A stretch of 64,000 bases of DNA from Nonomuraea turcica (GTDB lineage: Bacteria > Actinomycetota > Actinomycetes > Streptosporangiales > Streptosporangiaceae), in NCBI RefSeq assembly GCF_030718205.1, contig NZ_JAUZQF010000043.1, forward strand, positions 1 to 64,000, written 5' to 3'. Both the position numbers and the translations under genes were made by a program. The notes under the pieces are model-generated. The model did no database searches, had not been told where the DNA came from, and saw nothing but the letters and a program-made list of their open reading frames with translations. Positions 1-64,000 of the stretch are shown one piece after another; the first letter of the stretch is position 1; each line of letters opens with the position of its first letter.

Positions 1-509
1 CCACGCCCGCGCGTAGTTCCTCCATGGAGGTGACCCGTGAGATGCCGATGGAGGAGCCCATGTTGGCCGGTTTGACGTACATCGGCCAGTCGAGCGACTT
101 CACCAGAGCCCAGGGGTCGGTGGTGGTACGCCATTCGTGCTCGCTGAACCACACATGCGGGGTGACCGGGATGTCCTCCGCCAGGAACGCGCGCCGCATC
201 GCGACCTTGTTCATGGCCACGGCCGAGGCCAGGACGCCGCAGCCCACGTACGGGATGCCCAGCGTCTCCAGGTGTCCCTGGACGACGCCGTCCTCGCCGA
301 ACGGCCCGTGCAGCACGGGGAAGACCACGTCGGCCAGATCGCGTCGCAGCTCCACCGGCCACCTGCCCTGCCGGTCGATGATGACGGCGACGGGCTCGTA
401 CAGATCCCTCGGCAGAGCATCGAGCACGGCCTGCGCCGACTGCAGCGACACCTCGTGCTCGGCGGACGGCCCACCCGCCAGCACAGCCACGCGCACCCGT
501 TCAGTCACG
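1..509 (-). CDS. ddl: D-alanine--D-alanine ligase family protein (5' part, runs off window)
   Basis: This is the N-terminal about 169 residues of an ATP-grasp ligase that joins two D-amino acids for peptidoglycan precursor synthesis in the cytoplasm. The N-terminal domain shows AVLAGGPSAEHEVSLQSA, then VFPVLHGPFGEDGVVQG and GIPYVGCGVLASAVAMNK, which are hallmarks of the Ddl/VanA family; the ATP-grasp lysine region VKPANMGSSIGIS follows near the window edge. The GTG start at 509 gives the canonical N-terminus. The substrate-specificity region lies outside the window, so D-Ala-D-Ala and D-Ala-D-Lac activity cannot be separated here. A VanY-like peptidase lies about 550 bp away on the other strand, which hints at cell-wall remodelling or glycopeptide tolerance, but this is inference. 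Confidence 0.9.
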
Positions 510-609
510 AATCGATCAGCCTTTCCTCAGTGGCACGGAGCTAGCCGGACCTACCGTTAGGAACAGGCGCCGGTAACCCCATCCACTGTCGGTCGGCCGT
601 ATCGCCGCC

Positions 610-945
610 TCGTCAGCGCCGTGTCATGGTTGTGTCACGGCCCCGGTGACCTTGAGCCCCAGATGCAGGGCGAGCCGGTCGTCCCCGCTGGACAGCTAAC
701 AGCGGGGATCTCCTCGATCCTGCGCAGCCGGTCCGGGCTGCCGCTGAGGACCGAGTCGCGCAAGACCTTTTGCCGAGGTGGATGACCGCGCTGCTCGCTA
801 ATACCTCGCTGGCCAGCTCCATCCCGGGTGGAAAGGTGAGTCGCTGGTCGTGTAACCGCCGTGGTGGCCAGTCACGGCGATCTGGCGGGCCTCCGCAGCC
901 TCGAAGTGGATGTGGTCGTTGGCGAAGAACAGCCGTGTTCCCGCC
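610..945 (-). pseudogene. Frameshifted gene remnant of unknown family
   Basis: Three minus-strand frames each carry a protein-like stretch that joins into one sequence if two frameshifts are allowed: first a segment with HHGGYTTSDSPFHPG, then MELASEVLASSAVIHLGK, then LRDSVLSGSPDRLRRIEEIP, ending near ALHLGLKVTGAVTQP. No single frame is open across it. I do not recognise the family. A 17-bp direct repeat (622-638 and 958-974) brackets it. It fills most of the space between the ligase and the D,D-peptidase. Confidence 0.35.
622..638. repeat. 17-bp direct repeat, copy 1
   Basis: TGTCATGGTTGTGTCAC occurs here and again, identically, at 958-974. The two copies bracket the frameshifted remnant. 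It could be a rearrangement footprint or a paired protein-binding site; the sequence does not decide. Confidence 0.7.
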
Positions 946-957
946 TCGTGCGTGCCC

Positions 958-974
958 TGTCATGGTTGTGTCAC
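958..974. repeat. 17-bp direct repeat, copy 2
   Basis: Identical to 622-638 and 336 bp from it. This copy lies about 85 bp upstream of the VanY-like gene, so it could also contribute to that gene's control region. Confidence 0.7.
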
Positions 975-1059
975 AGGTCGCTTCGACGGTGGCCGCTGTT
1001 GACAAACGGTGACATGCGGCGGACAACGCACGCATATTCGGTGCCAATCGTGGTTGGTC

Positions 1060-1698
1060 ATGGACGAACCACGAACGATCCCACCTCGGCTGCGAGACCG
1101 GCTGTACGCTGCGGTCACGCTGGCGCTGGCCGTGCTCCTGTTGCCCGCGGCGCTCGTTCGCCATCCCAGCCGCGCCCGTGAACTGGCCTGCAGTTGGGCG
1201 TTGGGGATGCGCTTCCCCGCCGAGGACCTCACCGGGCTCACCGACGGAGCCAAGCAGGCGTTCACCGCGGCGCGCACCGCGGCGCTCTGGCGTCACGGCC
1301 AGCTCATCGGCCTCACTTCGGGATACCGCGATCCCCTCATCCAACAACAGATGTTCGACGCCGAGGTGCGCCGCTCCGGCTCCCCGGCCCTGGCGCGCAT
1401 GCTCGTGCTACCACCGTCGGAGTCCTGCCACGTCAAGGGCATCGCGCTGGATGTGCGTCCCCACGAAGGCGCGCGCTGGCTCGAGGAGCACGGCGCCCGC
1501 TACGACCTCTTCCGCATCTACGACAACGAGTGGTGGCACTTCGAGTACCGCCCAGAATACGGCGGCAGACCACCACGACGACGACCCACCCCGGCGTGGG
1601 CTACGCAACCACGATGCGATGGCGGGAGGCATGAACCACAGCGAGCCTGCACGAACAACTCGTTGGATCTCCGGGATCCTTGTCGCCGGCCCCGCTAG
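1060..1698 (+). CDS. VanY-like membrane-anchored D,D-carboxypeptidase/dipeptidase (M15 family)
   Basis: A zinc peptidase of about 212 residues, predicted to trim terminal D-Ala from peptidoglycan stems on the outer face of the membrane. One N-terminal membrane segment (about residues 10-35, VTLALAVLLLPAALV) is followed by the catalytic domain. The M15 signature is complete: SGYRDPLIQQQMF, the SxHxxGxAxD motif as ESCHVKGIALDV, and the second zinc/catalytic motif as NEWWHFEY. The ATG at 1060 is chosen because the membrane anchor follows directly; an upstream in-frame start at 1009 is possible. The last 25 or so residues are low-complexity and may lie beyond the domain. Glycopeptide-producing Nonomuraea carry a similar VanY-type enzyme; linkage to a Ddl-family gene fits a wall-related role. 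Substrate is not shown. Confidence 0.85.
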   Translation: MDEPRTIPPRLRDRLYAAVTLALAVLLLPAALVRHPSRARELACSWALGMRFPAEDLTGLTDGAKQAFTAARTAALWRHGQLIGLTSGYRDPLIQQQMFDAEVRRSGSPALARMLVLPPSESCHVKGIALDVRPHEGARWLEEHGARYDLFRIYDNEWWHFEYRPEYGGRPPRRRPTPAWATQPRCDGGRHEPQRACTNNSLDLRDPCRRPR

Positions 1699-1922
1699 CC
1701 TTTCGGCTGGGGGATCCGTCCTTCCCGGCCTGGCTGCCCGGGGCCGCGCCGCGCCCGTCCCCGGCGCGGGCTGATCTAGCTGTACTGTCCCGCGAGGATT
1801 CTGCCCCAGTCCACCGTCCTGGCCCACTCGGCGTAGCTGTGCCGGCGCACGGCGGGGGCGCATCCGAGGTGGCAGGGACGCCGCCCTGGTAGGGCGGATG
1901 GGTCGTGCCCACGGCACGGTTC
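1699..1922. other. Gene-free gap with a possible C-terminal gene scrap
   Basis: No full gene. On the minus strand, near 1769-1855, one frame reads HSYAEWARTVDWGRILAGQY followed by a stop, which looks like the last residues of a lost gene, but I cannot assign a family. Convergent neighbours make a terminator likely here, but I see no clear hairpin. Confidence 0.25.
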
Positions 1923-4697
1923 TCAGGCGGTGGCCTGGTCGAGCAGTTCGAGGAGGTGGTGGTAGACCCGGGCGGTGGCGCGGGTGAGGCCGAGTTCGCA
2001 GGTGCGGTTGAGCGAGGCGTGCGCGGCGAAGTCCCCGGACTTGACGGATATGGCTTCGGCGTGGGTGGCGGAGGCGGTCAGTTCGGGGTGGAGCAGGCCG
2101 CGGTCGCCGGCGAAGGCGCAGCACTGCCAGCCCTCCGGAACTACCACGTGGTCGGCGATGGCTTGGGCGATTTCAGAGATGGCCGCGTCCAGACCCAGGC
2201 GGGTGGACGAGCAGGTGGGATGGAGCGCGAGGGAGGCGAGGCGGCGAGGCTCGGGGAGGCGGGGCAGGAGATGCTCGGCGGTGTAGGCCACAGCGTCGAG
2301 CACCCGGACGGGCAGCGCCTCCGCGAGGCGATGGAAGCCCTCGGTGCAGGAGGCGGCGTCGCTGATCACCGGGATGCGGCCTCCGTCCGTGGCGTCGAGG
2401 AGCGCGTCGCGCACGCGGTCGGCCATCGTCTCGTAGCCGTCGGTGTACCCCTTGGACGACCAGGGCGTGCCGCAGCACAGCCCGCCGATCCCCTCCGGCA
2501 CGTGCAGCCGCACGCCCGCACGCCTGGCCAGCCGCGCGAACGCGATCATCACGCCGGGCCCGCCGTCCGCCGGGGCGAACATGGTGTTCAGGCAGGACGG
2601 CAGGTAGACCGCGTCGGCATCGGGATGCGGCGCCGGGCGGCGGCGCATCCCGCCGCGCGGCAGGTCGCGGCTCCACTGGGGGACGCTCTCGGGGGTGGTG
2701 AGGGCGCGGGCGGCGCGGCTGGCGGCCTCGGGCAGCGCGGGCGGGGTGGCGGCGGCGGCGTCCAGGGCGAGGTTCATCGCCCGGGTGACGCCGTCCCAGT
2801 GCTTGGCGGCCGACTTCCAGCCTTGCTGCGTCACGCGGCCGTGGCGTTCGGCGCGCAGGCGCTTGGTCAGGTCGCCGGTGTTGATGCCGACGGGGCAGGC
2901 GGTGGCGCACATGCCGTCCACGGCGCAGGTGTCCACGGCGTCGTAGCCGTACTCGGCCTCCAGCTCGCGGGCGAGGGCATGGTCGCCGGCGGAAACGGCG
3001 GCGGCCAGCTCGCGCCGCAGCACGATGCGCTGGCGAGGGGTGGTGGTCAGGTCCCGGCTGGGGCAGACGGGCTCGCAGTAGCCGCACTCCACGCACCGGT
3101 CCACTTCGGGTTCGACGGTGACGACGGCCTTGAGGTCGCGCAGGTGGGCGTCGTCGTGGTCGGTGAGGACGACGCCGGGGTTGAGCGTGCCGTCCGGGTC
3201 GCACAGGCGCTTGATCTCGCGCATCACCTCGTACAGCTCGTCGCCGTACTGGCGGTGGACGAACGGGGCCATGACCCGCCCGGTGCCGTGCTCGGCCTTC
3301 AGCGTGCCGCCCCGCGACAGGACGGCCTCCACCATGTCCTCGGTGAAGTCGGCGTAGCGCTTCAGCTCCGTGTCGAAGCGCTCGTTGAGCATGAAGTGCA
3401 GGTTGCCGTCCTTGGCGTGGCCGAAGATGACGCTGCGCTCGTACCGGTGCCGCATGAACAGGCCGGTCAGCTCGTCGCACAGCTCGGCCAGGGCGGGCAC
3501 GGGGACGGCGACGTCCTCCAGCAGCGCGGTGGTGCCGCTGGGCCGGGCGCCGGCGACGGAGGCGTACAGGCCCTTGCGGATGTGCCACAACGCCGCCCTG
3601 CCACCGGCCTCCCTGCTCAGCCGGGCGGGCGCCGCCAGCGACAGCGAGGGGAACAGCTCGCCGGCGGCGCGTTCGCGGCCGGACAGCCGGTCGGAGTCGG
3701 ACTCCTGCCATTCGACCAGGAGCGCCGCGTGCTCCGCGACGGCAAGCGTACGCAGGACGTCATCGGCTTGGGGGTCGCTCTGGGCCACCCGCAGCGACTC
3801 GGCGTCCAGCAGCTCGACGGCGGCGGGCTCGACGGCGACCAGGTCGGGCATGGAGGCCATGGCCTGGCGCAGGGTGGGGAAGACGAGCAGGCCGGTGGCG
3901 GCCAAGCGGTGCGCGGGCACCGTGCGGAAGACGGCCTCGGCGACGAAGCCGAGCGTGCCCTCGCTGCCGATGACCAAGTGGGCGAGGATCTGCGCGGGGG
4001 AGTGGTGGTCGAGGAAGCTGTTGAGGCCGTACCCCATGGTGTTCTTGAGCGAGAACTGGGCGGTGATCCGGCGGACCGAGTCGGGATTGTCCCGCACGCG
4101 GTCGCGCAGCCGTTCCAGGCCCTGCGCCAGCTCGGGTTCGAGCGTGCGCAGGCGCTGGTCGGCGTCGGGGGCGCCGGTGTCGATGACGGTGCCGCTGGGC
4201 AGCACGATCGTCATCGAGTCCAGGGTTTGGTAGGTGTTGGCGTGCGTGCCGCAGGTCATGCCGCTGGAGTTGTTGGCCACGACGCCGCCGATCGTGCACG
4301 CCGACTCGCTGGCCGGGTCGGGGCCGAGCTTGCGGCCGTACGGGGCGAGGCGGGCGTTGACCTGCCGCAGCACCGCGCCGGGCTGCACGCGCACCCGCTG
4401 CCCTTCGTCCAGCACCTCGATTCCACGGAAGTGCCGACGGGTGTCCACGAGGAGATGCTCGCTGACGGCCTGCCCGCTCAGGCTGGTGCCGCCGGAGCGG
4501 AAGGTGAGGGGGAGGCCGGTGCGCAGCAGCGCGGCGACCTGCTCGGCGCTCTCGGGGACCAGCACGGCCTGCGGGGTGAGCAGGTAGTGCGAGGCGTCGT
4601 GGGCCATGCCGAGCCGGTCGCTCGCGCGCGTTCTGGTGATTCCCGGAACGGCGGCTTCCACCGCGGCGAGGAGAGTGGGGTCCGCTCTATCGATCAC
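1923..4697 (-). CDS. FAD-linked oxidase fused to 4Fe-4S/CCG domains (D-lactate/2-hydroxyacid dehydrogenase type)
   Basis: A 924-residue GlcD-GlpC-type fusion. Residues about 1-460 are a PCMH-type FAD-binding oxidase (TFRSGGTSLSGQA; CTIGGVVANNSSGMTCGTHA; ELLDAESLR; C-terminal HAKDGNLHFML and LKAEHGTGR). The second half has two ferredoxin clusters, CVECGYCEPVCPS and CAVDGMCATACPVG, then two CCG repeats (GLCCGTPW; HPTCSST with WQCCAFAGDRG) that bind iron-sulfur. The family oxidises D-lactate or another 2-hydroxyacid and passes electrons to the membrane pool. Starts with GTG at 4697, 12 bp after the dehydrogenase stop, so it is the last gene of the minus-strand operon. The pathway inferred for its neighbours ends in pyruvate plus lactate, so lactate is the natural substrate guess; stereochemistry is not determined. 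Confidence 0.88.
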   Translation of the reverse strand: MIDRADPTLLAAVEAAVPGITRTRASDRLGMAHDASHYLLTPQAVLVPESAEQVAALLRTGLPLTFRSGGTSLSGQAVSEHLLVDTRRHFRGIEVLDEGQRVRVQPGAVLRQVNARLAPYGRKLGPDPASESACTIGGVVANNSSGMTCGTHANTYQTLDSMTIVLPSGTVIDTGAPDADQRLRTLEPELAQGLERLRDRVRDNPDSVRRITAQFSLKNTMGYGLNSFLDHHSPAQILAHLVIGSEGTLGFVAEAVFRTVPAHRLAATGLLVFPTLRQAMASMPDLVAVEPAAVELLDAESLRVAQSDPQADDVLRTLAVAEHAALLVEWQESDSDRLSGRERAAGELFPSLSLAAPARLSREAGGRAALWHIRKGLYASVAGARPSGTTALLEDVAVPVPALAELCDELTGLFMRHRYERSVIFGHAKDGNLHFMLNERFDTELKRYADFTEDMVEAVLSRGGTLKAEHGTGRVMAPFVHRQYGDELYEVMREIKRLCDPDGTLNPGVVLTDHDDAHLRDLKAVVTVEPEVDRCVECGYCEPVCPSRDLTTTPRQRIVLRRELAAAVSAGDHALARELEAEYGYDAVDTCAVDGMCATACPVGINTGDLTKRLRAERHGRVTQQGWKSAAKHWDGVTRAMNLALDAAAATPPALPEAASRAARALTTPESVPQWSRDLPRGGMRRRPAPHPDADAVYLPSCLNTMFAPADGGPGVMIAFARLARRAGVRLHVPEGIGGLCCGTPWSSKGYTDGYETMADRVRDALLDATDGGRIPVISDAASCTEGFHRLAEALPVRVLDAVAYTAEHLLPRLPEPRRLASLALHPTCSSTRLGLDAAISEIAQAIADHVVVPEGWQCCAFAGDRGLLHPELTASATHAEAISVKSGDFAAHASLNRTCELGLTRATARVYHHLLELLDQATA

Positions 4698-4709
4698 GTT
4701 CGTACTCTC

Positions 4710-5723
4710 TTATCGGCGCGGGTCTATGTGGATCTTCGGGCCCGGCCCAGCGCCGGTCGGCCGGCATCCGGCCAGGACGCCGGCGGTCTCGGCGAGACCG
4801 ACCGTGGCGGCCACGAGAGGGCGGGCGTCGACCGAGGCCTCGGCATAGGCGGCGATGGCACCTGCGAGGCCGGCCGAGCCGCCGAGGATGCCGACGGCGG
4901 TGACGTCCTTGAGCGCCAGGTCGCGGGTGTCGATCGTGGACGGGGTGCCGGCCAGGCCGATGTAGACGACACGCCGGCCGGGTTCGACGAGGTCGAGGGC
5001 GAGAGCGGGCAAGTCGGGCGCGTTGGACGCGTCGATGACGGCATCCCAGGGTAGCGATGGCAGTGACTTTCGGGTCCAGGCATCGGTGAAGCCGAGGCTT
5101 TCGGCCAGGCGAAGCCCGTGGTCGTCGCGTCCCATCAAGTGGACCTCGACTCCGTCGGCGCGAGCGAACAGCGCCGTGAGGAGGCCGATCGTGCCTGTGC
5201 CCAAGACCAGAGCCCGCTCGCCCGCCTTCAGCCTCGCGGCGCGGACGGCCCGCAGCGCGTTGCCTCCCGGTTCGACGAGCGCGCCGAGCGTGGGATCCAC
5301 GATGTCCGGCAGGTGATGCAGGGCCGTGGCGGGCACCGCGAGTTGCTCGGCCAGCGCGCCCGGGCGGCCCCGGCTGATGCCGATCTCGGCAAGCTCGGCG
5401 CACACGTGGTGGCGGCCGGCCCGGCAGCGGTCGCAGTGACCGCAGCCGAGCATGGTGTCACCGGTGACTCGTTGCCCGAGCCATGAAGGGCTCACGCCCT
5501 CGCTCACCGCGCTGACGCGCCCGCACCATTCGTGGCCGGGACGGAGCGGGTACCAAGAACGGCCGGTGTGCAGGTAGCTCATCTCCCCGGTGAACAGCTC
5601 GACGTCCGTGCCGCACACGCCGACCCGCTCGATGTCCACCACCACTTCACCTGGCGCGGCGGCAGGCGGTTCGACCTCGTGGACCTCAGCTTTCCCAGGG
5701 CCGGTCAGGACCAGAGCACGCAT
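4710..5723 (-). CDS. Zinc-dependent medium-chain alcohol/sugar dehydrogenase
   Basis: A 337-residue MDR-family dehydrogenase. The N-terminal catalytic domain has the zinc-site GHEWCGRV motif and the structural-zinc cluster CGHCDRCRAGRHHVC; the Rossmann fold follows at ALVLGTGTIGLL (about residue 168). Close relatives oxidise sugars, polyols or threonine with NAD(P). It starts (ATG 5723) at the base next to the stop of the FAH-type gene, so the two are translationally adjacent. In this operon it is a candidate for the first step, sugar to aldonolactone/aldonate, or for a hydroxy-acid step. Cofactor and substrate cannot be read from the sequence. Confidence 0.85.
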   Translation of the reverse strand: MRALVLTGPGKAEVHEVEPPAAAPGEVVVDIERVGVCGTDVELFTGEMSYLHTGRSWYPLRPGHEWCGRVSAVSEGVSPSWLGQRVTGDTMLGCGHCDRCRAGRHHVCAELAEIGISRGRPGALAEQLAVPATALHHLPDIVDPTLGALVEPGGNALRAVRAARLKAGERALVLGTGTIGLLTALFARADGVEVHLMGRDDHGLRLAESLGFTDAWTRKSLPSLPWDAVIDASNAPDLPALALDLVEPGRRVVYIGLAGTPSTIDTRDLALKDVTAVGILGGSAGLAGAIAAYAEASVDARPLVAATVGLAETAGVLAGCRPTGAGPGPKIHIDPRR

Positions 5724-6572
5724 CTATCGGGGTCCGACGACGTGCTGGCGCTGCGTGCCGAGGCCGTCGATGCCGAGTTCCATGACGTCGCCGGGCCGCA
5801 GCCAGATGGGCGGGGTGTGGCCCATGCCGACGCCCGGCGGGGTGCCGGTGTTGATGAGGTCGCCGGGCTCCAGGACCATGAACTGGCTCAGGTGGTGCAC
5901 GATGACGTACGGGTCGAAGATCATGGTCTTGGAGGTGCCGGTCTGACGGCGCACGCCGTTGACGTCCAGCCACATGCCGAGGTTCGTCACGTCGGCGATC
6001 TCGTCCGGAGTGACGAGCCAGGGCCCGGCCGGGTTGAACGTCTCGGCGGACTTGCCCTTGCTCCACTGGCCGCCGCGCTCCATCTGGAAGGCGCGCTCGC
6101 TGACGTCGTTGACCACGCAGAAGCCGGCGATCGCGTCCTTCGCCTCCTCGACCGAGTCGAGGTACGAGGTGCGCCGGCCGATGACGATGCCCAGCTCCAC
6201 CTCCCAGTCGGTCTTGGTCGAGCCACGCGGGATGCGCACCTCGTCGTACGGGCCGACGAGCGTGTTCGGCGACTTGGTGAACAAGATCGGCTCGTCCGGC
6301 ACGGCCTGCCCGGTTTCGGCGGCATGGTCGCTGTAGTTCAGGCCGATGCACAGGATCTGGTGCGGCCGGGCGATCGGCGCGCCGATCCGCTCACCGGCGA
6401 ACTCCTGGGGCTGACCAGTGGCGATCCGATCGGCGAGCAGCGCGACGCCGCCCGCCGCGAAGAACTTCTCATCGAAGTCGGGGGTGACGTCTGAGACGTC
6501 GATGTAGTGCGTCTCGTCGATGCGGACGACGGGCTTCTCGGCGCCGGGCGCGCCGATGCGCATGAGGTACAC
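5724..6572 (-). CDS. Fumarylacetoacetate hydrolase-family protein (2,4-diketo-3-deoxy-sugar acid hydrolase candidate)
   Basis: About 282 residues. The FAH core is present: ILCIGLNYSDHAAETGQ, the metal-binding EVELGIVIGR glutamates, DVSERAFQ, and the C-terminal GDLINTGTPPGVGMG. The family cleaves or hydrates 2,4-diketo acids using Mg2+. Members that end the non-phosphorylated L-fucose/L-rhamnose routes hydrolyse 2,4-diketo-3-deoxy acids to pyruvate plus lactate, which fits the dehydratase, SDR and lactate-oxidase genes nearby. The start is GTG 6572 because a GAGAGAG ribosome site sits 6 nt upstream; ATG 6563 is the alternative. A longer open frame reaches 6767 but would overlap the IclR gene. 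Confidence 0.85.
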   Translation of the reverse strand: MYLMRIGAPGAEKPVVRIDETHYIDVSDVTPDFDEKFFAAGGVALLADRIATGQPQEFAGERIGAPIARPHQILCIGLNYSDHAAETGQAVPDEPILFTKSPNTLVGPYDEVRIPRGSTKTDWEVELGIVIGRRTSYLDSVEEAKDAIAGFCVVNDVSERAFQMERGGQWSKGKSAETFNPAGPWLVTPDEIADVTNLGMWLDVNGVRRQTGTSKTMIFDPYVIVHHLSQFMVLEPGDLINTGTPPGVGMGHTPPIWLRPGDVMELGIDGLGTQRQHVVGPR

Positions 6573-6663
6573 GGTTGTCTCTCTCAGAAGGGGTTTCCAG
6601 TAGGGCGTGGGCAGACCCTCGCCCAGGGCGTATACATCGGCCGAGGCCGGGGTCGCGGTGAAG

Positions 6664-7434
6664 TCACGTGGGTTGCTCTCCCATGACGATGGCACGGATG
6701 GCGGCCACGTCGTCGATGAGCGTCGGCAACGGGGTCCGGTAGGCCAGGCCGCTGACGCTGATCGCACCGCTGGGCATCGTAGGCGAGGTCAGGTACGCCG
6801 GCACCGCCAGGCAGTTGACGCCCGGCTCGCTCTCCTGATCGTCGGCGGCGTAACCCTGCTCGCGAACGCGCTCCAGCTCGGCGTGCAGGCCCTCGACGGT
6901 GGTGATGGAGCGCTCGGTGCGGCGCTCCAGTGCCCGATCGCCTACCCACGCGCGGACCGCGTCCTCGTCCGGCAGGCTATGGGCCAGCAGGAGCTTGCCG
7001 ACGGCCGTGCAATGCGCCGGGTTACGCCCGCCGACGACCGAGGTAAGCCGGACCGCGCCGGCCGCCGGGTCCAGCTTGGAGCGGTAGACCACCGAGTCGC
7101 CGTCCAGCACCGCGTAGTGCACCGTCTCGCCGTACCGGTCGCACAACGCCTTGAGCACCGGCATCACCCGCACATGATCGGGCCGGGCCTCATGGTGGGC
7201 GAAGGCCATCCGCAGGAACTCGTCGCCCAGCACGTACCGGCCATGACCGTTCTGCGCGGCGAATCCGGCACGCCGCAGCGCGGCCAGCGCGCGATGCACG
7301 GTCGGCTTCGGGCTGGCGACCGCGCGGGCCATCTCCTCCAGCCCGATGCCGTCGGGATGGCGGGCCAGCTCGGCCAGCACCGCCAGCACGCGGTCGGACC
7401 CGACGAGCTTGGGCTCGTCGATCAGCTCGGGCAT
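6664..7434 (-). CDS. IclR-family transcriptional regulator
   Basis: A 256-residue regulator. The N-terminal winged helix is at about residues 12-65 (VLAVLAELARHPDGIGLEEMARAV, then PTVHRALAALRRAGF). The C-terminal effector domain carries the usual TAVGKLLLAH and ADDQESEPGVNCLAVP motifs. The ATG at 7434 gives a normal IclR length; an in-frame extension to 7542 would run through the operator region. It heads the minus-strand operon and is divergent from the dehydratase gene. Two 15-bp palindromes in the shared promoter are its likely sites, giving autoregulation and control of both arms. The inducer is probably a sugar acid or keto-deoxy acid (inference). Confidence 0.9.
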   Translation of the reverse strand: MPELIDEPKLVGSDRVLAVLAELARHPDGIGLEEMARAVASPKPTVHRALAALRRAGFAAQNGHGRYVLGDEFLRMAFAHHEARPDHVRVMPVLKALCDRYGETVHYAVLDGDSVVYRSKLDPAAGAVRLTSVVGGRNPAHCTAVGKLLLAHSLPDEDAVRAWVGDRALERRTERSITTVEGLHAELERVREQGYAADDQESEPGVNCLAVPAYLTSPTMPSGAISVSGLAYRTPLPTLIDDVAAIRAIVMGEQPT

Positions 7435-7455
7435 GTTCCGAAGGTTAGACCACCA

Positions 7456-7470
7456 TTCCATAAAACGGAA
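7456..7470. promoter_or_regulatory. IclR-type operator 1 (TTCC-N7-GGAA)
   Basis: TTCCATAAAACGGAA, an inverted repeat with an A/T-rich spacer, 22 bp from the IclR start. The same architecture recurs at 7546-7560, 90 bp away, and these are the most AT-rich positions of the divergent promoter. Confidence 0.65.
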
Positions 7471-7545
7471 GTTCTTCTCGAAGGGGAGACCGTCTAGTGA
7501 AGTATGGGTTACTCTTCCCCTGGATTTCACAAATCGGAGCAAAGT

Positions 7546-7560
7546 TCCAATAAATGGAAA
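7546..7560. promoter_or_regulatory. IclR-type operator 2 (TTCC-N7-GGAA)
   Basis: TTCCAATAAATGGAA, a near-perfect palindrome 14 bp upstream of the dehydratase ATG, where bound protein would block transcription start or ribosome loading. It matches operator 1 in arms, spacer length and spacer composition. Confidence 0.68.
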
Positions 7561-7573
7561 GAGTGGTGGCCTG

Positions 7574-9283
7574 ATGGCGGGGAGCCGAAGCGCTCAGTGG
7601 TACGCCGGTAGCGACCGCAACGCCTACATCCATCGCGCGTGGATGCGGCGCGGGCTGCCGTCCGACGCCTTCGACGGCCGGCCGCACATCGCGATCGCCA
7701 ACACCGCCTCCGACCTGACCCCCTGCAACATGCACCTGAACGAGGTGGCCGAGCACGTCAAGCAAGGCGTGTGGGAGGCGGGCGGCGTGCCGCTGAACCT
7801 GCCGGTGGTGTCGCTGGGCGAGACGAACGTGCGCCCCACCGCGATGCTCTGGCGCAACATGGCGGCGATGGCGATCGAGGAGATGTTGCGCGCCAACCCG
7901 ATCGACGGCGTGGTGCTGCTCGGCGGCTGCGACAAGACCATCCCCGCGCTGCTGATGGCCGCCTCCTCGGTGGACCTGCCCGCGGTGGTGGTGCCGGGCG
8001 GCCCGATGCTCACCGGCACCTTCCGCGGCGCGCCGCTGGGCTGCGGCACCGATGTCTGGAAGCTCAGCGAGGAGGTCCGCGCCGGGACGCTGTCGCAGGC
8101 CGACTTCCTGCGCTCGGAGTCGTCGATGATCCGCAGCAAGGGGCACTGCAACACGATGGGCACCGCCTCCACCATGGGCCTGCTCGCCGAGGCGCTCGGC
8201 ATGACGCTGCCCGGCCTGGCCGGCACCCCCGCCCCCGACAGCCGCCTGTTGGAGGGCGCGCACGAGACCGGCCGCCTCATCGTCGAGATGATCGCCGACA
8301 GGCGGCGTCCCTCGACGGTCATGACGCGCGGCTCGTTCCTCAATGCCATCGTCGCGCTGGCCGCGCTCGGCGGCTCCACCAACGCCGTCGTGCACCTGCT
8401 GGCCATCGCCGGCCGGCTCGGCGTCGAGCTGACCCAGGACGACTTCGACCGCACCGGCTCCGGCGTACCCCTGCTGGTGGACCTGCAGCCGGCCGGCCGC
8501 CACCTCATGGAGGACCTGTACCGGGCGGGCGGCCTGCACGCGGTGCTGGCCGAGGTACGCGACCTGCTCGACCCGGCCGCGATCACCGTCACGGGCCGCC
8601 CCCTGGTCGAGGCCCTCGGCGACGCCAAGATCTACGACCGTGAGGTGATCCGCTCCCGGCGGCAGCCGCTCCAGGAGGACGCCGGGATCGCCGTCCTGTA
8701 CGGCAACCTCGCCCCGGACGGCGCCGTGATCAAGCCCGCCGCCGCCTCACCGCACCTGCTGCAGCACCGCGGCCCGGCCGTCGTGTTCGACTCGATCGAG
8801 GACCTGCACGCGCGCCTCGACGACCTCGATGTCACGCCCGATTCGGTGCTGGTCCTGCGCGGCTGCGGGCCCAAGGGCTATCCCGGCATGCCCGAAGTGT
8901 CCAACATGCCGCTGCCGCCCAAGCTGCTCGCCCAGGGCGTGCGCGACATGGTGCGCATCTGCGACGGCCGGATGAGCGGTACCGCCTACGGCACCGTCGT
9001 CCTGCATGTCGCCCCCGAAGCCGCAGCCGGCGGACCCCTCGGCCTCGTCCGCACCGGCGACATGATCGTCCTGGACGTCGAGAACCGCCGCCTCGACATC
9101 GACGTCCCCACGGAGGAACTGGCCGCCCGCGAACCGTCCCCGGAGATGACCGCCGCGTTCGCCCGCCCCGCCCGGGGCTGGCAGCGCCTCTACGTCGAGA
9201 CAGTGCAGCAGGCCAACACCGGCGCCGACCTCGACTTCCTCCTCGGCTCCAGCGGCGACGCCGTGCCGCGCGAATCCCACTGA
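7574..9283 (+). CDS. IlvD/EDD-family sugar-acid dehydratase
   Basis: A 569-residue iron-sulfur dehydratase. Candidate cluster cysteines are C51 (LTPCNMHL), C119 (GGCDKTIP) and C192 (KGHCNTMG); their spacing is that of the [2Fe-2S] aldonate dehydratases (L-arabinonate/D-xylonate type) rather than a distinct arrangement. Other family blocks are ALGGSTNAVVHLLAIAGR, RGCGPKGYPGMPEVSNM and ICDGRMSGTAYGTVVLH. The enzyme removes water from a sugar acid to give a 2-keto-3-deoxy acid. The neighbours (SDR, FAH-type hydrolase, Zn-dehydrogenase) make a sugar acid more likely than the branched-chain amino-acid substrate. The ATG at 7574 lies just after operator 2. Confidence 0.88.
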   Translation: MAGSRSAQWYAGSDRNAYIHRAWMRRGLPSDAFDGRPHIAIANTASDLTPCNMHLNEVAEHVKQGVWEAGGVPLNLPVVSLGETNVRPTAMLWRNMAAMAIEEMLRANPIDGVVLLGGCDKTIPALLMAASSVDLPAVVVPGGPMLTGTFRGAPLGCGTDVWKLSEEVRAGTLSQADFLRSESSMIRSKGHCNTMGTASTMGLLAEALGMTLPGLAGTPAPDSRLLEGAHETGRLIVEMIADRRRPSTVMTRGSFLNAIVALAALGGSTNAVVHLLAIAGRLGVELTQDDFDRTGSGVPLLVDLQPAGRHLMEDLYRAGGLHAVLAEVRDLLDPAAITVTGRPLVEALGDAKIYDREVIRSRRQPLQEDAGIAVLYGNLAPDGAVIKPAAASPHLLQHRGPAVVFDSIEDLHARLDDLDVTPDSVLVLRGCGPKGYPGMPEVSNMPLPPKLLAQGVRDMVRICDGRMSGTAYGTVVLHVAPEAAAGGPLGLVRTGDMIVLDVENRRLDIDVPTEELAAREPSPEMTAAFARPARGWQRLYVETVQQANTGADLDFLLGSSGDAVPRESH

Positions 9284-9294
9284 AAGGAGCTCTC

Positions 9295-9972
9295 GTGTCC
9301 CGCACCGCCCTCATCACCGGCGGCGTCAGCGGCCTGGGCAAGGCCGCCGCCATCCGCCTCGAAGCCGACGGCGTCAAAGTCATCACCCTCGACGTCACCG
9401 ACGGCGCCGACCTGGTCGTGGACGTCACCGACCCGGCCGCCGTCCAGGCCGCCGCTGACGAGATCGGCCCCATCGACATCCTCATCAACTCCGCCGGCAT
9501 CGTCGGCCCCAACGCGCCCCTGTGGGAGATCCCGCTCGACGGCTGGCGGCGCACCTTCGACGTCAACGTCAACGGCACCTTCCACACCTGCCGCGCCTTC
9601 GTCCCCGGCATGCGCGAGCGCGGCTGGGGCCGCATCGTCAACCTCGCCAGCATGGCCGGGAAAGACGGCAACCCCAACATGGCCCCCTACTCGGCCAGCA
9701 AGGCCGCCGTCATCGCCCTGACCAAATCCCTCGGTAAGGAACTGGCCACCAGCGGCGTCCTGGTCAACGCCATCGCCCCGGCCGTCATCGAGACCCCGAT
9801 GAACGCCACCACCGGCCCCGAGGCCCTGGCCCACATCGTCAGCCTCATCCCCATGCGGCGCGTCGGGAAGCCGGAGGAGGTCGCGGAGCTGATCGCCTGG
9901 CTGGCCTCCGACAAGGTCAGCTTCTCCACTGGGGCCGTCTACGACATCAGCGGAGGCCGCGCCACATACTGA
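9295..9972 (+). CDS. Short-chain dehydrogenase (2-keto-3-deoxy-sugar-acid dehydrogenase candidate)
   Basis: A 225-residue classical SDR with the NAD(P) motif TGGVSGLG (residues 8-15), NSAG at 65-68, catalytic S119, and Y132/K136 in YSASK. Starts with GTG at 9295 after a strong AAAGGAG site, 12 bp downstream of the dehydratase stop, so the two are one operon. In the known non-phosphorylated deoxysugar pathways an SDR oxidises 2-keto-3-deoxy-fuconate or -rhamnonate to the 2,4-diketo acid, which an FAH-type enzyme then cleaves; this gene fits that slot. Acidic residue D33 after the second strand (TLDVTD) favours NAD over NADP. Confidence 0.88.
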   Translation: MSRTALITGGVSGLGKAAAIRLEADGVKVITLDVTDGADLVVDVTDPAAVQAAADEIGPIDILINSAGIVGPNAPLWEIPLDGWRRTFDVNVNGTFHTCRAFVPGMRERGWGRIVNLASMAGKDGNPNMAPYSASKAAVIALTKSLGKELATSGVLVNAIAPAVIETPMNATTGPEALAHIVSLIPMRRVGKPEEVAELIAWLASDKVSFSTGAVYDISGGRATY

Positions 9973-10224
9973 CGGTCCGCTTCGCTGTCTTCCGACCCGC
10001 TCGCCGTGTTCATGCGGTCGCGCCGACGTCGGCTCCGGGTTGCGGCCCCTTCCACAACTTGCCAGCGGCAGCCGGTTGGTCACACCGATATCTCCGGCCA
10101 ATCTGCAGATCCGGACTCCGTACAGGCTCGACCTGCGATGGGCGCGCGCTCATGATCCTACGACGCGCCGGTTCGGGAGAGGTCCTCATCCGGGTGTCGG
10201 CCGAGGGCTGCGAGCCGGCCGAGA
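9973..10224. other. Gap between the SDR and the carbamoylase stub
   Basis: About 250 bp between convergent genes. I see no open frame with family features and no strong intrinsic terminator. Confidence 0.5.
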
Positions 10225-10365
10225 TCAGCCTCGGCGGCGGCGGGCCGCGTCGGCATCGGTGAGGGCGAGGCGGTTGATTCCGCGCAGGCCGGTACGTTCG
10301 TCGTCGTAGGCACCGATCTTCGCGAGGGCCATGAGGGACTGCCACAGGCGTTCGCCGTTGACCAT
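10225..10365 (-). pseudogene. Truncated N-terminus of a hydantoinase/carbamoylase-family M20 hydrolase
   Basis: A 46-residue open frame beginning MVNGERLWQSLMALAKIG and containing GINRLALTDADAARR, which is how N-carbamoyl-L-amino-acid hydrolases and allantoate amidohydrolases start. The conserved continuation is absent and a stop follows at 10225, so only about a tenth of the usual 410 residues remain. It lies 38 bp downstream of the ammonia-lyase gene in the same orientation. Such hydrolases are common partners of diaminopropionate ammonia-lyase-like genes, so a longer catabolic operon probably decayed here. Confidence 0.55.
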
Positions 10366-10403
10366 GATCGTGTCAGCCCCCCGTGGCCTTTGCGGGACGC
10401 TGC

Positions 10404-11534
10404 TCAGTGGCCGGTGGTGCGGTGCGGGTTGGCGGCCGTGCCTTCGGTGCTGAGCAGTACGACCACCGAGGTCGGGCCGAGTCCCAGTGCCGTGCGGTGC
10501 CCTTCGGCTCCTTCTCCGGTGAGCATCGCGCGGACACCGGCGAGAGCGGCGGCCCCGCACGGGCCCGAGGAGACACCGAGTTTCGCGAGGTCGCTGGCCG
10601 CGCGGGTGCTGGCGGGGTCGGTGATGGCGATTGCGGCGTCCAGCCCGCGGTGCAGGTAGGGCCAGGCGATGCTGGATGGGGTGCCGCAGTTCAGCCCGGC
10701 CATGGTGGTGTGACCGGTGGTGATGCTGACGGGTTCGCCGCGGGTGAGACTCTCGAGGACGCAGGCCGCGGCCTCGGGCTCGACCGACAGCAAGGCTGGA
10801 GCCGGTGCGGATGGACGGCTGCGGTAGTGGGTGACCACGGCCTGGGCCAGGGAGCCGACGCCCACCGGGACGGCGATGAGCCCTGGCGGCGTGGCTTCTG
10901 CGGCGGCGAGCTGCTCGTCGATTTCGACGCAGAGGGTGGAGTATCCCTCGACGATCCAGCCCGGGATCGTCTCGTAGCCGGGCCAGGCGGTGTCCTGGAT
11001 GAGGATCGCGTCCGCAGTGGTGGCGGCTGCCTCGGCAGCCTGGTGGACGGCGTCGTCGTACGTGCCCGGCACCCGGGTGATCTCCGCCTCCTCGGAGGCG
11101 ATGGCCGCCACGGCGTCCGGATGGACACCCCGGGGGATGAAGACGTGCGCGCGCTGGCCGAGCAGGCGCGCTGTCCGGGCCACGGCGCGGCCGTGGTTGC
11201 CGTCGGTGGCGCTGACCAGCGTGACGGGCTCTGCACTCGGGTGGTGGGCAGTACGCTCGGCCAGGGCGCGGTGGGCCGCCCAGGAAGCGCCCAGTGCCTT
11301 GAAGGCAGGCAGACCGAGACGGGACGACTCGTCCTTGACGAAGATTCGACCGACCGCCAGCTCGGCTGCCAGGGAGGGCAGTTCTGTCAGCGGGGTGGGT
11401 GCGTAGCCGGGCAGGGCGGCGTGGAAGTCCCGTACCCCGGCAGGGGCGGGCGCGCAGGTCCAGGACCGGGCAGCACGGCGCGAGAACCACGGCAGAGTCC
11501 TCGTGATCCTCGGGGAAGAAGCGTTGTCCAGCAC
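10404..11534 (-). CDS. PLP-dependent diaminopropionate ammonia-lyase-like enzyme
   Basis: About 376 residues of a fold-type II PLP enzyme. The PLP lysine lies in LGLPAFKALGASWA and the phosphate/substrate loops are SATDGNHGRAVA and a late SGPCGAAALAG. The blocks DTAWPGYETIPGWIVEGYSTL and TTMAGLNCGTPS mark the 2,3-diaminopropionate ammonia-lyase (YgeX/DpaL) group, which releases pyruvate and ammonia. No ATG exists in the right place; GTG 11534 follows a GAGG-like site and gives a normal N-terminus. The upstream LysR fragment is divergent and adjacent. With the M20 deacylase at 14.9 kb and the carbamoylase stub it resembles the E. coli ygeX/ygeY arrangement, an inference from context. Confidence 0.8.
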   Translation of the reverse strand: MLDNASSPRITRTLPWFSRRAARSWTCAPAPAGVRDFHAALPGYAPTPLTELPSLAAELAVGRIFVKDESSRLGLPAFKALGASWAAHRALAERTAHHPSAEPVTLVSATDGNHGRAVARTARLLGQRAHVFIPRGVHPDAVAAIASEEAEITRVPGTYDDAVHQAAEAAATTADAILIQDTAWPGYETIPGWIVEGYSTLCVEIDEQLAAAEATPPGLIAVPVGVGSLAQAVVTHYRSRPSAPAPALLSVEPEAAACVLESLTRGEPVSITTGHTTMAGLNCGTPSSIAWPYLHRGLDAAIAITDPASTRAASDLAKLGVSSGPCGAAALAGVRAMLTGEGAEGHRTALGLGPTSVVVLLSTEGTAANPHRTTGH

Positions 11535-11580
11535 ATCCTCAGCCTGCGCCCCTCTTCCATCATCGGTCCAGCGAATGTTT

Positions 11581-11955
11581 TCGTCCGTTTCCCAGCAACT
11601 CTCCCAGCTGGAGATGGAGGTCGGCGTTCCGCTGCTGGAACAGGTGGGCCGGCGGGTGCGGCTGACCGAGCAGGCGGAGATCCTCGTCTCGCACACCGAA
11701 GCGGTGCTGGAGCGGCTGGAACAAGCCGAGGCGGACATCGCCACCTCGATGACTGATCTGACCGGCACGCTGCGCATAGCCTCCTTCCAGACGGCTGCCC
11801 TGGCCTTGGTGCCGCCCGCGCTGAGCCTGCTGCGCGATCTGCACCCGGGCCTGCGGGTGCACGTGACACAGATGCCTCCGGAAGCAGCTCTGCCCGCCCT
11901 CCAGGCCCGCGACTTCGACCTGGTCGTCGCCGAGGAGTACCCGGACAATCCCAAC
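11581..11955 (+). pseudogene. LysR-family regulator, 5' fragment (interrupted by IS607-type element)
   Basis: The frame contains the end of a LysR helix-turn-helix (SSVSQQLSQLEMEVGVP, LLEQVGRRVRLTEQA), the linker helix, and the first half of the substrate-binding domain (GTLRIASFQTAALALVPPAL; DLVVAEEYPDNPN). The first half of the HTH is missing: upstream sequence has no LysR similarity, so the 5' end was deleted. After codon AAC (11953-11955) the IS607-type element begins. The rest of the gene resumes at 14215 in a compatible frame. It probably once regulated the divergent ammonia-lyase gene and the downstream deacylase. Confidence 0.8.
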
Positions 11956-12100
11956 CGTTCCTAAGGACTGAGCATGAGTTGCAGGTGCTCAGCCGAACGC
12001 TCCGAACGGTGTTGAGCGTTCTGGTCGCCCACGTTCTCACCGTATCCGGGCGGCGCGGATCGTGTCCGTGGTCCGGGGATGCGGGGGCGGGGTCCCTCAC
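11956..12100 (-). ncRNA. Probable TnpB omega RNA (reRNA) at the element's right end
   Basis: IS200/605 and IS607 TnpB proteins use an RNA made from the 3' part of tnpB through the element end, with the guide taken from flanking DNA. Here the tnpB 3' end reaches to within a few bases of the boundary. Two overlapping stem-loops are visible: 11970-11990 (arms GAGCA/TGCTC) and 11987-12017 (arms GCTCA/TGAGC). If this RNA is made, its guide would be read from the LysR sequence just left of 11956. The 5' limit is a guess. Confidence 0.45.
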
Positions 12101-13577
12101 GCCCGCGGGTGCCCGTTCGGGCCTGGGCGGTCCGATGCCCGTGCTCATCGCTCCGGTGAGCAGGGGGCGGTGCCGTCCGTCGCCGGATCGGGTGCCCGAG
12201 GGCGCGTCTGCCGATTGCCACGGCGGCCGCGTCGTGGCGGGTGGGCGTGCGTTTGTTGCTGGTCAGTGGGGCCCGCCAGTGCTGGGCGCCCCACTTGGAG
12301 GTGTAGGCCGGATCGGCGGCGATGATGGCGATGCCGGTGGCCTCGGCCATCGCGGTCAGCCGGGCGCGCAGCTTGCCGGTGGGCATGCCGGAGATGAGGT
12401 TGCGGAAGCGTTTGCGGCGGCCGTGCTTCTCCCGGGTCTTCTCGGCGGCGAAGTCCAGGTCTTCGATGGCGATGGCTTTCACGCCGCAGGTTTGGGCCCA
12501 GTGCAGGAGCCGGGTCAGGGCGTGGCGGACCTGGGCGTCACGGTGCTCGGCCGAGCCGCTCAGGTCGTAGGCGAAGCGGCGGGGGTTGCCGATGGGGTTG
12601 CCGTGGACGTCCAGGCGCCAGGCGGCCAGATGATCGGCGTTGGTGTCCACGGCGATCACGCCGTGCGCGAGCGCGGCCGACATAGGGATGGTGGGGGCCG
12701 GTGGGATCTGCCAGGAGGCGGTGATGTACCAGCGTCCGCGCTGCACATCCAGGTGGATGCGGTAGGCCACGGCACGGTTGGCTTCGACCCGGTCCCGCCA
12801 TTGGGTGCCGCGGTGCGCGAAGCGCACCCGGCAGGCGAGGATGTAGCGGCGGTGGGGTGCGTTGGCCAGGTGCGCCAGCGGGGCGGGCAGCCGGATCGAC
12901 ACCTCCCCGTCGGGGGTGATGCGGATGGTCTCGTTGCCGTACCGCTTGCCGGACTCGCCGTCGGCGGCCAGGAACCAGCGCTCGACCTCCCATTTCTGCC
13001 GCCATTCGTCCTCGGTCAGGCCGGCGGCGTGCAGGTGGTGCCGGGTGCGGGCCAGGCGTTTGCCGCCCCGCACGATGCGCACGATCCCGGCCTGGTGGTC
13101 GGCCTTCTCCCGCCGCAGCCGGTCGGTCAGCACGCGCAGGCGGCGACTCTTGGCGTGCCACTCCTGCGCCGAGCGGTAACCACCCGGGCCCTTCCGGCTT
13201 CCCTTCTCACCCACCGGAAGCGACAGCCGATGCTCGATGGTGGCGATGGCGGCTTCCAGATCGGCGATGTGCGCGGCCTGGCAACGCCGGGCCAGCGCCC
13301 ACTGATCGTGGCTGGCCTTGGTGATCGCCCCGGCCCACCGCGACGACGACAACACCGTCAGCTCGCGTTTGCGCGCCGCCCACGTCTGGTTGTCGTGCTC
13401 CAGCCCATCGGCGCATCGCCTCTTCAGATCACCCGAGGCCAGCGCGCCCAGATGCGCGCCCACCAGGCGCAGCACCTGCTCATCAGCGGCCGTGAGGTTC
13501 GTGAGCCGGTCCCGGACGGCCACCCCGGATGGGCCGCACGCGACGAACGGCGCCTCGATCGTTCGCAGCTCAGCCAT
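11961..13577 (-). CDS. tnpB: TnpB, RuvC-type RNA-guided nuclease of an IS607-family element
   Basis: A 538-residue OrfB/TnpB. The RuvC triad is complete: D311 in VIAVDTNADH, E372 in IAIEDLDFA, and D449 in RHDAAAVAIG. Upstream are the beta-barrel/REC-like N-domain and the block AHRGTQWRDRVEANRAVAY. The usual CxxC...CxxC zinc finger between the second and third RuvC motifs is not present (the segment reads IIAADPAYTSKWGAQHW), a form common in large actinobacterial TnpBs. The ATG at 13577 overlaps the tnpA stop by 8 bp. TnpB cuts target DNA under omega RNA guidance and helps the element persist; it is dispensable for transposition. The Arg/Pro-rich C-tail overlaps the predicted omega RNA. Confidence 0.9.
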   Translation of the reverse strand: MAELRTIEAPFVACGPSGVAVRDRLTNLTAADEQVLRLVGAHLGALASGDLKRRCADGLEHDNQTWAARKRELTVLSSSRWAGAITKASHDQWALARRCQAAHIADLEAAIATIEHRLSLPVGEKGSRKGPGGYRSAQEWHAKSRRLRVLTDRLRREKADHQAGIVRIVRGGKRLARTRHHLHAAGLTEDEWRQKWEVERWFLAADGESGKRYGNETIRITPDGEVSIRLPAPLAHLANAPHRRYILACRVRFAHRGTQWRDRVEANRAVAYRIHLDVQRGRWYITASWQIPPAPTIPMSAALAHGVIAVDTNADHLAAWRLDVHGNPIGNPRRFAYDLSGSAEHRDAQVRHALTRLLHWAQTCGVKAIAIEDLDFAAEKTREKHGRRKRFRNLISGMPTGKLRARLTAMAEATGIAIIAADPAYTSKWGAQHWRAPLTSNKRTPTRHDAAAVAIGRRALGHPIRRRTAPPPAHRSDEHGHRTAQARTGTRGREGPRPRIPGPRTRSAPPGYGENVGDQNAQHRSERSAEHLQLMLSP

Positions 13578-14145
13578 GCTCGGCCGCCTCCAGGGCCTTA
13601 CGGGCCCGGTTGCGTGCCGACCGGCGCCCGTACAGGCGGGCACACAACGAGGTCAGCACCTCCACCATGTCCCGCACCAGATCGTCGTCGGCCTCGCCAT
13701 CGTCCAGCACCACCAGGCGGCGGCCATGCGCGGACAACACCGCTTCGACCAACTCGACGTTCATACCGCCCAGGCGGTCCTTGTGTTCCACCACGACCGT
13801 GATCACCTGCGGGTCGGCCAGCAGCCGGCGAACCTTCGGACGGGCACCGTTCATCCCCGAGGCGATCTCGGATTCGACCCGTACCACCGGATGCCCGGCC
13901 TGCGCCGCCCACGCCGACAGCCGAGCCACCTGCCGCTCCAAATCAGTCTTCTGGTCATGGCAGGAGACGCGGGCATACAGTCCTACACCGCCCCCTATGC
14001 CCGGATCGGCGTTGGCCTCGACATTCACCAGAATCGTGCGAGGCCCGACCCGCTCGGCGGGAACCGGAAGCGTGCCGTTACGGAACCAGCGGTAGGCAGT
14101 GTGGGGACTGATCCCCTGTGCCCGCGCCCACTCCGTAAGATTCAC
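13570..14145 (-). CDS. tnpA: TnpA, IS607-type serine recombinase with N-terminal MerR-like HTH
   Basis: About 191 residues. The N-terminal MerR-like helix-turn-helix reads NLTEWARAQGISPHTAYRWF; the serine-recombinase domain follows with GLYARVSCHDQKTDLERQV, where the catalytic serine is in YARVS. Then come the VVEHKDRLGG and DDLVRDMVEVL blocks, in the order typical for IS607 transposases. These enzymes insert between two G residues without target duplication. I prefer GTG 14145 because it begins exactly at the HTH; GTG 14163 would add six residues. No strong ribosome site is seen, so translation may be leaderless or weak. No frameshift or lost active residue, so the element may be active. Confidence 0.88.
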   Translation of the reverse strand: MNLTEWARAQGISPHTAYRWFRNGTLPVPAERVGPRTILVNVEANADPGIGGGVGLYARVSCHDQKTDLERQVARLSAWAAQAGHPVVRVESEIASGMNGARPKVRRLLADPQVITVVVEHKDRLGGMNVELVEAVLSAHGRRLVVLDDGEADDDLVRDMVEVLTSLCARLYGRRSARNRARKALEAAEHG

Positions 14146-14159
14146 ACCGGCACCATAGC

Positions 14160-14196
14160 ACACTCAAGTAACATCATGCACACTCATGCACACTCA
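14160..14196. repeat. Short direct repeats at the IS607-type left end
   Basis: Three copies of a GCACACTCA-type 9-mer lie just upstream of tnpA, at about 14158, 14179 and 14189, the last two spaced 10 bp apart (one helical turn). Phased repeats at an IS607 end are expected TnpA binding sites. Confidence 0.55.
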
Positions 14197-14214
14197 AATA
14201 CCACCAGCCTCGAC

Positions 14215-14676
14215 CCCTCCAGAGCGCCGGTCGTGGAGCTGGAAGACCTGCTCGACGACCCCCTTCACCTGGCCCTACCGGAAAAGGCGTCCGAGGAGCG
14301 GGAGAGTTCTACGGCGTCGCTGCGTGCGCTCGCCGCTCGACCGTGGGCCATGGAGCCCGAGGGCACGGCTGCCCGCCGCGGGAGCATGACCTTGTGCCGT
14401 AACGCCGGCTTCGAGCCCGACGTGCGGTTCGAGACCACCGACCTGCTGCTCCAGCTCCGCCTCGTCGAACAGGGCCACGCCGTCGCCCTGCTGCCCGACC
14501 TCGTGTGGAACGGGCGATCCCCGACCGTCACCCTGCAAGAGCTTCCCCGCGGGCAGCGCACCCGCCGCATCTTCACCGCCGTACGTCAGGGCCGCAGCCG
14601 GCACCCCGCCATCAGGGCCGCCCGCCGTGCTCTCCAGCACGCGCGGATGGAACTGGCGGGCCGGACCGGCGCCTGA
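14215..14676 (+). pseudogene. LysR-family regulator, 3' fragment
   Basis: The second half of a LysR effector-binding domain, in frame with the 5' fragment once the IS607-type element is removed. It reads EDLLDDPLHLALP at the start, then FETTDLLLQLRLVEQGHAVALLPD and a C-terminal helix ending HARMELAGRTGA. It has no start codon of its own and cannot work as a regulator. It is the last 153 residues of the original protein. The stop is intact, and the M20 deacylase gene follows 180 bp downstream. Confidence 0.82.
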
Positions 14677-14856
14677 ATGGCACGGAACGGGGCCGACGCC
14701 CCAGCAATCGTTCGGAATTTCCGATGATTTATGCCCGGAAACCTTCGCTGGACCGACGCGATCGGCCTGGGGCACGATGCTGACGAAACCCGCCGTCGGT
14801 AATCCCGCCGCCCCTCGCCGTGTCTAGATGGCACGTCAACGCTGGAGAAGGCTTTC

Positions 14857-16041
14857 ATGCTGCCCGAACCCCCTGCAACCCCAGCGGCTTCCGACCTTCC
14901 GGACCTCGACCCTGTTCCTCTCCTGGCCCGGCTGACCGCCCTCGACTCCGTCAACCCCGACCTCGTACCCGGCGGGGCAGGCGAGAGCGCCATCGCCGAC
15001 TTCTGCGGCGCATGGCTTGCCGCCCACGGTTTCGAGGTGCACCGCGTGGAAGAGCGACCGGGGCGTCCCTCGCTCGTCGCCATCGTCCGCGGCACCGGCG
15101 GCGGCCGGTCACTCATGCTCAACGGCCACCTCGACACGGTCGGTCTCGCCGGCTACGAGGGCGACCCCCTCGACCCACAGATCCGCGACGGCAGGATGTT
15201 CGGCCGCGGCACCTTCGACATGAAGGGCGGCATCGCCGCCATGATGGTCGCCGCCGCACGCGCCACGGCAGGAGGTCCCCTGCGCGGCGACGTGATCGTC
15301 GCCTGCGTCGCCGACGAGGAGCACGCCAGCTCCGGCACCGAGGAAGTGCTGAAGTCCTTCACCGCCGACGCGGCGATCGTCACCGAGCCGAGCCATCTCG
15401 AGCTCACCCTCGCCCACAAGGGTTTTGCCTGGTTCGACATGGAGATCGAGGGCCGCGCCGCCCACGGTTCACGCCCCGAGCTCGGCATCGACGCCATCGT
15501 CCAGGCCGGTCACTTCCTGGTGGCGCTGGAGGGCTTGGGCCGACGCCTCGCACAGGGCACGGCTCACCCGCTGCTGGGCAGCGGCACCGTGCACGCCTCA
15601 GTCATCCGCGGAGGCCAGGAGCCCTCCACCTACCCGGCGTACTGCCGCATCACCCTCGAACGGCGCACCATCCCCGGCGAGAGCGCCGACAGTGTGGAAC
15701 GAGAGCTGACTGCCGTACTCGACCACCTTGCCGCCACTGTTGCCGACTTCCAGTACCGGCTGACCCGCGGCCTGTATCGCGAGCCCTTCGAGGCCGACCC
15801 GAAGTCCCCGATCGCCCGAACCCTGGCCCACCACGCCGAAAAGGTGCTCGGGCACCCGCCCGTGGTGCGCGCCGAGCCGTTCTGGACCGACTGCGCCCTG
15901 CTGGATCGCGCCGGCATCCCCTGCCTGCTCTTCGGCGTCGACGGCGCTGGAGCCCACGCGGCCACCGAATACGTCGACCTCACCTCGCTGGACCGCCTCA
16001 CCAGCATCCTCACCGACACCATCATGGATTTCTGTTCCTGA
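14857..16041 (+). CDS. M20-family metallopeptidase/deacylase (ArgE/DapE/YgeY type)
   Basis: A 394-residue di-zinc hydrolase. Metal ligands are in LMLNGHLDTVG (His, then Asp of HLD), GRGTFDMKGGIAA (Asp), ADEEHASSGTE (catalytic Glu then ligand Glu), TEPSH and a C-terminal GAHAATEYVDL (His). A lid/dimerisation domain interrupts the catalytic domain from about residue 190, beginning HKGFAWFDMEIEGRAAHGSR. The family removes acyl or aminoacyl groups from amino acids. ATG 14857 follows a GGAGAAGG site. Its position beside an ammonia-lyase-like gene and a LysR remnant suggests deacylation of a non-protein amino acid before deamination; the substrate is unknown. Confidence 0.88.
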   Translation: MLPEPPATPAASDLPDLDPVPLLARLTALDSVNPDLVPGGAGESAIADFCGAWLAAHGFEVHRVEERPGRPSLVAIVRGTGGGRSLMLNGHLDTVGLAGYEGDPLDPQIRDGRMFGRGTFDMKGGIAAMMVAAARATAGGPLRGDVIVACVADEEHASSGTEEVLKSFTADAAIVTEPSHLELTLAHKGFAWFDMEIEGRAAHGSRPELGIDAIVQAGHFLVALEGLGRRLAQGTAHPLLGSGTVHASVIRGGQEPSTYPAYCRITLERRTIPGESADSVERELTAVLDHLAATVADFQYRLTRGLYREPFEADPKSPIARTLAHHAEKVLGHPPVVRAEPFWTDCALLDRAGIPCLLFGVDGAGAHAATEYVDLTSLDRLTSILTDTIMDFCS

Positions 16042-16299
16042 GCCGCAGGGGCCCTGCCCCGAGTCCGTGCGGAAGGACAATCACGTGCAGTGCCGCATCG
16101 GCGACAGAAACAGCGTTCTATCCGTCGCTGGCCTTCACCCGCCACCCGGACGACGTCAAGGTCACCGTCACGTTCGAGTGGTCGAACGGGGAGCGCGGTC
16201 AGCGGTGCGGCACATGTCGCGCTGGAGGGCCTGCTCCTTGAACGACATAACCAGGGACAGGCACTGCTTTGCTGGCCCCGTGGAGGCGGTTCCTGGTAG
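16042..16299. other. Gap with a short protein-like scrap
   Basis: A plus-strand frame at about 16098-16190 reads AFYPSLAFTRHPDDVKVTV and TFEWSNGERG without a start or a continuation, so it may be a relic of a lost gene. I see nothing else in this 258-bp interval. Confidence 0.25.
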
Positions 16300-16680
16300 T
16301 CAGAGCTGGGAGTTGGGTGGCAGAGCGAAGGGGTCTTCGGGGAGGAAGCAGCCATAATCCTGCAGCGGCCTTTGGTCCCCGAGTATGATCCGCTGAAGTT
16401 CGCCGGCGGGGGAGAGACCGTCCGGGCGGTCCAGGACGCGTTGGCCCGGCTGCGGCTCGCCATGGCCGCATCTGATCATTGTCTCCGGTGCATCGGCCGC
16501 TAGCCGACCGAAGTGGTCCAGCAGAACGTGTACCGCGTCGTACACGTCGCGGACGTTTTCGGCCGCGCTTTCCCGACTGGCCTCGGGGTAGAGATCATGG
16601 TACGCCGCGCGGGCCGACGCCAGGAAACGCTCCGGATCTACGATCACCACGTCCCGACGGGTGCGGACGCTGATCGTCAT
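16300..16680 (-). CDS. Conserved-looking hypothetical protein
   Basis: A 126-residue soluble, acidic protein beginning MTISVRTRRDVVIVDPERFL, with helices around AAYHDLYPEASRESAAENVRD and VHVLLDHFGRLAAD. No membrane segment, signal peptide or known catalytic motif. The ATG at 16680 is chosen because the preceding in-frame residues are low-complexity and lack a ribosome site. Codon use has the strong third-position GC of the host. It lies downstream of two other small minus-strand genes (16901-17724) but 220 bp separate them. I do not recognise the family. Confidence 0.55.
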   Translation of the reverse strand: MTISVRTRRDVVIVDPERFLASARAAYHDLYPEASRESAAENVRDVYDAVHVLLDHFGRLAADAPETMIRCGHGEPQPGQRVLDRPDGLSPAGELQRIILGDQRPLQDYGCFLPEDPFALPPNSQL

Positions 16681-16900
16681 TCCCGCCGTTGGAACCGTCT
16701 GCTCATCCACCGTCTGAAGGTAGCTCACCAGCCAATCGTCGTGCCGACCGGACCTGCCCCCGCACAACCGGGCGGTTGACGGCAACGCTGACGGCAACGT
16801 CGGCCACAAAGCTCATACGCAGAGCACACCGCGGACGGCCGGCTGACTCCTGGTGCAGCTGGGGAGCAGGGTGATTGCTACACCTGAAAAACGGACGGTC

Positions 16901-17350
16901 CTATGACGCCTCCACTGCCAAGCGGACACAGGCGGGGCAGGCCCAAGCTGCCCCTGGCGCGAACGGCAACGGCCATCCGCAGATCGGCAGCGGATGTGCT
17001 GGCTCGCCACAGAGGCTCGTTCCGCTGTCACCTTGTACAGCATGCTGAACGGCGCCTCGTTCCAGGCCGGATAGCCCCAGCCGGTAGCCGTCTTCGACAT
17101 TCACCGGCCCCGCATCCACGGTGTAGACCAGCAGGTCATCCCAGTGGATGGGCCAGCGTCGTGCTCCGCGCAGCAGTCCGCCGGGCTCGCCGTCAAGTTC
17201 CACGAGCGCCAGCGTGCCATTACGAAGGATGCCCACCACCGTGCCGCGCTGTCCAAGGAGCCATGATGCGAACGCCCGTGTCCTGGCTGGGCTATGGAGC
17301 ATATCCACGATCTTGACTCGGCTGCCGACGGTGCTCCCAGCCGTCGTCAT
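16901..17350 (-). CDS. Hypothetical protein, coupled to upstream small gene
   Basis: A 149-residue protein with an SH3-like or small beta-barrel look in its first half (VGSRVKIVDM, LGQRGTVVGILRNGTLALVELDGEPGG, RWPIHWDDLLVYTV) and a cysteine-bearing tail (SLCGEP, ICGWPLP, WACPACVRLAVEAS) where CPAC could take part in metal binding. The ATG at 17350 overlaps the upstream stop as ATGA, so translation is coupled. I do not recognise the family. The pair is divergent from the HTH-UTRA regulator gene. Confidence 0.65.
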   Translation of the reverse strand: MTTAGSTVGSRVKIVDMLHSPARTRAFASWLLGQRGTVVGILRNGTLALVELDGEPGGLLRGARRWPIHWDDLLVYTVDAGPVNVEDGYRLGLSGLERGAVQHAVQGDSGTSLCGEPAHPLPICGWPLPFAPGAAWACPACVRLAVEAS

Positions 17351-17724
17351 GGCGCGTTCTCCTCCAGGGGGGCGCTGGCGGCGTGTCCCAGGTCGCCGAT
17401 CGCCTGGGAGAGTGGGTGGTTGGCGCGTAGATCGGCGTACCGGAAGGCGATGCGGCGTGCGGCTCGTTCGGGTTCGATGGCCGGGTGCCAGGCGTAGACG
17501 GCACGCTTGCGTTCGGGGTCCCAGCCGGTGCGCCACCAGAACCGGTCGCCGTCGCACCAGACCGCCAGCCCTACCCAGACCGACACCAGGGCGAGGTCGT
17601 ACCCCGTGTGGATGTCTGCTTGTATGCCGTACTCGGTCTGGAGGGTCTGGCGCAGGAGATCTGCGGACAGCATGGCTTGCGTTTTCTTGCCGTTCCTGGG
17701 CACGGCGATAATCTGGTCCTGCAT
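17347..17724 (-). CDS. Hypothetical protein upstream of the UTRA-linked pair
   Basis: A 125-residue protein with Trp/Tyr-rich core (VSVWVGLAVWCDGDRFWWRTG; VYAWHPAIEPERAARRIAFRY), probably a small soluble fold. ATG 17724 starts about 200 bp from the divergent regulator gene, and two TAGGGGGGCTAAAGT repeats lie between them. It ends in an ATGA overlap with the next gene. Related small proteins are common next to HTH regulators in Streptosporangiales, from memory; function unknown. Confidence 0.65.
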   Translation of the reverse strand: MQDQIIAVPRNGKKTQAMLSADLLRQTLQTEYGIQADIHTGYDLALVSVWVGLAVWCDGDRFWWRTGWDPERKRAVYAWHPAIEPERAARRIAFRYADLRANHPLSQAIGDLGHAASAPLEENAP

Positions 17725-17824
17725 CGTTGACGCCCCAAGCTCTCGATGCTTCGGACCCCCGTCTGCGGGTGGTGTTGCAGCACCGTTTGTCCCGTAGGTG
17801 GGGGTCTACTCAAGGCCCCGGGTT

Positions 17825-17839
17825 TAGGGGGGCTAAAGT
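17825..17839 (+). promoter_or_regulatory. Direct repeat 1, TAGGGGGGCTAAAGT
   Basis: A 15-bp sequence repeated exactly at 17871-17885, 46 bp downstream, in the divergent promoter between the hypothetical pair and the HTH-UTRA gene. Spacing and exact identity suggest regulator binding sites, probably for the adjacent regulator. Confidence 0.6.
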
Positions 17840-17870
17840 CGAGAGTAGAGCCCTGACCAGGCCCTCGCAA

Positions 17871-17885
17871 TAGGGGGGCTAAAGT
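17871..17885 (+). promoter_or_regulatory. Direct repeat 2, TAGGGGGGCTAAAGT
   Basis: Exact second copy of the 15-bp element, 37 bp upstream of the regulator's ATG. Together the copies cover the expected promoter of the regulator gene. Confidence 0.6.
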
Positions 17886-17921
17886 GCGCCGAATGTCGGT
17901 CCCTGAGGAGGCAACGCCCGG

Positions 17922-18728
17922 ATGGACTTGAAGACGCTGAGAGAAGTCGCGCAGGTCAGCGATCCCGTGGAACGAGCCCGCATGCTCAGCCGACTCATGA
18001 CCGAGGAACAAGGGTTGGTCACCGAGGCGGCCAAGATGCGGCGGCAGGCCATCGCGGAGGCGCGGGAGTCCGGGATGAGCCTGGAGGAAATCGCCGGGCG
18101 GCTGGGGGTCTCGCCTGGGCGCATCTCGCAGATGAGAAAGGGGCCCACGGCTCGCGCGCCGGAAGGCCCCGCCTCGCCGGCCCCTCGCGTGCTGGTGCAG
18201 CGGGCCTTGCCGACCGAGCCCGCCGTCAGGGGCTCCAAGTCCCTGTTCCTGGCGGAAGCGGAACGACAAGGGCTCAAAGCTGATCGCCGGATGCTCTACG
18301 TCGGTCTGGAACCCGCCAGCGATCACGTTGCGGCCTGCCTGCGCGTCGAGCCCAGTACGGACATCGTGGCCCGGCGCAAGATGATGACTGCGAACGACGT
18401 GCCCGTACGCATCGCGACGAGCTACTTCCGCGCCGACCTGTTCGGCGACACCAGGCTCGCCGAGCCGGAGTTCGTCAAGCCGTCGCTTCAGTCCGCGTTG
18501 ATCGCCCTTGGCTACTCGTTCGGTCACGCGGAGGAGAGCCTGACCGCTCGGCCGCCGACAGCCTTCGAGCGTGAGACGTTGGAACTCGAGCCCGGAGAGT
18601 GGATCGTCCAAGTGCTCCGGGCGAGCTATTCCACCGAGGACACGCCTATTCATGTCCTTGAGACGATCTGCGCCGCGAACCGGCATATCTTCTCCATCGG
18701 CCAGGTCTCCGGGTACGACGAATTCTGA
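17922..18728 (+). CDS. HTH regulator with C-terminal UTRA-like effector domain
   Basis: A 268-residue protein. Residues about 35-72 form a helix-turn-helix with a leading helix (AKMRRQAIAEARESGMSLEE then IAGRLGVSPGRISQMRKG), closer to sigma-region-4 or Xre-like HTH than to the GntR winged helix. Residues about 100-268 resemble a UTRA ligand-binding domain (VPVRIATSYFRADLF; TAFERETLELEPGEWIVQVLRASYS; DTPIHVLETICAANRHIF). UTRA is normally fused to GntR-type DNA-binding domains, so this pairing is less usual. GAGGAGG lies about 12 nt before ATG 17922. It probably binds the paired 15-bp repeats upstream; ligand unknown. Confidence 0.75.
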   Translation: MDLKTLREVAQVSDPVERARMLSRLMTEEQGLVTEAAKMRRQAIAEARESGMSLEEIAGRLGVSPGRISQMRKGPTARAPEGPASPAPRVLVQRALPTEPAVRGSKSLFLAEAERQGLKADRRMLYVGLEPASDHVAACLRVEPSTDIVARRKMMTANDVPVRIATSYFRADLFGDTRLAEPEFVKPSLQSALIALGYSFGHAEESLTARPPTAFERETLELEPGEWIVQVLRASYSTEDTPIHVLETICAANRHIFSIGQVSGYDEF

Positions 18729-19291
18729 GTGACGAACTGAGTGGCAATCGCGCCGGACGACCTTGGACCCTGAAGGACCGGCAAGGACTATAACCCCAGG
18801 TGGGGCGGGTTTCGGCCGTGATCCCATCCCCACGTGATGCGCGGGGGGTCAGTAGGTGGTGCACAACCACACCTTTGGAGACCGCAATGCGCGTGGCGTC
18901 CACAGCTAGGACATCGGCGTTATTGACTGTGTCGAGTCGTTGTCGCGGTGTGCGAGTCACGCTTAGGTTACATCGGCCCTGAGAGCATTGCCTTATCCCG
19001 GCAATCCTGTTACTGGGCGGGATTCATCCACTAGTTGCTGGTTTCGTAGCCCCGAGTGGAGAGATCACGACATCTGGACGAGATGCCTGCTGATGCTTGT
19101 CGTCGCACGAATGGTGGCACCCGTGATCGTGACCGCCACAGGATCGCACGATGGGAATCGCGATATGCGGGTCTTCGGCGACTTCCGCGGCGCGGCGCTG
19201 ATCCCCTACGGATCTCTGGTCGAGCCGGTCTTCTCGGTGTATAGAAGCATGTGCGGGATTCCTTCTCTGCGGCGGGAGGAAGGGCGAGGGT
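18729..19291. other. 563-bp gap upstream of the defence operon
   Basis: I find no gene with family features here. Open frames on both strands are short and lack ribosome sites. The base composition is lower in GC than the surroundings (many A/T-ended codons would result), matching the operon that follows and suggesting that imported DNA begins about here. The promoter of the TIR/macro operon must lie in the last part; a GGAGGAAGG ribosome site is at 19276-19284. Confidence 0.5.
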
Positions 19292-20821
19292 ATGCGATGT
19301 CTCGTTTGCGATGCTTCAACGACGGATATGGATATCTGTGCCGAATGTTCGCTAAACGGACATGGCTCGCTCGGCTTGGACGGCGTTCCTCCGCATGTGG
19401 TGGATGTTGAAAAAGCGGACAGTCAGGTGACAAGGCATCTGTGTTGCGCCGCGCAGTCAGATGAATGGTTCGCACAGAAGCTTACGTCCAACATTATTCG
19501 GCAGCCGCGCCGAGGGGTGGCGAAGTCGCCGGGAGTCGATATCGTGGCGGTGCTCCGGCACGCGTGTGCCGCACGGAGGCGCCGGGCGTTGCGCGACACC
19601 GTGCTCACGGTCGTCAACCTCCCGGCGATCTTGCTAGCACTCGGAGCGATTTTTGCTGCGGTCATCAGTTTCTCGCTCGCGCCCCTCCGGGTGCTCTTAC
19701 CGGTGCTGGGCGTGTCCATGGCGGTTTCGTCGGTTACCACCTTCTTCTTCAAGCTCTCCTACAATCATGCGATCACCGGTCCGCTGAGCCGTCGACACTT
19801 CTCTGCAGTCGAGGCGCCGGTGCCGCGCAATTCCCTGCTGAGAGCGCGCATAGCGGAGATCGACAAGCAGACGCACGGGAACATCACAATTTATCGAGGG
19901 TTCAAACCCTTTCGCGGATACGGGAAGGTCATCGGGGGCTGGTCCTTCGCAATAGACATCACGAAGCCGCGCGAGTACAGCGGGGAATGCTCCCGTTTCG
20001 AAGTCCACGAGATACGCGATCACGTGAAGCGTCAGGTGGAAGCTCTCGAGTGGCTGGGCCTCAGGGTCGAGGAGCGGATCTTCGTCAGCGGTCGCGACGT
20101 CTGGGACGGCCGGGTCTTCATCGGCCAGGACGGCAGGCCGCAAGCGACGATCGAGGGCCGGGAACTACGCAAATTACTGCTGGAGCCGGACAACCGGGCG
20201 CGGCCGTACACGGTAATCCGGCTGCTTGGGTGGGACGGCGAGCTCGCTCTGACGATCTTCCTGCGCTTCGTGATCGTCAAGCGCAATCTGTTCATCGAGG
20301 CAAGCCATTCGATCCTCACGCCGTTGCGCGACTCCTTCCGAGGACACGATCAAGTCAAACGGGTGGCGGGATGGTGGGGTCATCTCGGGTTGGGACTGCG
20401 TTCGATCAGGCTGTTCAGCAGGCCGATGTCGGCCTTTGCCCACTGGGCCGAACGGCGGGATGACAGGCGCGCGCTCATGGAATTGGCTGATCGTTTCGAA
20501 GACCCTCACTTCGACCACGGCGTCTTCTTCAGTGCCCGCGAATGGGCCAGTGACGAGCGCTATCAACGGTATTTCCAGAAGCTGGACAGCGAGATGTACA
20601 CGAAGGTCGTCGAACAGCGCATATTTGATGCGCTCGTGGAGTTCCTGGATAAGCACAACATCGATACAGGCGAACTCGTGCAGCGGCAGACCACGATTCT
20701 CAACAACGGTGTGATGGTGACCGGTAACGGTTCCATCAACGCGCAGAACGTCGCAGGCGGAACGGGGGCGCACGCCGGCCCTGGCGAGCAGAAAGGCGGA
20801 GGGAAGCAGAGTGGGACATAA
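19292..20821 (+). CDS. Two-TM protein with zinc-ribbon N-terminus and C-terminal amyloid-signal-like motif
   Basis: A 509-residue protein. N-terminal CxxC-x9-CxxC (C3, C6, C16, C19) could bind zinc. Two membrane helices lie at about 105-129 and 133-155. The block NITIYRGFKPFRGYG (197-211) with GGWSFAIDI marks a widespread uncharacterised actinobacterial domain. Residues 471-496 form a Gly/Asn-rich tail motif (NNGV, then NAQNVAGG and GAHAG) almost repeated at the N-terminus of the next protein. The stop overlaps the next start by 11 bp. ATG 19292 follows a strong ribosome site. As the membrane partner of a TIR and a macro protein it is a candidate effector or sensor in an anti-phage system; this is inference from context. 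Codon use is less GC-biased than its neighbours, suggesting transfer. Confidence 0.75.
   Translation: MRCLVCDASTTDMDICAECSLNGHGSLGLDGVPPHVVDVEKADSQVTRHLCCAAQSDEWFAQKLTSNIIRQPRRGVAKSPGVDIVAVLRHACAARRRRALRDTVLTVVNLPAILLALGAIFAAVISFSLAPLRVLLPVLGVSMAVSSVTTFFFKLSYNHAITGPLSRRHFSAVEAPVPRNSLLRARIAEIDKQTHGNITIYRGFKPFRGYGKVIGGWSFAIDITKPREYSGECSRFEVHEIRDHVKRQVEALEWLGLRVEERIFVSGRDVWDGRVFIGQDGRPQATIEGRELRKLLLEPDNRARPYTVIRLLGWDGELALTIFLRFVIVKRNLFIEASHSILTPLRDSFRGHDQVKRVAGWWGHLGLGLRSIRLFSRPMSAFAHWAERRDDRRALMELADRFEDPHFDHGVFFSAREWASDERYQRYFQKLDSEMYTKVVEQRIFDALVEFLDKHNIDTGELVQRQTTILNNGVMVTGNGSINAQNVAGGTGAHAGPGEQKGGGKQSGT
20702..20779 (+). other. Shared Gly/Asn-rich motif, copy at C-terminus of first defence protein
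   Basis: Encodes residues 471-496 of the 509-residue protein. Pattern: N-x-G-V-x-V-T-G-N-G-S-I, then NAQNVAGGTGAHAG. The DNA copies differ at synonymous positions from the next gene's motif, so selection acts on the peptide rather than this being a recent duplication. Confidence 0.7.
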
Positions 20822-21482
20822 TTACGGGGTTCACATCAGCGGCGGCGAGGTCAACGCGCAGAACATCGCGGGCGGTCCCGGCGCGCACGCGGGAAGCGGT
20901 GAACTTGGGGTGGCGGGCAGGTGGCGCGACGCCCAGAACCTCCAGGAGAAGGAAAGGAATGTCTTCGTCATCCACGGACGCGATGAGGAATTTAGAAAAC
21001 GCATTTTCGACCTCCTGCGCCGCATGGACCTGAACCCCCTGGAATGGGAGACGATGGTGCATGCCCTGGGCCATTCCAGTCCCTACCTCGGTGAGGTCCT
21101 GGACCAAGCGTTCACCATGATGCAAGCGGCCCTGGTCCTGATGACGCCGGATGACATGGTGCGGCTCCATCCCGACCTGGCGGAGGGCGAGCGGGATCGG
21201 GTGACGGAGTGCCAGCCACGCCCCAACGTGCTGTTCGAGGCAGGGATGGCATTCGCAAAGTGTCCGGAGCGCACCGTGATTCTTCATGCGGGGCACATGC
21301 GCGCCGTGTCGGACTTCGGCGGGCGCAACTACGTGACGTTCGACGGCTCCGTCCAGTGCGTCAACAAGCTTAAGCTGCGCCTGCAGACCGCAGGCTGTGC
21401 CGTACGAGAAACGGGTAGCGACTACCTAGATACTGAGCAGCTTCGCAACCTCGGCGCCTACCTTCGGCGCCCGCGCGGATGA
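20811..21482 (+). CDS. TIR-domain protein (CAP12/PCTIR-type), probable NADase/signal synthase
   Basis: A 223-residue protein. Residues 4-28 are the Gly/Asn-rich motif shared with the upstream protein (NYGVHISGGEVNAQN, then AGGPGAHAG). The TIR-like domain begins at 51 (VFVIHGRDEEF) and carries SSPYLGEVLDQAF, ALVLMTPDD, RPNVLFEAGMAFA with putative catalytic E143, and SDFGGRNYVTFDG. This branch of TIR domains, known from CBASS and related systems, cleaves NAD+ or converts it to signal molecules. GTG 20811 overlaps the upstream gene, and the stop overlaps the macro gene as ATGA, so all three are co-translated. With a TM-macro partner it would play the ThsB role of type II Thoeris, though its TIR subtype differs from what I recall of classical ThsB. 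Confidence 0.82.
   Translation: MGHNYGVHISGGEVNAQNIAGGPGAHAGSGELGVAGRWRDAQNLQEKERNVFVIHGRDEEFRKRIFDLLRRMDLNPLEWETMVHALGHSSPYLGEVLDQAFTMMQAALVLMTPDDMVRLHPDLAEGERDRVTECQPRPNVLFEAGMAFAKCPERTVILHAGHMRAVSDFGGRNYVTFDGSVQCVNKLKLRLQTAGCAVRETGSDYLDTEQLRNLGAYLRRPRG
20820..20894 (+). other. Shared Gly/Asn-rich motif, copy at N-terminus of TIR protein
   Basis: Encodes residues 4-28 of the TIR protein: N-Y-G-V-H-I-S-G-G-E-V, then NAQNIAGGPGAHAG. Adjacent genes with matching short Gly/Asn/Gln-rich motifs at facing termini is the known arrangement of bacterial amyloid signalling sequences (BASS). Confidence 0.7.
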
Positions 21483-22339
21483 ACGGTCTACGGCTTGTAG
21501 CCGGCACCTCGCGCGGCCGCTCGCTGGCAATCAGCCACATGCTCATCGCCTTTGGCCTGATCTCCGCAGTGGTGCAGTTCGCCGGTCAGGTGTTTGGGCT
21601 GAAGTTCAGCCAGCCCGGGCTGATCACGGGGGTGTCCCTGGGGTTCTGCGTTGTGTGGGGGTTCGCCCGCGCCTACCCGCGGAGGAGGATCGAACGCCAG
21701 TTCACGCACCCCGACCTGACCGTGATCATCAAGATTGGTGACCTGCTGGAAGAGAGGGCCGATTTGGTCGTGGGTTTCAGCGACACATTCGACACCGATG
21801 TCGGGGACAATGCGATCATCAACCGCTCAAGCCTGCAGGGTCAGCTACTGACCCGCATATACGGAGGCGACCGGTCACGGCTGGATGGGGAGCTGAGCAA
21901 GGCGCTGGCCTCTGTCACTCCGGCGAGTATGGAGACCAGGGCGACCAAGCCGAAAGGGAAGCTGAAGCGCTACCCCATCGGCACGGTAGCGCTGATCGGT
22001 CCGCCGGATCAGCGGATCTACTGCGTGGCCTACAGCCGAATGGGCAACGAGCTCACCGCGCACTCGTCGATGAACGACCTCTGGGTAAGCCTGGATCGGC
22101 TCTGGGAGGCGATTGCCGCCAGTGGGCAGCTGGGCAAAGTGGCGATCCCGATCATGGGAGCCGAGCTTGCCCGGATCTACGCACTCGACCGTGAGAATCT
22201 GCTCAAGGTGATCATCTTGTCGTTCATGGCGCGGTCGCGTGTGCAGGCCGTGTCCAGAGAGCTCATGGTCGTTATCCGGCCCCAGGAGGTCGACAAGGTC
22301 GACCTCCTGGAGATGCGGGCCTTCTTGGCCGCCCTCTGA
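21479..22339 (+). CDS. Membrane-anchored macro-domain protein (ThsA-like, type II Thoeris)
   Basis: A 286-residue protein with two N-terminal membrane helices (about 18-38 and 46-66) and a ThsA-type macro domain (formerly DUF6430) from about 77: VVGFSDTFDTD, IINRSSLQGQLLTR, KRYPIGTVALIG, then VAYSRMGNELTAHSSM with WVSLDRLWEAI, and KVAIPIMGAELARI. In type II Thoeris such a TM-macro protein senses an ADP-ribose-derived signal made by the TIR protein and then damages the membrane. The ATGA overlap with the TIR gene supports a shared system. A 29-bp perfect hairpin lies within its last codons (22282-22310). Biochemical ligand is not known for this branch. Confidence 0.8.
   Translation: MNGLRLVAGTSRGRSLAISHMLIAFGLISAVVQFAGQVFGLKFSQPGLITGVSLGFCVVWGFARAYPRRRIERQFTHPDLTVIIKIGDLLEERADLVVGFSDTFDTDVGDNAIINRSSLQGQLLTRIYGGDRSRLDGELSKALASVTPASMETRATKPKGKLKRYPIGTVALIGPPDQRIYCVAYSRMGNELTAHSSMNDLWVSLDRLWEAIAASGQLGKVAIPIMGAELARIYALDRENLLKVIILSFMARSRVQAVSRELMVVIRPQEVDKVDLLEMRAFLAAL
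22282..22310. terminator. Perfect 13-bp hairpin inside the 3' end of the macro gene
   Basis: CCAGGAGGTCGAC and GTCGACCTCCTGG pair perfectly around a 3-nt loop. It lies 30 bp before the stop codon, with no U-tract after it, so it is not a standard terminator; it could protect the 3' end of the mRNA or cap the operon, or be chance within a codon run. Confidence 0.3.
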
Positions 22340-22460
22340 AGAGCTGCGGGCCGTGATCCCGGCGTCCTCCAGCACCTTGGCCAGTCGCTGGCCCTCGCTT
22401 ATGCGGTGCTCGATCAGATCCACGCGGCCGATCGCGTGGGCCAGCGTGCGCGTCGAGGCT
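22340..22460 (-). pseudogene. Possible IS110-family transposase scrap
   Basis: The minus strand reads TLAHAIGRVDLIEHRISEG then QRLAKVLEDAGI, reminiscent of the central linker of IS110-family transposases, directly abutting the defence operon's 3' end. Only about 40 residues survive and no catalytic residue is present. Confidence 0.3.
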
Positions 22461-22929
22461 ATGGACTGCGGCTAGGTGGACCTGGTCGCGAATGCTGCCG
22501 CACGCCTGCCAGCGGCCGACGCGGGTTGGGATGCAGCCAGTCGGGCGACAGGTTCGGGCTCGGCCGGATGTCTCGCCCGTCGAATCGTGAGGTCCGGCTG
22601 GGTTGTATCGCTGCAGGAGATCTTGTGATGCCCTCGGGGTCGCATGGGTCTACGGACCCCGCTGTGTGCCCAAGGGCCGGAATGACGCTTCCCCTGCCGC
22701 CGCCCTCGATCTCGTCGATGATCGATACCGGATACCCTGCCGGGCGTGCGGCGAGTAATGACTCGCCGGACGGCGTGGCTCGCGCTCGCGGCGGTGGCGG
22801 GGGTGTTGATGATGAGGCGTTCCCGGCGTCTCGCAGCCACGCGAGAGCGCCCGGCGCAGCATCAGGCCGAGCCGACGCCCACCGTCTCCGCTGACGCTCC
22901 TGTTCCCGAACAGCCTGCCGCCGTACAGT
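22461..22929. other. Gene-free part of the IS graveyard
   Basis: No gene I can support. A short plus-strand frame (22746-22952) with a hydrophobic start has no ribosome site and overlaps a transposase remnant. Confidence 0.4.
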
Positions 22930-23154
22930 TCCTTGCGGAGCCGGGCGATTAGCTCGACGGTGCCGGCGTCCAGCGCGGCCGGGTGAGGTGCACGGGCGAC
23001 GCGATCGCGGCTCGAACGCCGCGTCGCCCTCGGTCCCATAGCGGGCGATGAGCTTGGGCACCCAGCCTTCGGACACCCCGTAGGAGCCGGCGACCTCCGC
23101 GTACGGGCGGCTTTCGACGTCAACGGCGGTGATGATGAGTCTGGCTTTGGACAC
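22930..23154 (-). pseudogene. IS481-type transposase N-terminal remnant, frameshifted
   Basis: Starting at GTG 23154, the frame reads KARLIITAVDVESRPYAEVA then YGVSEGWVPKLIARYGTEG and AFEPRSRRP, the HTH of IS481-family (integrase-core) transposases. The homology then shifts frame (LDAGTVELIARLRKEL) and ends near 22930. The DDE catalytic core is missing. Confidence 0.65.
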
Positions 23155-23363
23155 ACCGGCCAGACTCGTGATCGCGAAGGATTCCTCTCTCCGGAGACAC
23201 TCTCAACAGGGCGGCTGCTGGTCTGCGTGGAGATCTTCTCGGAAAGATCCGGGTGACGTCCTCGGCCTTGAGCGCACCGAGCTGGGTGTGCCACCGCGGC
23301 GGCGGGGAAAGCCAGTAAACCGAGGCAGAGCACCGCACGGGCCGCGCCGGTCACGGCGCGAAA
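23155..23363. other. Gap between transposase remnant and small membrane ORF
   Basis: About 210 bp in which I see no gene or clear signal. Confidence 0.4.
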
Positions 23364-23543
23364 TCAGGGGCTCTTCTGCCCCCGGTCGAACGCCCCTGTG
23401 TGGTTCATGATTGATGTAACGAGGGTGGCTGTTGCGATGAAGGTGCCTCCGCTCCATACAAGAGCTCCAGCCATCAGTACGCCGTTCTCCCGCGCGACGA
23501 TGAGTGCGATGAGCGCGATCACCAGCGAAAGCAGTGAACACAT
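23364..23543 (-). CDS. Small two-TM protein whose start codon lies in an IS terminal repeat
   Basis: A 59-residue, very hydrophobic protein: one helix at about 2-21 (SLLSLVIALIALIVARENG) and one at about 24-46 (MAGALVWSGGTFIATATLV), then a polar tail ending DRGQKSP. The ATG (23543) is one base past the transposase stop and inside the element's inverted repeat, so the original 5' end was replaced or displaced by the insertion and expression may now depend on the IS. I do not recognise the family; small proteins of this shape occur in other actinomycetes. Confidence 0.5.
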   Translation of the reverse strand: MCSLLSLVIALIALIVARENGVLMAGALVWSGGTFIATATLVTSIMNHTGAFDRGQKSP

Positions 23544-23544
23544 T

Positions 23545-24315
23545 TCATCCCTGTGCGACCTCGTAGTTCTGCAGGACAGCGATGGCCTTGCACAGGTGTC
23601 CGGCCTTGAGCGGGCAACAACGAAGCTTGCGGAGAATCCTCCAACTCTTGAGCTGGGCATTCGCGCGTTCGCCGGGGCCACGCAGCCGGGCATGTGACCG
23701 GTTGGCTTGCTTTTGCGACTCGGGCTTGTTCTTGCCCTTGTATGGGGTGATGAGCGGTCCTTCGGCTCCCTGATAGCCCTTGTCGGCGAGGGTGAGGATG
23801 CCGACCTCCTCCAGCTCGCGCAGGATGCCCCAGATCCGGGCCGCGCTCAGGTCGTGCGTCTTGCCGGGCAGCGACCCCGACGTCCAGATGATGGTCCCGT
23901 CCGGGGAGGCGATGACCTGGATGTTCATCCCGTGCACGCGATGCTTGCCGGAGTAGTACGGCCGGTCGGCTTTGACGCGGTCGGTGGGGATGAGCATGCC
24001 ATCCAGCACCAGGTAATGCAGCCCGTCCTTCTTGGCCTTGCGTAAGGCCTGGCCGAGCTTGGGCGAGCGGGCCGACAGCAGCTTGACCGTCTCCCGCACA
24101 TAGCGCCACGCGGTCGCAGTCGACACCCCGAAACCGGCGGCCAGTTCGGCGAAGGTCTCGCCCTTGCGCAGGTAGACCAGGACCAGCAGGGCTTGCTGTC
24201 CGGCATTGAGTCGCCGCCAGGGGGATCGGATCGTCTTGCGGTACCGGCGCAGCACCCCGGCGAGGTAGTTCAGCGTTGCACGCGACAAATCGACGGCGGC
24301 GCGGTAGAACAGCAC
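23545..24315 (-). CDS. IS5-family DDE transposase
   Basis: A 256-residue single-frame transposase with an N-terminal HTH (ALLVLVYLRKGETFAELAAG and FGVSTATAWRYVRE, a Tnp_4-type HTH) and a DDE_Tnp_4-like core: LVLDGMLIPTDR (first Asp), HDLSAARIWGIL, LADKGYQGAEG (second Asp), and a C-terminal GERANAQLKSWRIL (Glu). No frameshift is seen. The stop codon lies in the left terminal repeat. A large hairpin sits just upstream and may restrict translation from outside transcription, as in other IS elements (inference). Confidence 0.88.
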   Translation of the reverse strand: MLFYRAAVDLSRATLNYLAGVLRRYRKTIRSPWRRLNAGQQALLVLVYLRKGETFAELAAGFGVSTATAWRYVRETVKLLSARSPKLGQALRKAKKDGLHYLVLDGMLIPTDRVKADRPYYSGKHRVHGMNIQVIASPDGTIIWTSGSLPGKTHDLSAARIWGILRELEEVGILTLADKGYQGAEGPLITPYKGKNKPESQKQANRSHARLRGPGERANAQLKSWRILRKLRCCPLKAGHLCKAIAVLQNYEVAQG

Positions 24316-24318
24316 CTG

Positions 24319-24374
24319 AAGCTCCTGGTGATGACGGCGAAGATTGTGGTGATCAACCCCTCTACCAGGAGCTT
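24319..24374. repeat. Inverted repeat upstream of the IS5-type transposase
   Basis: Twelve-base arms GAAGCTCCTGGT (24319-24330) and ACCAGGAGCTTC (24363-24374) are perfectly complementary around a 32-nt loop, positioned just before the transposase start. It could sequester the ribosome site in read-through transcripts. Confidence 0.6.
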
Positions 24375-24460
24375 CTTCACGTCATCGGCCGAACACCAGC
24401 ATCGCGATCATGCTGTGACCAGCGGTCCCGCCGTATGGGCATGAAATGGGTTCAGTATGT

Positions 24461-24960
24461 CGATAGCCAAGCAGAGCGCGATGCGCGTGGTGATGCTCAT
24501 TTCTTCTCATTTCGGTGAGATGGATCGTAATTGGAGGAATCGTTCGGATGTCCATCAATCCCGAGTTCTGGGTGCTCGGCGTTCGTAGCAGTTGAGAGCC
24601 GTAACGGTAGGGATGGACGGGGATCTGGTTGAAACTAAGTCGACAAGTATCGGCTGCCTGTCCGCGGCGACGTGAGGTGGCGGCCGGACGCTGCGATGGG
24701 GGCGCGAAGGTCGACGGGGTCGAAGGCTTGGACCGAATGATCTGTGTGAAGCTCTGGTGACGCCGGGGCCACGTGGGGTTCCAAGCGCGATAAAGATCAT
24801 CACGGGGTCTAGATCATGGACTGCCCCTTTCATCTGCTGGTCTACCGAATGGCGGGCCGGGGTCGAGGGAAGGCGGGTTGTCACTTCGGCGACTCTCGTC
24901 CGTCGTCGCCCCTGATTATGACGGTTTGTGGGCTGTGACGCTTGTGCAAATGCATGTGCA
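24461..24960. other. 500-bp gap downstream of the IS5-type element
   Basis: No gene I can support. A 15-codon frame beginning ATG 24549 with a GGAGG site at 24533-24537 exists but is too short to judge. GC is below the local average. Confidence 0.4.
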
Positions 24961-25038
24961 GATATAAATCTTCTCCTGGAGGATGAGAATCCTCTCCCCT
25001 GGTCCGCATCTGAGAGCTTCTCGTGGAAGATTTATGTC
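24961..25038. repeat. AT-rich imperfect inverted repeat
   Basis: Arms GATATAAATCTTC (24961-24973) and GAAGATTTATGTC (25026-25038) match at 12 of 13 positions around a 52-bp centre that holds a further short hairpin. Unusually AT-rich for this genome. It may be a MITE-like relic or a regulatory hairpin. Confidence 0.5.
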
Positions 25039-25224
25039 TTTTCATCCCTTTTGTGCTGCTTGTCGTAATGAATGACCACGGAAGGTATCTGCACGTGCAA
25101 GAGCGGAGATGGACGAGAGTGGCTCCGGCGCTGTACGGGAAGAACTGGCAAGGGTGTGCGATGCCCGATGTCCTCTTTGCCGCAAACGCCAGCTCGCCAG
25201 CGCCGGGGATCCAAGGCGGTCAAG

Positions 25225-25375
25225 GAGGGTGTTCCAGCAGGTCGCCTGGCCCGCGGCAGCTTGAGTCGGCGCCGGGTGCGTGGCTGAACCGCTGGTGGGT
25301 GATGGCGATTGACGGGTTCGTCGTGGACCTGCCCGACACCGAAACCAACGTCGGTCGATGTGGAGCTTGTTGAGC
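25225..25375 (+). pseudogene. IS4-type transposase remnant, frameshifted
   Basis: Two plus-strand frames join as VFQQVAWPAA then APGAWLNRWWVMAIDGF and VVDLPDTETNV. The MAIDGFVVDLPDTxxN block with the first catalytic Asp is typical of IS4-type transposases. Everything else of the roughly 400-residue protein is missing. Confidence 0.6.
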
Positions 25376-25700
25376 ATGGTGAGATGCCGTAGGCCCGTCA
25401 GCGAGGTGATTGTACTCAGCTGGAGTTCGGTCCTGCCCTCGTGTCGGAACGCCGGGGCGAGCAGGTGCTCGGCGAATCCGTCCGGGTCGCGGGCCGCCCT
25501 CCACAGCTGAAAGAGCAGCTTGGAGGCGTACTTATCCTTGCTGGTGAAGCGGGCGGCCAGTTTCAGGGCGTCCCCGCCGTCGTCCGGTGTGGACAGCAGC
25601 ACGAGTTCCCGGATGGCCTCGCGCGCCTCGACCGGCTTGACGGTCTCCAGAAGCGCTCTTAACTGATCGAGCCGGGCTGAGGTGTCGTCGCCTCCGCTCC
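25355..25700 (-). pseudogene. Hypothetical protein fragment
   Basis: A minus-strand frame with protein-like composition: RALLETVKPVEAREAIREL, LLSTPDDGGDALKLAARFT, KYASKLLFQLWRAARDPDG, TSLTGLRHLTMLNKLHI. It has no start codon, runs into unrelated sequence at the IS4 remnant, and so is probably a truncated gene. A GTG at 25602 could start a shorter product. I do not recognise the family. Confidence 0.35.
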
Positions 25701-25951
25701 TGTCGTTGGTGTGCGTACCGGGGCGAGGTCGGCTGCGTCCTGGGAGAGACTGTGGGGCTGGCTGGAGGCGTCGAATCGATTCGACTGGACCTTAAGCGCC
25801 CCCTGGTGCGATGGTCAAGAGCGAGAAACGTGCGTGACACGTCGCCGCCATGTCGCCGTCAGGCGAGCCGTAATCCTGGAAGCAGGCGTGCACGTGCGCG
25901 AGTGCCGCCGCCCTCAGCTTGAGCGACCTGCGGATCTACGAGCCCCTGTGG
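25701..25951. other. Gap before the LacI gene
   Basis: I see no gene or clear signal in this 250-bp interval. Confidence 0.4.
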
Positions 25952-26968
25952 TCAGGCGCGTGGCCGGGCGGGCCCGGTTGTGCCGCGGAGCGAGATCGGC
26001 GGGGCGACCAGGAGGTGCCGGTGCGGGATGGCCGGGTCGGCGATCCGCTGGATGAGTAGCTCGACGGCCCGGGCGCCCATATCGTCGGCCGGGACGTCGG
26101 CGGCGGTGAGCGGCGGATGCAGGCTCTCGGCCCAGTGCTGGGCGGCCACGCCCGCGACGGAGAAGTCCCCGGGCACGGTCAAGCCCGCTTCGTCCAGTGC
26201 GCGGTACATGCCGGACACCGCCGCCTCGTTGATGGTGGCGATGGCGGTCAGGTCCGGTTGCTGAGCAAGGAGTTGCTGGAGGCACGACTGTCCGGATGGG
26301 GGGTCATCGCCGCAGCAGACCCGCACGCCGTGCAGGCCGCGTTCGGCGATGGCGCGGTCGAAGCCGGCCTGCGCGCGGTGGCCCGGGCCGTATCCGGCGG
26401 CGACCAGCTCGGCGTTGCGGTTGACCAGCGCCAGATGCCGATGGCCGAGGTCGGCGAGGTGGTGGACGCACTTGGCGATGAGCGTCTCGTAGTCGATGTC
26501 CACCCAGGACATGTCCTCGGGGTGGCGGGTGCGGCCGATGCCGACGAACGGCAGGCCGCTCTCGAGCAGCCGGGCGACCCGGTCGTCCTCCAGGCGGATC
26601 TCCATGAGGACGACGCCGTCCACGCGCCGTCCGGTGACGACGCGCTCGAAGGAGCGGTCGTGCTCGCCGCCCGAGGGTGAGAGCAGGACGTCCAGGTCGG
26701 CGCGGGCGGCGGCGTCGACCACGCTGGCCACGAAGCCGAGCTGCATGTCGGTCAGGCGCCGGCCGGCCGGCGGTATGACCAGGCCGATCGTGCGGGTGCG
26801 GCCCTCCTTCAGCGCCCTGGCGGACGCGTTGGGCCGGTAGCCCAGCTCGTCGATGACGGTCAGGATGCGGCGTTTGGTCTCCTCCGAGACCGGGCGCTTG
26901 CCGGTGAGCGCGTACGAGACGGTGCTGCGCGACACGCCCGCCCGCTTGGCGATCTCTCCGATGTTCAC
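25952..26968 (-). CDS. LacI-family repressor of the adjacent ABC/glycosidase operon
   Basis: A 338-residue regulator. The HTH is at residues 2-23 (NIGEIAKRAGVSRSTVSYAL, then TGKRPVSEETKRRIL), followed by the periplasmic-binding-like domain (RTIGLVIPPAGRRL; GRRVDGVVLMEI; DDMGARAVELLIQRI). GTG 26968 follows GAGGAG at 8 nt. Related palindromes occur in the divergent promoter (27012-27150) and upstream of the secreted glycosidase (33883, 33961), so it probably represses all three transcription units until a sugar binds. The ligand is likely an oligosaccharide released by the secreted enzyme (inference). Confidence 0.9.
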   Translation of the reverse strand: MNIGEIAKRAGVSRSTVSYALTGKRPVSEETKRRILTVIDELGYRPNASARALKEGRTRTIGLVIPPAGRRLTDMQLGFVASVVDAAARADLDVLLSPSGGEHDRSFERVVTGRRVDGVVLMEIRLEDDRVARLLESGLPFVGIGRTRHPEDMSWVDIDYETLIAKCVHHLADLGHRHLALVNRNAELVAAGYGPGHRAQAGFDRAIAERGLHGVRVCCGDDPPSGQSCLQQLLAQQPDLTAIATINEAAVSGMYRALDEAGLTVPGDFSVAGVAAQHWAESLHPPLTAADVPADDMGARAVELLIQRIADPAIPHRHLLVAPPISLRGTTGPARPRA

Positions 26969-27011
26969 CCGTGCTCCTCGTCCGAATCCGCCGGTCGGCG
27001 ACCATCGTAGG

Positions 27012-27025
27012 TCGAACCGGTTCAT
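27012..27025. promoter_or_regulatory. LacI operator near the repressor gene
   Basis: TCGAACCGGTTCAT contains the palindrome GAACCGGTTC, 46 bp from the repressor start, suggesting autoregulation. It matches the CGAACCGATTCG family at the downstream sites with the centre CG versus AT changed. Confidence 0.6.
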
Positions 27026-27123
27026 GCGAGGTACCCACCCCGGTGCCGCGGCGAAGACGTATCGATTGCCGCAAGGCTTCCGCCCGCCCATTGACGCGCA
27101 GGACGGAGCGGGCCTATCTTCGG

Positions 27124-27150
27124 TCGAACCGATTCGGCGAACCGATTCGA
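27124..27150. promoter_or_regulatory. Tandem LacI operators before the ABC operon
   Basis: CGAACCGATTCG occurs twice, at 27125-27136 and 27138-27149, with one base between, about 50 bp upstream of the solute-binding gene. Head-to-tail sites would favour cooperative repression. Confidence 0.72.
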
Positions 27151-27198
27151 CTTCGAATGGAAACAGCCGCGTAACGCCTGTCTGCGGAGGTCAGATCA

Positions 27199-28476
27199 AT
27201 GAGATCAGCGGCAAGGAGCCGGCGTACCGCCGGTGTGAGCCTGGCGGTCCTGGCCGCCATGGGCGGGCTCGCCGCCTGCGGCTCGTCATCGTCCGGCGGC
27301 GACGGCGGCTCGACGAGCGCGAGCCAGGCCGCCGGGGGCGGCGCCTACACGATCTGGGACCCCTACCCCCAGTACGACAAGAGCTCGGAGTGGGTGAAGC
27401 TCCTCGAGACGTGCGGCACCCAGGCCGGGGTGAAGGTCGAGCGGACCGGCTACGACACCAGCGACCTGACCAACAAGGCGCTGCTGGCCGCCCAGCAGGG
27501 CAACTCGCCGGACGTGCTCATCGTGGACAACCCCGTGGTCTCGACGCTGGCCGAGGGCGGGGTCCTGACCACCACGGAGGAGAACAAGCTCGACGTCTCC
27601 GCGATCGAGCCGAACCTGCTGGCCGCCGGGCAGATCGGCGGCAAGACCTACGGCGTTCCCATCGGCGCCAACACCCTGGCCCTCTACTACAACAAGGACG
27701 TCCTGAAGAAGGCCGGCGTGGACGTCGCCTCCGTCAAGGACTGGGCGTCGCTGACCGCGGCGCTGGAGAAGGTGAAGGCGTCCGGCAAGAAGGGCATCAC
27801 GTTCTCGGCGATCGGCACCGAGGAGGGCAGCTTCCAGTTCCTGCCCTGGTTCTGGGGCTCCGGCGCGAACCTCACCAAGCTCGACTCCCCCGAGGGCGTC
27901 TCCGCGGTGGCGCTGTGGACGGACTGGCTGAAGAAGGGGTACGCCCCCAACTCCGTCATCAACAACACCCAGACCACGAGCTGGCAGGAGTTCGCCGCCG
28001 GCGACTACGCCTTCGCCGAGAACGGCACCTGGCAGCTCGCCAACGCCAAGAAGGCCGGCTTCGACTACGGCATCATCCCCATCCCGGGCAAGGACGGCGG
28101 CACCGCCCCCGCTCCGACCGGCGGCGAGTTCGTCAGCATCCCGGTGCAGTCCGACACCGCCCGCTACGCCACCTCCCAGAAGCTCGTGACCTGCCTGACC
28201 AGCACCGACAACTCGCTCACCACGACGACCACCCTCTCCTACATCGCGCCCACCGAAGCGGTGCAGGCCAAGCAGGTGGCGGCGAACCCCGATCTGACGG
28301 TGTGGGTCGAGGCGGTCAAGGCGGCCAAGGGCCGCACCAGCGACGACTTGGGGACGAAATACCCGAAGATCTCCGAACCGATGTGGGGCGCGGTGCAGGC
28401 GGCGCTGAGCGGCTCGAAGTCGCCGCAGGACGCCATGGCGGCGGCCCAGTCCGCGGCGGCGAGCGCGACCCAGTAG
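27199..28476 (+). CDS. ABC sugar-binding lipoprotein (CUT1 type)
   Basis: A 425-residue extracellular solute-binding lipoprotein with signal peptide and lipobox (GGLAACGSS, lipid cysteine about residue 27). The family-1 fold shows YTIWDPYPQYDKSSEW, LLAAQQGNSPDVLIVDNP, TYGVPIGANTLALYYNKDVL and FAENGTWQLANAKKAGF. CUT1 binding proteins bind oligosaccharides and deliver them to the MalF/MalG-type permeases that follow. ATG 27199 follows GCGGAGG. Expression is probably controlled by the two tandem operators upstream. Confidence 0.9.
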   Translation: MRSAARSRRTAGVSLAVLAAMGGLAACGSSSSGGDGGSTSASQAAGGGAYTIWDPYPQYDKSSEWVKLLETCGTQAGVKVERTGYDTSDLTNKALLAAQQGNSPDVLIVDNPVVSTLAEGGVLTTTEENKLDVSAIEPNLLAAGQIGGKTYGVPIGANTLALYYNKDVLKKAGVDVASVKDWASLTAALEKVKASGKKGITFSAIGTEEGSFQFLPWFWGSGANLTKLDSPEGVSAVALWTDWLKKGYAPNSVINNTQTTSWQEFAAGDYAFAENGTWQLANAKKAGFDYGIIPIPGKDGGTAPAPTGGEFVSIPVQSDTARYATSQKLVTCLTSTDNSLTTTTTLSYIAPTEAVQAKQVAANPDLTVWVEAVKAAKGRTSDDLGTKYPKISEPMWGAVQAALSGSKSPQDAMAAAQSAAASATQ

Positions 28477-28480
28477 CGGC

Positions 28481-29443
28481 ATGAACCACGTCACGCAGAC
28501 GGCGGTGCGTCCCGCCCGCGGCTCCGCCCCGGCACGGGGGCGGGGCCATCGGGCGGCGCGCACCAGATCCGGGCAGTGGGCGGCGTGGGCGTTCCTCGCC
28601 CCGGTCGTCGCCTACCTGCTCGTGTTCTACGCCTATCCGCTCTATCGCAACGTCGAGCTGAGCCTGCGCAACTACACGGTGCGCTCGTTCGTGCAGGGCG
28701 ACGCGCCGTTCGCCGGGGTCGACAACTACGCCAAGGTCTTCGGCGACGCCACGTTCGGGCCCGCGCTGTGGCACACGGTGGTGTTCACGCTGGTGTCGCT
28801 GGTCTTTCAGTTCGGCATCGGGCTCGCGCTGGCGTTGTTCTTCGTCAAGCACTTCCGGCTGTCGGCCACGTTGCGGGCGCTGTTCCTGGTGCCCTGGCTA
28901 CTGCCGCTCATCGTGTCGGCCTCGACCTGGTCGTGGATGCTCAACAGCGACTCCGGCGTGGTCAACGCGGCGCTGAGCTGGTTCGGGATCGGCCCGGTGA
29001 ACTGGCTGACCTCGCCGGACTGGTCGCTGTGGTCGGTGATCATCGCCAACATTTGGATCGGCATCCCGTTCAACCTGGTGGTGCTCTACTCCGGATTGCA
29101 GGCGATCCCCGCGGTCGTGTACGAGGCCGCCGCGCTGGACGGGGCGAGCGCCTGGCAGCGCTTCTGGAAGGTCACTTTCCCGCTGCTGCGCCCGGTGTCG
29201 GCGATCACCATCCTGCTCGGTCTGGTCTACACGCTGAAGGTGTTCGACATCATCTGGATCATGACCAAGGGCGGGCCGAGCGGGTCGTCGACCACGTTCG
29301 CCACCTGGTCCTACCGGCTCGGCTTCGGCAACCTGGTGCCCTCCTTCGGGCCCGGCGCGGCCGTGGGCAACCTGCTGATCGTGATGGCGCTGGTCTTCGG
29401 GCTGATCTACATCCGCGTGCAGCGAAGGCAGGCACTGGTATGA
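28481..29443 (+). CDS. ABC sugar permease, MalF type
   Basis: A 320-residue inner-membrane permease with about six helices; the first follows an Arg-rich N-terminus. The cytoplasmic EAA loop that docks the ATPase reads YEAAALDGASAWQRFWKVTF. It starts 4 bp after the binding-protein stop and its own stop overlaps the next ATG. No ATPase gene is in the operon; actinomycete CUT1 systems commonly use a shared MsiK-type ATPase encoded elsewhere. Confidence 0.9.
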   Translation: MNHVTQTAVRPARGSAPARGRGHRAARTRSGQWAAWAFLAPVVAYLLVFYAYPLYRNVELSLRNYTVRSFVQGDAPFAGVDNYAKVFGDATFGPALWHTVVFTLVSLVFQFGIGLALALFFVKHFRLSATLRALFLVPWLLPLIVSASTWSWMLNSDSGVVNAALSWFGIGPVNWLTSPDWSLWSVIIANIWIGIPFNLVVLYSGLQAIPAVVYEAAALDGASAWQRFWKVTFPLLRPVSAITILLGLVYTLKVFDIIWIMTKGGPSGSSTTFATWSYRLGFGNLVPSFGPGAAVGNLLIVMALVFGLIYIRVQRRQALV

Positions 29444-30246
29444 GGCACTGGAAGACCGCGGTCGGCCTGGTGCTGACCGGCGTGATGCTGTTCCCGGTCT
29501 ACTGGATGATCAACGTGTCCTTCACCCGGGACACCGACATGCGCAAAAGCCCGCCGAACTGGTTCCCGATCGACGGCACCCTGGAGGGCTACCGGGCGGT
29601 GCTGGACCAGCAGCTTCCCTACCTGGGTGTGAGCCTGGTGGTCGGGCTGGGCACGGTGGCGCTGACGCTGCTGCTCGCGACGCCGGCCGCGTACTCGCTG
29701 GCCAAGCTGCGCCCGCGAGGTGGCGGAGTGCTGAGTTTCGTGCTGCTGATCGCGCAGATGATCCCCGGGATCATCATGGCGATGGGCTTCTACGCCATCT
29801 TCCTCAGCGCCGGCGTGCTCAACACCGTTCCCGGGCTCATCGTGGCCGACTCCACCCTCGCCGTGCCGTTCGCGGTGCTGATCCTCACCACGTTCATGTC
29901 CGGCATCCCCGAGGAGCTGCTGCAGGCCGCCCGCACCGACGGCGCCGGCGTGGTGCGCACGTTCTGGTCGATCGTGCTGCCGGTCAGCCGCAACTCGCTC
30001 ATCACGGTGTCGCTGTTCGCGTTCCTGTGGGCGTGGTCGGACTTCATCTTCGCCAGCACCCTCGACCAGGGCGGCGACCACCAGCCGATCACCCTCGGCA
30101 TCTACCACTACATCGGCAACAACAACCAGGAGTGGAACGCCATCATGGCCACCGCCGTGATCGCCTCCATCCCGGCGACCATCCTGCTCGTCGTCGCCCA
30201 GCGCTACGTCGCCGCCGGCGTCACCGCGGGCGCTGTCAAAGATTGA
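29440..30246 (+). CDS. ABC sugar permease, MalG type
   Basis: A 268-residue permease with six predicted helices and the EAA motif LLQAARTDGAGVVRTFWSIV. The ATG overlaps the MalF-type stop (ATGA). The C-terminal end is typical for MalG-type partners. It pairs with the preceding permease to form the translocation channel. Confidence 0.9.
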   Translation: MRHWKTAVGLVLTGVMLFPVYWMINVSFTRDTDMRKSPPNWFPIDGTLEGYRAVLDQQLPYLGVSLVVGLGTVALTLLLATPAAYSLAKLRPRGGGVLSFVLLIAQMIPGIIMAMGFYAIFLSAGVLNTVPGLIVADSTLAVPFAVLILTTFMSGIPEELLQAARTDGAGVVRTFWSIVLPVSRNSLITVSLFAFLWAWSDFIFASTLDQGGDHQPITLGIYHYIGNNNQEWNAIMATAVIASIPATILLVVAQRYVAAGVTAGAVKD

Positions 30247-30263
30247 GAAGGGACCCTCACTTC

Positions 30264-31934
30264 ATGACCGTCGCCGCCTCCGGCCCGGTGTTCTCCCTAC
30301 GGGAAATCCCGTTCAGCTACCACGGTTCGTGGTTCGGCTTCTCGCCCGTGGTGGCGGAGAAGACCTACGCCGAGGACGTGCACCTGGTCTCTCACCAGAC
30401 CGGCATGCACCCCATCCTGCGGCTGATCCCCGACGCCGAGGCCGCGATCACGGCCACCCCGCACCAGCTCACCTGGAACGACGGCGAGGGCCGGATCGAC
30501 CTGGCCTACGAGAGCGCCGACACGGTACGCGTGCGCGGCCGCGGTCTCGGGCTCCGGCTGGTGGCCGCCGACCCGGTCCTGACTCCGTTCAGCGGCCCGT
30601 ACTTCTACCAGGACCCCGTCGACGGATCGTCCGTCTTCACCGTCTACCAGACCGGCCGCCGCTACCGGATCACCCTCCTCAGCGGGCAGGCCGAGCAGCT
30701 CGGCGCGCAGGCGCTGCGCACCGCCGAACGCGGCGTCGTCCTGAGCGGCGAGTGGGAGATCGCCATCGAGGAGTACGAAACCGCCCGCGCCCCCTACGCG
30801 AGCACGGACCCCTTCGAGCAGGTGGTCAAGGCCGCGCGGGCCGAGTTCGACGCGTTTGCCGCGGCCGTCGCGCCCTGGCGCAGCGACCGCACACCCGCCG
30901 CCGAACTGGCCGCCTACGTGCTGTGGTCGGCCACCGTGCGCCCGGCCGGGTTCGTCACCCGGCCCGCCGTGCTCATGTCCAAGCACTGGATGGACAAGGT
31001 GTGGAGCTGGGACCACTGCTTCAACGCCATCGCCGTCGCCGACGGCCTGCCCGATTTGGCATGGGACCAGTACCGCCTCCCCTTCGACCACCAGGACGCC
31101 GCCGGCGCGCTGCCCGACTCCGTCACCCACTCCGAGGTCCTCTACAACTTCGTCAAACCGCCCATCCACGGCTGGGCCCTGCGCCACCTTCCGCCGCCGC
31201 CCGAGCCGGTGGACACGTACCGGCTGCTGGAACGCTGGACCACCTTCTGGCTGACGGCCCGTCGCGCACCCGGCCACCAACTGCCGCACTACCAGCACGG
31301 CAACGACAGCGGCTGGGACAACGCCACCACCTTCGACCCCGAGCGCGTCGTCGAGACCGCCGACCTGGCCGCCTTCCTCGTCCTCCAGATGCGCGAGCTC
31401 GCCCGCCTGGCCACCGACCCGGGCGCGGCCGCCCGATGGACGGAACAGGCCGACCGGATGCGCGACGCCTTGCTCGCCGAACTGTGGGACGGCGAACGGT
31501 TCGTCGCCCGCAGCGCCCATTCGACACGGACCTGGCCCAGCTCCAGCCTGCTCGACCTCATGCCGATCGTGCTCGGCGACGAACTGCCCGAACCCGTCCG
31601 CGCCGCCCTGGCCGCCGGGATCGAGAAGCACCTGACCGCATTCGGACCCGCCACCGAGCTGCCTGCCTCCGAGCACTACCAGGACGACGGCTACTGGCGA
31701 GGCCCGATCTGGGCGCCCTCGACCGTCCTCATCGAGGACGGCCTGCGCCGCGCCGGATACACCGACCTCGCCGATGAGATCAGCGCTCGCTTCCGCACGC
31801 TGTGCGAGAAGTCCGGCTTCGCCGAGAACTTCGACGCCCTCACCGGCGAGGGGCTACGCGACCGGGCCTACACCTGGACGGCCAGCGCCTACCTCATCCT
31901 CGCCGCCGCCCACGAGCGACGAAGCAGCACCTGA
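30264..31934 (+). CDS. GH63-like cytoplasmic alpha-glycosidase
   Basis: A 556-residue enzyme without signal peptide: an N-terminal beta domain (about 1-200), then an (alpha/alpha)6 barrel with MSKHWMDKVWSWDHCFNAIA, HYQHGNDSGWDNATTFD and YWRGPIWAPSTVLIEDGLRR. These blocks match the GH63/GH37-like group that includes bacterial mannosylglycerate/glucosylglycerate hydrolases and alpha-glucosidases. The Asp in SGWDN and a C-terminal Glu are the expected general acid/base pair. It is last in the ABC operon (ATG 30264, 17 bp after the permease), so it probably hydrolyses the imported sugar. Exact linkage is not known. Confidence 0.8.
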   Translation: MTVAASGPVFSLREIPFSYHGSWFGFSPVVAEKTYAEDVHLVSHQTGMHPILRLIPDAEAAITATPHQLTWNDGEGRIDLAYESADTVRVRGRGLGLRLVAADPVLTPFSGPYFYQDPVDGSSVFTVYQTGRRYRITLLSGQAEQLGAQALRTAERGVVLSGEWEIAIEEYETARAPYASTDPFEQVVKAARAEFDAFAAAVAPWRSDRTPAAELAAYVLWSATVRPAGFVTRPAVLMSKHWMDKVWSWDHCFNAIAVADGLPDLAWDQYRLPFDHQDAAGALPDSVTHSEVLYNFVKPPIHGWALRHLPPPPEPVDTYRLLERWTTFWLTARRAPGHQLPHYQHGNDSGWDNATTFDPERVVETADLAAFLVLQMRELARLATDPGAAARWTEQADRMRDALLAELWDGERFVARSAHSTRTWPSSSLLDLMPIVLGDELPEPVRAALAAGIEKHLTAFGPATELPASEHYQDDGYWRGPIWAPSTVLIEDGLRRAGYTDLADEISARFRTLCEKSGFAENFDALTGEGLRDRAYTWTASAYLILAAAHERRSST

Positions 31935-31986
31935 TCCCGCTGTGGACCGGAGAGGCAGGCGCGGAAGGTTGCCGAGAGCGGCGCCG

Positions 31987-33822
31987 TCAACGGCCCCAGA
32001 GTCGCCAAGTTTGGTTGAGCGGACTGGCTTGGCCTGCCGGGTTGCAGGTCCACTGGTGGATGGGAGCGCGAGGCGCGGTCGAGATCGTGCTGACGTCGAC
32101 GCACTTGCCACTGTGGCGGGCGACGAGCTGGTAGTCCCGGGGATCGTTGCCCCCATAGGTCACCTTGCGCAGGGTGAACTGCTGGTTCTGCGCTCCGCCG
32201 GCGCAGGCCCGCTGGCTTACCGGCGCGCCGTCGGCCGTGGACGCCGCGCTGACCTCGAGGCACTTCGCACTGTGCTGGTTGACCAGCGTGTAAGTGTTCG
32301 CCACGCCGGCGACCGGCCGGAAGTTCCACAACTGCTGGTCTCCGCCCTCGCAGTAAAACTGCTGCTGCACGTTGCCGTCAGCCGTGCTCAGGTTGGTGTT
32401 GTCCAGGCATTGCTGGGAATGTTGCGCGACCGCCACGGACTGGAAGCCGCCGTCCGACGGCGGCAGCAGCGTGACGGTGAACGTCTCGTCGGCGTTGGTG
32501 TGCGGCAGGTTCAGCCTGGCGGCGTTGCCGGACAGCGTCAGGACCGTGTTCTGGACGGTGATCGGCCCCTGGACCGCGCCGCCGCCGTTGTACGGGATGC
32601 GCTGCACGACCGCGCGGACCTGGTTGTTCTGCACGATGCCGCTGATGGTGTCGAGGCGGCGCAGATCGACGGCGATGTTGCCGGTCGTGCCGCCGCCGCC
32701 CACAAGGATTTTGGCCACGCCGGTCGCCTTGGTGGCGAAGGCGTCGTAGGACACGCTCGGAGTCACGGACACGATCTGGCCGGTCTGGGAGGCGTAGAAG
32801 CGGTAGACCCACCATTCGCCCTTGGGCAGGTGCTGGACCGCGCTGTTACGGACGAGCAGGTTGCCCAGATCGTTGTGCAGGTTGCCCGCGCTCGCCCAGT
32901 TCGCTCGCAGGCCGTCGGCGCCTGCCCGCTCCAGCCGGGCGATGTACCACGACCCGTCTCCTGGGTTCTGCTCGTTGGAGGCGCCGTATTCGTTGATCTG
33001 GTACGGGCGAGGGTGCGGGATGCCGCGCGAGTCGAGGGTCGTATTGGCGGCCGCCACGTTGGCCACCGGGTCGCCGGGGAGGGAATGCCAGCTGATGATG
33101 TCGGGGACGACGTTGTTGGCGCGGACGAAGTCGAGGTAGGCGTTCCACCAGGCGTACGTGGTGGAGGGCACGCAGGCGCAGCTGGGGCCGACGATCAGGT
33201 GGTTCGGGAACGCGGCGCGGATGCGCTGGTAACTGCGGCGCCACAGCTCGAGGTACTGCGCCTGCGGACGATTCCAGAACAAGGAGATGTTCGGCTCGTT
33301 CCAGATGTCCCACTGCACGGTGATCCCGGCCGACCGCACGTCGTTGATCAGGCGAGTGAGGAAGGCGTCGTAGTCGGACCAGTTGCCGTTGTCGCCCGGA
33401 AATCGCGAGATCGGGTAGCCGTCCGCCCCCCACAGGTCGTGCGGGAGGATGATGAACTGGCCGCCTAGCGCGATCGTACGACGGGCCTGGGCCAGCGTTG
33501 CGTTCCACCTGCGCTCGTAGGCGCCGGACACCCAGCCGCCGGGTGAGTCGAGCTGGGCGCCACCGGCGCGCATAGAGCGGAACTTCACGTCGCGGAAGAA
33601 GTGGTCTGCCGGCCCGGATGCGTTCTCCGTCATGCCGTAGATCCACCCGGACGCGCGATAGGTCGGGGTGCCGCCGGCTACGGCGAAGTCGACGCTGATG
33701 GACTCGTCCGCGGCGTGCGCCGGCGTCGGGATGGCCGGGACGACGGCGATGAGCATCCCGACCAGGATTCGGGCGACGGAGGTAAGCCGTCTGCTGGGCG
33801 GCTGTTGGGGGGTCGTCATCAT
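31987..33822 (-). CDS. Secreted clan GH-A glycoside hydrolase (GH39-like) with ricin-type lectin domain
   Basis: A 611-residue secreted protein. A signal peptide ends at TPAHA-AD (about residue 36). The TIM-barrel catalytic domain shows acid/base Glu in WDIWNEPNISLFW and probable nucleophile Glu in YQINEYGASNEQ, the GH-A pattern seen in GH39 beta-xylosidases. A beta-sandwich region follows, then a C-terminal ricin B-type (CBM13) lectin domain from about 480 with three Q-x-W/F repeats (QQLWNF, NQQFTL, NQTWRL). ATG 33822 follows GGAGG at 7 nt. Upstream palindromes match the LacI operators, so it is probably co-induced with the importer and feeds it. Substrate is likely a plant or microbial polysaccharide; not resolved. 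Confidence 0.82.
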   Translation of the reverse strand: MMTTPQQPPSRRLTSVARILVGMLIAVVPAIPTPAHAADESISVDFAVAGGTPTYRASGWIYGMTENASGPADHFFRDVKFRSMRAGGAQLDSPGGWVSGAYERRWNATLAQARRTIALGGQFIILPHDLWGADGYPISRFPGDNGNWSDYDAFLTRLINDVRSAGITVQWDIWNEPNISLFWNRPQAQYLELWRRSYQRIRAAFPNHLIVGPSCACVPSTTYAWWNAYLDFVRANNVVPDIISWHSLPGDPVANVAAANTTLDSRGIPHPRPYQINEYGASNEQNPGDGSWYIARLERAGADGLRANWASAGNLHNDLGNLLVRNSAVQHLPKGEWWVYRFYASQTGQIVSVTPSVSYDAFATKATGVAKILVGGGGTTGNIAVDLRRLDTISGIVQNNQVRAVVQRIPYNGGGAVQGPITVQNTVLTLSGNAARLNLPHTNADETFTVTLLPPSDGGFQSVAVAQHSQQCLDNTNLSTADGNVQQQFYCEGGDQQLWNFRPVAGVANTYTLVNQHSAKCLEVSAASTADGAPVSQRACAGGAQNQQFTLRKVTYGGNDPRDYQLVARHSGKCVDVSTISTAPRAPIHQWTCNPAGQASPLNQTWRLWGR

Positions 33823-33882
33823 GGTGGATCCTCCGGAAGTGGGGGTGAGGGAGGCAGAAGGACCATGAACGCGTGACATCGG

Positions 33883-33895
33883 TGAACCGATTCGA
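33883..33895. promoter_or_regulatory. LacI operator-like site upstream of the secreted glycosidase
   Basis: TGAACCGATTCGA matches the tandem sites at 27124-27150 (GAACCGATTCG core) and lies 61 bp upstream of the glycosidase ATG. Confidence 0.6.
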
Positions 33896-33959
33896 GCGCA
33901 TGCAGAGAGGGGCAACTTGTCGTGAACTCGGATGATCGCCCGATGTAGGGCGCCGCATA

Positions 33960-33974
33960 GCGAATCGATTCGAC
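33960..33974. promoter_or_regulatory. Palindromic LacI operator upstream of the secreted glycosidase
   Basis: CGAATCGATTCG (33961-33972) is a perfect 12-bp palindrome of the same family, followed by a half site CCGAATCG. It lies about 140 bp upstream of the glycosidase start, extending the regulon to a convergent transcription unit. Confidence 0.62.
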
Positions 33975-34137
33975 CGAATCGTAGATCTCTTGACGGAGAC
34001 GTGTCAACGGCATGTCGGCGGTACAACATTCAGGTTTCGCGGCGAATTCGCCTCGATCAGACCGTTCGAGGTGGATCTCGGTGGTAGGCCGGAAAATGCC
34101 GAACCACTGCTCATTCGCGTGGTAATCGGTAAAGTTG

Positions 34138-34887
34138 ATGACCATGGGCATTGAGGCGGGCATGAAGTTCGGCCCTGTGGGCAAGCTGGCCGACGAGGTG
34201 GACGGGGCGCGCACCGCCGTGGAGGAGGGGCGCAAAGCGCTCTCCGACAGCCCGGGAGCCGTCACCTACGTGCCGGTGCCCAGCGTGCCGGGGTCCAACG
34301 CGTTCGGCAACACGTCCAAGGCCACGGAGGCCGGCTCGGCGCACGCGTCCGTCCAGGCCTCCGCCGACAGTCTCGCCGAGATCTTCATCGGCGTGCTCGA
34401 CTCCGACGGCGAGCGGCTGCGCAAGGTCATCAAGGCGTTCAAGGACCTGGACGACGAGATCGCCGATCGGCTGTTCGCGAACGCCGCCAAGGGCTTCGAC
34501 GTCTACAGCGCCCACGTGCACAGCCACGGGCTCCACGAGTACGACGACTACGTGCGCACCGGGCAGATCAACCGGCTGCACGAGGCCATGAACGGCGGCC
34601 CGTCACTGCTCGGCGGCGACCTCAACGTGATCACCAACAACGGCGACAACCCGAAGAACACCTCGTCCGGCGACGCCATCGGCGACATGGCCGGCGAGGG
34701 CTACACGGTCTACTCCGGCGCGACCAACGCCGACGGCGACATCGTCGGCACCTCGCCCTCCGGCACCCGCATCGACCACGTGGCCGGCTCGCCCGCCTTC
34801 ACCATGGACGGGCAGCCCACCCTGATGGACGGCTCCACCTCCGACCACGACGGCCAGGTCGTCGACGTGCAGGTGCCCGACTGGTAG
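34138..34887 (+). CDS. ESX/EspC-like protein carrying the C-terminal half of a DNase I-like (EEP) nuclease
   Basis: A 249-residue protein in two parts. Residues 1-115 are a helical ESX-secreted-type domain with an FG turn (PGSNAFGNTS) and a long amphipathic helix (ESAD...GERLRKVIKAFKDLDDEIAD region). Residues 118-249 are the second half of an endonuclease/exonuclease/phosphatase fold: HVHSHG (H126/H128), LLGGDLNVIT (D161, N163), SGTRIDHVAG (D213) and STSDHDGQVVDV (D236, H237). The first half of that fold (Asn and Glu of LNxG and QEV) is missing here but is encoded by the convergent gene at 34893-35921. ATG 34138 is used; TTG 34135 and ATG 34144 are alternatives and the ribosome site is weak. 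Confidence 0.75.
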   Translation: MTMGIEAGMKFGPVGKLADEVDGARTAVEEGRKALSDSPGAVTYVPVPSVPGSNAFGNTSKATEAGSAHASVQASADSLAEIFIGVLDSDGERLRKVIKAFKDLDDEIADRLFANAAKGFDVYSAHVHSHGLHEYDDYVRTGQINRLHEAMNGGPSLLGGDLNVITNNGDNPKNTSSGDAIGDMAGEGYTVYSGATNADGDIVGTSPSGTRIDHVAGSPAFTMDGQPTLMDGSTSDHDGQVVDVQVPDW

Positions 34888-34892
34888 GCCGC

Positions 34893-35921
34893 TCACCGCG
34901 GCCTGATCTGCACCTCCGTGCGGGCGGCGGAGCGGCCCTCGCCGTCGTCGATGCGGTGGTCGCCCCCGCCCGGCTGGTTGGCCGGCAGGTCGATGTGGCC
35001 GCCCTCGACGTCGAGCTTGATGGTGTCGCTGCCTTCCGAGCCCGCGATGACGTCGCCTTCGCGCACGAGCACGGCGTTGCCGAACGACGCGTTGACGATG
35101 TCGCCGAGGATGGGGATGTCGTCGTCGGCGTGGTACTTGTTGCTCGCCTCCGCGTACTGGACGTCCCAGTTGTCGCCCGTGCGGCTCTCCAGCTCCTCCT
35201 CCAGGTTGTAGATGTCGTGCTGGAAGACCTCCTGGATCGTGGCGATGTCGGCGTCCTGGCCCGTGATGGCGTCGGCGATGTCGTCGATGTCCTCGGAGTC
35301 GGTGCCGGCGTCGTTGCCGGGGGAGTTGCCGGCGCCCTGGCCGATGTTGAGGTTCACCATGCGGAGGGACCGGGGCTTCCACTCCTCGGCGATCAAGTCG
35401 AACTGCTCGCGGTAGAAGTCGAGGTCCTGCCGCTTCTCCTCCAGTACGGTGTCGACGCGGCGGCGGATCTCGTTGGCCGTGCTGATCGCGGCGTTGACCA
35501 GGGTGGTCTGCTCGGCGGTCTCGGGCCGGAAGGTCAGGCCGTCGATCGCGGTGCCGGCGGGCACCGACTTGAGCCTGTCGCGCTCGTCGTCGAGGAGCCC
35601 CTGCTGCACCCGGAGCGTCGTGGCGGTCAGGTCGAGCGTGTGCGCGATGTTGTCGGCCCACGCCGCGGCGCGCTCGATGTCGGCGGTGAGGCGCTTGCGG
35701 TAGCCGTTGAACGCGTCGGCGGTGTCGCCCGTCCAGTGCTCGTTGGCGAAGACCGCCTTGGCGGCGTCGTTGATCTTCCCCTCCGCGGAGCGCACCTTGG
35801 AGCCGAGGCCGCGCCACGCCTCGGCCAGCAGCTCCAGCCGCCCGGGATCGGCGCGCAAGTCCCACACGTCGGCGGTGGTGATCGCTGCCTGGCTCGTCTC
35901 GCTCGTGGGCTCGGGTGCCAT
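34893..35921 (-). CDS. WXG100-type protein carrying the N-terminal half of a DNase I-like (EEP) nuclease
   Basis: A 342-residue protein. Residues about 20-110 are a WXG100 helical hairpin with the WxG turn at EHWTGDTADAF (63-65), the signal for ESX/type VII export. A helical linker follows to about 182. Residues 187-342 match the first half of the EEP fold: MVNLNIGQG (N190/N192), DADIATIQEVFQHD with catalytic E231, SFGNAVLVREG and EGRSAARTEV, where the protein stops. The normal continuation (HxHS...GDLN...RIDH...SDH) is found instead in the gene 5 bp beyond its stop, on the other strand. ATG 35921 follows an AAGGTGA site. Either the two products assemble, or an inversion broke one toxin gene. 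Confidence 0.75.
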   Translation of the reverse strand: MAPEPTSETSQAAITTADVWDLRADPGRLELLAEAWRGLGSKVRSAEGKINDAAKAVFANEHWTGDTADAFNGYRKRLTADIERAAAWADNIAHTLDLTATTLRVQQGLLDDERDRLKSVPAGTAIDGLTFRPETAEQTTLVNAAISTANEIRRRVDTVLEEKRQDLDFYREQFDLIAEEWKPRSLRMVNLNIGQGAGNSPGNDAGTDSEDIDDIADAITGQDADIATIQEVFQHDIYNLEEELESRTGDNWDVQYAEASNKYHADDDIPILGDIVNASFGNAVLVREGDVIAGSEGSDTIKLDVEGGHIDLPANQPGGGDHRIDDGEGRSAARTEVQIRPR

Positions 35922-35979
35922 GGTGATCACCTTTATACCAGTTCGTCGTCTACTGCAAGGTCGTCAGTCAGGACGGGAG

Positions 35980-37338
35980 TCATTCGATCGTCCAGGTGAC
36001 CGTGCGCTTGAGCGTTCCGCGCGTGTCGTACGACCTGGCCCAGCCGAGCTCCTCGAAGCGACCGTTCTCCGAGGTGAACCAGTGGCCGTCGTTGTTGAAG
36101 TTGTAGCGGTCGTAGGCGTGGATGGTGACGTCCATCGTGGCCTGGTTGCCCTCGACCCTGACGTCGCCGCTGCCCCAGACAGAGTGCTTGCCGAGGGCGA
36201 ACTCCCAGTTCTTCGTGTCGGTCCTGTCGATGTCGACCGGTTCGCCCGTCATCTGGAACTGCGGCTGTCCCGTCTCGCGGTAGAGGCGCTCGGCGTTCGC
36301 CTGCGCGCGGCGGATCTCCGCGTCCACTCCTTCGCGGATCAGCTTGTCGTCCTTGTACGCCTGTTCGTAGTCGATGGCGTAGTCCTCGCCCGAGCCGCTC
36401 AGGTAATGCCGGTACGTGTCCGCCGCCTCGTCGAAGCCGGGCGTGGCGTCCTCCGCGTCCTGGAAGGCCTGCCACTTGTACCAGTTCGCGCGGTCGGCGA
36501 GGCTCGGGTCGGCGTCGGGGTCCAGCGGCCACGGGTTGTCGAAGGAGATCCCCGGGTCCTTCGCCGGGCCCAGGTCGTACTTGCCGTCCCGTGGGCCTTC
36601 CTTGGGGGACTTGGGCTGGGGGTCCAGGTTCCGTCCCGGCGGGTTCTGCGAGATCTGCCATCCGGTGGCGCCGGCGGTCGCCAGCATGCCGGTCCGGGCC
36701 AGCGCGGCGCGCACGCCGCCCTTCTGGACGGCGGGGAACTTGGGCGCCTTGGCCCTGAGCAGGGAGCGCAGCCGGCGCTCGACGGCCCTGACGACCGCGT
36801 GGCCGAAGTAGCGCTCCAGCTTCTCGCGCAGGGTGGCGACGGCCTTCCTGGCGAACAGGCGCAGCACGCCGACCATGGCCCGTCCCTTGATCGCGGCGAG
36901 TGCCCCCGAGACCACCGCCGCGGCCAGGGCCCACGCCAGGACGAGCAGGACGTAGGCGGCCAGGAAGATCAGGATGAGCTTGACGATCTCCACGAACCTC
37001 GCGTAGACGTCCTGCCCGTCGGCGAGGGCACGCAGCGACGTGGACAGGGTCTGGAGGTGCCCTTCCTCCTTCTCGGGCTCGTGGTACTCGGCCCACGACT
37101 CGTTGAGCGCGTCGATGTGCTCGCCGGCGTTGTTGGTGGAGGCGTGCGCGACGGCGCCGGACGCGCCCGGGACCACCTCGGCGTCCAGGGTGTCGGCGTA
37201 GGCGCGCAGGGCGGACGACGACAGCCGGATGTCGTCCTCGTTCTCGCTCGGCCACTCCACGAGGAGCATGTCGAACGGCGCCTGAAGGTGCGCGGGGAGG
37301 ATGATCGCCATCGGGTCAGTGGTCGAAGAGAGATTCAT
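35980..37338 (-). CDS. ESX-type polymorphic toxin candidate with membrane segment
   Basis: A 452-residue protein: an N-terminal helical WXG-like domain (DTLDAEVVPGAS, HIDALNESWAEYHEPE), a membrane helix at about 116-145 (IVKLILIFLAAYVLLVLAWAL), a basic linker, then a C-terminal globular domain from about 255 with FDNPWPLDPDADP, AIDYEQAYKDDKLIREGVD, NWEFALGKHSVWGSGDV and HAYDRYNFNND. This layout (export domain, linker, variable tip) is typical of actinobacterial type VII effectors; the tip resembles a family I know only as putative toxins. Start at 37338 or at the internal ATG 37311; neither has a strong ribosome site. Divergent from an EspC-like gene, with an 11-bp inverted repeat between. 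Confidence 0.65.
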   Translation of the reverse strand: MNLSSTTDPMAIILPAHLQAPFDMLLVEWPSENEDDIRLSSSALRAYADTLDAEVVPGASGAVAHASTNNAGEHIDALNESWAEYHEPEKEEGHLQTLSTSLRALADGQDVYARFVEIVKLILIFLAAYVLLVLAWALAAAVVSGALAAIKGRAMVGVLRLFARKAVATLREKLERYFGHAVVRAVERRLRSLLRAKAPKFPAVQKGGVRAALARTGMLATAGATGWQISQNPPGRNLDPQPKSPKEGPRDGKYDLGPAKDPGISFDNPWPLDPDADPSLADRANWYKWQAFQDAEDATPGFDEAADTYRHYLSGSGEDYAIDYEQAYKDDKLIREGVDAEIRRAQANAERLYRETGQPQFQMTGEPVDIDRTDTKNWEFALGKHSVWGSGDVRVEGNQATMDVTIHAYDRYNFNNDGHWFTSENGRFEELGWARSYDTRGTLKRTVTWTIE

Positions 37339-37357
37339 CGGTCACAGCGCCCATGAG

Positions 37358-37436
37358 TATCACGAATGGTGCGTATGGGCTGAAAGTTGGGCTCGGTTCA
37401 CGAGATTGGTGCGATCCTTTAACCACATTCGTGATA
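37358..37436. promoter_or_regulatory. Inverted repeat in the divergent ESX promoter
   Basis: TATCACGAATG (37358-37368) and CATTCGTGATA (37426-37436) are exact reverse complements 57 bp apart, one near each divergent start. Extending the arms by three bases keeps near-complementarity. A shared regulator binding both promoters is likely; no regulator gene is adjacent. Confidence 0.65.
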
Positions 37437-37448
37437 GTGATTGTTGCC

Positions 37449-37778
37449 GTGAGTGATGAGTTCCTCTTCGACCACTCGACCTTGAGCAGTGCGGGGCGGC
37501 ACTTCATGGACTCCGCGGAAGCGTTCCAGCGCCACACCGACCAGCTGCTCACCTCCGTACGCGGCACGGGCACCACCGCGTGGGGCTCCACCGGCACGGG
37601 AGCGGTCATGGACGCGCTGGCCGAGCTTCTCGAACAGACCTGCGGGCACCTGGGCGGCAACATGAAGGAGTTCGGCTCGGCCATGCAGCGGATGGCCGAC
37701 AACATCAAGCAGACCGAGCTCGACACCGTGGCCGTCATCAAACAGGCCGACCCCACGGGCGGCACGTCCCAGGTGTGA
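37449..37778 (+). CDS. EspC/WXG100-like secreted protein
   Basis: A 109-residue helical protein. It has the ESX helix-turn-helix layout: helix with DSAEAFQRHTDQLLTSV, turn TTAWGSTGTG (WxS/G type), second helix LGGNMKEFGSAMQRMADNI, and a short C-tail. Such proteins dimerise with another ESX protein and are exported. GTG 37449 is preferred; an in-frame extension to 37353 would cover the palindrome. No ESX secretion apparatus is in the window, so export would use a system encoded elsewhere. Confidence 0.75.
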   Translation: MSDEFLFDHSTLSSAGRHFMDSAEAFQRHTDQLLTSVRGTGTTAWGSTGTGAVMDALAELLEQTCGHLGGNMKEFGSAMQRMADNIKQTELDTVAVIKQADPTGGTSQV

Positions 37779-38031
37779 TCGCCTCCACCAACAACGCCTG
37801 GGGACCGCTGGACCAGTGGGGTACGGCGGCTCTTGATACGCCGCCAGGGCGGACGATGCCGGAGCGGCCCATCGGCAACCGGCACGGGCCAGCGCCTACC
37901 GCCGACGCAGTAGATTCGCAGCTCGTGCGGCGTCTGCGGCAGGGAGAAGTACCTCCGTCAGCAGGATGACCGGCGACGGCTTCAGCGGACATAGTTCTGG
38001 TTGCCAGTCGTAGGAAGAGGAGGAACACCTC
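37779..38031. other. Gap, no gene seen
   Basis: About 250 bp with no supported open frame. The downstream end contains the promoter and a GAGGAGGAAC ribosome site for the membrane protein at 38032. Confidence 0.5.
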
Positions 38032-38421
38032 ATGTCCGTCCTATTTGTGCTTGCCGCGCCGATCTGTACGACGCCTGCGGAATGCGCGGGCCAGGGTGTC
38101 GACACCTTCCTCGGGACCCCTGATCGAATCTGGGCCAGTGCGGCCGCACTGGTGGCGCTGGGCGCCGTGGTCATCGGCCGGCTGGCGTTGCGCTCCGGCC
38201 GTCGTATCGGCAACGGCGGGAGGAAGGCAGCCATCGTGGCCCTGGTCGGGGGCCTGACCGGCGCGGTCAACGGCGCGGTGAATCTGGCTGTCGCGGACGG
38301 TGGTCTTGGCACCGGCAACGGAGTATTCGGCGGCGCCGTGGCCCTGGTGCTCGGGCTGGTCGGTGCGGTCCTCGGCGGGCTGGCCCTGGCTCGCTCCCGC
38401 CGCACTGAGCTGAGCGGTTGA
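38032..38421 (+). CDS. DUF6223-type small membrane protein
   Basis: A 129-residue protein with an N-terminal hydrophobic segment and three further helices (RIWASAAALVALGAVVIG; KAAIVALVGGLTGAVNGAVN; GGAVALVLGLVGAVLGGLAL). Gly/Ala-rich helices and the order of segments recall the DUF6223 family of actinomycete membrane proteins. Strong ribosome site GAGGAGG 8 nt before ATG 38032. No enzymatic motif and no operon partners; function unknown. Confidence 0.7.
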   Translation: MSVLFVLAAPICTTPAECAGQGVDTFLGTPDRIWASAAALVALGAVVIGRLALRSGRRIGNGGRKAAIVALVGGLTGAVNGAVNLAVADGGLGTGNGVFGGAVALVLGLVGAVLGGLALARSRRTELSG

Positions 38422-38613
38422 CCGCCACCGTCTCCGGGCAGCTCATCGCCAAGATCGGCCGCTACAAGGGCTTCATCATCTCCAGCCGGAGGACGAACCC
38501 GAAACGGAGACCGCAGACGGCGAGGTGCCTCAAACCGTCGCAGCCGACTGACGGAACGAGGCCGCCGGTGACCTCGTGACCTGGGCACAGGCCGGCACTC
38601 TGGCCCCCGCGTC

Positions 38614-38925
38614 TCACCAGTCAGAGGCCTGGCACGCGGCGGCCAGTGATCTGGTTCGGGATGATGCGGTCTCGCCTCCGGCCCATGGGGTCACGCCGGC
38701 CTCGGCCGCCTTGGCCACCTCGTCCTCCGGCACGTGGTGAGCGGGGCCCTGGATGAGAACGCTCCAGCCCTCCTGCCGAGTCTCGTCGAGGCGGTCCACC
38801 TGAAAGCCGATCTTGATCTCCACGCCTTCGCGGCCCGTACGCAGGTCCTGGTCCATGGGGCCGCCGTAGGCGGTGCGGAAGACGATGCCGCCGGGCGCGA
38901 GACAGAGCCCTTCGGCCCTTGAGGA
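38614..38925 (-). pseudogene. Truncated, frameshifted PPOX-family flavin-binding protein
   Basis: The frame reads LAPGGIVFRTAYGGPMDQDL, GVEIKIGFQVDRLDETRQEG, WSVLIQGPAHHVPEDEVAKA, the C-terminal two-thirds of a pyridoxamine-5'-phosphate-oxidase-like protein. The N-terminal third is missing, and the natural C-terminus (RIIPNQITGRRVPG) is in another frame, so a late frameshift is also present. It is divergent from the universal stress protein gene. PPOX-like and Usp genes often form a hypoxia/dormancy cluster in actinobacteria, so this is probably a decaying member. Confidence 0.65.
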
Positions 38926-38997
38926 ACTGACCTCCGGCCCTGCGCCGGGTAGGAGAGGGCACGGTGCGATGAGAACCGGGACGAAGGAGGACAGATC

Positions 38998-39840
38998 ATG
39001 ATCATCGTCGGAGTGGACGGTTCGGCGAGCGCGCGAGCCGCCCTGGAGTGGGCCGTCAACGACGCTTTCCGCATGCGCCTGCCGCTGCGGATCGTGCACG
39101 CGGTGGACCGAGACTCGTACCAGATCGGCAGATATCCCCTTCCGGACGCGCCTGATCGGCTGCTGCGCGATGGGGACAGGGTCCTGGGCGAGGCCGAGGC
39201 GCTCGCCCGCGAGCGCCAGCCCACGGTCGAGGTCGAGACGCACAACATCGAAGGCAGGCCTGCCGTGGTCCTGCGCGAGCAGGCCAAGGACGCCACCGAG
39301 CTGGTCGTCGGCAGCCGCGGGCTGGGCGGGTTCGCCGGCGCGCTCCTGGGATCGGTCAGCATGCACGTCGCTGGTCACGTGCACTGCCCGGTCGTCGTGG
39401 TGCACGGCGACCTGCGGCCGGTGCATGGGGAGGTCGTGGTGGGGGTGGATGACTCGGCCGAGTGCGAGCCCGCGCTGGCCTACGCCTTCGAGCAGGCCAA
39501 ACTCCGGGGCAGCGCGCTGCGGGTGGTGCACGCCTGGCAGCTGCCGGTGCACGCGTTCGCGCCGGAGGCCGCCGTCGACATGGACGAGGTTCGTACGGCG
39601 CAGCACCAGCTCGTCAGGGACCGGGTGGCGGCACTGAGCAAGGACTACCCCGAGGTCAGGGTCATCGAGGAGGCGCTGTCCGCGCATCCGGTGGACGCGC
39701 TCACCGACGCGTCGGAGCGGGCGGACCTGCTCGTGGTGGGCTCGCACGGGCGCGGCGCCCTGGGCTCGATGCTGCTGGGCTCGGTCAGCCGGGGTGTGCT
39801 GCATCACGCCCGCTGCCCCGTGGCGGTGGTCCGCGCATAG
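38998..39840 (+). CDS. Universal stress protein, tandem UspA domains
   Basis: A 280-residue cytoplasmic protein with two Usp domains, 1-145 and 146-280. Each has an ATP-binding loop: first GVDGSASARAAL with ELVVGSRGLGGFAGALLGS, second GVDDSAECEPAL with LLVVGSHGRGALGSMLLGS, matching the G-2x-G-9x-G-S/T consensus, so nucleotide binding is expected. Tandem Usp proteins are typical of the actinobacterial dormancy/hypoxia response. Adjacent to a PPOX remnant. ATG 38998 begins MIIVGVDGS after GGAGGAC. Confidence 0.93.
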   Translation: MIIVGVDGSASARAALEWAVNDAFRMRLPLRIVHAVDRDSYQIGRYPLPDAPDRLLRDGDRVLGEAEALARERQPTVEVETHNIEGRPAVVLREQAKDATELVVGSRGLGGFAGALLGSVSMHVAGHVHCPVVVVHGDLRPVHGEVVVGVDDSAECEPALAYAFEQAKLRGSALRVVHAWQLPVHAFAPEAAVDMDEVRTAQHQLVRDRVAALSKDYPEVRVIEEALSAHPVDALTDASERADLLVVGSHGRGALGSMLLGSVSRGVLHHARCPVAVVRA

Positions 39841-39851
39841 GACCTGCCTGG

Positions 39852-42029
39852 TCAGGGACTTTGGTCACCCGGTATCCAAGACGTCCGCCACTGCCGGCCG
39901 AGGCGGCGGGCCGTCACGCGGCACGGGAGCGTGACCGCCACAGCAGCCACACGAAGTACGGCGTGCCGACCAGCGCCGTCACCAGGCCCGCCGGCACCTG
40001 GGCCGGGGCGATGACCGTGCGCCCGAGGGTGTCGGCCAGGCTGACCAGGAGCGCGCCGAGCAGCGCGGCGACCGGCAGCACGCGGGCGTGGTGGCCGCCG
40101 ACCAGGGCGCGGGCCGCGTGCGTGGTGGCCGCCGACCAGGGCGCGGGCCGCGTGCGGGGCGACCAGCCCGACGAAGCCGACGACGCCGACGGCGGAGACC
40201 GCGGTGGCGGTGAGGACCAGCGCGCCGCCGAGCGCGGCCAGCCGTACCCGCTCCAGCGGCACGCCGAGGATGCGGGGCGAATCCTCGTCCAGGGCGAGCA
40301 GGTCCAGGTCGCGGCGGAGCCAGGCGATGAGGGGAACGACGACGAGCAGCGCCAGCGCGACGGGAATGAGCTGCACCGGCTCCCGGCCGTAGGTGGAGCC
40401 CGACAGCCAGGTCAGCGCCTTGGCGGTGTCCCACGGGTCGGATTCCACGATGATCAGCACGGTGATGGAGGTGCACGCGGCCTGCACCGCCACCCCGATC
40501 AGCACCAGCCGGTCCGAGCTCAGCCCGCCCCGCCACGACAACCCGTACACCAGGGCGAACACCACCAGCGCCCCGCCGCCGGCCGCCGTCGACATCGACC
40601 AGATCCCGGCCAGCGGGACGAGCGTGAGCAGCCCGATCGCGCCGACGCCGGCGCCCGCGGTGACGCCGAGGACACCCGGTTCGGCGAGCGGGTTGCGGCA
40701 CACCGCCTGCACGGCGGTGCCCGCCACGGCCAGCGCCGCTCCGGCGAGCACGGCCGCCAGGACGCGTGGGTAGCGCTGGTCGAGCACGTACGTCAGCGCC
40801 CTGCCGGTGCGGCCCTGCAACCAGTTCGCCAGGTCGCCGGTGAGAAGCCAGGCGTCGCCGCCCAGCATGCCGAGCACGACCGCGCCGGCCACCAGCGACG
40901 TTGAGACCGCCAGGATGATCCAGAACCCGGCACGGGAGCGTGCCGCGGTGGTGCGGACCGTGGGCGGCTGCCGGGTGGGCCCGGCGTCACGGTAACGGCG
41001 GGCCAGCCACACCATCACGACGGCGCCGAACACCGTGGTGACCACGCCCGGCGGCACCTCCACCCCGGCCTGCCCGCCGAGCGTGGCCCGCAGCGCGACG
41101 TCGGCGCAGAGCATGATGAGCACGCCGACCAGCGCCGAGAGCGGCAGCAGAACGCGGTGCCGGTGCACGAGCGCCGCCGACGGCAGCAACCGGACGATCA
41201 CGGGGGCGCAGAGACCGACAAAGCCGATCGGGCCCGCGACGGTCACCGCGGCCGCCGAGGCCATGACCGCCAGCAGGGTCGTCTGGAGGCGCAGCGACCG
41301 CACGTCGAGTCCGAGCACCGTCGCGGCGTCGTCGCCCAGGCCCAGAATGTCCAGCCGCGGCCCGATCAGCATGGCGAGCCCCAGCACCAGCGCGATCACC
41401 GGGCCGAGCTGGGAGACCGCACCGAAGTCGGTGTGCGTGAGCGAGCCGGCCCCCCAGGCGAACAGCCCGGTCGTCTGCTCCTCGAACAGGATCATCAGCA
41501 GGTTGGTCAGCGAGCTGAGCGCCAGCGCGGTGGCCGAGCCGGCCAGTATCAGCCGGGTCGTGCTCGTCCTGCCGCCGGCCGACAGCGCCAGAACCAGGGC
41601 GGCCGCCGCGAGCCCGCCGAGGAATGCCAGCCCGCCGGAGATCGGCAGGGGCAACGTCAGGCCGAACGCCGCGGCGGCGACCACCGCGAGGTAGGCGCCT
41701 GAGCTGACGGCCAGCGTGTCGGGCGAGGCCATCGGGTTGCGGGCGACCGACTGGAGCAGCGCCCCGGCCGCGCCGAGCGCGACGCCGACGGCCACGGCCG
41801 CCAGCAGCCGGGGCAGACGGGAGGCGACCAGCACCCGGACCGCCTCCTGGTCGTCGCCGCCGAGTGCCAGCCCGAGCAGGTCGAGCGCGCCGATCGACGA
41901 GGTGCCCTGCGTGAGGTGGACCGCCGCGGCCGCGACGGTGACCGCGAGGGTGACGGCGAAGACCCCGGCGGTCCCGAGCCGCCGCAGCGGGGTGACGGGA
42001 GGCGCCGGGGTCAGAAGCTGGCTGCTCAA
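39852..42029 (-). pseudogene. Fused FecCD-type iron-siderophore permease, frameshifted by a 34-bp duplication
   Basis: Two FecCD permease domains in one chain (about 1-340 and 360-690), an arrangement seen in some actinomycete siderophore importers. Each has helices such as LLQSVARNPMASPDTLAVSS in the first and AVCRNPLAEPGVLGVTAG in the second. After PHAARALVGGHHAR the frame is lost at a tandem 34-bp duplication (40088-40121 and 40122-40155). Without it the frame would continue VLPVAALLGALLVSLADTLG to WLLWRSRSRAA and stop at 39914. With it the product ends in about 80 aberrant residues at 39852. The start is TTG 42029, overlapping the binding-protein stop. Loss of the last two helices should damage transport. 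Confidence 0.85.
40088..40155. repeat. Perfect 34-bp tandem duplication
   Basis: Two adjacent identical 34-bp copies (40088-40121, 40122-40155) begin GTGGTGGCCGCCGACCAGGG. As 34 is not a multiple of 3, one copy shifts the permease frame. Removing one copy restores a normal FecCD C-terminus. It could be replication slippage, a reversible phase switch, or an assembly artefact. Confidence 0.9.
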
Positions 42030-43021
42030 GCGGTGTAGGCCTTCACGAGCGCCTCGGCGTACTGCTTGCACGACAGCGGGCCACCGAAGGTCCAGATGCC
42101 GTCGGGAAGCTTGGTGACCTGCTGCTTCTCGACGAAGGGCAGCGACTTCCAGATCGCGTTGGAGGCCAGGCCGTCGGCGAAGACGTCCACGCCCTCGGAG
42201 GCGTTGTAGAAGAAGCGGGTGTCGGCGTTCTTCAGAGCGGTCAGGCCCTCGACGTCGGTGGTGCCCAGGACCCAGACCTTGTCGACCTCGCCGGTCCAGG
42301 CGTTGGTGAGGCCCATCTGCTCGGCGACGTCAGAGACCAGCGCGCCCTTGCCGAACATGCGGACCGAGATCGTGCTGCCCTCCTTCCAGCCGTCGGCCAT
42401 CGCGAACTGCTTGCCGGTGACGCCGGCGGCAGCCAGCTTCTGCTTGCCGTCGGCCAGCGTGGCGTCGAGGTCGGCCAACAGCTTGTCCGCCTCGGCGGTC
42501 TTGCCCACGGCGGTGGCGATCAGCTTGAGGTCCTCGCGCATGCGATCGAGGTTGCGGGTGGCGTCACTGCCCTTGAACACGATGACGGGGGCGATCTTCT
42601 CCATCTGGCCGGCCAGCTGGACGTCGTCGGTCTCCATGACGATCAGGTCGGGCTGGAGGGCGGCGATCGAGTCGACACTGGGCTCCTGACGGGTGCCCAC
42701 GTCCTTGACCGAGGCGTCGAGCTTGGCGGCGGTGACCCAGGTGCCGTAGCCCTTGGCGTCGGCGACGCCGGCCGGCATGACGCCCAGGCTGACGAGCATC
42801 TCGACCTCGCCCCACTCCAGGCCGACGACCTTGGCCGCCGGGCGGTCGAGCGTGACCTGCTTGCCCCGGCTGTCGGTGACGGTGATCGGGCCGGCGGGGG
42901 CGCCGGTGGCGGTGCCGCCGGACGTGGCGGCGGGTTCCGCGACCGGGGCCTCGGTGGTGCCGCAGGCGCTCAGAGCCAGCACGGCGATCAGGCCCACGAG
43001 GGCACGGCGAAGGAGGGGCAT
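42026..43021 (-). CDS. Iron-siderophore ABC binding lipoprotein
   Basis: A 331-residue periplasmic-binding-type lipoprotein: signal peptide with lipobox ALSACGTT (Cys about 20), then the FecB/FhuD fold (ITVTDSRGKQVTLDRPAAKV; LQPDLIVMETDDVQLAGQ; WTGEVDKVWVLGTTDVEGL). It captures ferric siderophore at the cell surface for the FecCD permease. The stop overlaps the permease start. Together with the ATPase upstream it forms one operon under an iron box. Confidence 0.9.
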   Translation of the reverse strand: MPLLRRALVGLIAVLALSACGTTEAPVAEPAATSGGTATGAPAGPITVTDSRGKQVTLDRPAAKVVGLEWGEVEMLVSLGVMPAGVADAKGYGTWVTAAKLDASVKDVGTRQEPSVDSIAALQPDLIVMETDDVQLAGQMEKIAPVIVFKGSDATRNLDRMREDLKLIATAVGKTAEADKLLADLDATLADGKQKLAAAGVTGKQFAMADGWKEGSTISVRMFGKGALVSDVAEQMGLTNAWTGEVDKVWVLGTTDVEGLTALKNADTRFFYNASEGVDVFADGLASNAIWKSLPFVEKQQVTKLPDGIWTFGGPLSCKQYAEALVKAYTA

Positions 43022-43070
43022 GGCGGTTCCTGTCCTGGTCGTACGGGGGGTTGTGGGGGTTCGGGTGGTT

Positions 43071-43901
43071 CTATCGGGGGGCCGATGCCCGTACGGGCAG
43101 GCGTTCGGTGTGCCTGCCGACCGGCCGCGTACGCACCGCGCCCGACACCGGGTCGTGCGTCACCTCGATGCGGATGCCGTACGCGCTGGTCAGCAGCTCT
43201 TCGGTGAGGACCTCGGCGGGCGCGCCCTCGGCACAGACCCGCCCCGCCTGCAGCAGCACCACCTGGTCGGCGATCTCGGCCGCCTGGTCGAGGTCGTGCA
43301 GCACGACTCCGACCGCGACATCGTGCAGGTCGGCAAGGTCGCGCACCAGCTCCAGCAGCTCGACCTGGTAGCGCAGATCGAGGAACGTCGTCGGCTCGTC
43401 GAGCAGCAGCACGCCGGTGTCCTGTGCCAGGCAGGTGGCCAGCCACACGCGCTGCAGCTCACCGCCGGACAGCTCATCCACCGGGCGTTCGGCCATGGTG
43501 GAGACGCCGGTGAGTTCCATGGCTCTGGCAATCGCGGCGGCGCCGCCGGGGTCGGCCGCCTTCCACCGCCCCCGGTACGGGTGCCGCCCGTAGCCGACGA
43601 CGTCGCGCACCCGCACGCCACTGGGCGTGGGACGGCTCTGCGCGAGCAGGGTCACGCGGCGGGCGAAGTCACGCGGCGAGAGGTCCAGCGCGGAGGCGCC
43701 GTCGTCCAGCGTCACCGTACCCGCGTCGGGCCGGTGCAGCCGGGCCAGGGCGCGCAGCAGCGTGGACTTGCCGCTGCCGTTCGGCCCGACGAGTGCCGTT
43801 ACCCGGCCGGGCCGCAGAACGATGCGGCCGCCCTCGACCACGGTCGTCCCGTGGTAGCTCAGCCGCAGGTCTGCGCCGCGCAAAGAGACTGTCTCGATCA
43901 C
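43071..43901 (-). CDS. Iron-siderophore ABC transporter ATPase (FecE type)
   Basis: A 276-residue ATPase with Walker A GPNGSGKSTLL (about residues 39-49), Q-loop LLAQSRPTPSG, signature LSGGELQRVWLA, Walker B GVLLLDEPTTFLDL and the switch His in VVLHDLDQAAEIAD. It powers ferric-siderophore import with the binding protein and permease that follow. The gene starts 6 bp downstream of the IdeR-like box, so iron repression is likely. Normal length and no damage. Confidence 0.92.
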   Translation of the reverse strand: MIETVSLRGADLRLSYHGTTVVEGGRIVLRPGRVTALVGPNGSGKSTLLRALARLHRPDAGTVTLDDGASALDLSPRDFARRVTLLAQSRPTPSGVRVRDVVGYGRHPYRGRWKAADPGGAAAIARAMELTGVSTMAERPVDELSGGELQRVWLATCLAQDTGVLLLDEPTTFLDLRYQVELLELVRDLADLHDVAVGVVLHDLDQAAEIADQVVLLQAGRVCAEGAPAEVLTEELLTSAYGIRIEVTHDPVSGAVRTRPVGRHTERLPVRASAPR

Positions 43902-43906
43902 ACATG

Positions 43907-43925
43907 TTAGGTTAGGCTAACCTTT
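43907..43925. promoter_or_regulatory. IdeR/DmdR-type iron box
   Basis: TTAGGTTAGGCTAACCTTT matches the actinobacterial DtxR-family consensus (palindromic TTAGGTTAGSCTAACCTAA) at nearly every position. It lies next to the ATPase start, so the iron-bound repressor should block the operon when iron is sufficient. Confidence 0.88.
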
Positions 43926-44066
43926 ATTGCCGGTCAATTTGTCCTCAACGCGCCGAGAGTCGGTGGACAGCCCTCGGGACGCTCGATGGCTCGCCGGGGC
44001 GCGGCTGGCCGCTTCGACCCGCCTGATGGACGCATCGCTGCCAAGAAGCGTCCTGCGTAACCATGA

Positions 44067-44086
44067 AATTGCGAATTTGCGCAATT
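44067..44086. promoter_or_regulatory. ArsR-type operator
   Basis: AATTGCG and CGCAATT form a perfect 7-bp inverted repeat around AATTTG, extended by further partial symmetry. It is AT-rich and sits 38 bp upstream of the operon encoding an ArsR-family protein, matching typical SmtB/ArsR sites. Confidence 0.6.
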
Positions 44087-44123
44087 CATTAGATGATGGC
44101 GGGATTCGACGGAGGGGTGTGAG

Positions 44124-44324
44124 GTGAGCGGGTCTTTCGCTGCCGAGGTCAGAGCGCGGGCACGCATGGCGGCCGCCGCGCTGGAAGCGGCGCGCCGCGA
44201 CGATGATGTCGACGCGTTGATGCTGGCCGAGGGCGAATGGGAAGAAGTCATGCGGCTGGCCAACGTCCACGGCGTGCGGCTCGATCCCGACGGCGCCGAG
44301 CCGGGTCCAGGGTCGGCGACCTGA
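44124..44324 (+). CDS. Small helical protein at the head of the ArsR-SulP operon
   Basis: A 66-residue, acidic, Ala/Arg-rich protein, probably one long helix hairpin (AAEVRARARMAAAALEAARR; EGEWEEVMRLANVHG). GTG 44124 follows GGAGG at 8 nt. Its stop overlaps the ArsR ATG (TGATG), so it is coupled to the regulator. I do not recognise the family; the coupling suggests a role in the same response. Confidence 0.6.
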   Translation: MSGSFAAEVRARARMAAAALEAARRDDDVDALMLAEGEWEEVMRLANVHGVRLDPDGAEPGPGSAT

Positions 44325-44665
44325 TGTCGGTGCCGCTCTACCAGGCCAAGGCGGAGCTCTTCCGGCTGCTCGGGCACCCGGTACGGATCCGCGTACTGGA
44401 ACTCCTGCAGGACGGGCCGAGGCCGGTGCGTGACCTGCTTGCCGCCATCGACGTGGAGCCCACCGGGCTGTCGCAGCATCTGGCGGTGCTGCGACGCTCC
44501 GGCATGGTGACCGCGCAAAGGGACGGCTCCACCGTCGTGTACGCCCTGGCCGGCGGCGACGTGGCCGAGCTGCTGCGCGCGGCCCGCCAGTTGCTGACGC
44601 AGATGCTGGCAGGGCAGAGCGAGTTGCTGAGCGAGCTGCGCAAGGCGCAGGAAGAGGCCCCATGA
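44324..44665 (+). CDS. ArsR-family transcriptional regulator
   Basis: A 113-residue winged-helix repressor: LGHPVRIRVLELLQDG, then recognition helix EPTGLSQHLAVLRRSGMV and wing RDGSTVVYAL. No conserved cysteine metal site of the ELCVCDL type is present, so it is more likely a non-metal (for example sulfur-species or redox) sensor or a plain dimeric switch; this is inference. It overlaps the SulP gene as ATGA and probably binds the palindrome at 44067-44086. Confidence 0.87.
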   Translation: MSVPLYQAKAELFRLLGHPVRIRVLELLQDGPRPVRDLLAAIDVEPTGLSQHLAVLRRSGMVTAQRDGSTVVYALAGGDVAELLRAARQLLTQMLAGQSELLSELRKAQEEAP

Positions 44666-46347
44666 GGCGTGCCGGGGTGTGGAGTCGCGTCCTCGGTGTG
44701 TTGCCGGAACGGGGCGAACTGGCCGGGATGGGCCGACGTCCCCGGCGTGACCTGCTGGCCGGGCTCACGGTGGCGATCGTCGCGTTGCCGCTGGCGCTCG
44801 GGTTCGGCATCTCCTCGGGCATGGGCGCCGAGGCCGGCCTGGTCACGGCGGTGGTCGCCGGGGCGCTCGCGGCCCTGTTCGGCGGCTCCGGGCTGCAGGT
44901 GTCCGGGCCGACCGGGGCGATGACGGTGGTCCTGGTGCCGATCATGCAGGCGCACGGGGCCTCCGGGGTGCTGACCGTCGGCATGCTCGCCGGGCTGCTG
45001 CTGATCGGGCTGGCGCTGGCCCGCGCCGGCAGATACATGGCGCTGGTGCCTGCCCCGGTCGTGGAGGGTTTCACGGTCGGCATCGCCTGCGTCATCGGCC
45101 TGCAGCAAATTCCCGCCGCCCTCGGCATGCCCACGCCCGAGGGAGACAAGGTCACCGCCGTAGCCTGGCAGGCGGCGCAGGACTTCATCGCCCACCCGAA
45201 CTGGCTGGCTCTGGGCATCTCGTTGGCGGTCGCGGCGGTGATGTCTGCAGGCACACGATGGCGGCCGAGACTGCCCTTCTCCCTGATCGCCGTCGCCGCC
45301 GCCACCCTTGCCGCCGAGCTGATCGGCATGCCGGTGGCCCGGATCGGCGACTTGCCCGACGGACTGCCCGCCCCCTCACTGGCCTTCCTGGATCCATCGG
45401 CGCTGGCCTCGCTGATCACCCCGGCCATCGCCGTGGCGGCGCTGGCCGCGCTGGAGTCCCTGCTGTCGGCCGCCGTCGCAGACGGCATGAGCGTCAATCA
45501 CCGGCACGATCCGGACCGGGAGCTGTTCGGCCAGGGACTGGCCAACCTGGTGGCGCCGCTGTTCGGCGGCGTCCCGGCCACCGGGGCGATCGCCCGCACC
45601 GCCGTCAACGTACGCTCCGGCGCCCAGTCCCGCCTTGCCGCCCTGGCCCACGCCGGAATCCTCGCCGTGATCATCTACACTGCCGCCGACCTGGTCGCAC
45701 GGATCCCGCTCGCCGCGCTGGCCGGCGTCCTGCTGGCCACATCCGTACGCATGGTCGAGGTCGGCTCGGTCAAGGCCATGCTCCGCTCCACCCGCGGCGA
45801 CGCCGTGGTCCTGGTGCTGACCGCGCTGGCCACCCTCGCGCTGGACCTGGTCCAGGCGGTGATCCTCGGGTTGATCGTGGCCGGTGCGCTGGCCTTGCGC
45901 GCCATCGCGCGCAACGTACGGCTGGATGAGATGCCGCTACGCCCGGATCTGCCCGGCGACCACACGGAGGAGGAGCACGCCCTGCTCGCCGAGCACATCG
46001 TCGCCTATCGTCTGGACGGGCCGCTGTTCTTCGCCGCGGCCCACCGCTTCCTGCTGGAGCTGTCAGAAGTCGCCGACGTCTGCGTGGTGATCCTGCGCAT
46101 GTCCCGCGTCACCACCATCGACGCCAGCGGCGCCCTGGTGCTCCGCGACGCCATCGAACGGCTCGAACGCCGCGGCATCACGGTCTTCGTCTCCGGCATC
46201 CGCGACGGCCACCACCAGCCCCTGGAAGCCCTCGGCGTCATCGCCCGCCTCAACCAGGCCGGCCGTGTCTTCAGCACGACTCCCGAGGCCATCGCCGCTG
46301 CCCGTGACCGCCTCGACCACACCGGCATCCTGCCCGCCGCCACCTGA
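44662..46347 (+). CDS. SulP-family anion transporter with C-terminal STAS domain
   Basis: A 561-residue transporter. The SulP core has about 12 to 14 helices starting with DLLAGLTVAIVALPLALGFG and includes SGPTGAMTVVLVPI, DGMSVNHRHDPDRELFGQG and GGVPATGAIARTAVNVRSG. The C-terminal STAS domain (from about 430) contains FFAAAHRFL and RMSRVTTIDASGALVLRDA. SulP proteins carry sulfate, bicarbonate, chloride or dicarboxylates. Translation is coupled to an ArsR regulator, so the anion or a related stress may be the signal. Substrate is not readable from sequence. Confidence 0.92.
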   Translation: MRRAGVWSRVLGVLPERGELAGMGRRPRRDLLAGLTVAIVALPLALGFGISSGMGAEAGLVTAVVAGALAALFGGSGLQVSGPTGAMTVVLVPIMQAHGASGVLTVGMLAGLLLIGLALARAGRYMALVPAPVVEGFTVGIACVIGLQQIPAALGMPTPEGDKVTAVAWQAAQDFIAHPNWLALGISLAVAAVMSAGTRWRPRLPFSLIAVAAATLAAELIGMPVARIGDLPDGLPAPSLAFLDPSALASLITPAIAVAALAALESLLSAAVADGMSVNHRHDPDRELFGQGLANLVAPLFGGVPATGAIARTAVNVRSGAQSRLAALAHAGILAVIIYTAADLVARIPLAALAGVLLATSVRMVEVGSVKAMLRSTRGDAVVLVLTALATLALDLVQAVILGLIVAGALALRAIARNVRLDEMPLRPDLPGDHTEEEHALLAEHIVAYRLDGPLFFAAAHRFLLELSEVADVCVVILRMSRVTTIDASGALVLRDAIERLERRGITVFVSGIRDGHHQPLEALGVIARLNQAGRVFSTTPEAIAAARDRLDHTGILPAAT

Positions 46348-46697
46348 AGCAGGGGCGGCCATTTTCACGTCGTTCCCGTCAAACCCAGCGTGTTGAGAGT
46401 GAGCGGTAGCTGAGCGAGGCGAGCAGGACTCACTCGCTCTGGGCTGGCCGCTGGGTACCGGTGTGTAGTACGGGGCCGTCGCCGGGGCGGGCCGGAACCT
46501 TAGCCCGGCAAGGGCAGCATCGTCGATCTCGGTGACCACGCGCAGGGCACCGGCTTCGGTCGCCTCGCCGACCGCAAGACGCACCAGCGCGTCGCGTACC
46601 TCCGGTGGAATGCCGGGCAGGACGTGCACCAGGTCGAGACGGACGGTGGTGCGCTGGCTCGTTCTCCCAGGACGTGGCCGCATGACCGACGAAGGGC
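46348..46697. other. 350-bp gap with a possible minus-strand gene piece
   Basis: On the minus strand from ATG 46683 a frame reads LDLVHVLPGIPPEVRDALVR, GEATEAGALRVVTEID and FRPAPATAPYYTPVPSG, then runs antisense through the SulP gene. The first 90 residues look protein-like but lack a ribosome site and a natural stop, so a truncated gene is the best guess. I see no terminator. Confidence 0.3.
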
Positions 46698-47921
46698 TTA
46701 CTGCCCGCTGTTTGCGTCGCCGCGCTCGGGGAGGACGACGGGAGCCGACTTCGTGGTGGACGCCGGCCGGCTCAAGGAGGTGTAGTCCGGCAGCTCGAAG
46801 TGGCCGCCGGCCATCTTCTCCCCCATCTTGGCCATCGAGCTGAGCAGGAAGCGCCGCTTGAACAGCTGGTTGCGCAGCCAGATGCCCATGCGGGTGCGCG
46901 GTGCCAGGAAAAGGCCGGCGTTGTTGCTGTCGGCGGCCTTGATGAACGGGCGAATGGTCTCCTCGTAGCGCTCGAAGGCCGTGCCGTAGTCGGCCTGGCT
47001 CAGCTCGCCCGCCAGCACATAGGCGGCGACCAGGGCCATGCCGCTGCCGACGCCGCCGAGGGTGTTGGCCGCGGCGGCGTCGCCGAGCAGCACGATCCGG
47101 CCCTTCGAGAAGTGCTCGAGTGCGACCTGAGCGATGGTGTCGACGTAGACGTCCTTCGCCCGGGCCAACTTGGCCAGGATCTCGGATGTCCGCCAGCCCA
47201 TACCGCGGTAGGCGTCGATCAGGATCTGCTTCTGCTCCGCCGCTGAGTAGCGGTCGTAGGTCAGCTCAGGCGAGGCGAAGCAGAAGAAGGCGGGTGCCTT
47301 GGGGCCGCCGATAGAGACGAGCCTGCCCGGCTCGTTGTACATCACCGGCTCGTCCACGACACGCTCCATGTCCACCAGCGCGTAGTAGTGGCCCATGTGC
47401 TTGACGTAGTCCGACTCCGGGCCGATGGTCAGGCGGCGCACGTTGGAGTGGATGCCGTCCGCTCCGACGACCACGTCGAAGGTGCGGGGCGCACCCTCTT
47501 CGAACGTCACGTGGACGCCCGAGGCGGTCTCGGTCAGCGAGGTGATCGAGTCGCCGAAGATGTACTGGCACGTGTCACGAGTGCGCTCGTAGAGGATCTC
47601 CGCCAGGTCGCCGCGGAGAATCTCCAGGTCGCCGCCGGTGAACCAGCCCGGCATGACCGCGATCCGCTTGCCAGACGAGTCGATGACCGTCTGGTCGGTG
47701 CCCCCGGTCTGGCGGCGCTCGACCTCCTCCAGGATGCCCATGCGGCGCAGGAGCTCCAGGTGGGTCTCGCCCTTGAAATCGATGGCCTGGCCGCCGGTGC
47801 GGAGGACTGGGGCCTTCTCCACAACGGTGACCGTGGTCCCGGAGCGGGCCAGCCAGTAGGCGAGGGCGGGGCCTGCGATGCTGGCGCCGGAGATGAGGAC
47901 CGAAAGGTGCTTGTTCGTCAT
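46698..47921 (-). CDS. FAD-dependent aromatic-ring-type monooxygenase
   Basis: A 407-residue PHBH-fold flavoprotein. FAD motifs are SVLISGASIAGPALAYWLA (GxGxxG variant GASIAG), EILRGDLAEILYERT, VVGADGIHSNVRR (DG motif) and GRIVLLGDAAAANTLGGVGSGMALVAAYVL (GD motif). Close families include the TetX-like and polyketide-tailoring hydroxylases. It has no operon partner. Its role could be detoxification or tailoring of a small aromatic molecule; the substrate is not identifiable. Confidence 0.9.
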   Translation of the reverse strand: MTNKHLSVLISGASIAGPALAYWLARSGTTVTVVEKAPVLRTGGQAIDFKGETHLELLRRMGILEEVERRQTGGTDQTVIDSSGKRIAVMPGWFTGGDLEILRGDLAEILYERTRDTCQYIFGDSITSLTETASGVHVTFEEGAPRTFDVVVGADGIHSNVRRLTIGPESDYVKHMGHYYALVDMERVVDEPVMYNEPGRLVSIGGPKAPAFFCFASPELTYDRYSAAEQKQILIDAYRGMGWRTSEILAKLARAKDVYVDTIAQVALEHFSKGRIVLLGDAAAANTLGGVGSGMALVAAYVLAGELSQADYGTAFERYEETIRPFIKAADSNNAGLFLAPRTRMGIWLRNQLFKRRFLLSSMAKMGEKMAGGHFELPDYTSLSRPASTTKSAPVVLPERGDANSGQ

Positions 47922-47958
47922 GGCTCTACTCTCGGAAACCCCGCTGACAGCTCACCGC

Positions 47959-48288
47959 CTATCCGCTGACACCTTCGTCGATCATTGTCAGCGCGTCCTC
48001 GCGGCTCATCGCCGCACCCGTGCCGAACTGCTCGGCGAACGCCTCGGCGCCGATCGCCGCGATCGCTTCTGCGGCGGCCCTGGCCACGTCGGGGTCGCCT
48101 GCGAGGGCGGTCCCGCCAAGTGCGACGGCGATGCCTAGCAGCAGGGCCGCCTGCTTCGGTGGTATGGCTTCCGCCAGTCCCTCCACAGCGGCGCCCAGGT
48201 CGGCGACCAAGAAGGACTGCTTTGCGACCGACACCGCCTCCTGATGGAACTCGCCCGCCCGTTCCAGCCTGGCCGCCTTCGATGGCAA
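47959..48288 (-). CDS. Hypothetical small protein
   Basis: A 109-residue protein beginning MPSKAARLERAGEFHQ, with an Ala-rich central stretch (KQAALLLGIAVALGGTALAG) and a C-terminal helix (AAAEAIAAIGAEAFAEQFG). It is probably helical and soluble. Codon bias matches real genes. The start may be further downstream, since 48289 onward is scrambled. Family not recognised; it could be a trimmed gene. Confidence 0.45.
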   Translation of the reverse strand: MPSKAARLERAGEFHQEAVSVAKQSFLVADLGAAVEGLAEAIPPKQAALLLGIAVALGGTALAGDPDVARAAAEAIAAIGAEAFAEQFGTGAAMSREDALTMIDEGVSG

Positions 48289-48322
48289 CGGACAGGAGTC
48301 GTGGTCATCCAGCGGCCCTTTG

Positions 48323-48454
48323 ATGGGTTACGTTTCCCGGCGCGCCTACCTGGCCGAGCTCGCCGAGCTGTCGCCGGTCAGCCGCAAGCGCCAGTGCGCC
48401 GCGATCGCCTCCTTCACCAAGTGGGCGGCCCGCCACGACCTGGACCTCCTATAG
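48323..48454 (+). pseudogene. Tyrosine recombinase N-terminal-domain remnant
   Basis: A 43-residue open frame reading RAYLAELAELSPVSRKRQCA then AIASFTKWAARHDL. This is the SAM-like core-binding domain of XerC/D-type or element-encoded tyrosine recombinases. The catalytic domain is absent. It abuts a truncated oxidoreductase, marking a recombination junction. Confidence 0.6.
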
Positions 48455-48518
48455 CTCTCCCCGACCGGGCCGGCCCGATGACGACGACGTCGTAAGTGTT
48501 GTCGTAAGTGCTGCCGTC
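48414..48518 (-). pseudogene. Truncated FAD/NAD oxidoreductase start
   Basis: From ATG 48518 the frame reads MDGSTYDNTYDVVVIGPARS, the dinucleotide-binding start of a thioredoxin-reductase-like flavoprotein (YDVVVIG). It then runs into the recombinase remnant and stops at 48414. It lies 4 bp after the DUF308 gene stop, so it was probably the next gene of that operon. Confidence 0.6.
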
Positions 48519-48522
48519 CATG

Positions 48523-49083
48523 TCAGTTTCCCTTCGCGGCGCGGCCGAGGCGGATGGCCGAGATCAGGAAGAAGATGCCGCCGGGGATGGCGTAGCCGGC
48601 CGCGTTGATCAGTGTCGGGTTGGCCGCGGAGGCACCGAGGATGAACGACGCGCCGGCGAGGACGGAGACGCCGCCGCTGATGATCATCGGCCACTGGCCG
48701 CCCATCTTGCGGCGGGTGACCCCCACGATCAGCTGGACCAGCCCGGCCACGACCGCCCAAGCGCCCCACACGCGCAGCACCGCCGGGATGCCGGACGTGC
48801 AGGCGATGGCCACGCCGATGGCGGTGATCAGGCTGACCGCCATGTTCACGTACAGCAGGGCAGGTGATCCGGTGGTGCGCGAGGCGCGGGCGTCGATGAT
48901 GGCGGCGGCCACGTCGAACAGCGGGTAGAGCACGAGCAGAGTGACCGCGAGCGGACCCAGGTTCGCGGCGGTCGTGAACATCACGAGGGCCCAGACGATG
49001 GCGAACGCGAACCGGACGAAGTACAGCCGCCGCAGCGCGGACGCGGTCCCGGAAATGCCGGGCGAAGCAGCGATGGAGCTCAT
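48523..49083 (-). CDS. DUF308-family multi-pass membrane protein
   Basis: A 186-residue protein with six hydrophobic helices (RLYFVRFAFAIVWALVMFTT; PLAVTLLVLYPLFDVAAAII; LLYVNMAVSLITAIGVAIA; VLRVWGAWAVVAGLVQLIVG; PMIISGGVSVLAGASFILG; YAIPGGIFFLISAIRLG). The repeat pattern is that of DUF308/HdeD-like proteins, whose function in actinomycetes is unknown. ATG 49083 overlaps the stop of a small secreted-peptide gene. Under the TetR-type operators upstream it probably responds to a small molecule. Confidence 0.8.
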   Translation of the reverse strand: MSSIAASPGISGTASALRRLYFVRFAFAIVWALVMFTTAANLGPLAVTLLVLYPLFDVAAAIIDARASRTTGSPALLYVNMAVSLITAIGVAIACTSGIPAVLRVWGAWAVVAGLVQLIVGVTRRKMGGQWPMIISGGVSVLAGASFILGASAANPTLINAAGYAIPGGIFFLISAIRLGRAAKGN

Positions 49084-49232
49084 GATGATCCTTTCAGAGT
49101 TTGAGTGACGAGGAGACTGCCTTGCTCGTTCCGTGCCGCGGACGCCGGACCCGCCGCCGACAGGCCGACCGCGGCGACCACGGCCGCACCGATGGACAGC
49201 GGGGCGGTGCGTACGTAAAGACGACGAGCCAC
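49080..49232 (-). CDS. Small predicted secreted peptide, coupled to DUF308 gene
   Basis: A 50-residue protein with a standard signal peptide: basic start MARRLYVR, hydrophobic core LSIGAAVVAAVGLSAAG and cleavage site PASA-ARN. The mature part is only about 20 residues. GTG 49232 follows GGAG at 9 nt. The last codon overlaps the DUF308 ATG as ATGA, so the two are co-translated. It could be a signal, a toxin-like peptide, or a truncated gene now serving as a leader. Confidence 0.6.
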   Translation of the reverse strand: MARRLYVRTAPLSIGAAVVAAVGLSAAGPASAARNEQGSLLVTQTLKGSS

Positions 49233-49251
49233 GGGACAGCTCCTGCAAGAC

Positions 49252-49261
49252 AGAACGTTCT
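49252..49261. promoter_or_regulatory. TetR-type operator 1
   Basis: AGAACGTTCT, a perfect 10-bp palindrome just upstream of the small-peptide gene. It shares the GAACGTTC core with 49303-49312. Confidence 0.65.
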
Positions 49262-49302
49262 ATCTCGCATAGCCTGCAACCTATAGTGCAGACTGTCAAG
49301 AC

Positions 49303-49312
49303 CGAACGTTCT
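49303..49312. promoter_or_regulatory. TetR-type operator 2
   Basis: CGAACGTTCT carries the same GAACGTTC core, 51 bp from operator 1 and 18 bp upstream of the TetR gene. The pair covers both divergent promoters and predicts autoregulation. Confidence 0.65.
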
Positions 49313-49330
49313 ACCTACTAGGGTGGTCTT

Positions 49331-49939
49331 ATGCGCAGCGAATCCGAAGGCCGGCCGTCCGAAGCGCGGTCCCGGCTGCTCGACACGGCCACCCGGCTCT
49401 TCTACGCGGAGGGCATCCACGCCGTCGGCATCGATCGCATCGTCGCCGAAGCGCAGGTGACGCGGGCCACCCTCTACCGGCACTTCCCCGGCAAGGAAGA
49501 CCTCGTCCTCGCCTACCTGAACGAGGTCGACCGGGCCATGCGGGGTCAGGCGGACGAGGCCGTCGCCGCCGCACTACCGGCTGGCGACACCATCCTCGCC
49601 CTCAGCAAGTCCATCGCCCAAAGCATCCAGTCCCCCGGCTTCCGGGGATGCGCCTTCCTCAACGCTGCCGCCGAGCATCCCGACCCCGAGTCCCCGGTGC
49701 ACAAGGCCGTGCTCGCCCACCGCCAATGGTTCCTGGAAACCGTCACGGAACTGCTGGCCAAGATCCAGGAGACCGGCGCCGAGCCCGCAGCCCGCCACTT
49801 CGTGATGATGCGCGACGGCGCCATGGCCGCCGGCTGCCTGTTCGACCCGGTGCTGATCTGCGAGACCTTCCTGCACGGAGTCGAGAGACTCCTGCAGGTT
49901 TATGCCGTCACCGACTACAGCGGACCGGCGGGCGCCTGA
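49331..49939 (+). CDS. TetR/AcrR-family repressor
   Basis: A 202-residue regulator. The HTH spans residues about 15-58 (LLDTATRLFYAEGIHAVGID, then AEAQVTRATLYRHFPGKEDL). The C-terminal ligand domain has the GFRGCAFLNAAAE block common in this subgroup. Divergent from the small peptide/DUF308 unit, with two GAACGTTC palindromes between, so it most likely represses both. Ligand unknown. Confidence 0.9.
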   Translation: MRSESEGRPSEARSRLLDTATRLFYAEGIHAVGIDRIVAEAQVTRATLYRHFPGKEDLVLAYLNEVDRAMRGQADEAVAAALPAGDTILALSKSIAQSIQSPGFRGCAFLNAAAEHPDPESPVHKAVLAHRQWFLETVTELLAKIQETGAEPAARHFVMMRDGAMAAGCLFDPVLICETFLHGVERLLQVYAVTDYSGPAGA

Positions 49940-50053
49940 AGCCGCAGGCCTCCGCTCAGGAATGAAGCGATCGAGCCCCTGTCGGCGGTCGCCGGCCGGA
50001 TCCCACGGCGCGGCAGCGGTATTTCCTCACAGCCGTTCTGGCCGACCTGGCAT

Positions 50054-50192
50054 GACGGTCGCCGGACAGGCGTGGGTGGACCGGCTGTTCATGGCCGGCC
50101 TGCTCGGCATCGGCCTCGCGCTCGCCAACGCCGGCACCACGCTCGGCCTGGGCAAGCCGCCGATTGTTCAGAACAACGCCTGGCTCAAGTAG
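50054..50192 (+). pseudogene. C-terminal scrap of a membrane protein
   Basis: A 45-residue frame with a hydrophobic segment (FMAGLLGIGLALANAGTTLGL) and a short polar end PPIVQNNAWLK. No upstream continuation is seen and no ribosome site, so it is probably the last helix of a lost membrane protein. Confidence 0.35.
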
Positions 50193-50255
50193 TGCGCACG
50201 ACCACCCGCCCACCCCGGCGCGGCGCCGGGTCGCCCTCGTCCTACACGCCCGGGA

Positions 50256-51050
50256 TCAGGGGGTGCGCACCTTGCGAGCGGCCGTCAGGTAGGCGGCCGC
50301 CGCCCCGAAGACCAGCAGCGCAGTCCAGACGTTGAAGCGCAGTCCGAGGATGTGGGGGGCGGGATCGATGCGCAGCCACTCGATCCAGGCGCGACCGGCG
50401 GTGTAGGCCGCGACGTACAGCGCGAACGTCCGGCCACGCCCGAGCTGGAAGCGCCGCTCGGCCCAGACGACGACGCCGGCCACGCCCAGGTTCCACAGCG
50501 ACTCGTAGAGGAAGGCCGGATGGTAGGTGGCCGTGGATTCCAGGCCCGGCGGCCGGTGCGCGGGGTCGATCTCCAGCGCCCATGGCAGCGTGGTCGGCCC
50601 GCCGTACAGCTCCTGGTTGAACCAGTTCCCCCAGCGGGCGATCGCCTGCCCGAGCGCGATTCCGGGTGCGGCGGCGTCGGCGAAGTCGCGCAGCGCGATG
50701 CCGCGCCGGCGGCAGGCCAGCCATGCGCCCACCGCGCCGCCGGCGACGGCGCCCCAGATGCTGATTCCGCCCTCCCAGATCGCGAAGGCACGCAGGGGGT
50801 CCTTGCCGGGACCGAAGTACTGCTGCCAATCGGTGGCCAGATGGTAGAGCCGGGCGCCGACGATGCCGAACGGCACGGCCCAGGTGGCGATGTCCCCGAC
50901 CGCGCCGTGCTCGCCGCCGCGGGCGGACCAGCGGCGCTGGGTCACCCAGATGCCGACGGCGATGGCGAGCACCATCAGCAGGGAGTAAGCGCGGATAGGG
51001 AGCGGGCCGAGGTGCCAGACGGCTTGGGACGGGCTGGGGATGGCTGTCAC
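50256..51050 (-). CDS. lgt: Prolipoprotein diacylglyceryl transferase
   Basis: A 264-residue inner-membrane enzyme with about seven helices. It moves diacylglycerol from phosphatidylglycerol to the lipobox cysteine of prelipoproteins. Family blocks: VPFGIVGARLYHL, EGGISIWGAVAGGAVGAWL, GQAIARWGNWFNQELYGGP (the Lgt signature with essential Arg and Asn/Glu) and ATYHPAFLYESLWNLGV. The GTG at 51050 starts MTAIPSPSQAVWHLGPLPI, a normal N-terminus. Not in an operon here. Actinomycetes often have more than one Lgt, so it may be an accessory copy. Confidence 0.93.
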   Translation of the reverse strand: MTAIPSPSQAVWHLGPLPIRAYSLLMVLAIAVGIWVTQRRWSARGGEHGAVGDIATWAVPFGIVGARLYHLATDWQQYFGPGKDPLRAFAIWEGGISIWGAVAGGAVGAWLACRRRGIALRDFADAAAPGIALGQAIARWGNWFNQELYGGPTTLPWALEIDPAHRPPGLESTATYHPAFLYESLWNLGVAGVVVWAERRFQLGRGRTFALYVAAYTAGRAWIEWLRIDPAPHILGLRFNVWTALLVFGAAAAYLTAARKVRTP

Positions 51051-51162
51051 GCCGTCGAGTCTGGTGCCGGTACGGCCGCGCGCACATCGAGCGGGACACT
51101 GATCGCAAGGTCAGTCGACTGGTTGATGCCGAGCCGACGGATGGCTGATTATCGTCGGTGCC

Positions 51163-52290
51163 GTGGAGTCCTGGGAGCGGTCGCAGCGCCGGTGGCAGCA
51201 CGCCTTCTTCGCCTCCTGGCTGGTGCTGACCTCGGCCGGGCCTCTGATGGAGGTGGGTCGGGTCCTCCCGGTCCTGTTGGTGGGCGGCCTGGCCGCGTGG
51301 TACGCGGCGTGGTTCGTGCTGTGGACGCCGCCCACGGGCGAGGTGCCCCTGCCGTATGTGCTCGGCGGCGGGTTGCTCTGGCTGGGGCTGTTCGCCGTCG
51401 ACTCCTCCTTCCTGGTGGTCTGCCTGAGCGTGCTCGTGCCGTACTGCATGGACGCCGTGCGCGTCGGGTTGGTCGCGGTGGTGTCGTGCGCCGGAGGCTG
51501 GTTGTGGCATCGCTACCACGAGAGCGGGTCGATCACCTGGACCGAGATCGCCATCACCGCGCTGATCGCGATTAGCGCGGCCACCGCGGTCGGGTACTTC
51601 TATTCGGTTGCCCGGCAGAGCGCCGAGCGCCAGCGGCTCATCGACCAGCTGCAGGCCGCGCAGGAGGCGCGGGCGGCGGCCGAGCGGCAGGCGGGCGTGG
51701 CAGCCGAGCGGCAGCGGTTGGCCCGCGACATCCACGACAGCCTGACCCAGGGGTTCGCCAGCGTGGTGATGCTGCTGGAGGCGGCGCAAGAGACGTTGCC
51801 GGACAACAAGCACCTGACCCAGGCGTTACGGGCGGCCAGGGAGAACCTTACGGAAAGCCGCCGGGTGGTGCGGGCGCTGCGCCCAGGCGAGCTCGACGAG
51901 GGCGGCCTTCCGGAGGCCCTGCGGCGGCTGTCCGGCCGGCTGGCCGACGAGACCGGCATCGAGGCGCACACCGTGATCACCGGGACGCTGCGGCCCCTGG
52001 ACGCGCACGTCCAGGTGGAGCTGCTGCGCGTGGCGCAGGAGGCGGTCGCCAACGTCCGCCGCCATGCCCGCGCCGAGCAGGTTACGCTGACCCTGTCGTA
52101 CATGGAGGACCTGGTCGTGCTGGATGTTCACGATGACGGCGACGGCTTCGATCCCGAGCAGGCCGTCTCCGGCCACGGCCTGTCGATCATGCTGGAGCGG
52201 ATGGAGCAGCTCGGCGGCACGTTACTCGTGGAGAGCACATCGGGAGAGGGCACCACGGTCGTGGCCAGCCTCCCGGCGGTGGCGCGATGA
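51163..52290 (+). CDS. Membrane sensor histidine kinase (NarX/DesK type)
   Basis: A 375-residue kinase. Four or five N-terminal helices occupy residues 15-150, followed by a coiled coil (SAERQRLIDQLQAAQEARAA). The HisKA_3 motif is AERQRLARDIHDSLTQGFA with phosphorylated H191. The ATPase domain carries LRVAQEAVANVRRHARA (N box), VHDDGDGFDP (G1) and GHGLSIMLERMEQLGG (G2). There is no extracellular sensor domain, so the membrane region probably senses directly. GTG 51163 start. It overlaps the response regulator gene as ATGA. Confidence 0.92.
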   Translation: MESWERSQRRWQHAFFASWLVLTSAGPLMEVGRVLPVLLVGGLAAWYAAWFVLWTPPTGEVPLPYVLGGGLLWLGLFAVDSSFLVVCLSVLVPYCMDAVRVGLVAVVSCAGGWLWHRYHESGSITWTEIAITALIAISAATAVGYFYSVARQSAERQRLIDQLQAAQEARAAAERQAGVAAERQRLARDIHDSLTQGFASVVMLLEAAQETLPDNKHLTQALRAARENLTESRRVVRALRPGELDEGGLPEALRRLSGRLADETGIEAHTVITGTLRPLDAHVQVELLRVAQEAVANVRRHARAEQVTLTLSYMEDLVVLDVHDDGDGFDPEQAVSGHGLSIMLERMEQLGGTLLVESTSGEGTTVVASLPAVAR

Positions 52291-52919
52291 TCGTCCGCGT
52301 CCTGATCGCCGACGATCATCCGGTGGTCCGCGACGGCATCCGGGCGATGCTCGGCACTCAGGATGATCTGGAGGTGGTCGGCGAGGCGGTCTCAGGCACG
52401 GACGCCGTACGGCTGGCGCGCGATCTGCGGCCCGACGTCACCCTGATGGACCTGCAGATGCCCGAGGTCGACGGCGCGACGGCGATCAGCCGGATCCGCC
52501 TGCACGACCCCGGGGCCAGGGTGATCGTCTTGACCACCTATGACACCGACGGCGACATCTCACGTGCCATCGACGCGGGAGCCATCGGCTACCTGCTCAA
52601 GGACACCCGCCGTGAGCAGCTGTTCGACGCCATCAGGGCGGCGGCCCGAGGGGAGAGCGCGCTCTCGCCCGCGATAGCGAGCCGCGTGTTGTCGTGGGCG
52701 CGTGCCGAAACGCCCGGCGCTCTCAGCGGCCGGGAGATCGAGGTCCTCGGCGCGGTCGCCCAGGGAATGAGCAACAAGGCCATCGCGGCCCACCTGTGCA
52801 TCAGCGAGGCCACGGTCAAGACTCACCTGCTGCACGTCTTCGCCAAGCTCGGTGTCGATGACCGCACCGCCGCCGTGACCGTGGCCGCCACGCGGGGGAT
52901 CATCCGGCTCAGCGGCTGA
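52287..52919 (+). CDS. NarL/LuxR-family response regulator
   Basis: A 210-residue regulator: receiver domain 1-120 with acidic pocket D9/D10, phosphorylated D55 (VTLMDLQMPE) and Lys in IGYLLKDT; LuxR-type HTH at 145-205 (LSGREIEVLGAVAQGMSNKA, IAAHLCISEATVKTHLLHVF). Translation is coupled to the kinase gene. Targets are unknown; the ArsR operon 46 bp downstream is a possible one because of its position. Confidence 0.94.
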   Translation: MIVRVLIADDHPVVRDGIRAMLGTQDDLEVVGEAVSGTDAVRLARDLRPDVTLMDLQMPEVDGATAISRIRLHDPGARVIVLTTYDTDGDISRAIDAGAIGYLLKDTRREQLFDAIRAAARGESALSPAIASRVLSWARAETPGALSGREIEVLGAVAQGMSNKAIAAHLCISEATVKTHLLHVFAKLGVDDRTAAVTVAATRGIIRLSG

Positions 52920-52965
52920 TACTTAGCCCTTGCGCTAACTATGGCCGGTCGTAATACTTAGCCTC

Positions 52966-53304
52966 ATGGCACAGTATTCGGCGCACCTGGACGGCGTGTT
53001 CGTCGCCCTCGCCGACCCGACCCGGCGCGCCGTAGTGCGGCGCCTGGGTCACGGGCCCACGAGCGTCGGCGACCTCGCCCGCGAGTTCCCGATGACCCTC
53101 CCGTCGTTCATGAAGCACGTGCGGACGCTCGAATCGAACGGGCTCATCCGCACGGTCAAGTCCGGCCGGGTGCGCACATGCGTGCTCAACCGCGAGCGGC
53201 TCGCCCTCATCGACGACTGGCTGGCGGAGCAGCGCCGCATCTGGGAGGAATGCACCGACCGCCTGGAGCGGTTCGTCACCGACCCGAAGGAGAACAGGCA
53301 GTGA
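52966..53304 (+). CDS. ArsR-type winged-helix regulator
   Basis: A 112-residue HTH protein: ALADPTRRAVVRRLGHGPTS, recognition region FPMTLPSFMKHVRTLESNGL, wing TVKSGRVRTCVLN. This subgroup (PF12840-like, no metal site) is usually encoded with an AHSA1-type protein, as here. The stop overlaps the next start as GTGA. It probably represses its own operon. Confidence 0.9.
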   Translation: MAQYSAHLDGVFVALADPTRRAVVRRLGHGPTSVGDLAREFPMTLPSFMKHVRTLESNGLIRTVKSGRVRTCVLNRERLALIDDWLAEQRRIWEECTDRLERFVTDPKENRQ

Positions 53305-53777
53305 ACCCCGATCTCGACCTTGCCCTGGAGCGGATCATCCGCGCCCCGCGCGCGACCGTGTGGCGGGCTTGGGCCGACCCGTCCCGGCTCGAGCAGTGGT
53401 GGGTCCCGGCTCCGTACCGCTGCCGGGTGGACCGGCTGGAGCTGCGACCCGGGGGAGCGTTCATGACGCGCATGAGTGACGGCGGGGTCGAGTTCATCCC
53501 GCATCTGGACGCGTGCTTCCTCGCCGTCGACGAACTCGAGCGGATCGTGTTCACCAATGCGATCACCAGCACGTGGCGTCCCGCGAAGCCCGCCCCGGTC
53601 GCGATGACCGCCACGATCACGCTCAACGATCACCCGGACGGCACGGACTACCGCATTCTCGTACGGCACGGCGACCCGGAATCCCGTGCCCACCACGAGA
53701 AGCTCGGCTTCGCGGAGGGCTGGGGCACGGTCGCCGGCCAGTTGGCCGCCATCGCTGAGAGCACGGTCCCGCGATGA
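53301..53777 (+). CDS. AHSA1/SRPBCC-family protein
   Basis: A 158-residue START-like (SRPBCC) protein: ERIIRAPRATVWRAWADPSR, LEQWWVPAPYRC, ELRPGGAFMTRM, VFTNAITSTWRP, and the C-terminal helix HHEKLGFAEGWGTVAGQLAA. The fold binds hydrophobic ligands. GTG 53301 overlaps the ArsR stop, and its own stop overlaps the next ATG, so the three genes form one coupled operon. Molecular role unknown. Confidence 0.9.
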   Translation: MNPDLDLALERIIRAPRATVWRAWADPSRLEQWWVPAPYRCRVDRLELRPGGAFMTRMSDGGVEFIPHLDACFLAVDELERIVFTNAITSTWRPAKPAPVAMTATITLNDHPDGTDYRILVRHGDPESRAHHEKLGFAEGWGTVAGQLAAIAESTVPR

Positions 53778-54400
53778 GGATCACTCTCACCGAGTTCGTC
53801 ACGCTGGACGGGGTCAGCCAGGGACCTGGCTCTCCGGACGAGGACACCAGCGACGGCTTCGCCCTCGGCGGCTGGCTCGTGCCCCACATGGACGGGACGT
53901 TCGTCCAGCGCGCCTCCGGCTGGCTCGACCTCGCCGACGGCCTGCTGCTCGGCCGGCGCACGTACGAGGCGTTCGCGCGCGACTGGCCGAAGATCACCGA
54001 CCCGGCCGATCCGTTCGCCGAACGGATGAACACCCTGCCGAAGTACGTCGTGTCGAACACCCTCACCGAGGGGACCTGGCATCCCACGACCATGCTCGGA
54101 GGCGACCCGATCCAGGCGGTCACCGAGCTCAAGACGCGATCGGGACGGGAACTCCAGATCCACGGCAGCGCCCGCCTGGCGGACACGCTCCTGGCGGCGG
54201 GACTGATCGATACGCTTCGCCTCGTGGTCGCGCCCACAGTGCTCCGGGCCGGCCGCCGCCTGCTGGGCGGTCCGGGAACCACGTCCGGTCTCCGCCTGGT
54301 CCATCATGAGGCGACGCCGACCGGCCTGCTGCTCCTCGAATACGAGACGACAGGCCGAGCACCCCGAGGCGAATACGAGGGCGTCACCGCCTTCCTCTGA
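53774..54400 (+). CDS. RibD C-terminal/dihydrofolate-reductase-like protein
   Basis: A 208-residue protein of the DHFR-like fold: ITLTEFVTLDGVSQGPGSPD, DGLLLGRRTYEAFARDWPK, KYVVSNTLTEGTW, LQIHGSARLADTLLAAGLID and LRLVVAPTVLRAGRRL. It corresponds to the RibD reductase domain family common in actinomycetes beside AHSA1 and ArsR genes. NADPH binding is expected; it is not a housekeeping DHFR. Last gene of the coupled operon (ATGA overlap at 53774). Confidence 0.9.
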   Translation: MRITLTEFVTLDGVSQGPGSPDEDTSDGFALGGWLVPHMDGTFVQRASGWLDLADGLLLGRRTYEAFARDWPKITDPADPFAERMNTLPKYVVSNTLTEGTWHPTTMLGGDPIQAVTELKTRSGRELQIHGSARLADTLLAAGLIDTLRLVVAPTVLRAGRRLLGGPGTTSGLRLVHHEATPTGLLLLEYETTGRAPRGEYEGVTAFL

Positions 54401-54645
54401 GGCAGGGACAAGGATGCGGCGAGCGCTGCAGTCAGGCCAGGCGGCCTCGGTCGGGTTGCTTAAGGTGTCGCGTTCACCCGGTTGTCTGGTAGGCGGTGGT
54501 CCAGAAGTCGCGATGGTGCCGAGGCCGCACGCTCGCGAACTCCATGCTGACGACACCGAGCGACCCTGCATGCTCTCGGTCTGCTCGGTGTTCCTCCTTG
54601 CAGCGGGATGGACGAGACAGTCAAGCCCGATGCAAACTGATCCCC
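54401..54645. other. Gap, no gene seen
   Basis: A 245-bp interval with no supported gene and no clear hairpin. Confidence 0.5.
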
Positions 54646-55332
54646 ATGCACGATCATCAACCGCAAGGGAATGCCGCTCCGCCGGGCGGGGAGCGACCGG
54701 CATGGGCGTTGATCGGCCCAGGAATCGCTGCGCTTACCGGTTTGTACCTGCTGACGATGCCCTTCGGGCCCGCAGCGCGGCTTTCTCTGCAGTTAGATCT
54801 GGCTTTGTCCAGCCAGACGGCCCTGCTCATGACTCTCGTCGCGTACCTGGTCAGCGCGGCAGCAGGTGGGGCGCTGGGCGTTGGCCTGGGTGGGCGTTTG
54901 CTGACGACAGTGGGCCTGGCGGCCATCGCCTTCATGATCATCGGTGTGCTGCTGAACGCGCTCGCCCCCGACGCCGGAATCTATCTGACCGGCCGGGTGC
55001 TGAGCGGGCTCGGTGCCGGTGGCGCGGTCGGGGCGACGGTGGCCTTCGCGCGGCGGGCGGGCCGTCGCTGGGGCGCGGTGGTCGCGATACTGGCGGGTCT
55101 TGGCGTCCTCGCCTTGATCGTTGGCCCGTTCATCAATCACGGGCTGTCGAGTGCGTTGGGGTGGAGGTGGGGATACCTCATCACGGTGCTTCCTTTGGTC
55201 GTGGGGCTGATTGCCGCTGCCGTCAGCGGATTCGTGCTGCTCCTGACCCGGCGACCTGCGCAACCGAATTCGGCCGGCATGCCGTATCCGCCAGCCGAGC
55301 AACGGCCTTGGACCGCCCCTCCGGGGACCTGA
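54646..55332 (+). CDS. MFS-type membrane protein, half length
   Basis: A 228-residue protein with six helices. It resembles the N-terminal half of a DHA2-type major facilitator: SSQTALLMTLVAYLVSAAAG, LTGRVLSGLGAGGAVGATVA and GPFINHGLSSALGWRWGYLI. Usual MFS exporters have 12 to 14 helices, so this is either a genuine half-size protein or a 3'-truncated gene. The end (RPWTAPPGT) looks like an ordinary C-terminus. ATG 54646 precedes MHDHQPQGN, with a weak ribosome site. Confidence 0.65.
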   Translation: MHDHQPQGNAAPPGGERPAWALIGPGIAALTGLYLLTMPFGPAARLSLQLDLALSSQTALLMTLVAYLVSAAAGGALGVGLGGRLLTTVGLAAIAFMIIGVLLNALAPDAGIYLTGRVLSGLGAGGAVGATVAFARRAGRRWGAVVAILAGLGVLALIVGPFINHGLSSALGWRWGYLITVLPLVVGLIAAAVSGFVLLLTRRPAQPNSAGMPYPPAEQRPWTAPPGT

Positions 55333-55348
55333 TCGGACTACGGGACGG

Positions 55349-55717
55349 TTACGCGGAGAAGATTCCGGTGATAGCCGCGATTTTGATGGCGAGCGTGATC
55401 GGCATCCAGATCAGCCAGGGCAGCAGACAGCGGGCCGCCGAGGGTGAGTAGCGCGAGAACACCACCATCGTGGTAGCGGCGAGCAGGAGGCCGGTCGCAT
55501 CGATGACGGCGATGGAGCGCAGGCCGTCGGCCAGCCAGAAGAGGTTGCCATGCCGCGGCCCCATGCCGGCCTTGATCACGAGCCAGACCGCGATGAAGAC
55601 CCACGTGGGCACGAGAACCTCGGTCATCCCCAGATCCGTAGCGGCCTCGCCGACCGGCCAGAAACGGGAGCGGGCTGCGCCGATCTCGGGGTGGCGGTCG
55701 TTGGTCGAGGTGTTCAT
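55349..55717 (-). CDS. Small four-helix membrane protein
   Basis: A 122-residue protein with about four helices (VLVPTWVFIAVWLVIKAGMG; SIAVIDATGLLLAATTMVVF; CLLPWLIWMPITLAIKIAA). ATG 55717 has a GGAAGGAA site. Upstream, a MarR-like frame runs into it without a stop, so a fusion protein is also possible. Family not recognised. Confidence 0.6.
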   Translation of the reverse strand: MNTSTNDRHPEIGAARSRFWPVGEAATDLGMTEVLVPTWVFIAVWLVIKAGMGPRHGNLFWLADGLRSIAVIDATGLLLAATTMVVFSRYSPSAARCLLPWLIWMPITLAIKIAAITGIFSA

Positions 55718-56056
55718 CAGGGTTCCTTCCGGCCGTTGGCGGCCGCGCCGCCGGCGAGCCTGCACGCCCGCCGGCAGAAGGTGCACCTGCACCGCACGCC
55801 GGTCGCGCGGGTGGGGCCGCCGCTCCGCCAGGCCCATGGCCTCCAACTCGTTGACCAGCGTGACCACCACCGGCTTGAACACACTCAGCCGCTCACTCAG
55901 CCGTGCCTGGACCAGCGGGCCGTTCTGGAGTTGCGTCAGCACGCCGAGGTGGAGCGCCTTGAGCGTGCACTCAAGGGCAAGAGCCGTGCCGCCTCTGCCA
56001 ATGTGTTCCGCCAGGCGGCCTCCTAGCGTCGGAGTCGTCGGAAAGGAAGGCTCCAC
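55718..56056 (-). pseudogene. MarR-family regulator lacking its C-terminal part, open into the next gene
   Basis: From GTG 56056: LAEHIGRGGTALALECTLKA, recognition region ERLSVFKPVVVTLVNELEAM, wing GLAERRPHPRDRRAVQVHLL. This is a MarR winged helix, but after VQVHLLPAG the family's last dimer helix is missing. The frame stays open across an Arg-rich stretch into the downstream membrane protein start, giving a possible 235-residue fusion. A -1 shift in this stretch would instead end with a stop overlapping the next ATG. Confidence 0.5.
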
Positions 56057-56070
56057 GAAAGGAGATCCTC

Positions 56071-56478
56071 ATGACCGCGATGATCATTCGCCGCGGCCTC
56101 ACCGTCGCCGTCGCGTCCCTCGCTGCGTTCAGCATTCTTGGGGGGACGGCCGAGACCGCGTCTGCCCACCCTGTTCCGGGGTGTAACAGCGGGACCTACC
56201 CGGGCTACACCGTCCGTCACCTCCACCTGTACGGGAGCAACCCGGCCGTTGCCGTCTGCAAGGCTTTCAGGGCCATCGGTGGGGGGAAATTCCAGGTCTT
56301 CTACAAGATCAAGGGCCGAGGCGGCCCCAGGCAGGTTCAGGTTCGGAACGACGGAACGACCGTCCGCACGTATTTCGTGAGAGGCGGAACGGGGACGATA
56401 AAGAGCCGGCTCCAGGGGCACAGCACCTTCTTCAGGGCCTGCCGCCCGGACGGCACGGTCTGCGGCGGGTGGCAGTGA
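56071..56478 (+). CDS. Small secreted cysteine-containing protein
   Basis: A 135-residue protein with a signal peptide (RRGLTVAVASLAAFSILGG, cleavage after ETASA) and a mature region of about 102 residues holding four cysteines (PGCNSG, VAVCKAF, RACRPDG, TVCGGW), probably two disulfides. Basic and beta-rich (GKFQVFYKIKGRGG; RQVQVRNDGTTVRTYFVRGG). Strong AAAGGAG site before ATG 56071. I do not recognise the family; a secreted inhibitor or small binding protein would fit. Confidence 0.7.
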   Translation: MTAMIIRRGLTVAVASLAAFSILGGTAETASAHPVPGCNSGTYPGYTVRHLHLYGSNPAVAVCKAFRAIGGGKFQVFYKIKGRGGPRQVQVRNDGTTVRTYFVRGGTGTIKSRLQGHSTFFRACRPDGTVCGGWQ

Positions 56479-56600
56479 CCGTCACCAACGGCGTCCCGGC
56501 GGGGAGGGCTGCATGTCGACCGCCTTGCCCCGATGTTCATCAGAAGCGGCCCGCCAAACTGTTTGAGCGGGGGACCAGCCCAGGCATAGCGTGGGTTTGT

Positions 56601-57611
56601 ATGAGTGTCGTGTTCAGGGCCGACGGGCTCCCGCCGGCGTCGCGCGTCGACTACTGGCGAGAGATCATCAGCGACGTTTTCCTGCCGCTCGACCTCCGCG
56701 GTGAGATCGGTCCCAAGACGCCTGCCGAGTTGCGCACCACAGAGATCGGGCCGATTCGGTTCACCGAGTCGGTCACCGGGCCTGGGTCGTCGTTCCGGAC
56801 GGGCCGGACGCCTCGCCTCATCCGTAGCTCGGATCCGGACGTGTGCCTGGTCGGGGTGCTCGTCGAAGGTGAGGTGCGCGTGGAGCAGGACGGCCGGCAG
56901 GCCGTCCTGCGTCCCGGCGATCTATCGTTCATCGACCCGGCGCGGCCGTTCGAACAGTCCTTCACCGCTATGCGCAACATCAGGGTGAGCGTCCCGAAGG
57001 CGATGATCCCGTTGCGCGATCGCGAACTCGGCGAGCTGACCGGCGTGCGCATTCCCGGCGACCGGGGAGCGGGGGCGCTGGCCTCGGCACTGACCCGGCA
57101 GCTCGCACACAGCGTCGATGAGCTGCCGGCTCCGGAGACGGCACGGCTGGGCGCCGCGGTCGTCGAGGTGCTGACCGTGGCGCTGGCCAGTCGCCTCGAC
57201 AGGACCTCAGCGGTGCCCCAGACGCGGGAACGCACGCTGCTGCACCGCATCTACGCGTACGTGGAGCAGCAGCTCACCGACCCCGAGCTCTCACCGCGCA
57301 GCATCGCCGCCGCGCACCATATCTCGCTGCGCTACTTGTACAAGCTGTTCGAAGCCGAGCAGATGACCGTCGGCGCTTGGGTTCGCCGGCGTCGGCTGGA
57401 GCGGTGTCGTCAGGACCTGCGTGATCCCGCGCAGCGCAACCGGCCGGTCGCCGCGATCGGCACGCACTGGGGATTCCTGAGCGCAGCGCATTTCAGCCGC
57501 GCGTTCCGCGACGCGTACGGAGTCTCGCCGGCACAGTTTCGGACGCATTCGATGACGCCGGCCGATAACGACACGGGCGGAGGGCGTGCGTGCTCACGTC
57601 CGGGTGGGTAA
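56601..57611 (+). CDS. AraC-family regulator
   Basis: A 336-residue regulator: an N-terminal cupin-like AraC_binding_2 domain (RVDYWREIISDVFLPLDLRG; GVLVEGEVRVEQDGRQAVLR; FIDPARPFEQSFT) and a C-terminal double HTH (LSPRSIAAAHHISLRYLYKL; AAIGTHWGFLSAAHFSRAFR, DAYGVSPAQFR). The group usually activates nearby genes in answer to small molecules. The cupin gene 55 bp downstream is a plausible target or operon partner. Confidence 0.92.
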   Translation: MSVVFRADGLPPASRVDYWREIISDVFLPLDLRGEIGPKTPAELRTTEIGPIRFTESVTGPGSSFRTGRTPRLIRSSDPDVCLVGVLVEGEVRVEQDGRQAVLRPGDLSFIDPARPFEQSFTAMRNIRVSVPKAMIPLRDRELGELTGVRIPGDRGAGALASALTRQLAHSVDELPAPETARLGAAVVEVLTVALASRLDRTSAVPQTRERTLLHRIYAYVEQQLTDPELSPRSIAAAHHISLRYLYKLFEAEQMTVGAWVRRRRLERCRQDLRDPAQRNRPVAAIGTHWGFLSAAHFSRAFRDAYGVSPAQFRTHSMTPADNDTGGGRACSRPGG

Positions 57612-57666
57612 CCGACGCCGAGCTCGGGTAATAGGCCGCCGAGCTGCCCCAAGAAGGGAAGACCCG

Positions 57667-58152
57667 ATGTCCCGACCGCCACTGGACACGCTGCTGCTGT
57701 CACCCGGTCACGGTGAGGGGCTGTGGCATCTCGACGCGCTGTGGACGTTCAAGATCCCGGCGGCAGTCACCGGCGGCGCGTTCAGCCTCGCCGAACAACT
57801 GCTCCCCAAGGGCGCGGCGCCGCCCGTGCACCGCCACACCCGCGAGGACGAAGCCTGGATCGTGCTCGATGGGGAGGTCACCTTCTTTCTCGACGACGAG
57901 CAACGTACCGCCGGACCCGGCACCTACGTCTTCGGACCGCGCGGGCTAGCCCACACACACCGCGTCGAGTCGGACACCGCCCGGCTCGCCACGCTGCTCA
58001 TTCCCGGCACCTGCGAAGCGTTCTTCCACACCACCGGACGACCGGCCGTATCCCTCACCCTCCCCCCGCCGGAGCAGCACGACCTGGACCGGTTGCTGGA
58101 AGGCATGCGCGAACACGGCATCGAGTTCCTCGCTCCACCACCGGCCCCGTAG
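57667..58152 (+). CDS. Cupin-domain protein
   Basis: A 161-residue single-cupin protein. Metal-site motif 1 reads PPVHRHTREDEAWIVLDGEV (His, His, Glu) and motif 2 is GPRGLAHTHRVES with the fourth ligand His. A C-terminal helix follows (EQHDLDRLLEGMREHG). Such proteins are small dioxygenase-like or isomerase-like enzymes or sensors. ATG 57667 follows AAGAAGGG; same strand as the AraC gene. Confidence 0.87.
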   Translation: MSRPPLDTLLLSPGHGEGLWHLDALWTFKIPAAVTGGAFSLAEQLLPKGAAPPVHRHTREDEAWIVLDGEVTFFLDDEQRTAGPGTYVFGPRGLAHTHRVESDTARLATLLIPGTCEAFFHTTGRPAVSLTLPPPEQHDLDRLLEGMREHGIEFLAPPPAP

Positions 58153-58574
58153 AGCCGGCAAGTCGCGGCCACCGCCCTGATCGCGACCTCACCGCGCGTG
58201 GCAACGTGTTCGGCCTGCGTGTACGCGGCGATCACCCGCAGCAGCGGCCCGGAGTCGAGCGGCCGCCGCCAGCGGGTGAAGTCGCGACGGTAGAGCCAGG
58301 TCGCGACGGCCGCCGCCCCGCCGAGCACGCCCGCGCCGGCGACCCGCATGGGCTCGATCCATTCCTCGCCGTCGCTCCAGACGCCCCGGCGCCGGTCGCG
58401 TTCCGCGACCGCCTTCCTGGCGACACCGATGTGGCCGGGCAGCTCGCGGGCCACCTCGCGGCGCCCGGCCTCGTCGAGGGCCAGCACCGCGTCCGCGACC
58501 AGGGCCGGGTCGCCGGCGGTGATGGCCGCACGCACGCTCGGCCAGGCTCGGCTGTTGGGGGGTGGAGTCGTCAT
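58153..58574 (-). pseudogene. N-terminal piece of a large DUF6493-like protein
   Basis: From ATG 58574: SRAWPSVRAAITAGDPALVA, LALDEAGRREVARELPGHIG, TRWRRPLDSGPLLRVIAAYT and EHVATRGEVAIRAVAATCRL. I recall this order of blocks from the starts of roughly 900-residue actinomycete proteins of unknown function. Here the frame then runs antisense through the cupin gene (to 57924) with no family likeness, so the gene was cut. Confidence 0.45.
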
Positions 58575-58720
58575 GCCGCACACCGTAGAGATCGGCTCCG
58601 ACAGATCCGGATCACCGGCCGTCGCCCGCATGCGATCAAAAGGATCAGAACCCTCTCGGCCACAGGTGCCGCATCTACCGTGAAAACTACCGATCTCTGG
58701 CACTCGGGGGGGATGATCTT

Positions 58721-58939
58721 GTGACGGTGTCAACAGTCGTGGCGGCCGGCTTCGTGATCATGTTCGTGTGCGTCGTCGTGGGGATGGTCGGGTCACTGAT
58801 CAGCGGAGGGCCCTCCATGCGGAGGGGATCGGGCAACCCCGGCATCCCGTTCGGCGGCGGTTCGGGCGGGTTTGGTGGCAGTGGCTGCGACGGCGGCGGC
58901 TTCTCGGGCAGTGACGGGGGTGGAGGCGGAGGCGACTGA
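58721..58939 (+). CDS. Small membrane protein with Gly-rich tail
   Basis: A 72-residue protein with one N-terminal helix (VVAAGFVIMFVCVVVGMVGS) and a Gly/Ser-rich tail of about 40 residues ending in a GGGGGD run. GTG 58721 start. Proteins like this are common in actinomycetes and uncharacterised. It is followed by a strong bidirectional terminator. Confidence 0.6.
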   Translation: MTVSTVVAAGFVIMFVCVVVGMVGSLISGGPSMRRGSGNPGIPFGGGSGGFGGSGCDGGGFSGSDGGGGGGD

Positions 58940-58959
58940 CGACCGCCCCATACGCTGAG

Positions 58960-59005
58960 CATCGCAACGGCCGGAAACCCGTGGGGGTTTCCGGCCGTTG
59001 CGATG
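58960..59005. terminator. Bidirectional intrinsic terminator, 21-bp perfect stem
   Basis: Arms 58960-58980 and 58985-59005 are perfectly complementary around a GTGG loop; the stem includes ACGGCCGGAAACCC. It lies between the convergent small membrane gene and the sugar-binding gene and would end transcription from both sides. Confidence 0.9.
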
Positions 59006-59023
59006 CCGGCGGCTGAGCCGGTG

Positions 59024-60046
59024 TCAGTTGCAGGTGGTGGTGTAGAGGTACTTCGCGACCTCGGGGTCGTCGACGTTCTCCTTGGTGATGACGGTGGAGT
59101 CCGTGCCGATCTGCTTCTGCACCTGCTCGCCGCGCGCCGCCGCGGCGGCCTGGGCGACGCCGTCGGCGCCGATCTGCGCCGGCTGCTGAGCGACCAGCGC
59201 CTGGACCACGTCGTCGCGCAACTGCTCCACCTGCGCGGGTCCCGCGTCGAAGCCGACCAGCTTGATCGTGCCGGCCTTGCCCGCCGCCTTCACGGCGTTG
59301 TTGGCGCCCTGGCTCTGGTCCGTGCTGAGCGCGAAGATGCCGGCCAGGTCGGGATGGGCCGCGAGCTGGGCGGAGACCAGCTGGGAGATCTTCGCGACGC
59401 CGTTGGAGGTGAACACGTTGCCGAGATATTTGATGTTGGGGTACTTCTTGAGCCCTTCCTCGAAGCCCTTCTGCCGGGCCTCGGCCGTGCTGACCCCGGG
59501 CTGGCCGCCGACCAGGAGGACGCTGCCCTTCTCACCGATGAGCTTCGCCAGCGCGTCGGCGGCGACCTGCCCGCCCTTGACGTTGTCGCTGGCGATCGCT
59601 GAAGCGACGAAGCTGGTGTCCGACAAGGTGGTGTCCACCAGCACCACCTTGATGCCGGCCTCGGTCGCCTGCTTGAGCGGCTGGATCAGGGCCTGGGAGT
59701 CGTTGGGGGCGATGAACAGCGCGTCCGGCCGGGCGGCGATGACCGAGTTGACCATGGGGATCTGCAGGCTGACGTCCCAGTTCTTGGCGCCCTGGACGTT
59801 CAGGTCCACGTTGTGCTGCGTCGCCGCCTCCTTGGCACCGCAGGCCATGGTCTCGTAGAAGGGGTCACCTGCGACCCCTTCGATGAAGGTCACTTTGACC
59901 TTCTTGGCCCCCGCTTCGGTCGAGGTGGCCGAGGCGCCGGCGTTCGAGGCGGTGTCCGTGCCGCTGGAAGCGGAGGAACCGCAGGCGGCGAGCGTGGTCA
60001 CGAGACCGGCGACGACGGCCAGCCATGCCATGGGTGTTCTCTGCAT
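59024..60046 (-). CDS. Sugar ABC binding lipoprotein (RbsB type)
   Basis: A 340-residue type-I periplasmic-binding protein. Lipobox TTLAACGSS (Cys about 22). The fold shows VTFIEGVAGDPFYETMACGA, PDALFIAPNDSQALIQPLKQ, ASAIASDNVKGGQVAADALA and KLVGFDAGPAQVEQL. RbsB-type proteins bind monosaccharides or small glycosides. It follows the RbsC-type permease in the same orientation; the ATPase is divergent at 62917. ATG 60046 has an AGGAGAG site. Confidence 0.92.
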   Translation of the reverse strand: MQRTPMAWLAVVAGLVTTLAACGSSASSGTDTASNAGASATSTEAGAKKVKVTFIEGVAGDPFYETMACGAKEAATQHNVDLNVQGAKNWDVSLQIPMVNSVIAARPDALFIAPNDSQALIQPLKQATEAGIKVVLVDTTLSDTSFVASAIASDNVKGGQVAADALAKLIGEKGSVLLVGGQPGVSTAEARQKGFEEGLKKYPNIKYLGNVFTSNGVAKISQLVSAQLAAHPDLAGIFALSTDQSQGANNAVKAAGKAGTIKLVGFDAGPAQVEQLRDDVVQALVAQQPAQIGADGVAQAAAAARGEQVQKQIGTDSTVITKENVDDPEVAKYLYTTTCN

Positions 60047-60201
60047 CGTCGACTCTCCTGATTGATGCGGCCGCACGCTGTCGGTGTGTGCGGGCGATGG
60101 AGTGAAACGTGCGTCGTCGCAGGAGGAAGCCTCGTGGGCGGCGCAGGGCGTGAGGAGATGCGGGGGATGAGCGGGATGGATCCTGTGAGAGTGCTGCCGC
60201 G

Positions 60202-61260
60202 CTACGTTCGTACGTCGCGCCGTCGGCGCCGCTGGTCGACCATCACCACGATGACCAGGGCGGCGCCGAGTGCGACCTGCTGCCAGAAGGGCTCCAAGCC
60301 GAGGATGACGAAGCCGTCCGTGAGCACCGAAGGGATCATGACGCCGACGACGGTGCCGAGCACGGTGCCCACACCGCCGATCAGGCTCGTCCCTCCGATG
60401 ACGACCGCGAGAATCGCCTGCAGCATGTCGGTCTGGTGTCCGTTGAGCGTCGTTGTCTGGAACCGGGCCAGGCTCACGAATCCGGACAGCCCGGCCAGGG
60501 CGCCGGAGAGCACGTAGACCTTGACGATGTGGTTGTTAACGTTGACCGCAGCCCGGCGGACCGCCTCCTCGTTGGATCCGATCGCGGCCGTGTAGCGGCC
60601 GAACCGCGTCTGCGACATCACGAAGGCGCCGGCGGCGGCGACCGTCAGTGCCACCAGCACGGTGTACGGCACGCCGAGGAATTCGCCGAAGCCGAGGGTG
60701 TCGGCCAGCGTGCGCGGCACGCCGTGCATGTCCTGCCCACCGGCCAGGAGGTAGGCGAGGCCGGTGGCGGCGGCGAAGCTGCCGAGCGTCGTGATCAGCG
60801 GAGAGACGCCACCGCGGGTGGTGACGAGCCCGTTGACCAGCCCCCATGCCAACCCGGAGAGCAGCGCGGCGGCGAGCCCGGCCAGCATGACGAGTGGCCC
60901 GTCGCCGCCGATCGCGAGCATCACCTTGAGGCTGACGACGCCCGAGAACACGAGCACCGAGCCGACCGAGAGATCGATGCCCGCGATCGTGATGACGAAG
61001 GTCATTCCGACCGCGATGAGCAGGTAGCTCGAGGCGTCGACGGCGATGCTCTTGGCGTTGAACCAGGACACGAACTGCTCTGGGCGCATCACCGAGAAGA
61101 TGGTGATCAGAGCCAGCAGGACGAGCACCGACCAGCTGCGTTGCGTCCGGTGCACGTTGCGGAGCCGGCCGGACGTCTGCGATGCCGGCCGGGCGCCGTC
61201 CGCAGCGGCCACGGGACGTGCGGCGTCGGTGCTCGTCGGCGCTGTCTCAAGCTCTGACAT
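60202..61260 (-). CDS. Sugar ABC permease (RbsC type)
   Basis: A 352-residue permease with about ten helices after a polar N-terminus. Signature blocks are AVGMTFVITIAGIDLSVGSV, GLVNGLVTTRGGVSPLITTL, TRFGRYTAAIGSNEEAVRRA and VIGGTSLIGGVGTVLGTVVG. It forms the membrane channel for the sugar bound by the RbsB-type protein. Just upstream is a perfect 16-bp LacI-type operator. Confidence 0.92.
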   Translation of the reverse strand: MSELETAPTSTDAARPVAAADGARPASQTSGRLRNVHRTQRSWSVLVLLALITIFSVMRPEQFVSWFNAKSIAVDASSYLLIAVGMTFVITIAGIDLSVGSVLVFSGVVSLKVMLAIGGDGPLVMLAGLAAALLSGLAWGLVNGLVTTRGGVSPLITTLGSFAAATGLAYLLAGGQDMHGVPRTLADTLGFGEFLGVPYTVLVALTVAAAGAFVMSQTRFGRYTAAIGSNEEAVRRAAVNVNNHIVKVYVLSGALAGLSGFVSLARFQTTTLNGHQTDMLQAILAVVIGGTSLIGGVGTVLGTVVGVMIPSVLTDGFVILGLEPFWQQVALGAALVIVVMVDQRRRRRDVRT

Positions 61261-61287
61261 CGCTCACCTCTGTAGGGTGCGCCATTG

Positions 61288-61303
61288 GTGACAACGTTGT
61301 CAC
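61288..61303. promoter_or_regulatory. LacI operator, perfect 16-bp palindrome
   Basis: GTGACAACGTTGTCAC lies 28 bp upstream of the permease start, between it and the mannosidase gene. A close copy is at 62857-62872. The LacI-type gene at the window end is the obvious regulator. Confidence 0.78.
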
Positions 61304-61341
61304 ATCGGATGAGGCACGGTAACCCCAGCCGCCGGGGGCCG

Positions 61342-62796
61342 TCAACGCCGGTGGCCCAATTGTTGCCGAGCGAGGGTCACCGGTGAATCCGCCGCCCGTA
61401 CGGCGTCGGCCACCTCGGCCGGCATAGGAGGAACCGGACGCGGCACCGGGAGCCCCGCCAGGGAGAGCGACAGCTCGGCGAACAGGGAATTCGCCCAGGC
61501 GAACCACGGCCTGGTGAAGGTGGCGGGATCGTCGGCGTGGAAGCTTTCGTGCATCAGCCCGGTGCCGGCGTCGGTGGCCACGAGCACGCGGTACGTGTCG
61601 GCCGACTCTTGCCGTGACCCGGCGGTCAGGGCCCGCATGCACAACGCCATCGGCCAGATGTGCCGCGCGGGTGTGTGCGGACTGCCGACGCCCTCCGCTG
61701 CCCCGCCCCGGTAGAAGTACGGGTTCCGTTCGCTCAGCACGAGATCGCGGGTCCGCCGGTAGAGCGGATCATCGTGGTCGCACCAGCCCAGATAGGGCAA
61801 GGAGAGCAGACTTGGCACATTGGCGTCGTCCATCAGGTTCACCCCGCCGAGGCCGTCCACCTCGTACGCGTAGACGGGGCCGGAGCCGGTGTGCGCCACT
61901 CCATGGCGGGCGATGCCGCCCGCGATGTCGACGGCCAGCTCGAGCGCCCGGGTGCCGAGCGCGGGCTCCAGCAGTCCCTCCGCACACAGCCGCACGACGC
62001 CGTTGAGCGCGACCACGGCCGCCGCGTTGGCCGGGATCAGGTAGCCGTACTCGCACCGGTCGTCGCTGGGCCGGAATCCCGACCAGGTCATCCCCGTGCG
62101 GCCGACCGGCGACCCGAGGCCGCCGCGGTCCAGTGTGTCGCCCTGGAAGGGGCCGGCCACGCGCTCGAACCGGTACGGCGAGGCCCGTTCGTGGTCCTGC
62201 TCGACCCGCCAGACCCGCATGACGAGGTCGGCCGCCGCCGCGAAGTCGCCGTCCAGATGCGCCGCCGATCCACCGGCCGCCCAGAGCTCATAGCCGAAGG
62301 ACAGCAACGAGCACAGCGAGTCCACCTCGTACTTGCGCTCCCAGACGTCCGGGGGCGGCGCCGGCCGGTCGTGCTCGTCCGCGTGGCCGCCGGTGGGCCC
62401 GTCGTTCACCGCGTTCGCGTAGGGATCGGTCAGGACCGCGCGGGCCATCCGCCGGACGACCCCGGTCAGGACGCGCCGCACGGCCGGGTCGGGCAGGCCG
62501 ATCAAGTACGGCCGGAGCTGGCCGACCGTGTCCCGGTGCCACATGGCTTCGATGTCGCCGGTGATGACGAAGGGCTCGTCCGGGTTCCCGCGCAGCGTGG
62601 TCGTCCAGGCGTTGGCGAAACAGCGCCGGAACATCTCACCGGCGCCGAATTCCGCCTCCAGCCGAGCCGCCGCCCGGGAGGACACGGAGGCCAGGCTCCC
62701 GGCGAGAACTGCCCAGTGTGCTGTGTGGATGTCGGCTGACAAGAAGAACGCACCCCCTCGACTGACAGGCGGAACCTGCTCGGTGCCGCGGGTCAC
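61342..62796 (-). CDS. GH125 exo-alpha-1,6-mannosidase
   Basis: A 484-residue metal-independent alpha-mannosidase of the DUF1237/GH125 family: (alpha/alpha)6 barrel with FVITGDIEAMWHRDTVGQLR, WERKYEVDSLCSLLSFGYEL, TWSGFRPSDDRCEYGYLIPA, DDANVPSLLSLPYLG and MHESFHADDPATFTRPWFAW. The general acid is the Asp of TGDIEAMW-type motif and the base a Glu in the ESFH region, from family knowledge. No signal peptide, so it works inside on imported mannosides. GTG 62796 is chosen for its GGAG site; an extension to 62835 crosses the operator region. It leads the minus-strand arm of the locus. Confidence 0.87.
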   Translation of the reverse strand: MTRGTEQVPPVSRGGAFFLSADIHTAHWAVLAGSLASVSSRAAARLEAEFGAGEMFRRCFANAWTTTLRGNPDEPFVITGDIEAMWHRDTVGQLRPYLIGLPDPAVRRVLTGVVRRMARAVLTDPYANAVNDGPTGGHADEHDRPAPPPDVWERKYEVDSLCSLLSFGYELWAAGGSAAHLDGDFAAAADLVMRVWRVEQDHERASPYRFERVAGPFQGDTLDRGGLGSPVGRTGMTWSGFRPSDDRCEYGYLIPANAAAVVALNGVVRLCAEGLLEPALGTRALELAVDIAGGIARHGVAHTGSGPVYAYEVDGLGGVNLMDDANVPSLLSLPYLGWCDHDDPLYRRTRDLVLSERNPYFYRGGAAEGVGSPHTPARHIWPMALCMRALTAGSRQESADTYRVLVATDAGTGLMHESFHADDPATFTRPWFAWANSLFAELSLSLAGLPVPRPVPPMPAEVADAVRAADSPVTLARQQLGHRR

Positions 62797-62856
62797 GGCG
62801 GGATCTCCGCACCGCGGACGTCTATGCCGGCGCACGCTACCCTAGTACTGTCCGAT

Positions 62857-62872
62857 GCGACAGCGTTGTCAC
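62857..62872. promoter_or_regulatory. LacI operator, imperfect copy
   Basis: GCGACAGCGTTGTCAC matches the 61288 site at 14 of 16 positions. It lies between the divergent mannosidase and ATPase genes, so one repressor would cover all three transcription starts. Confidence 0.72.
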
Positions 62873-62916
62873 CCCTCCCGGCTCCCCTCGGCCGGACGGG
62901 ATCCGAGGAGGCGCAG

Positions 62917-63822
62917 ATGAGCAGCAGCCCTGACACCCCGCTCCTGCAGTTGTCCGGAATCGTCAAGCACTACGGGACGGTCCGGGCCCTCCAAGACGCC
63001 TCGCTCACCGTTTACCCGAACGAGGTCGTCGCACTGGTCGGAGACAACGGCGCGGGCAAGAGCACCATGATCAAGGTGATCTCCGGGGTGATCCAGCCGG
63101 ACGAGGGCGAGATCGTCGTCGACGGCCGGCCGGTCACCTTCTCCAGCCCGCTCGATCCCCGTAGCCATGGCATCGAGACCGTCTATCAGGACCTCGCGCT
63201 CGCCCCCGACCTGGATCCCGCTGCGAACCTCTTCCTCGGACGTGAGGTGCTGCGCGGCGGTCTGCTCGGCAGGCTGGGCATGCTGGACAAGCCGGAGATG
63301 CGGCGCCAGGCTGACGACGCGTTCGCCCGTCTCAGCGTCGGTCTGCAGGACACCCGCAGCATGGTCGGCACCATGTCCGGTGGTCAGCGGCAGGGGATCG
63401 CGGTGGCGCGAGCGGTGCTGTGGGCCAGCCGGCTGGTGCTGATGGACGAGCCGACGGCCGCCCTGGGCGTCGTCCAGACCGGCCGCGTCCGGGCATTGAT
63501 CGAGTCCGTACGGGAGCAGGGCGTATCGGTGGTGCTGGTCAGCCACAATCTGCCCTTCGTCTTCGAGGTGGCGGATCGGATCGAGGTGCTGCGGCTGGGC
63601 CGGCGTGTGGCCGCGTTCACGCGGGCGGAGGCCACGGCGGAACGCGTGCTCGGGGCGATGACCGGCATGCTGGCCGAGGCGCCGCCTGGCGATCTTGCCG
63701 AGACCGCCGCCGGCACCGGCCCGGATACGATGATCGGTACCACGATCAACGCCAGGACGGACGGCAGCGGCCGGGTGGACGGACCCGGTGATGTCAGCGG
63801 AATCTCCGGGACGGAGGGATGA
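62917..63822 (+). CDS. Sugar ABC ATPase, single-domain RbsA-like
   Basis: A 301-residue ATPase: Walker A GDNGAGKSTMIK, Q-loop ETVYQDLALAPDLD, signature MSGGQRQGIAVARA, Walker B RLVLMDEPTAALGV, switch His in VVLVSHNLPFVFEVADR. RbsA-type ATPases usually carry two ATPase domains in about 500 residues; this has one, the FrcA-like form, so it should act as a homodimer. The last 40 residues are a Gly/Thr-rich tail. It is divergent from the mannosidase and partners the RbsC/RbsB-type genes. ATG 62917 begins MSSSPDTPLLQLSGI. Confidence 0.9.
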   Translation: MSSSPDTPLLQLSGIVKHYGTVRALQDASLTVYPNEVVALVGDNGAGKSTMIKVISGVIQPDEGEIVVDGRPVTFSSPLDPRSHGIETVYQDLALAPDLDPAANLFLGREVLRGGLLGRLGMLDKPEMRRQADDAFARLSVGLQDTRSMVGTMSGGQRQGIAVARAVLWASRLVLMDEPTAALGVVQTGRVRALIESVREQGVSVVLVSHNLPFVFEVADRIEVLRLGRRVAAFTRAEATAERVLGAMTGMLAEAPPGDLAETAAGTGPDTMIGTTINARTDGSGRVDGPGDVSGISGTEG

Positions 63823-63886
63823 CCGGCCCCGCCGGGGCGTCCGCGGCCTTGTAGTGATCGACAAGCCGCAGGAAGGGGAACGGCTC

Positions 63887-64000
63887 GTGAGTCGGCCGAC
63901 GATGAAGCAGGTCGCCGAACTCGCCGGGGTGGGCATGAAGACGGTGTCCCGGGTGGTGAACGGGGAGGGGCGGGTCAGCCGTGCGACGCGGTCAAAGGTG
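63887..64000 (+). CDS. LacI-family regulator, N-terminus only (runs off window)
   Basis: The first 38 residues of a LacI repressor: VSRPTMKQVAELAGVGMKTV, SRVVNGEGRVSRATRSKV, a complete LacI helix-turn-helix with hinge start. GTG 63887 has a GGAAGGGGA site. It is 65 bp downstream of the ATPase gene and is the likely repressor acting at the two GTTGTCAC-type operators. Confidence 0.88.
   Translation, partial: MSRPTMKQVAELAGVGMKTVSRVVNGEGRVSRATRSKV

Follow-up and report, generated by a model that had tools for sequence, protein, structure and literature searches.

The DNA analysed in the current work (64,000 nt of a contig of the soil bacterium Nonomuraea turcica, referred to as the window) contains three open reading frames (ORFs), all located on the plus strand and specifying proteins of 509, 223 and 286 amino acids (aa). 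The first gene and its membrane-associated product are designated g1. ORF calling confirmed the start/stop overlaps given in the original prediction, the g1 and TIR ORFs overlapping by 11 nt and the TIR and macro ORFs at an ATGA. The features of the locus are as follows:

18852..25766, no strand assigned: segment appearing strain-variable (comparison with the conspecific genome G365)
19292..20821, plus strand: g1, 509 aa, membrane adaptor/sensor candidate (ORF, hydropathy, orthologue alignment, model)
20696..20785, plus strand: C-terminal motif of g1, LNNGVMVTGNGSINAQNVAGGTGAHAGP, residues ~469-498 (direct repeat; tail/head comparison)
20811..21482, plus strand: CAP12/PCTIR-type TIR protein, 223 aa, GTG start (PF10137, 3.1e-28)
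20811..20909, plus strand: N-terminal motif of the TIR protein, MGHNYGVHISGGEVNAQNIAGGPGAHAGSGE, counterpart of the g1 tail (direct repeat; tail/head comparison)
21479..22339, plus strand: ThsA-type TM-macro effector, 286 aa (PF20016, 2.8e-60; PADLOC PDLC00415 (ThsA), 9.3e-82)

The operon has a GC content of 0.620, against 0.694 in the remaining window, and a DDE transposase is encoded nearby (23545-24315), in agreement with the lower GC and flanking IS debris noted originally. In the conspecific genome G365, where the comparison scored 40 of 929 first-look candidates, the flanks of the segment match at 95-98% but lie ~65 kb apart; among the matches listed none covers the operon, the transposase region (~23.5-24.4 kb) alone being represented, by fragments located elsewhere. 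On this comparison the segment looks strain-variable. The original prediction had tied its reading of the three genes as a single system to their co-conservation, and the g1/TIR/macro triplet was indeed retrieved from three other genomes (G015, G052 and G273), making four genomes from two genera; a search of the phylum with a triplet-type g1 profile returned 6 of 396 genomes at E ≤ 1e-20, its own genome counted.

That reading had also been tied to a ThsA-type macro profile, and the third protein matches both profiles listed above as well as the ThsA macro domain 8v6q in the PDB (1.3e-15). The macro part of the TM-macro assignment thus stands; as regards the TM part, the N-terminus is hydrophobic, with only one stretch (residues 14-41) above the hydropathy threshold. 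The CAP12/PCTIR-type assignment of the second protein, with an intact catalytic glutamate, was upheld, PF10137 being the sole Pfam domain recognised (neither STING nor any other) and E143 (RPNVLFEAG; FEAG) being unchanged in 14 aligned TIRs. Against the PDB, the TIR structure model retrieved at E ≤ 0.001 only two chains of the TIR-STING fibre 7un8 (TM-score ~0.44), the sequence gave no usable match, and the profile placed Cap12 7un8 at E 0.021 and PycTIR at 0.34, with an unrelated protein ranking ahead. No ThsB profile was present among nine PADLOC models at E ≤ 1, the best being PDC-S35 (1.4e-19), which agrees with the earlier view that this TIR subtype departs from the classical layout. The same view is weakened by the finding that 11 of 30 stretches around PF20016 matches in the same bacterial family encode a long protein with a similar TIR (tblastn, 155-176 bits) and are devoid of g1, so that a subtype unique to the operon was rejected. 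At two loci drawn from PF20016 matches (L096 and L109), tblastn placed no macro gene in a called ORF.

The g1 protein consists of an N-terminal CxxC...CxxC module, two probable TM helices (~107-152), an alpha+beta region (~180-345), a helical region (~347-472) and a disordered C-terminal tail. Its hydropathy peaks (107-125 and 134-152) are consistent with two TM helices, the structure model contains two long helices, and cysteines 3, 6, 16 and 19 are unchanged across three orthologues, all of which is consistent with the predicted two-TM protein with a zinc-ribbon-like module. The window g1 elicited no Pfam, NCBIfam or PADLOC match at E ≤ 1, and among 40 members of the family only FHA, Yop-YscD_cpl and zinc-ribbon families were recognised at E ≤ 0.001. 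The alignment for structure work comprised 40 of the 82 g1 proteins. Comparison of the g1 model with the PDB yielded nothing significant (best E 0.03), and a sensor role for g1 is therefore a guess; the top rows are START-like, but with TM-scores below 0.3 and an rmsd of ~20 or more no conclusion is based on them.

A feature absent from the original prediction is that the last ~30 residues of g1 reappear at the start of the TIR protein. The strongest direct repeat in the 17-25.5 kb region of the window (43 nt, 84% identical) links the 3' end of g1 with the 5' end of the TIR gene, and in its own genome the motif profile matches only the g1 tail and the TIR head at E ≤ 0.1. Both are unstructured in the monomer models, where g1 residues 475-509 have a pLDDT below 50 and TIR residues 1-30 are without secondary structure at a pLDDT of ~50. 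Different codons are used at 13 of the 20 identical residues of the window motif, by which test a fresh duplication was rejected. Because the g1 tail and the TIR head share this motif, the single-system reading of the operon is strengthened.

The tail/head relationship was analysed across 82 g1 loci, from which L060 (almost no tail), L168 (differing frame, no usable tail) and L028 (no downstream partner, a PNP partner with a similar motif being located upstream) were excluded, leaving 80 loci and, after the last exclusion, 79 pairs. With the partner chosen by position alone (the N-terminus of the next gene) and a match defined as a score of at least 50, 69 of 79 tails match. The mean score is 72.1 for own pairs against 31.5 for mismatched ones, the permutation maximum being 38.1 among 20,000; the own head lies within the top five of 79 for 69 tails and is ranked first by 27 of 36 in the divergent g1 subset. 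Shuffled own heads reach 50 in 0.1% of cases and mismatched pairs with dissimilar g1 bodies in 5.1%. Specificity within a genome was assessed where two or three pairs coexist (13 genomes): of 27 tails, 26 favour their own partner. In only 51 of 79 cases does a tail score higher with its own head than with that of the closest relative as judged by the g1 body, and the covariation of tail and head is in part co-inheritance. In a comparison within effector classes, other same-class heads beat the own tail in most rows, a result that is confounded because the 60-residue heads take in the start of the effector domain and that was left out of account. Tail/head pairing across the g1 family is well supported.

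When all nearby ORFs were searched, no more than 57 of 80 loci had the adjacent downstream gene as their best match, and 46 of these 57 matches beat all 12 foreign tails tried; the shortfall in this open search is due in part to an overlap filter. Among the ten positional partners scoring below 50, four (L025, L054, L166 and L190) resemble wrong frames and one (L170) has a start too far upstream, as judged by eye, and the remaining five (L027, L156, L175, L182 and L185) are real-looking partners that are weakly matched. The four apparent wrong frames were omitted from the Pfam census, in which the 75 scanned partners include TIR (4), PNP phosphorylases (PNP_UDP_1; 7), EAD1 (4) and DUF5955 (22). 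The description of g1 as an extra membrane protein therefore holds as to the membrane but falls short in that g1 belongs to a large family mostly paired with other proteins; a chance neighbour of the TIR and macro genes was rejected on the recurrence of the triplet and the family-wide rule. Each of the four TIRs linked to a g1 reaches a score of 64-100 against its own tail. At macro loci without g1, none of 11 TIR proteins scores above the maximum of its own 30 shuffles (one equals it), and four classical ThsB-like proteins score 22-27; all fifteen are devoid of the motif.

Pooled over the 69 pairs, the codons of identical residues differ at 36% of sites, where independent codon choice would give 44%, from which it follows that most tail/head matches do not resemble recent copies. 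Gly, Asn and Ser are abundant in the tails (18, 11 and 10%, as compared with 8, 1.5 and 5% in the bodies of g1) and charged residues scarce (8%, versus 23% in the bodies and 13% in partner heads), and the motif is present twice in four partners.

Type II Thoeris (TM-macro ThsA plus TIR ThsB) shares with the operon a ThsA-type TM-macro protein adjoining a TIR with a catalytic Glu. The operon differs in its CAP12/PCTIR-type TIR, as documented above, and in a third gene that shares a motif with the TIR, a motif lacking from the classical ThsB-like proteins. The originally proposed single type-II-Thoeris-like system is retained on account of the ThsA macro, the recurring triplet and the shared motif, but as an incomplete account, given the wider g1 family and a TIR that is not specific to the locus. 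With Cap12/TIR-STING and PycTIR the operon shares the PF10137 family, the nearest structures being TIR-STING fibres; it differs in that its TIR protein carries no second domain and that no cyclase or CD-NTase was detected in six neighbouring window ORFs. Membership of CBASS or Pycsar was rejected on these grounds, no nucleotide-sensor gene being found among the six either.

Bacterial amyloid signalosomes (BASS; Dyrka 2020), which in the available portions of PMC7889193, PMC8086366 and PMC12261475 are described as NLR proteins with Bell, TIR or CHAT effectors, likewise involve adjacent or overlapping genes with a common short terminal motif, and the motif repetition reported there for HET-s and BASS4 (in the latter on the effector side) parallels the tandem motif of four g1 partners. 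In contrast, g1 is a two-TM protein, the window g1 being without an NLR (STAND NTPase) match at E ≤ 1, and its motif is C-terminal and that of the partner N-terminal, the reverse of the NLR/Bell layout in those portions. EAD coupling and the two-gene EACC1 membrane systems, as far as the available text of PMC7159879 describes them, resemble the g1 family in that multicellular bacteria use homotypic contacts to couple exchangeable effectors to a core or membrane protein, and four g1 partners carry EAD1 themselves. EADs are nevertheless small folded domains, as opposed to the ~30-residue g1 motif, EACC1 is reported to have one TM helix rather than two, and no EAD was recognised in the window g1 or TIR (EAD1 being confined to 4 of 75 partners elsewhere). 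Our literature search found no description of a g1/partner tag-matching system.

Considering this evidence, we regard it as fairly probable that the operon is a Thoeris-II-like abortive-infection module in which a private homotypic motif allows the membrane adaptor g1 to switch on the TIR. Some trigger would cause g1 to cluster at the membrane, upon which its ~30-residue Gly/Asn/Ser-rich C-terminal tail would nucleate an assembly, most likely cross-beta (amyloid-like), and recruit the TIR protein by its matching N-terminal motif. Once crowded, the TIR domains would begin to process NAD+, and the resulting ADP-ribose-type signal would be bound by the TM-macro protein, which would then oligomerise and disrupt the membrane. 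By analogy, the activation steps are in keeping with the accessible part of PMC11204291, in which NADase activity depends critically on self-association of the TIR and a ligand causes ThsA macro domains to oligomerise. The same part names an active-site tyrosine for macro-specific ThsB subfamilies and leaves the manner in which ThsB senses infection as speculation.

By comparison with known signalling motifs, the tail/head assembly is probably amyloid-like. A specific non-amyloid docking interface (e.g. beta-strand exchange or a small co-folded beta-helix), holding the TIR on g1 and either activating it or inhibiting it until infection is sensed, is possible but not likely: the pairing and specificity data would suit any homotypic or pairwise contact and a g1-bound, inhibited TIR as well, but tail and head are alike rather than complementary, as homotypic assembly predicts, the motif occurs in tandem in four partners, and layout and composition resemble the amyloid signalling motifs covered by the cited texts. 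We infer an anti-phage function, and consider it unlikely that the operon is instead a module for cell death or signalling that multicellular actinomycetes use in development or under stress. The latter is favoured by the g1/DUF5955-type pairs of L029-L035 occupying one conserved chromosomal place, beside genes that by eye appear to encode ribosomal proteins and RpoC, by reason of which the g1 family is not only mobile defence, and by the enrichment of conflict systems in this style in multicellular bacteria stated in the available part of PMC7159879; against it stand an operon without a listed match in the conspecific genome, the nearby transposase gene, and macro/TIR modules being typical defence parts. 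An ordinary type II Thoeris pair lying by an unrelated membrane gene, with the repeat a recent, functionless local duplication, is very improbable. It is favoured by macro loci of the same bacterial family that have a TIR or ThsB-like gene and lack g1, and by the 84% identity of the 43-nt repeat; against it, the triplet recurs, the tail/head rule extends to unrelated partners and the codons of the window motif diverge.

In our reading, g1 is an adaptor in the membrane, distinct from NLRs, on which the effector is assembled; in the present operon it would feed into a TIR/TM-macro cascade resembling Thoeris II. The broader proposal, to which we give an even chance, is that g1 is the founder of a large class of signalosomes in Actinomycetes that are anchored in the membrane and independent of NLRs. 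The private amyloid-like tag of each receptor would find its best match in the effector encoded alongside, several insulated channels thereby operating in one genome (TIR to TM-macro, PNP phosphorylase, EAD1, DUF5955), with Thoeris as one plugged-in arm. The available section of the review PMC7889193 asks whether bacterial signalling amyloids exist in NLR-independent pathways, and the g1 family, with dozens of receptor/partner pairs, diverse matching tags and different outputs, constitutes a test set for such signalling. Tag pairing by g1 is also proposed as a mechanism by which TIRs of the Thoeris type could become active and, if the tags are orthogonal, the pairs would represent natural insulated signalling channels.

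The operon under study and the transposase downstream of it comprise the following features:

19292-20821, plus strand: gene 1 (g1), encoding a 509-residue two-TM, zinc-ribbon-like protein
20811-21482, plus strand: CAP12-type TIR gene
21479-22339, plus strand: ThsA-type TM-macro gene
23545-24315: DDE transposase

The original prediction correctly described the three ORFs and their overlaps, the PF10137 TIR domain and its glutamate E143 (RPNVLFEAG), the CxxC pairs and hydrophobic segments of g1 and the lower GC of the operon, and its identification of a ThsA-type TM-macro protein was borne out. Searches of g1 against Pfam, PADLOC and NCBIfam gave no match at E<=1, and structural comparison of the TIR yielded, at E<=0.001, only chains of the TIR-STING fibre 7un8. 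The gene content had been read correctly, but a repeat shared by g1 and the TIR gene had been overlooked: the best direct repeat in the 17-25.5 kb region (43 nt, 84%) links the 3' end of the former with the 5' end of the latter. At the protein level it corresponds to a C-terminal motif of ~30 residues in g1 (the tail, NNGVMVTGNGSINAQNVAGGTGAHAGPGE...) and a similar N-terminus of the TIR protein (the head, MGHNYGVHISGGEVNAQNIAGGPGAHAGSGE). In the AlphaFold2 model of g1 (overall pLDDT 86.7, pTM 0.84) residues 475-509 have a pLDDT <50, and in that of the TIR protein (overall 79.1) the first ~30 residues, at a pLDDT of ~50, are without secondary structure and are followed by an ordered TIR fold.

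The g1 family is broad, being matched in 47 genomes among 148 relatives and, with profile A3, in 67 of 394 genomes of a class sample (own genome included in both). The 82 g1 loci used here (that of the window, two sets of 40, and L093) were picked among the better matches. The tail was searched against all ORFs within 4 kb at 80 loci, leaving out any whose overlap with g1 was above one half, so that some partners were missed. At 57 loci the best match was the N-terminal end of the protein encoded immediately downstream, and at 46 of the 57 this match exceeded those of all 12 foreign tails tried. Partners were also assigned by position at 79 loci, as the ORF of best coding score starting at -60 to +130 of the g1 stop; own tail/head pairs then scored 72.1 on average versus 31.5 for mismatched pairs, the mean not exceeding 38.1 in any of 20,000 permutations. 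The own head ranked first among the 79 for 37 tails, in the top 3 for 66 and in the top 5 for 69, and came first in 27/36 cases for g1 proteins with divergent bodies. Of the own pairs, 69/79 scored at least 50; this proportion was 0.1% when own heads were shuffled, 7.1% for mismatched pairs overall and 5.1% for those mismatches in which the g1 bodies were dissimilar. Among the 10 positional pairs below that score, five appear to be miscalled, and the other five (L027, L156, L175, L182 and L185) are real-looking but weak. Within 13 genomes from which two or three pairs were fetched, 26 of 27 tails gave their best score with the own head; only L166 did not, and its partner ORF is judged to be wrongly called. 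Relatedness nevertheless contributes to the matching, since only in 51/79 cases does the own head outscore the head found with the most closely related g1 body.

Recent duplication of the motif does not account for most pairs. At identical tail/head residues of 69 pairs, codons differ at 36% of sites, 44% being predicted for independent codon choice, and in the window they differ at 13/20; most matches therefore do not look like recent copies, and matching is mostly kept at the protein level. Some pairs do look recently copied or converted, with few codon differences, such as L183 (4/29) and L177 (3/24). In L183 the g1 tail and the head of the PNP partner are almost identical, also in DNA (79% of nucleotides over 39 codons), and recent conversion between the two genes is likely.

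Among 75 partner proteins scanned at E<=0.001, DUF5955 (22, at least one match being under Pfam's own cut-off), PNP_UDP_1 (7), CAP12 TIR (4), EAD1 (4) and Metal_resist (1) were found, while about half matched no family. In four partners (L040, L171, L174, L189) two tandem motif copies precede the helical part, a doubling recognised by shuffle test. Tails are enriched in Gly, Asn and Ser, not in Ala, and depleted in charged residues relative to g1 bodies; extra domains in 40 g1 relatives scanned were FHA (5) and zinc-ribbon (2-3), none carrying an NLR domain. An additional PNP protein lies upstream of g1 in L028, and in L048 (8111-8752) and L052 the PNP partner is followed by a third gene, whose 213-residue product reads by eye as hydrophobic at its start; the L048 product matches no Pfam family above cut-off. 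A separate protein of ~225-511 residues with an N-terminal CxxC...CxxC often occurs near g1 (L041, L043-L046, L051, L053, L054, L059, L060), which suggests that the ribbon module can have a gene of its own. Seven same-genus loci (L029-L035) have a g1 relative and a small partner lying between genes read by eye as rpsL/rpsG/fusA and rpoC, the L033 relative carrying an FHA domain and the L030 partner matching DUF5955; the conservation of this chromosomal position suggests that the role of that branch is core rather than mobile.

PF20016 is present in 31/297 genomes of the family sample. The triplet is conserved in order in two genomes of the window's genus (G015 and G052), and among 30 stretches examined around macro genes of 28 further macro-positive genomes, one from another genus (G273) carries g1, a TIR with the head motif and macro, followed beyond one intervening ORF by part of a second macro copy. 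Called genes in the stretches of the other 27 gave no g1 match (tblastn, 1e-4). Together with the window, the triplet thus occurs in 4/31 macro-positive genomes, in agreement with the co-conservation on which the single-system reading depended. Eleven of the 30 stretches (L092, L101, L103, L106-L112, L114) encode, near a ThsA-macro gene, a protein of 496-810 residues (lengths as called, some starts being doubtful) with a C-terminal TIR like that of the window, and four a classical ThsB-like gene, identified from its N-terminal string. In none of the 11 did the head motif exceed the maximum of its own 30 shuffles (L111 equalled it); motif scores were 22-27 for the four ThsB-like proteins and 64-100 for the four g1-linked TIRs with their own tail. 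Several macro proteins of these 11 loci have a long N-terminal extension, by eye winged-helix/SARP-like, and the long TIR and extended macro proteins are possibly a separate macro/TIR variant. For five TM-macro genes in same-genus genomes (L116-L120), neither g1 nor a TIR like that of the window was detected within the stretch retrieved.

In the conspecific genome G365, window positions 25767-31000 and 17468-18851 match at 98% and 95%, respectively, ~65 kb apart; for 18852-25766 the only matches listed are transposase-region pieces (~23.5-24.4 kb) elsewhere in that genome, and no operon match is among those listed (40 of 929 first-look candidates scored). This comparison and the DDE transposase fit a strain-variable locus, although G365 does not show a clean empty site.

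TM-macro Thoeris and homotypic motif coupling each have precedents. As described in PMC7889193 and PMC8086366, bacterial amyloid signalling involves short motifs that match between adjacent receptor and effector genes, lie at the gene ends and are occasionally repeated, with TIR among the effectors; g1/partner motifs are likewise matched at gene ends and sometimes doubled, with TIR as a partner. Unlike the NLR/Bell systems described there, the g1 side is without NLR and the motif ends are reversed. Full-text literature searches on Thoeris/macro domain/His-ADPR, amyloid signalling or phage defence returned no title on the g1 family among the matches listed (Dyrka 2020 may mention related motifs), and a search on DUF5955 found nothing. 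A cross-beta nature of the tail/head assembly would rest on analogy with the amyloid signalling motifs. According to PMC11204291, NADase activity depends critically on self-association of the TIR, and the macro domains of ThsA form oligomers upon binding ADPR or an adenine dinucleotide; given these properties and the match to the TIR-STING fibre, an adaptor whose tail would nucleate assembly of the TIR head would constitute a natural switch.
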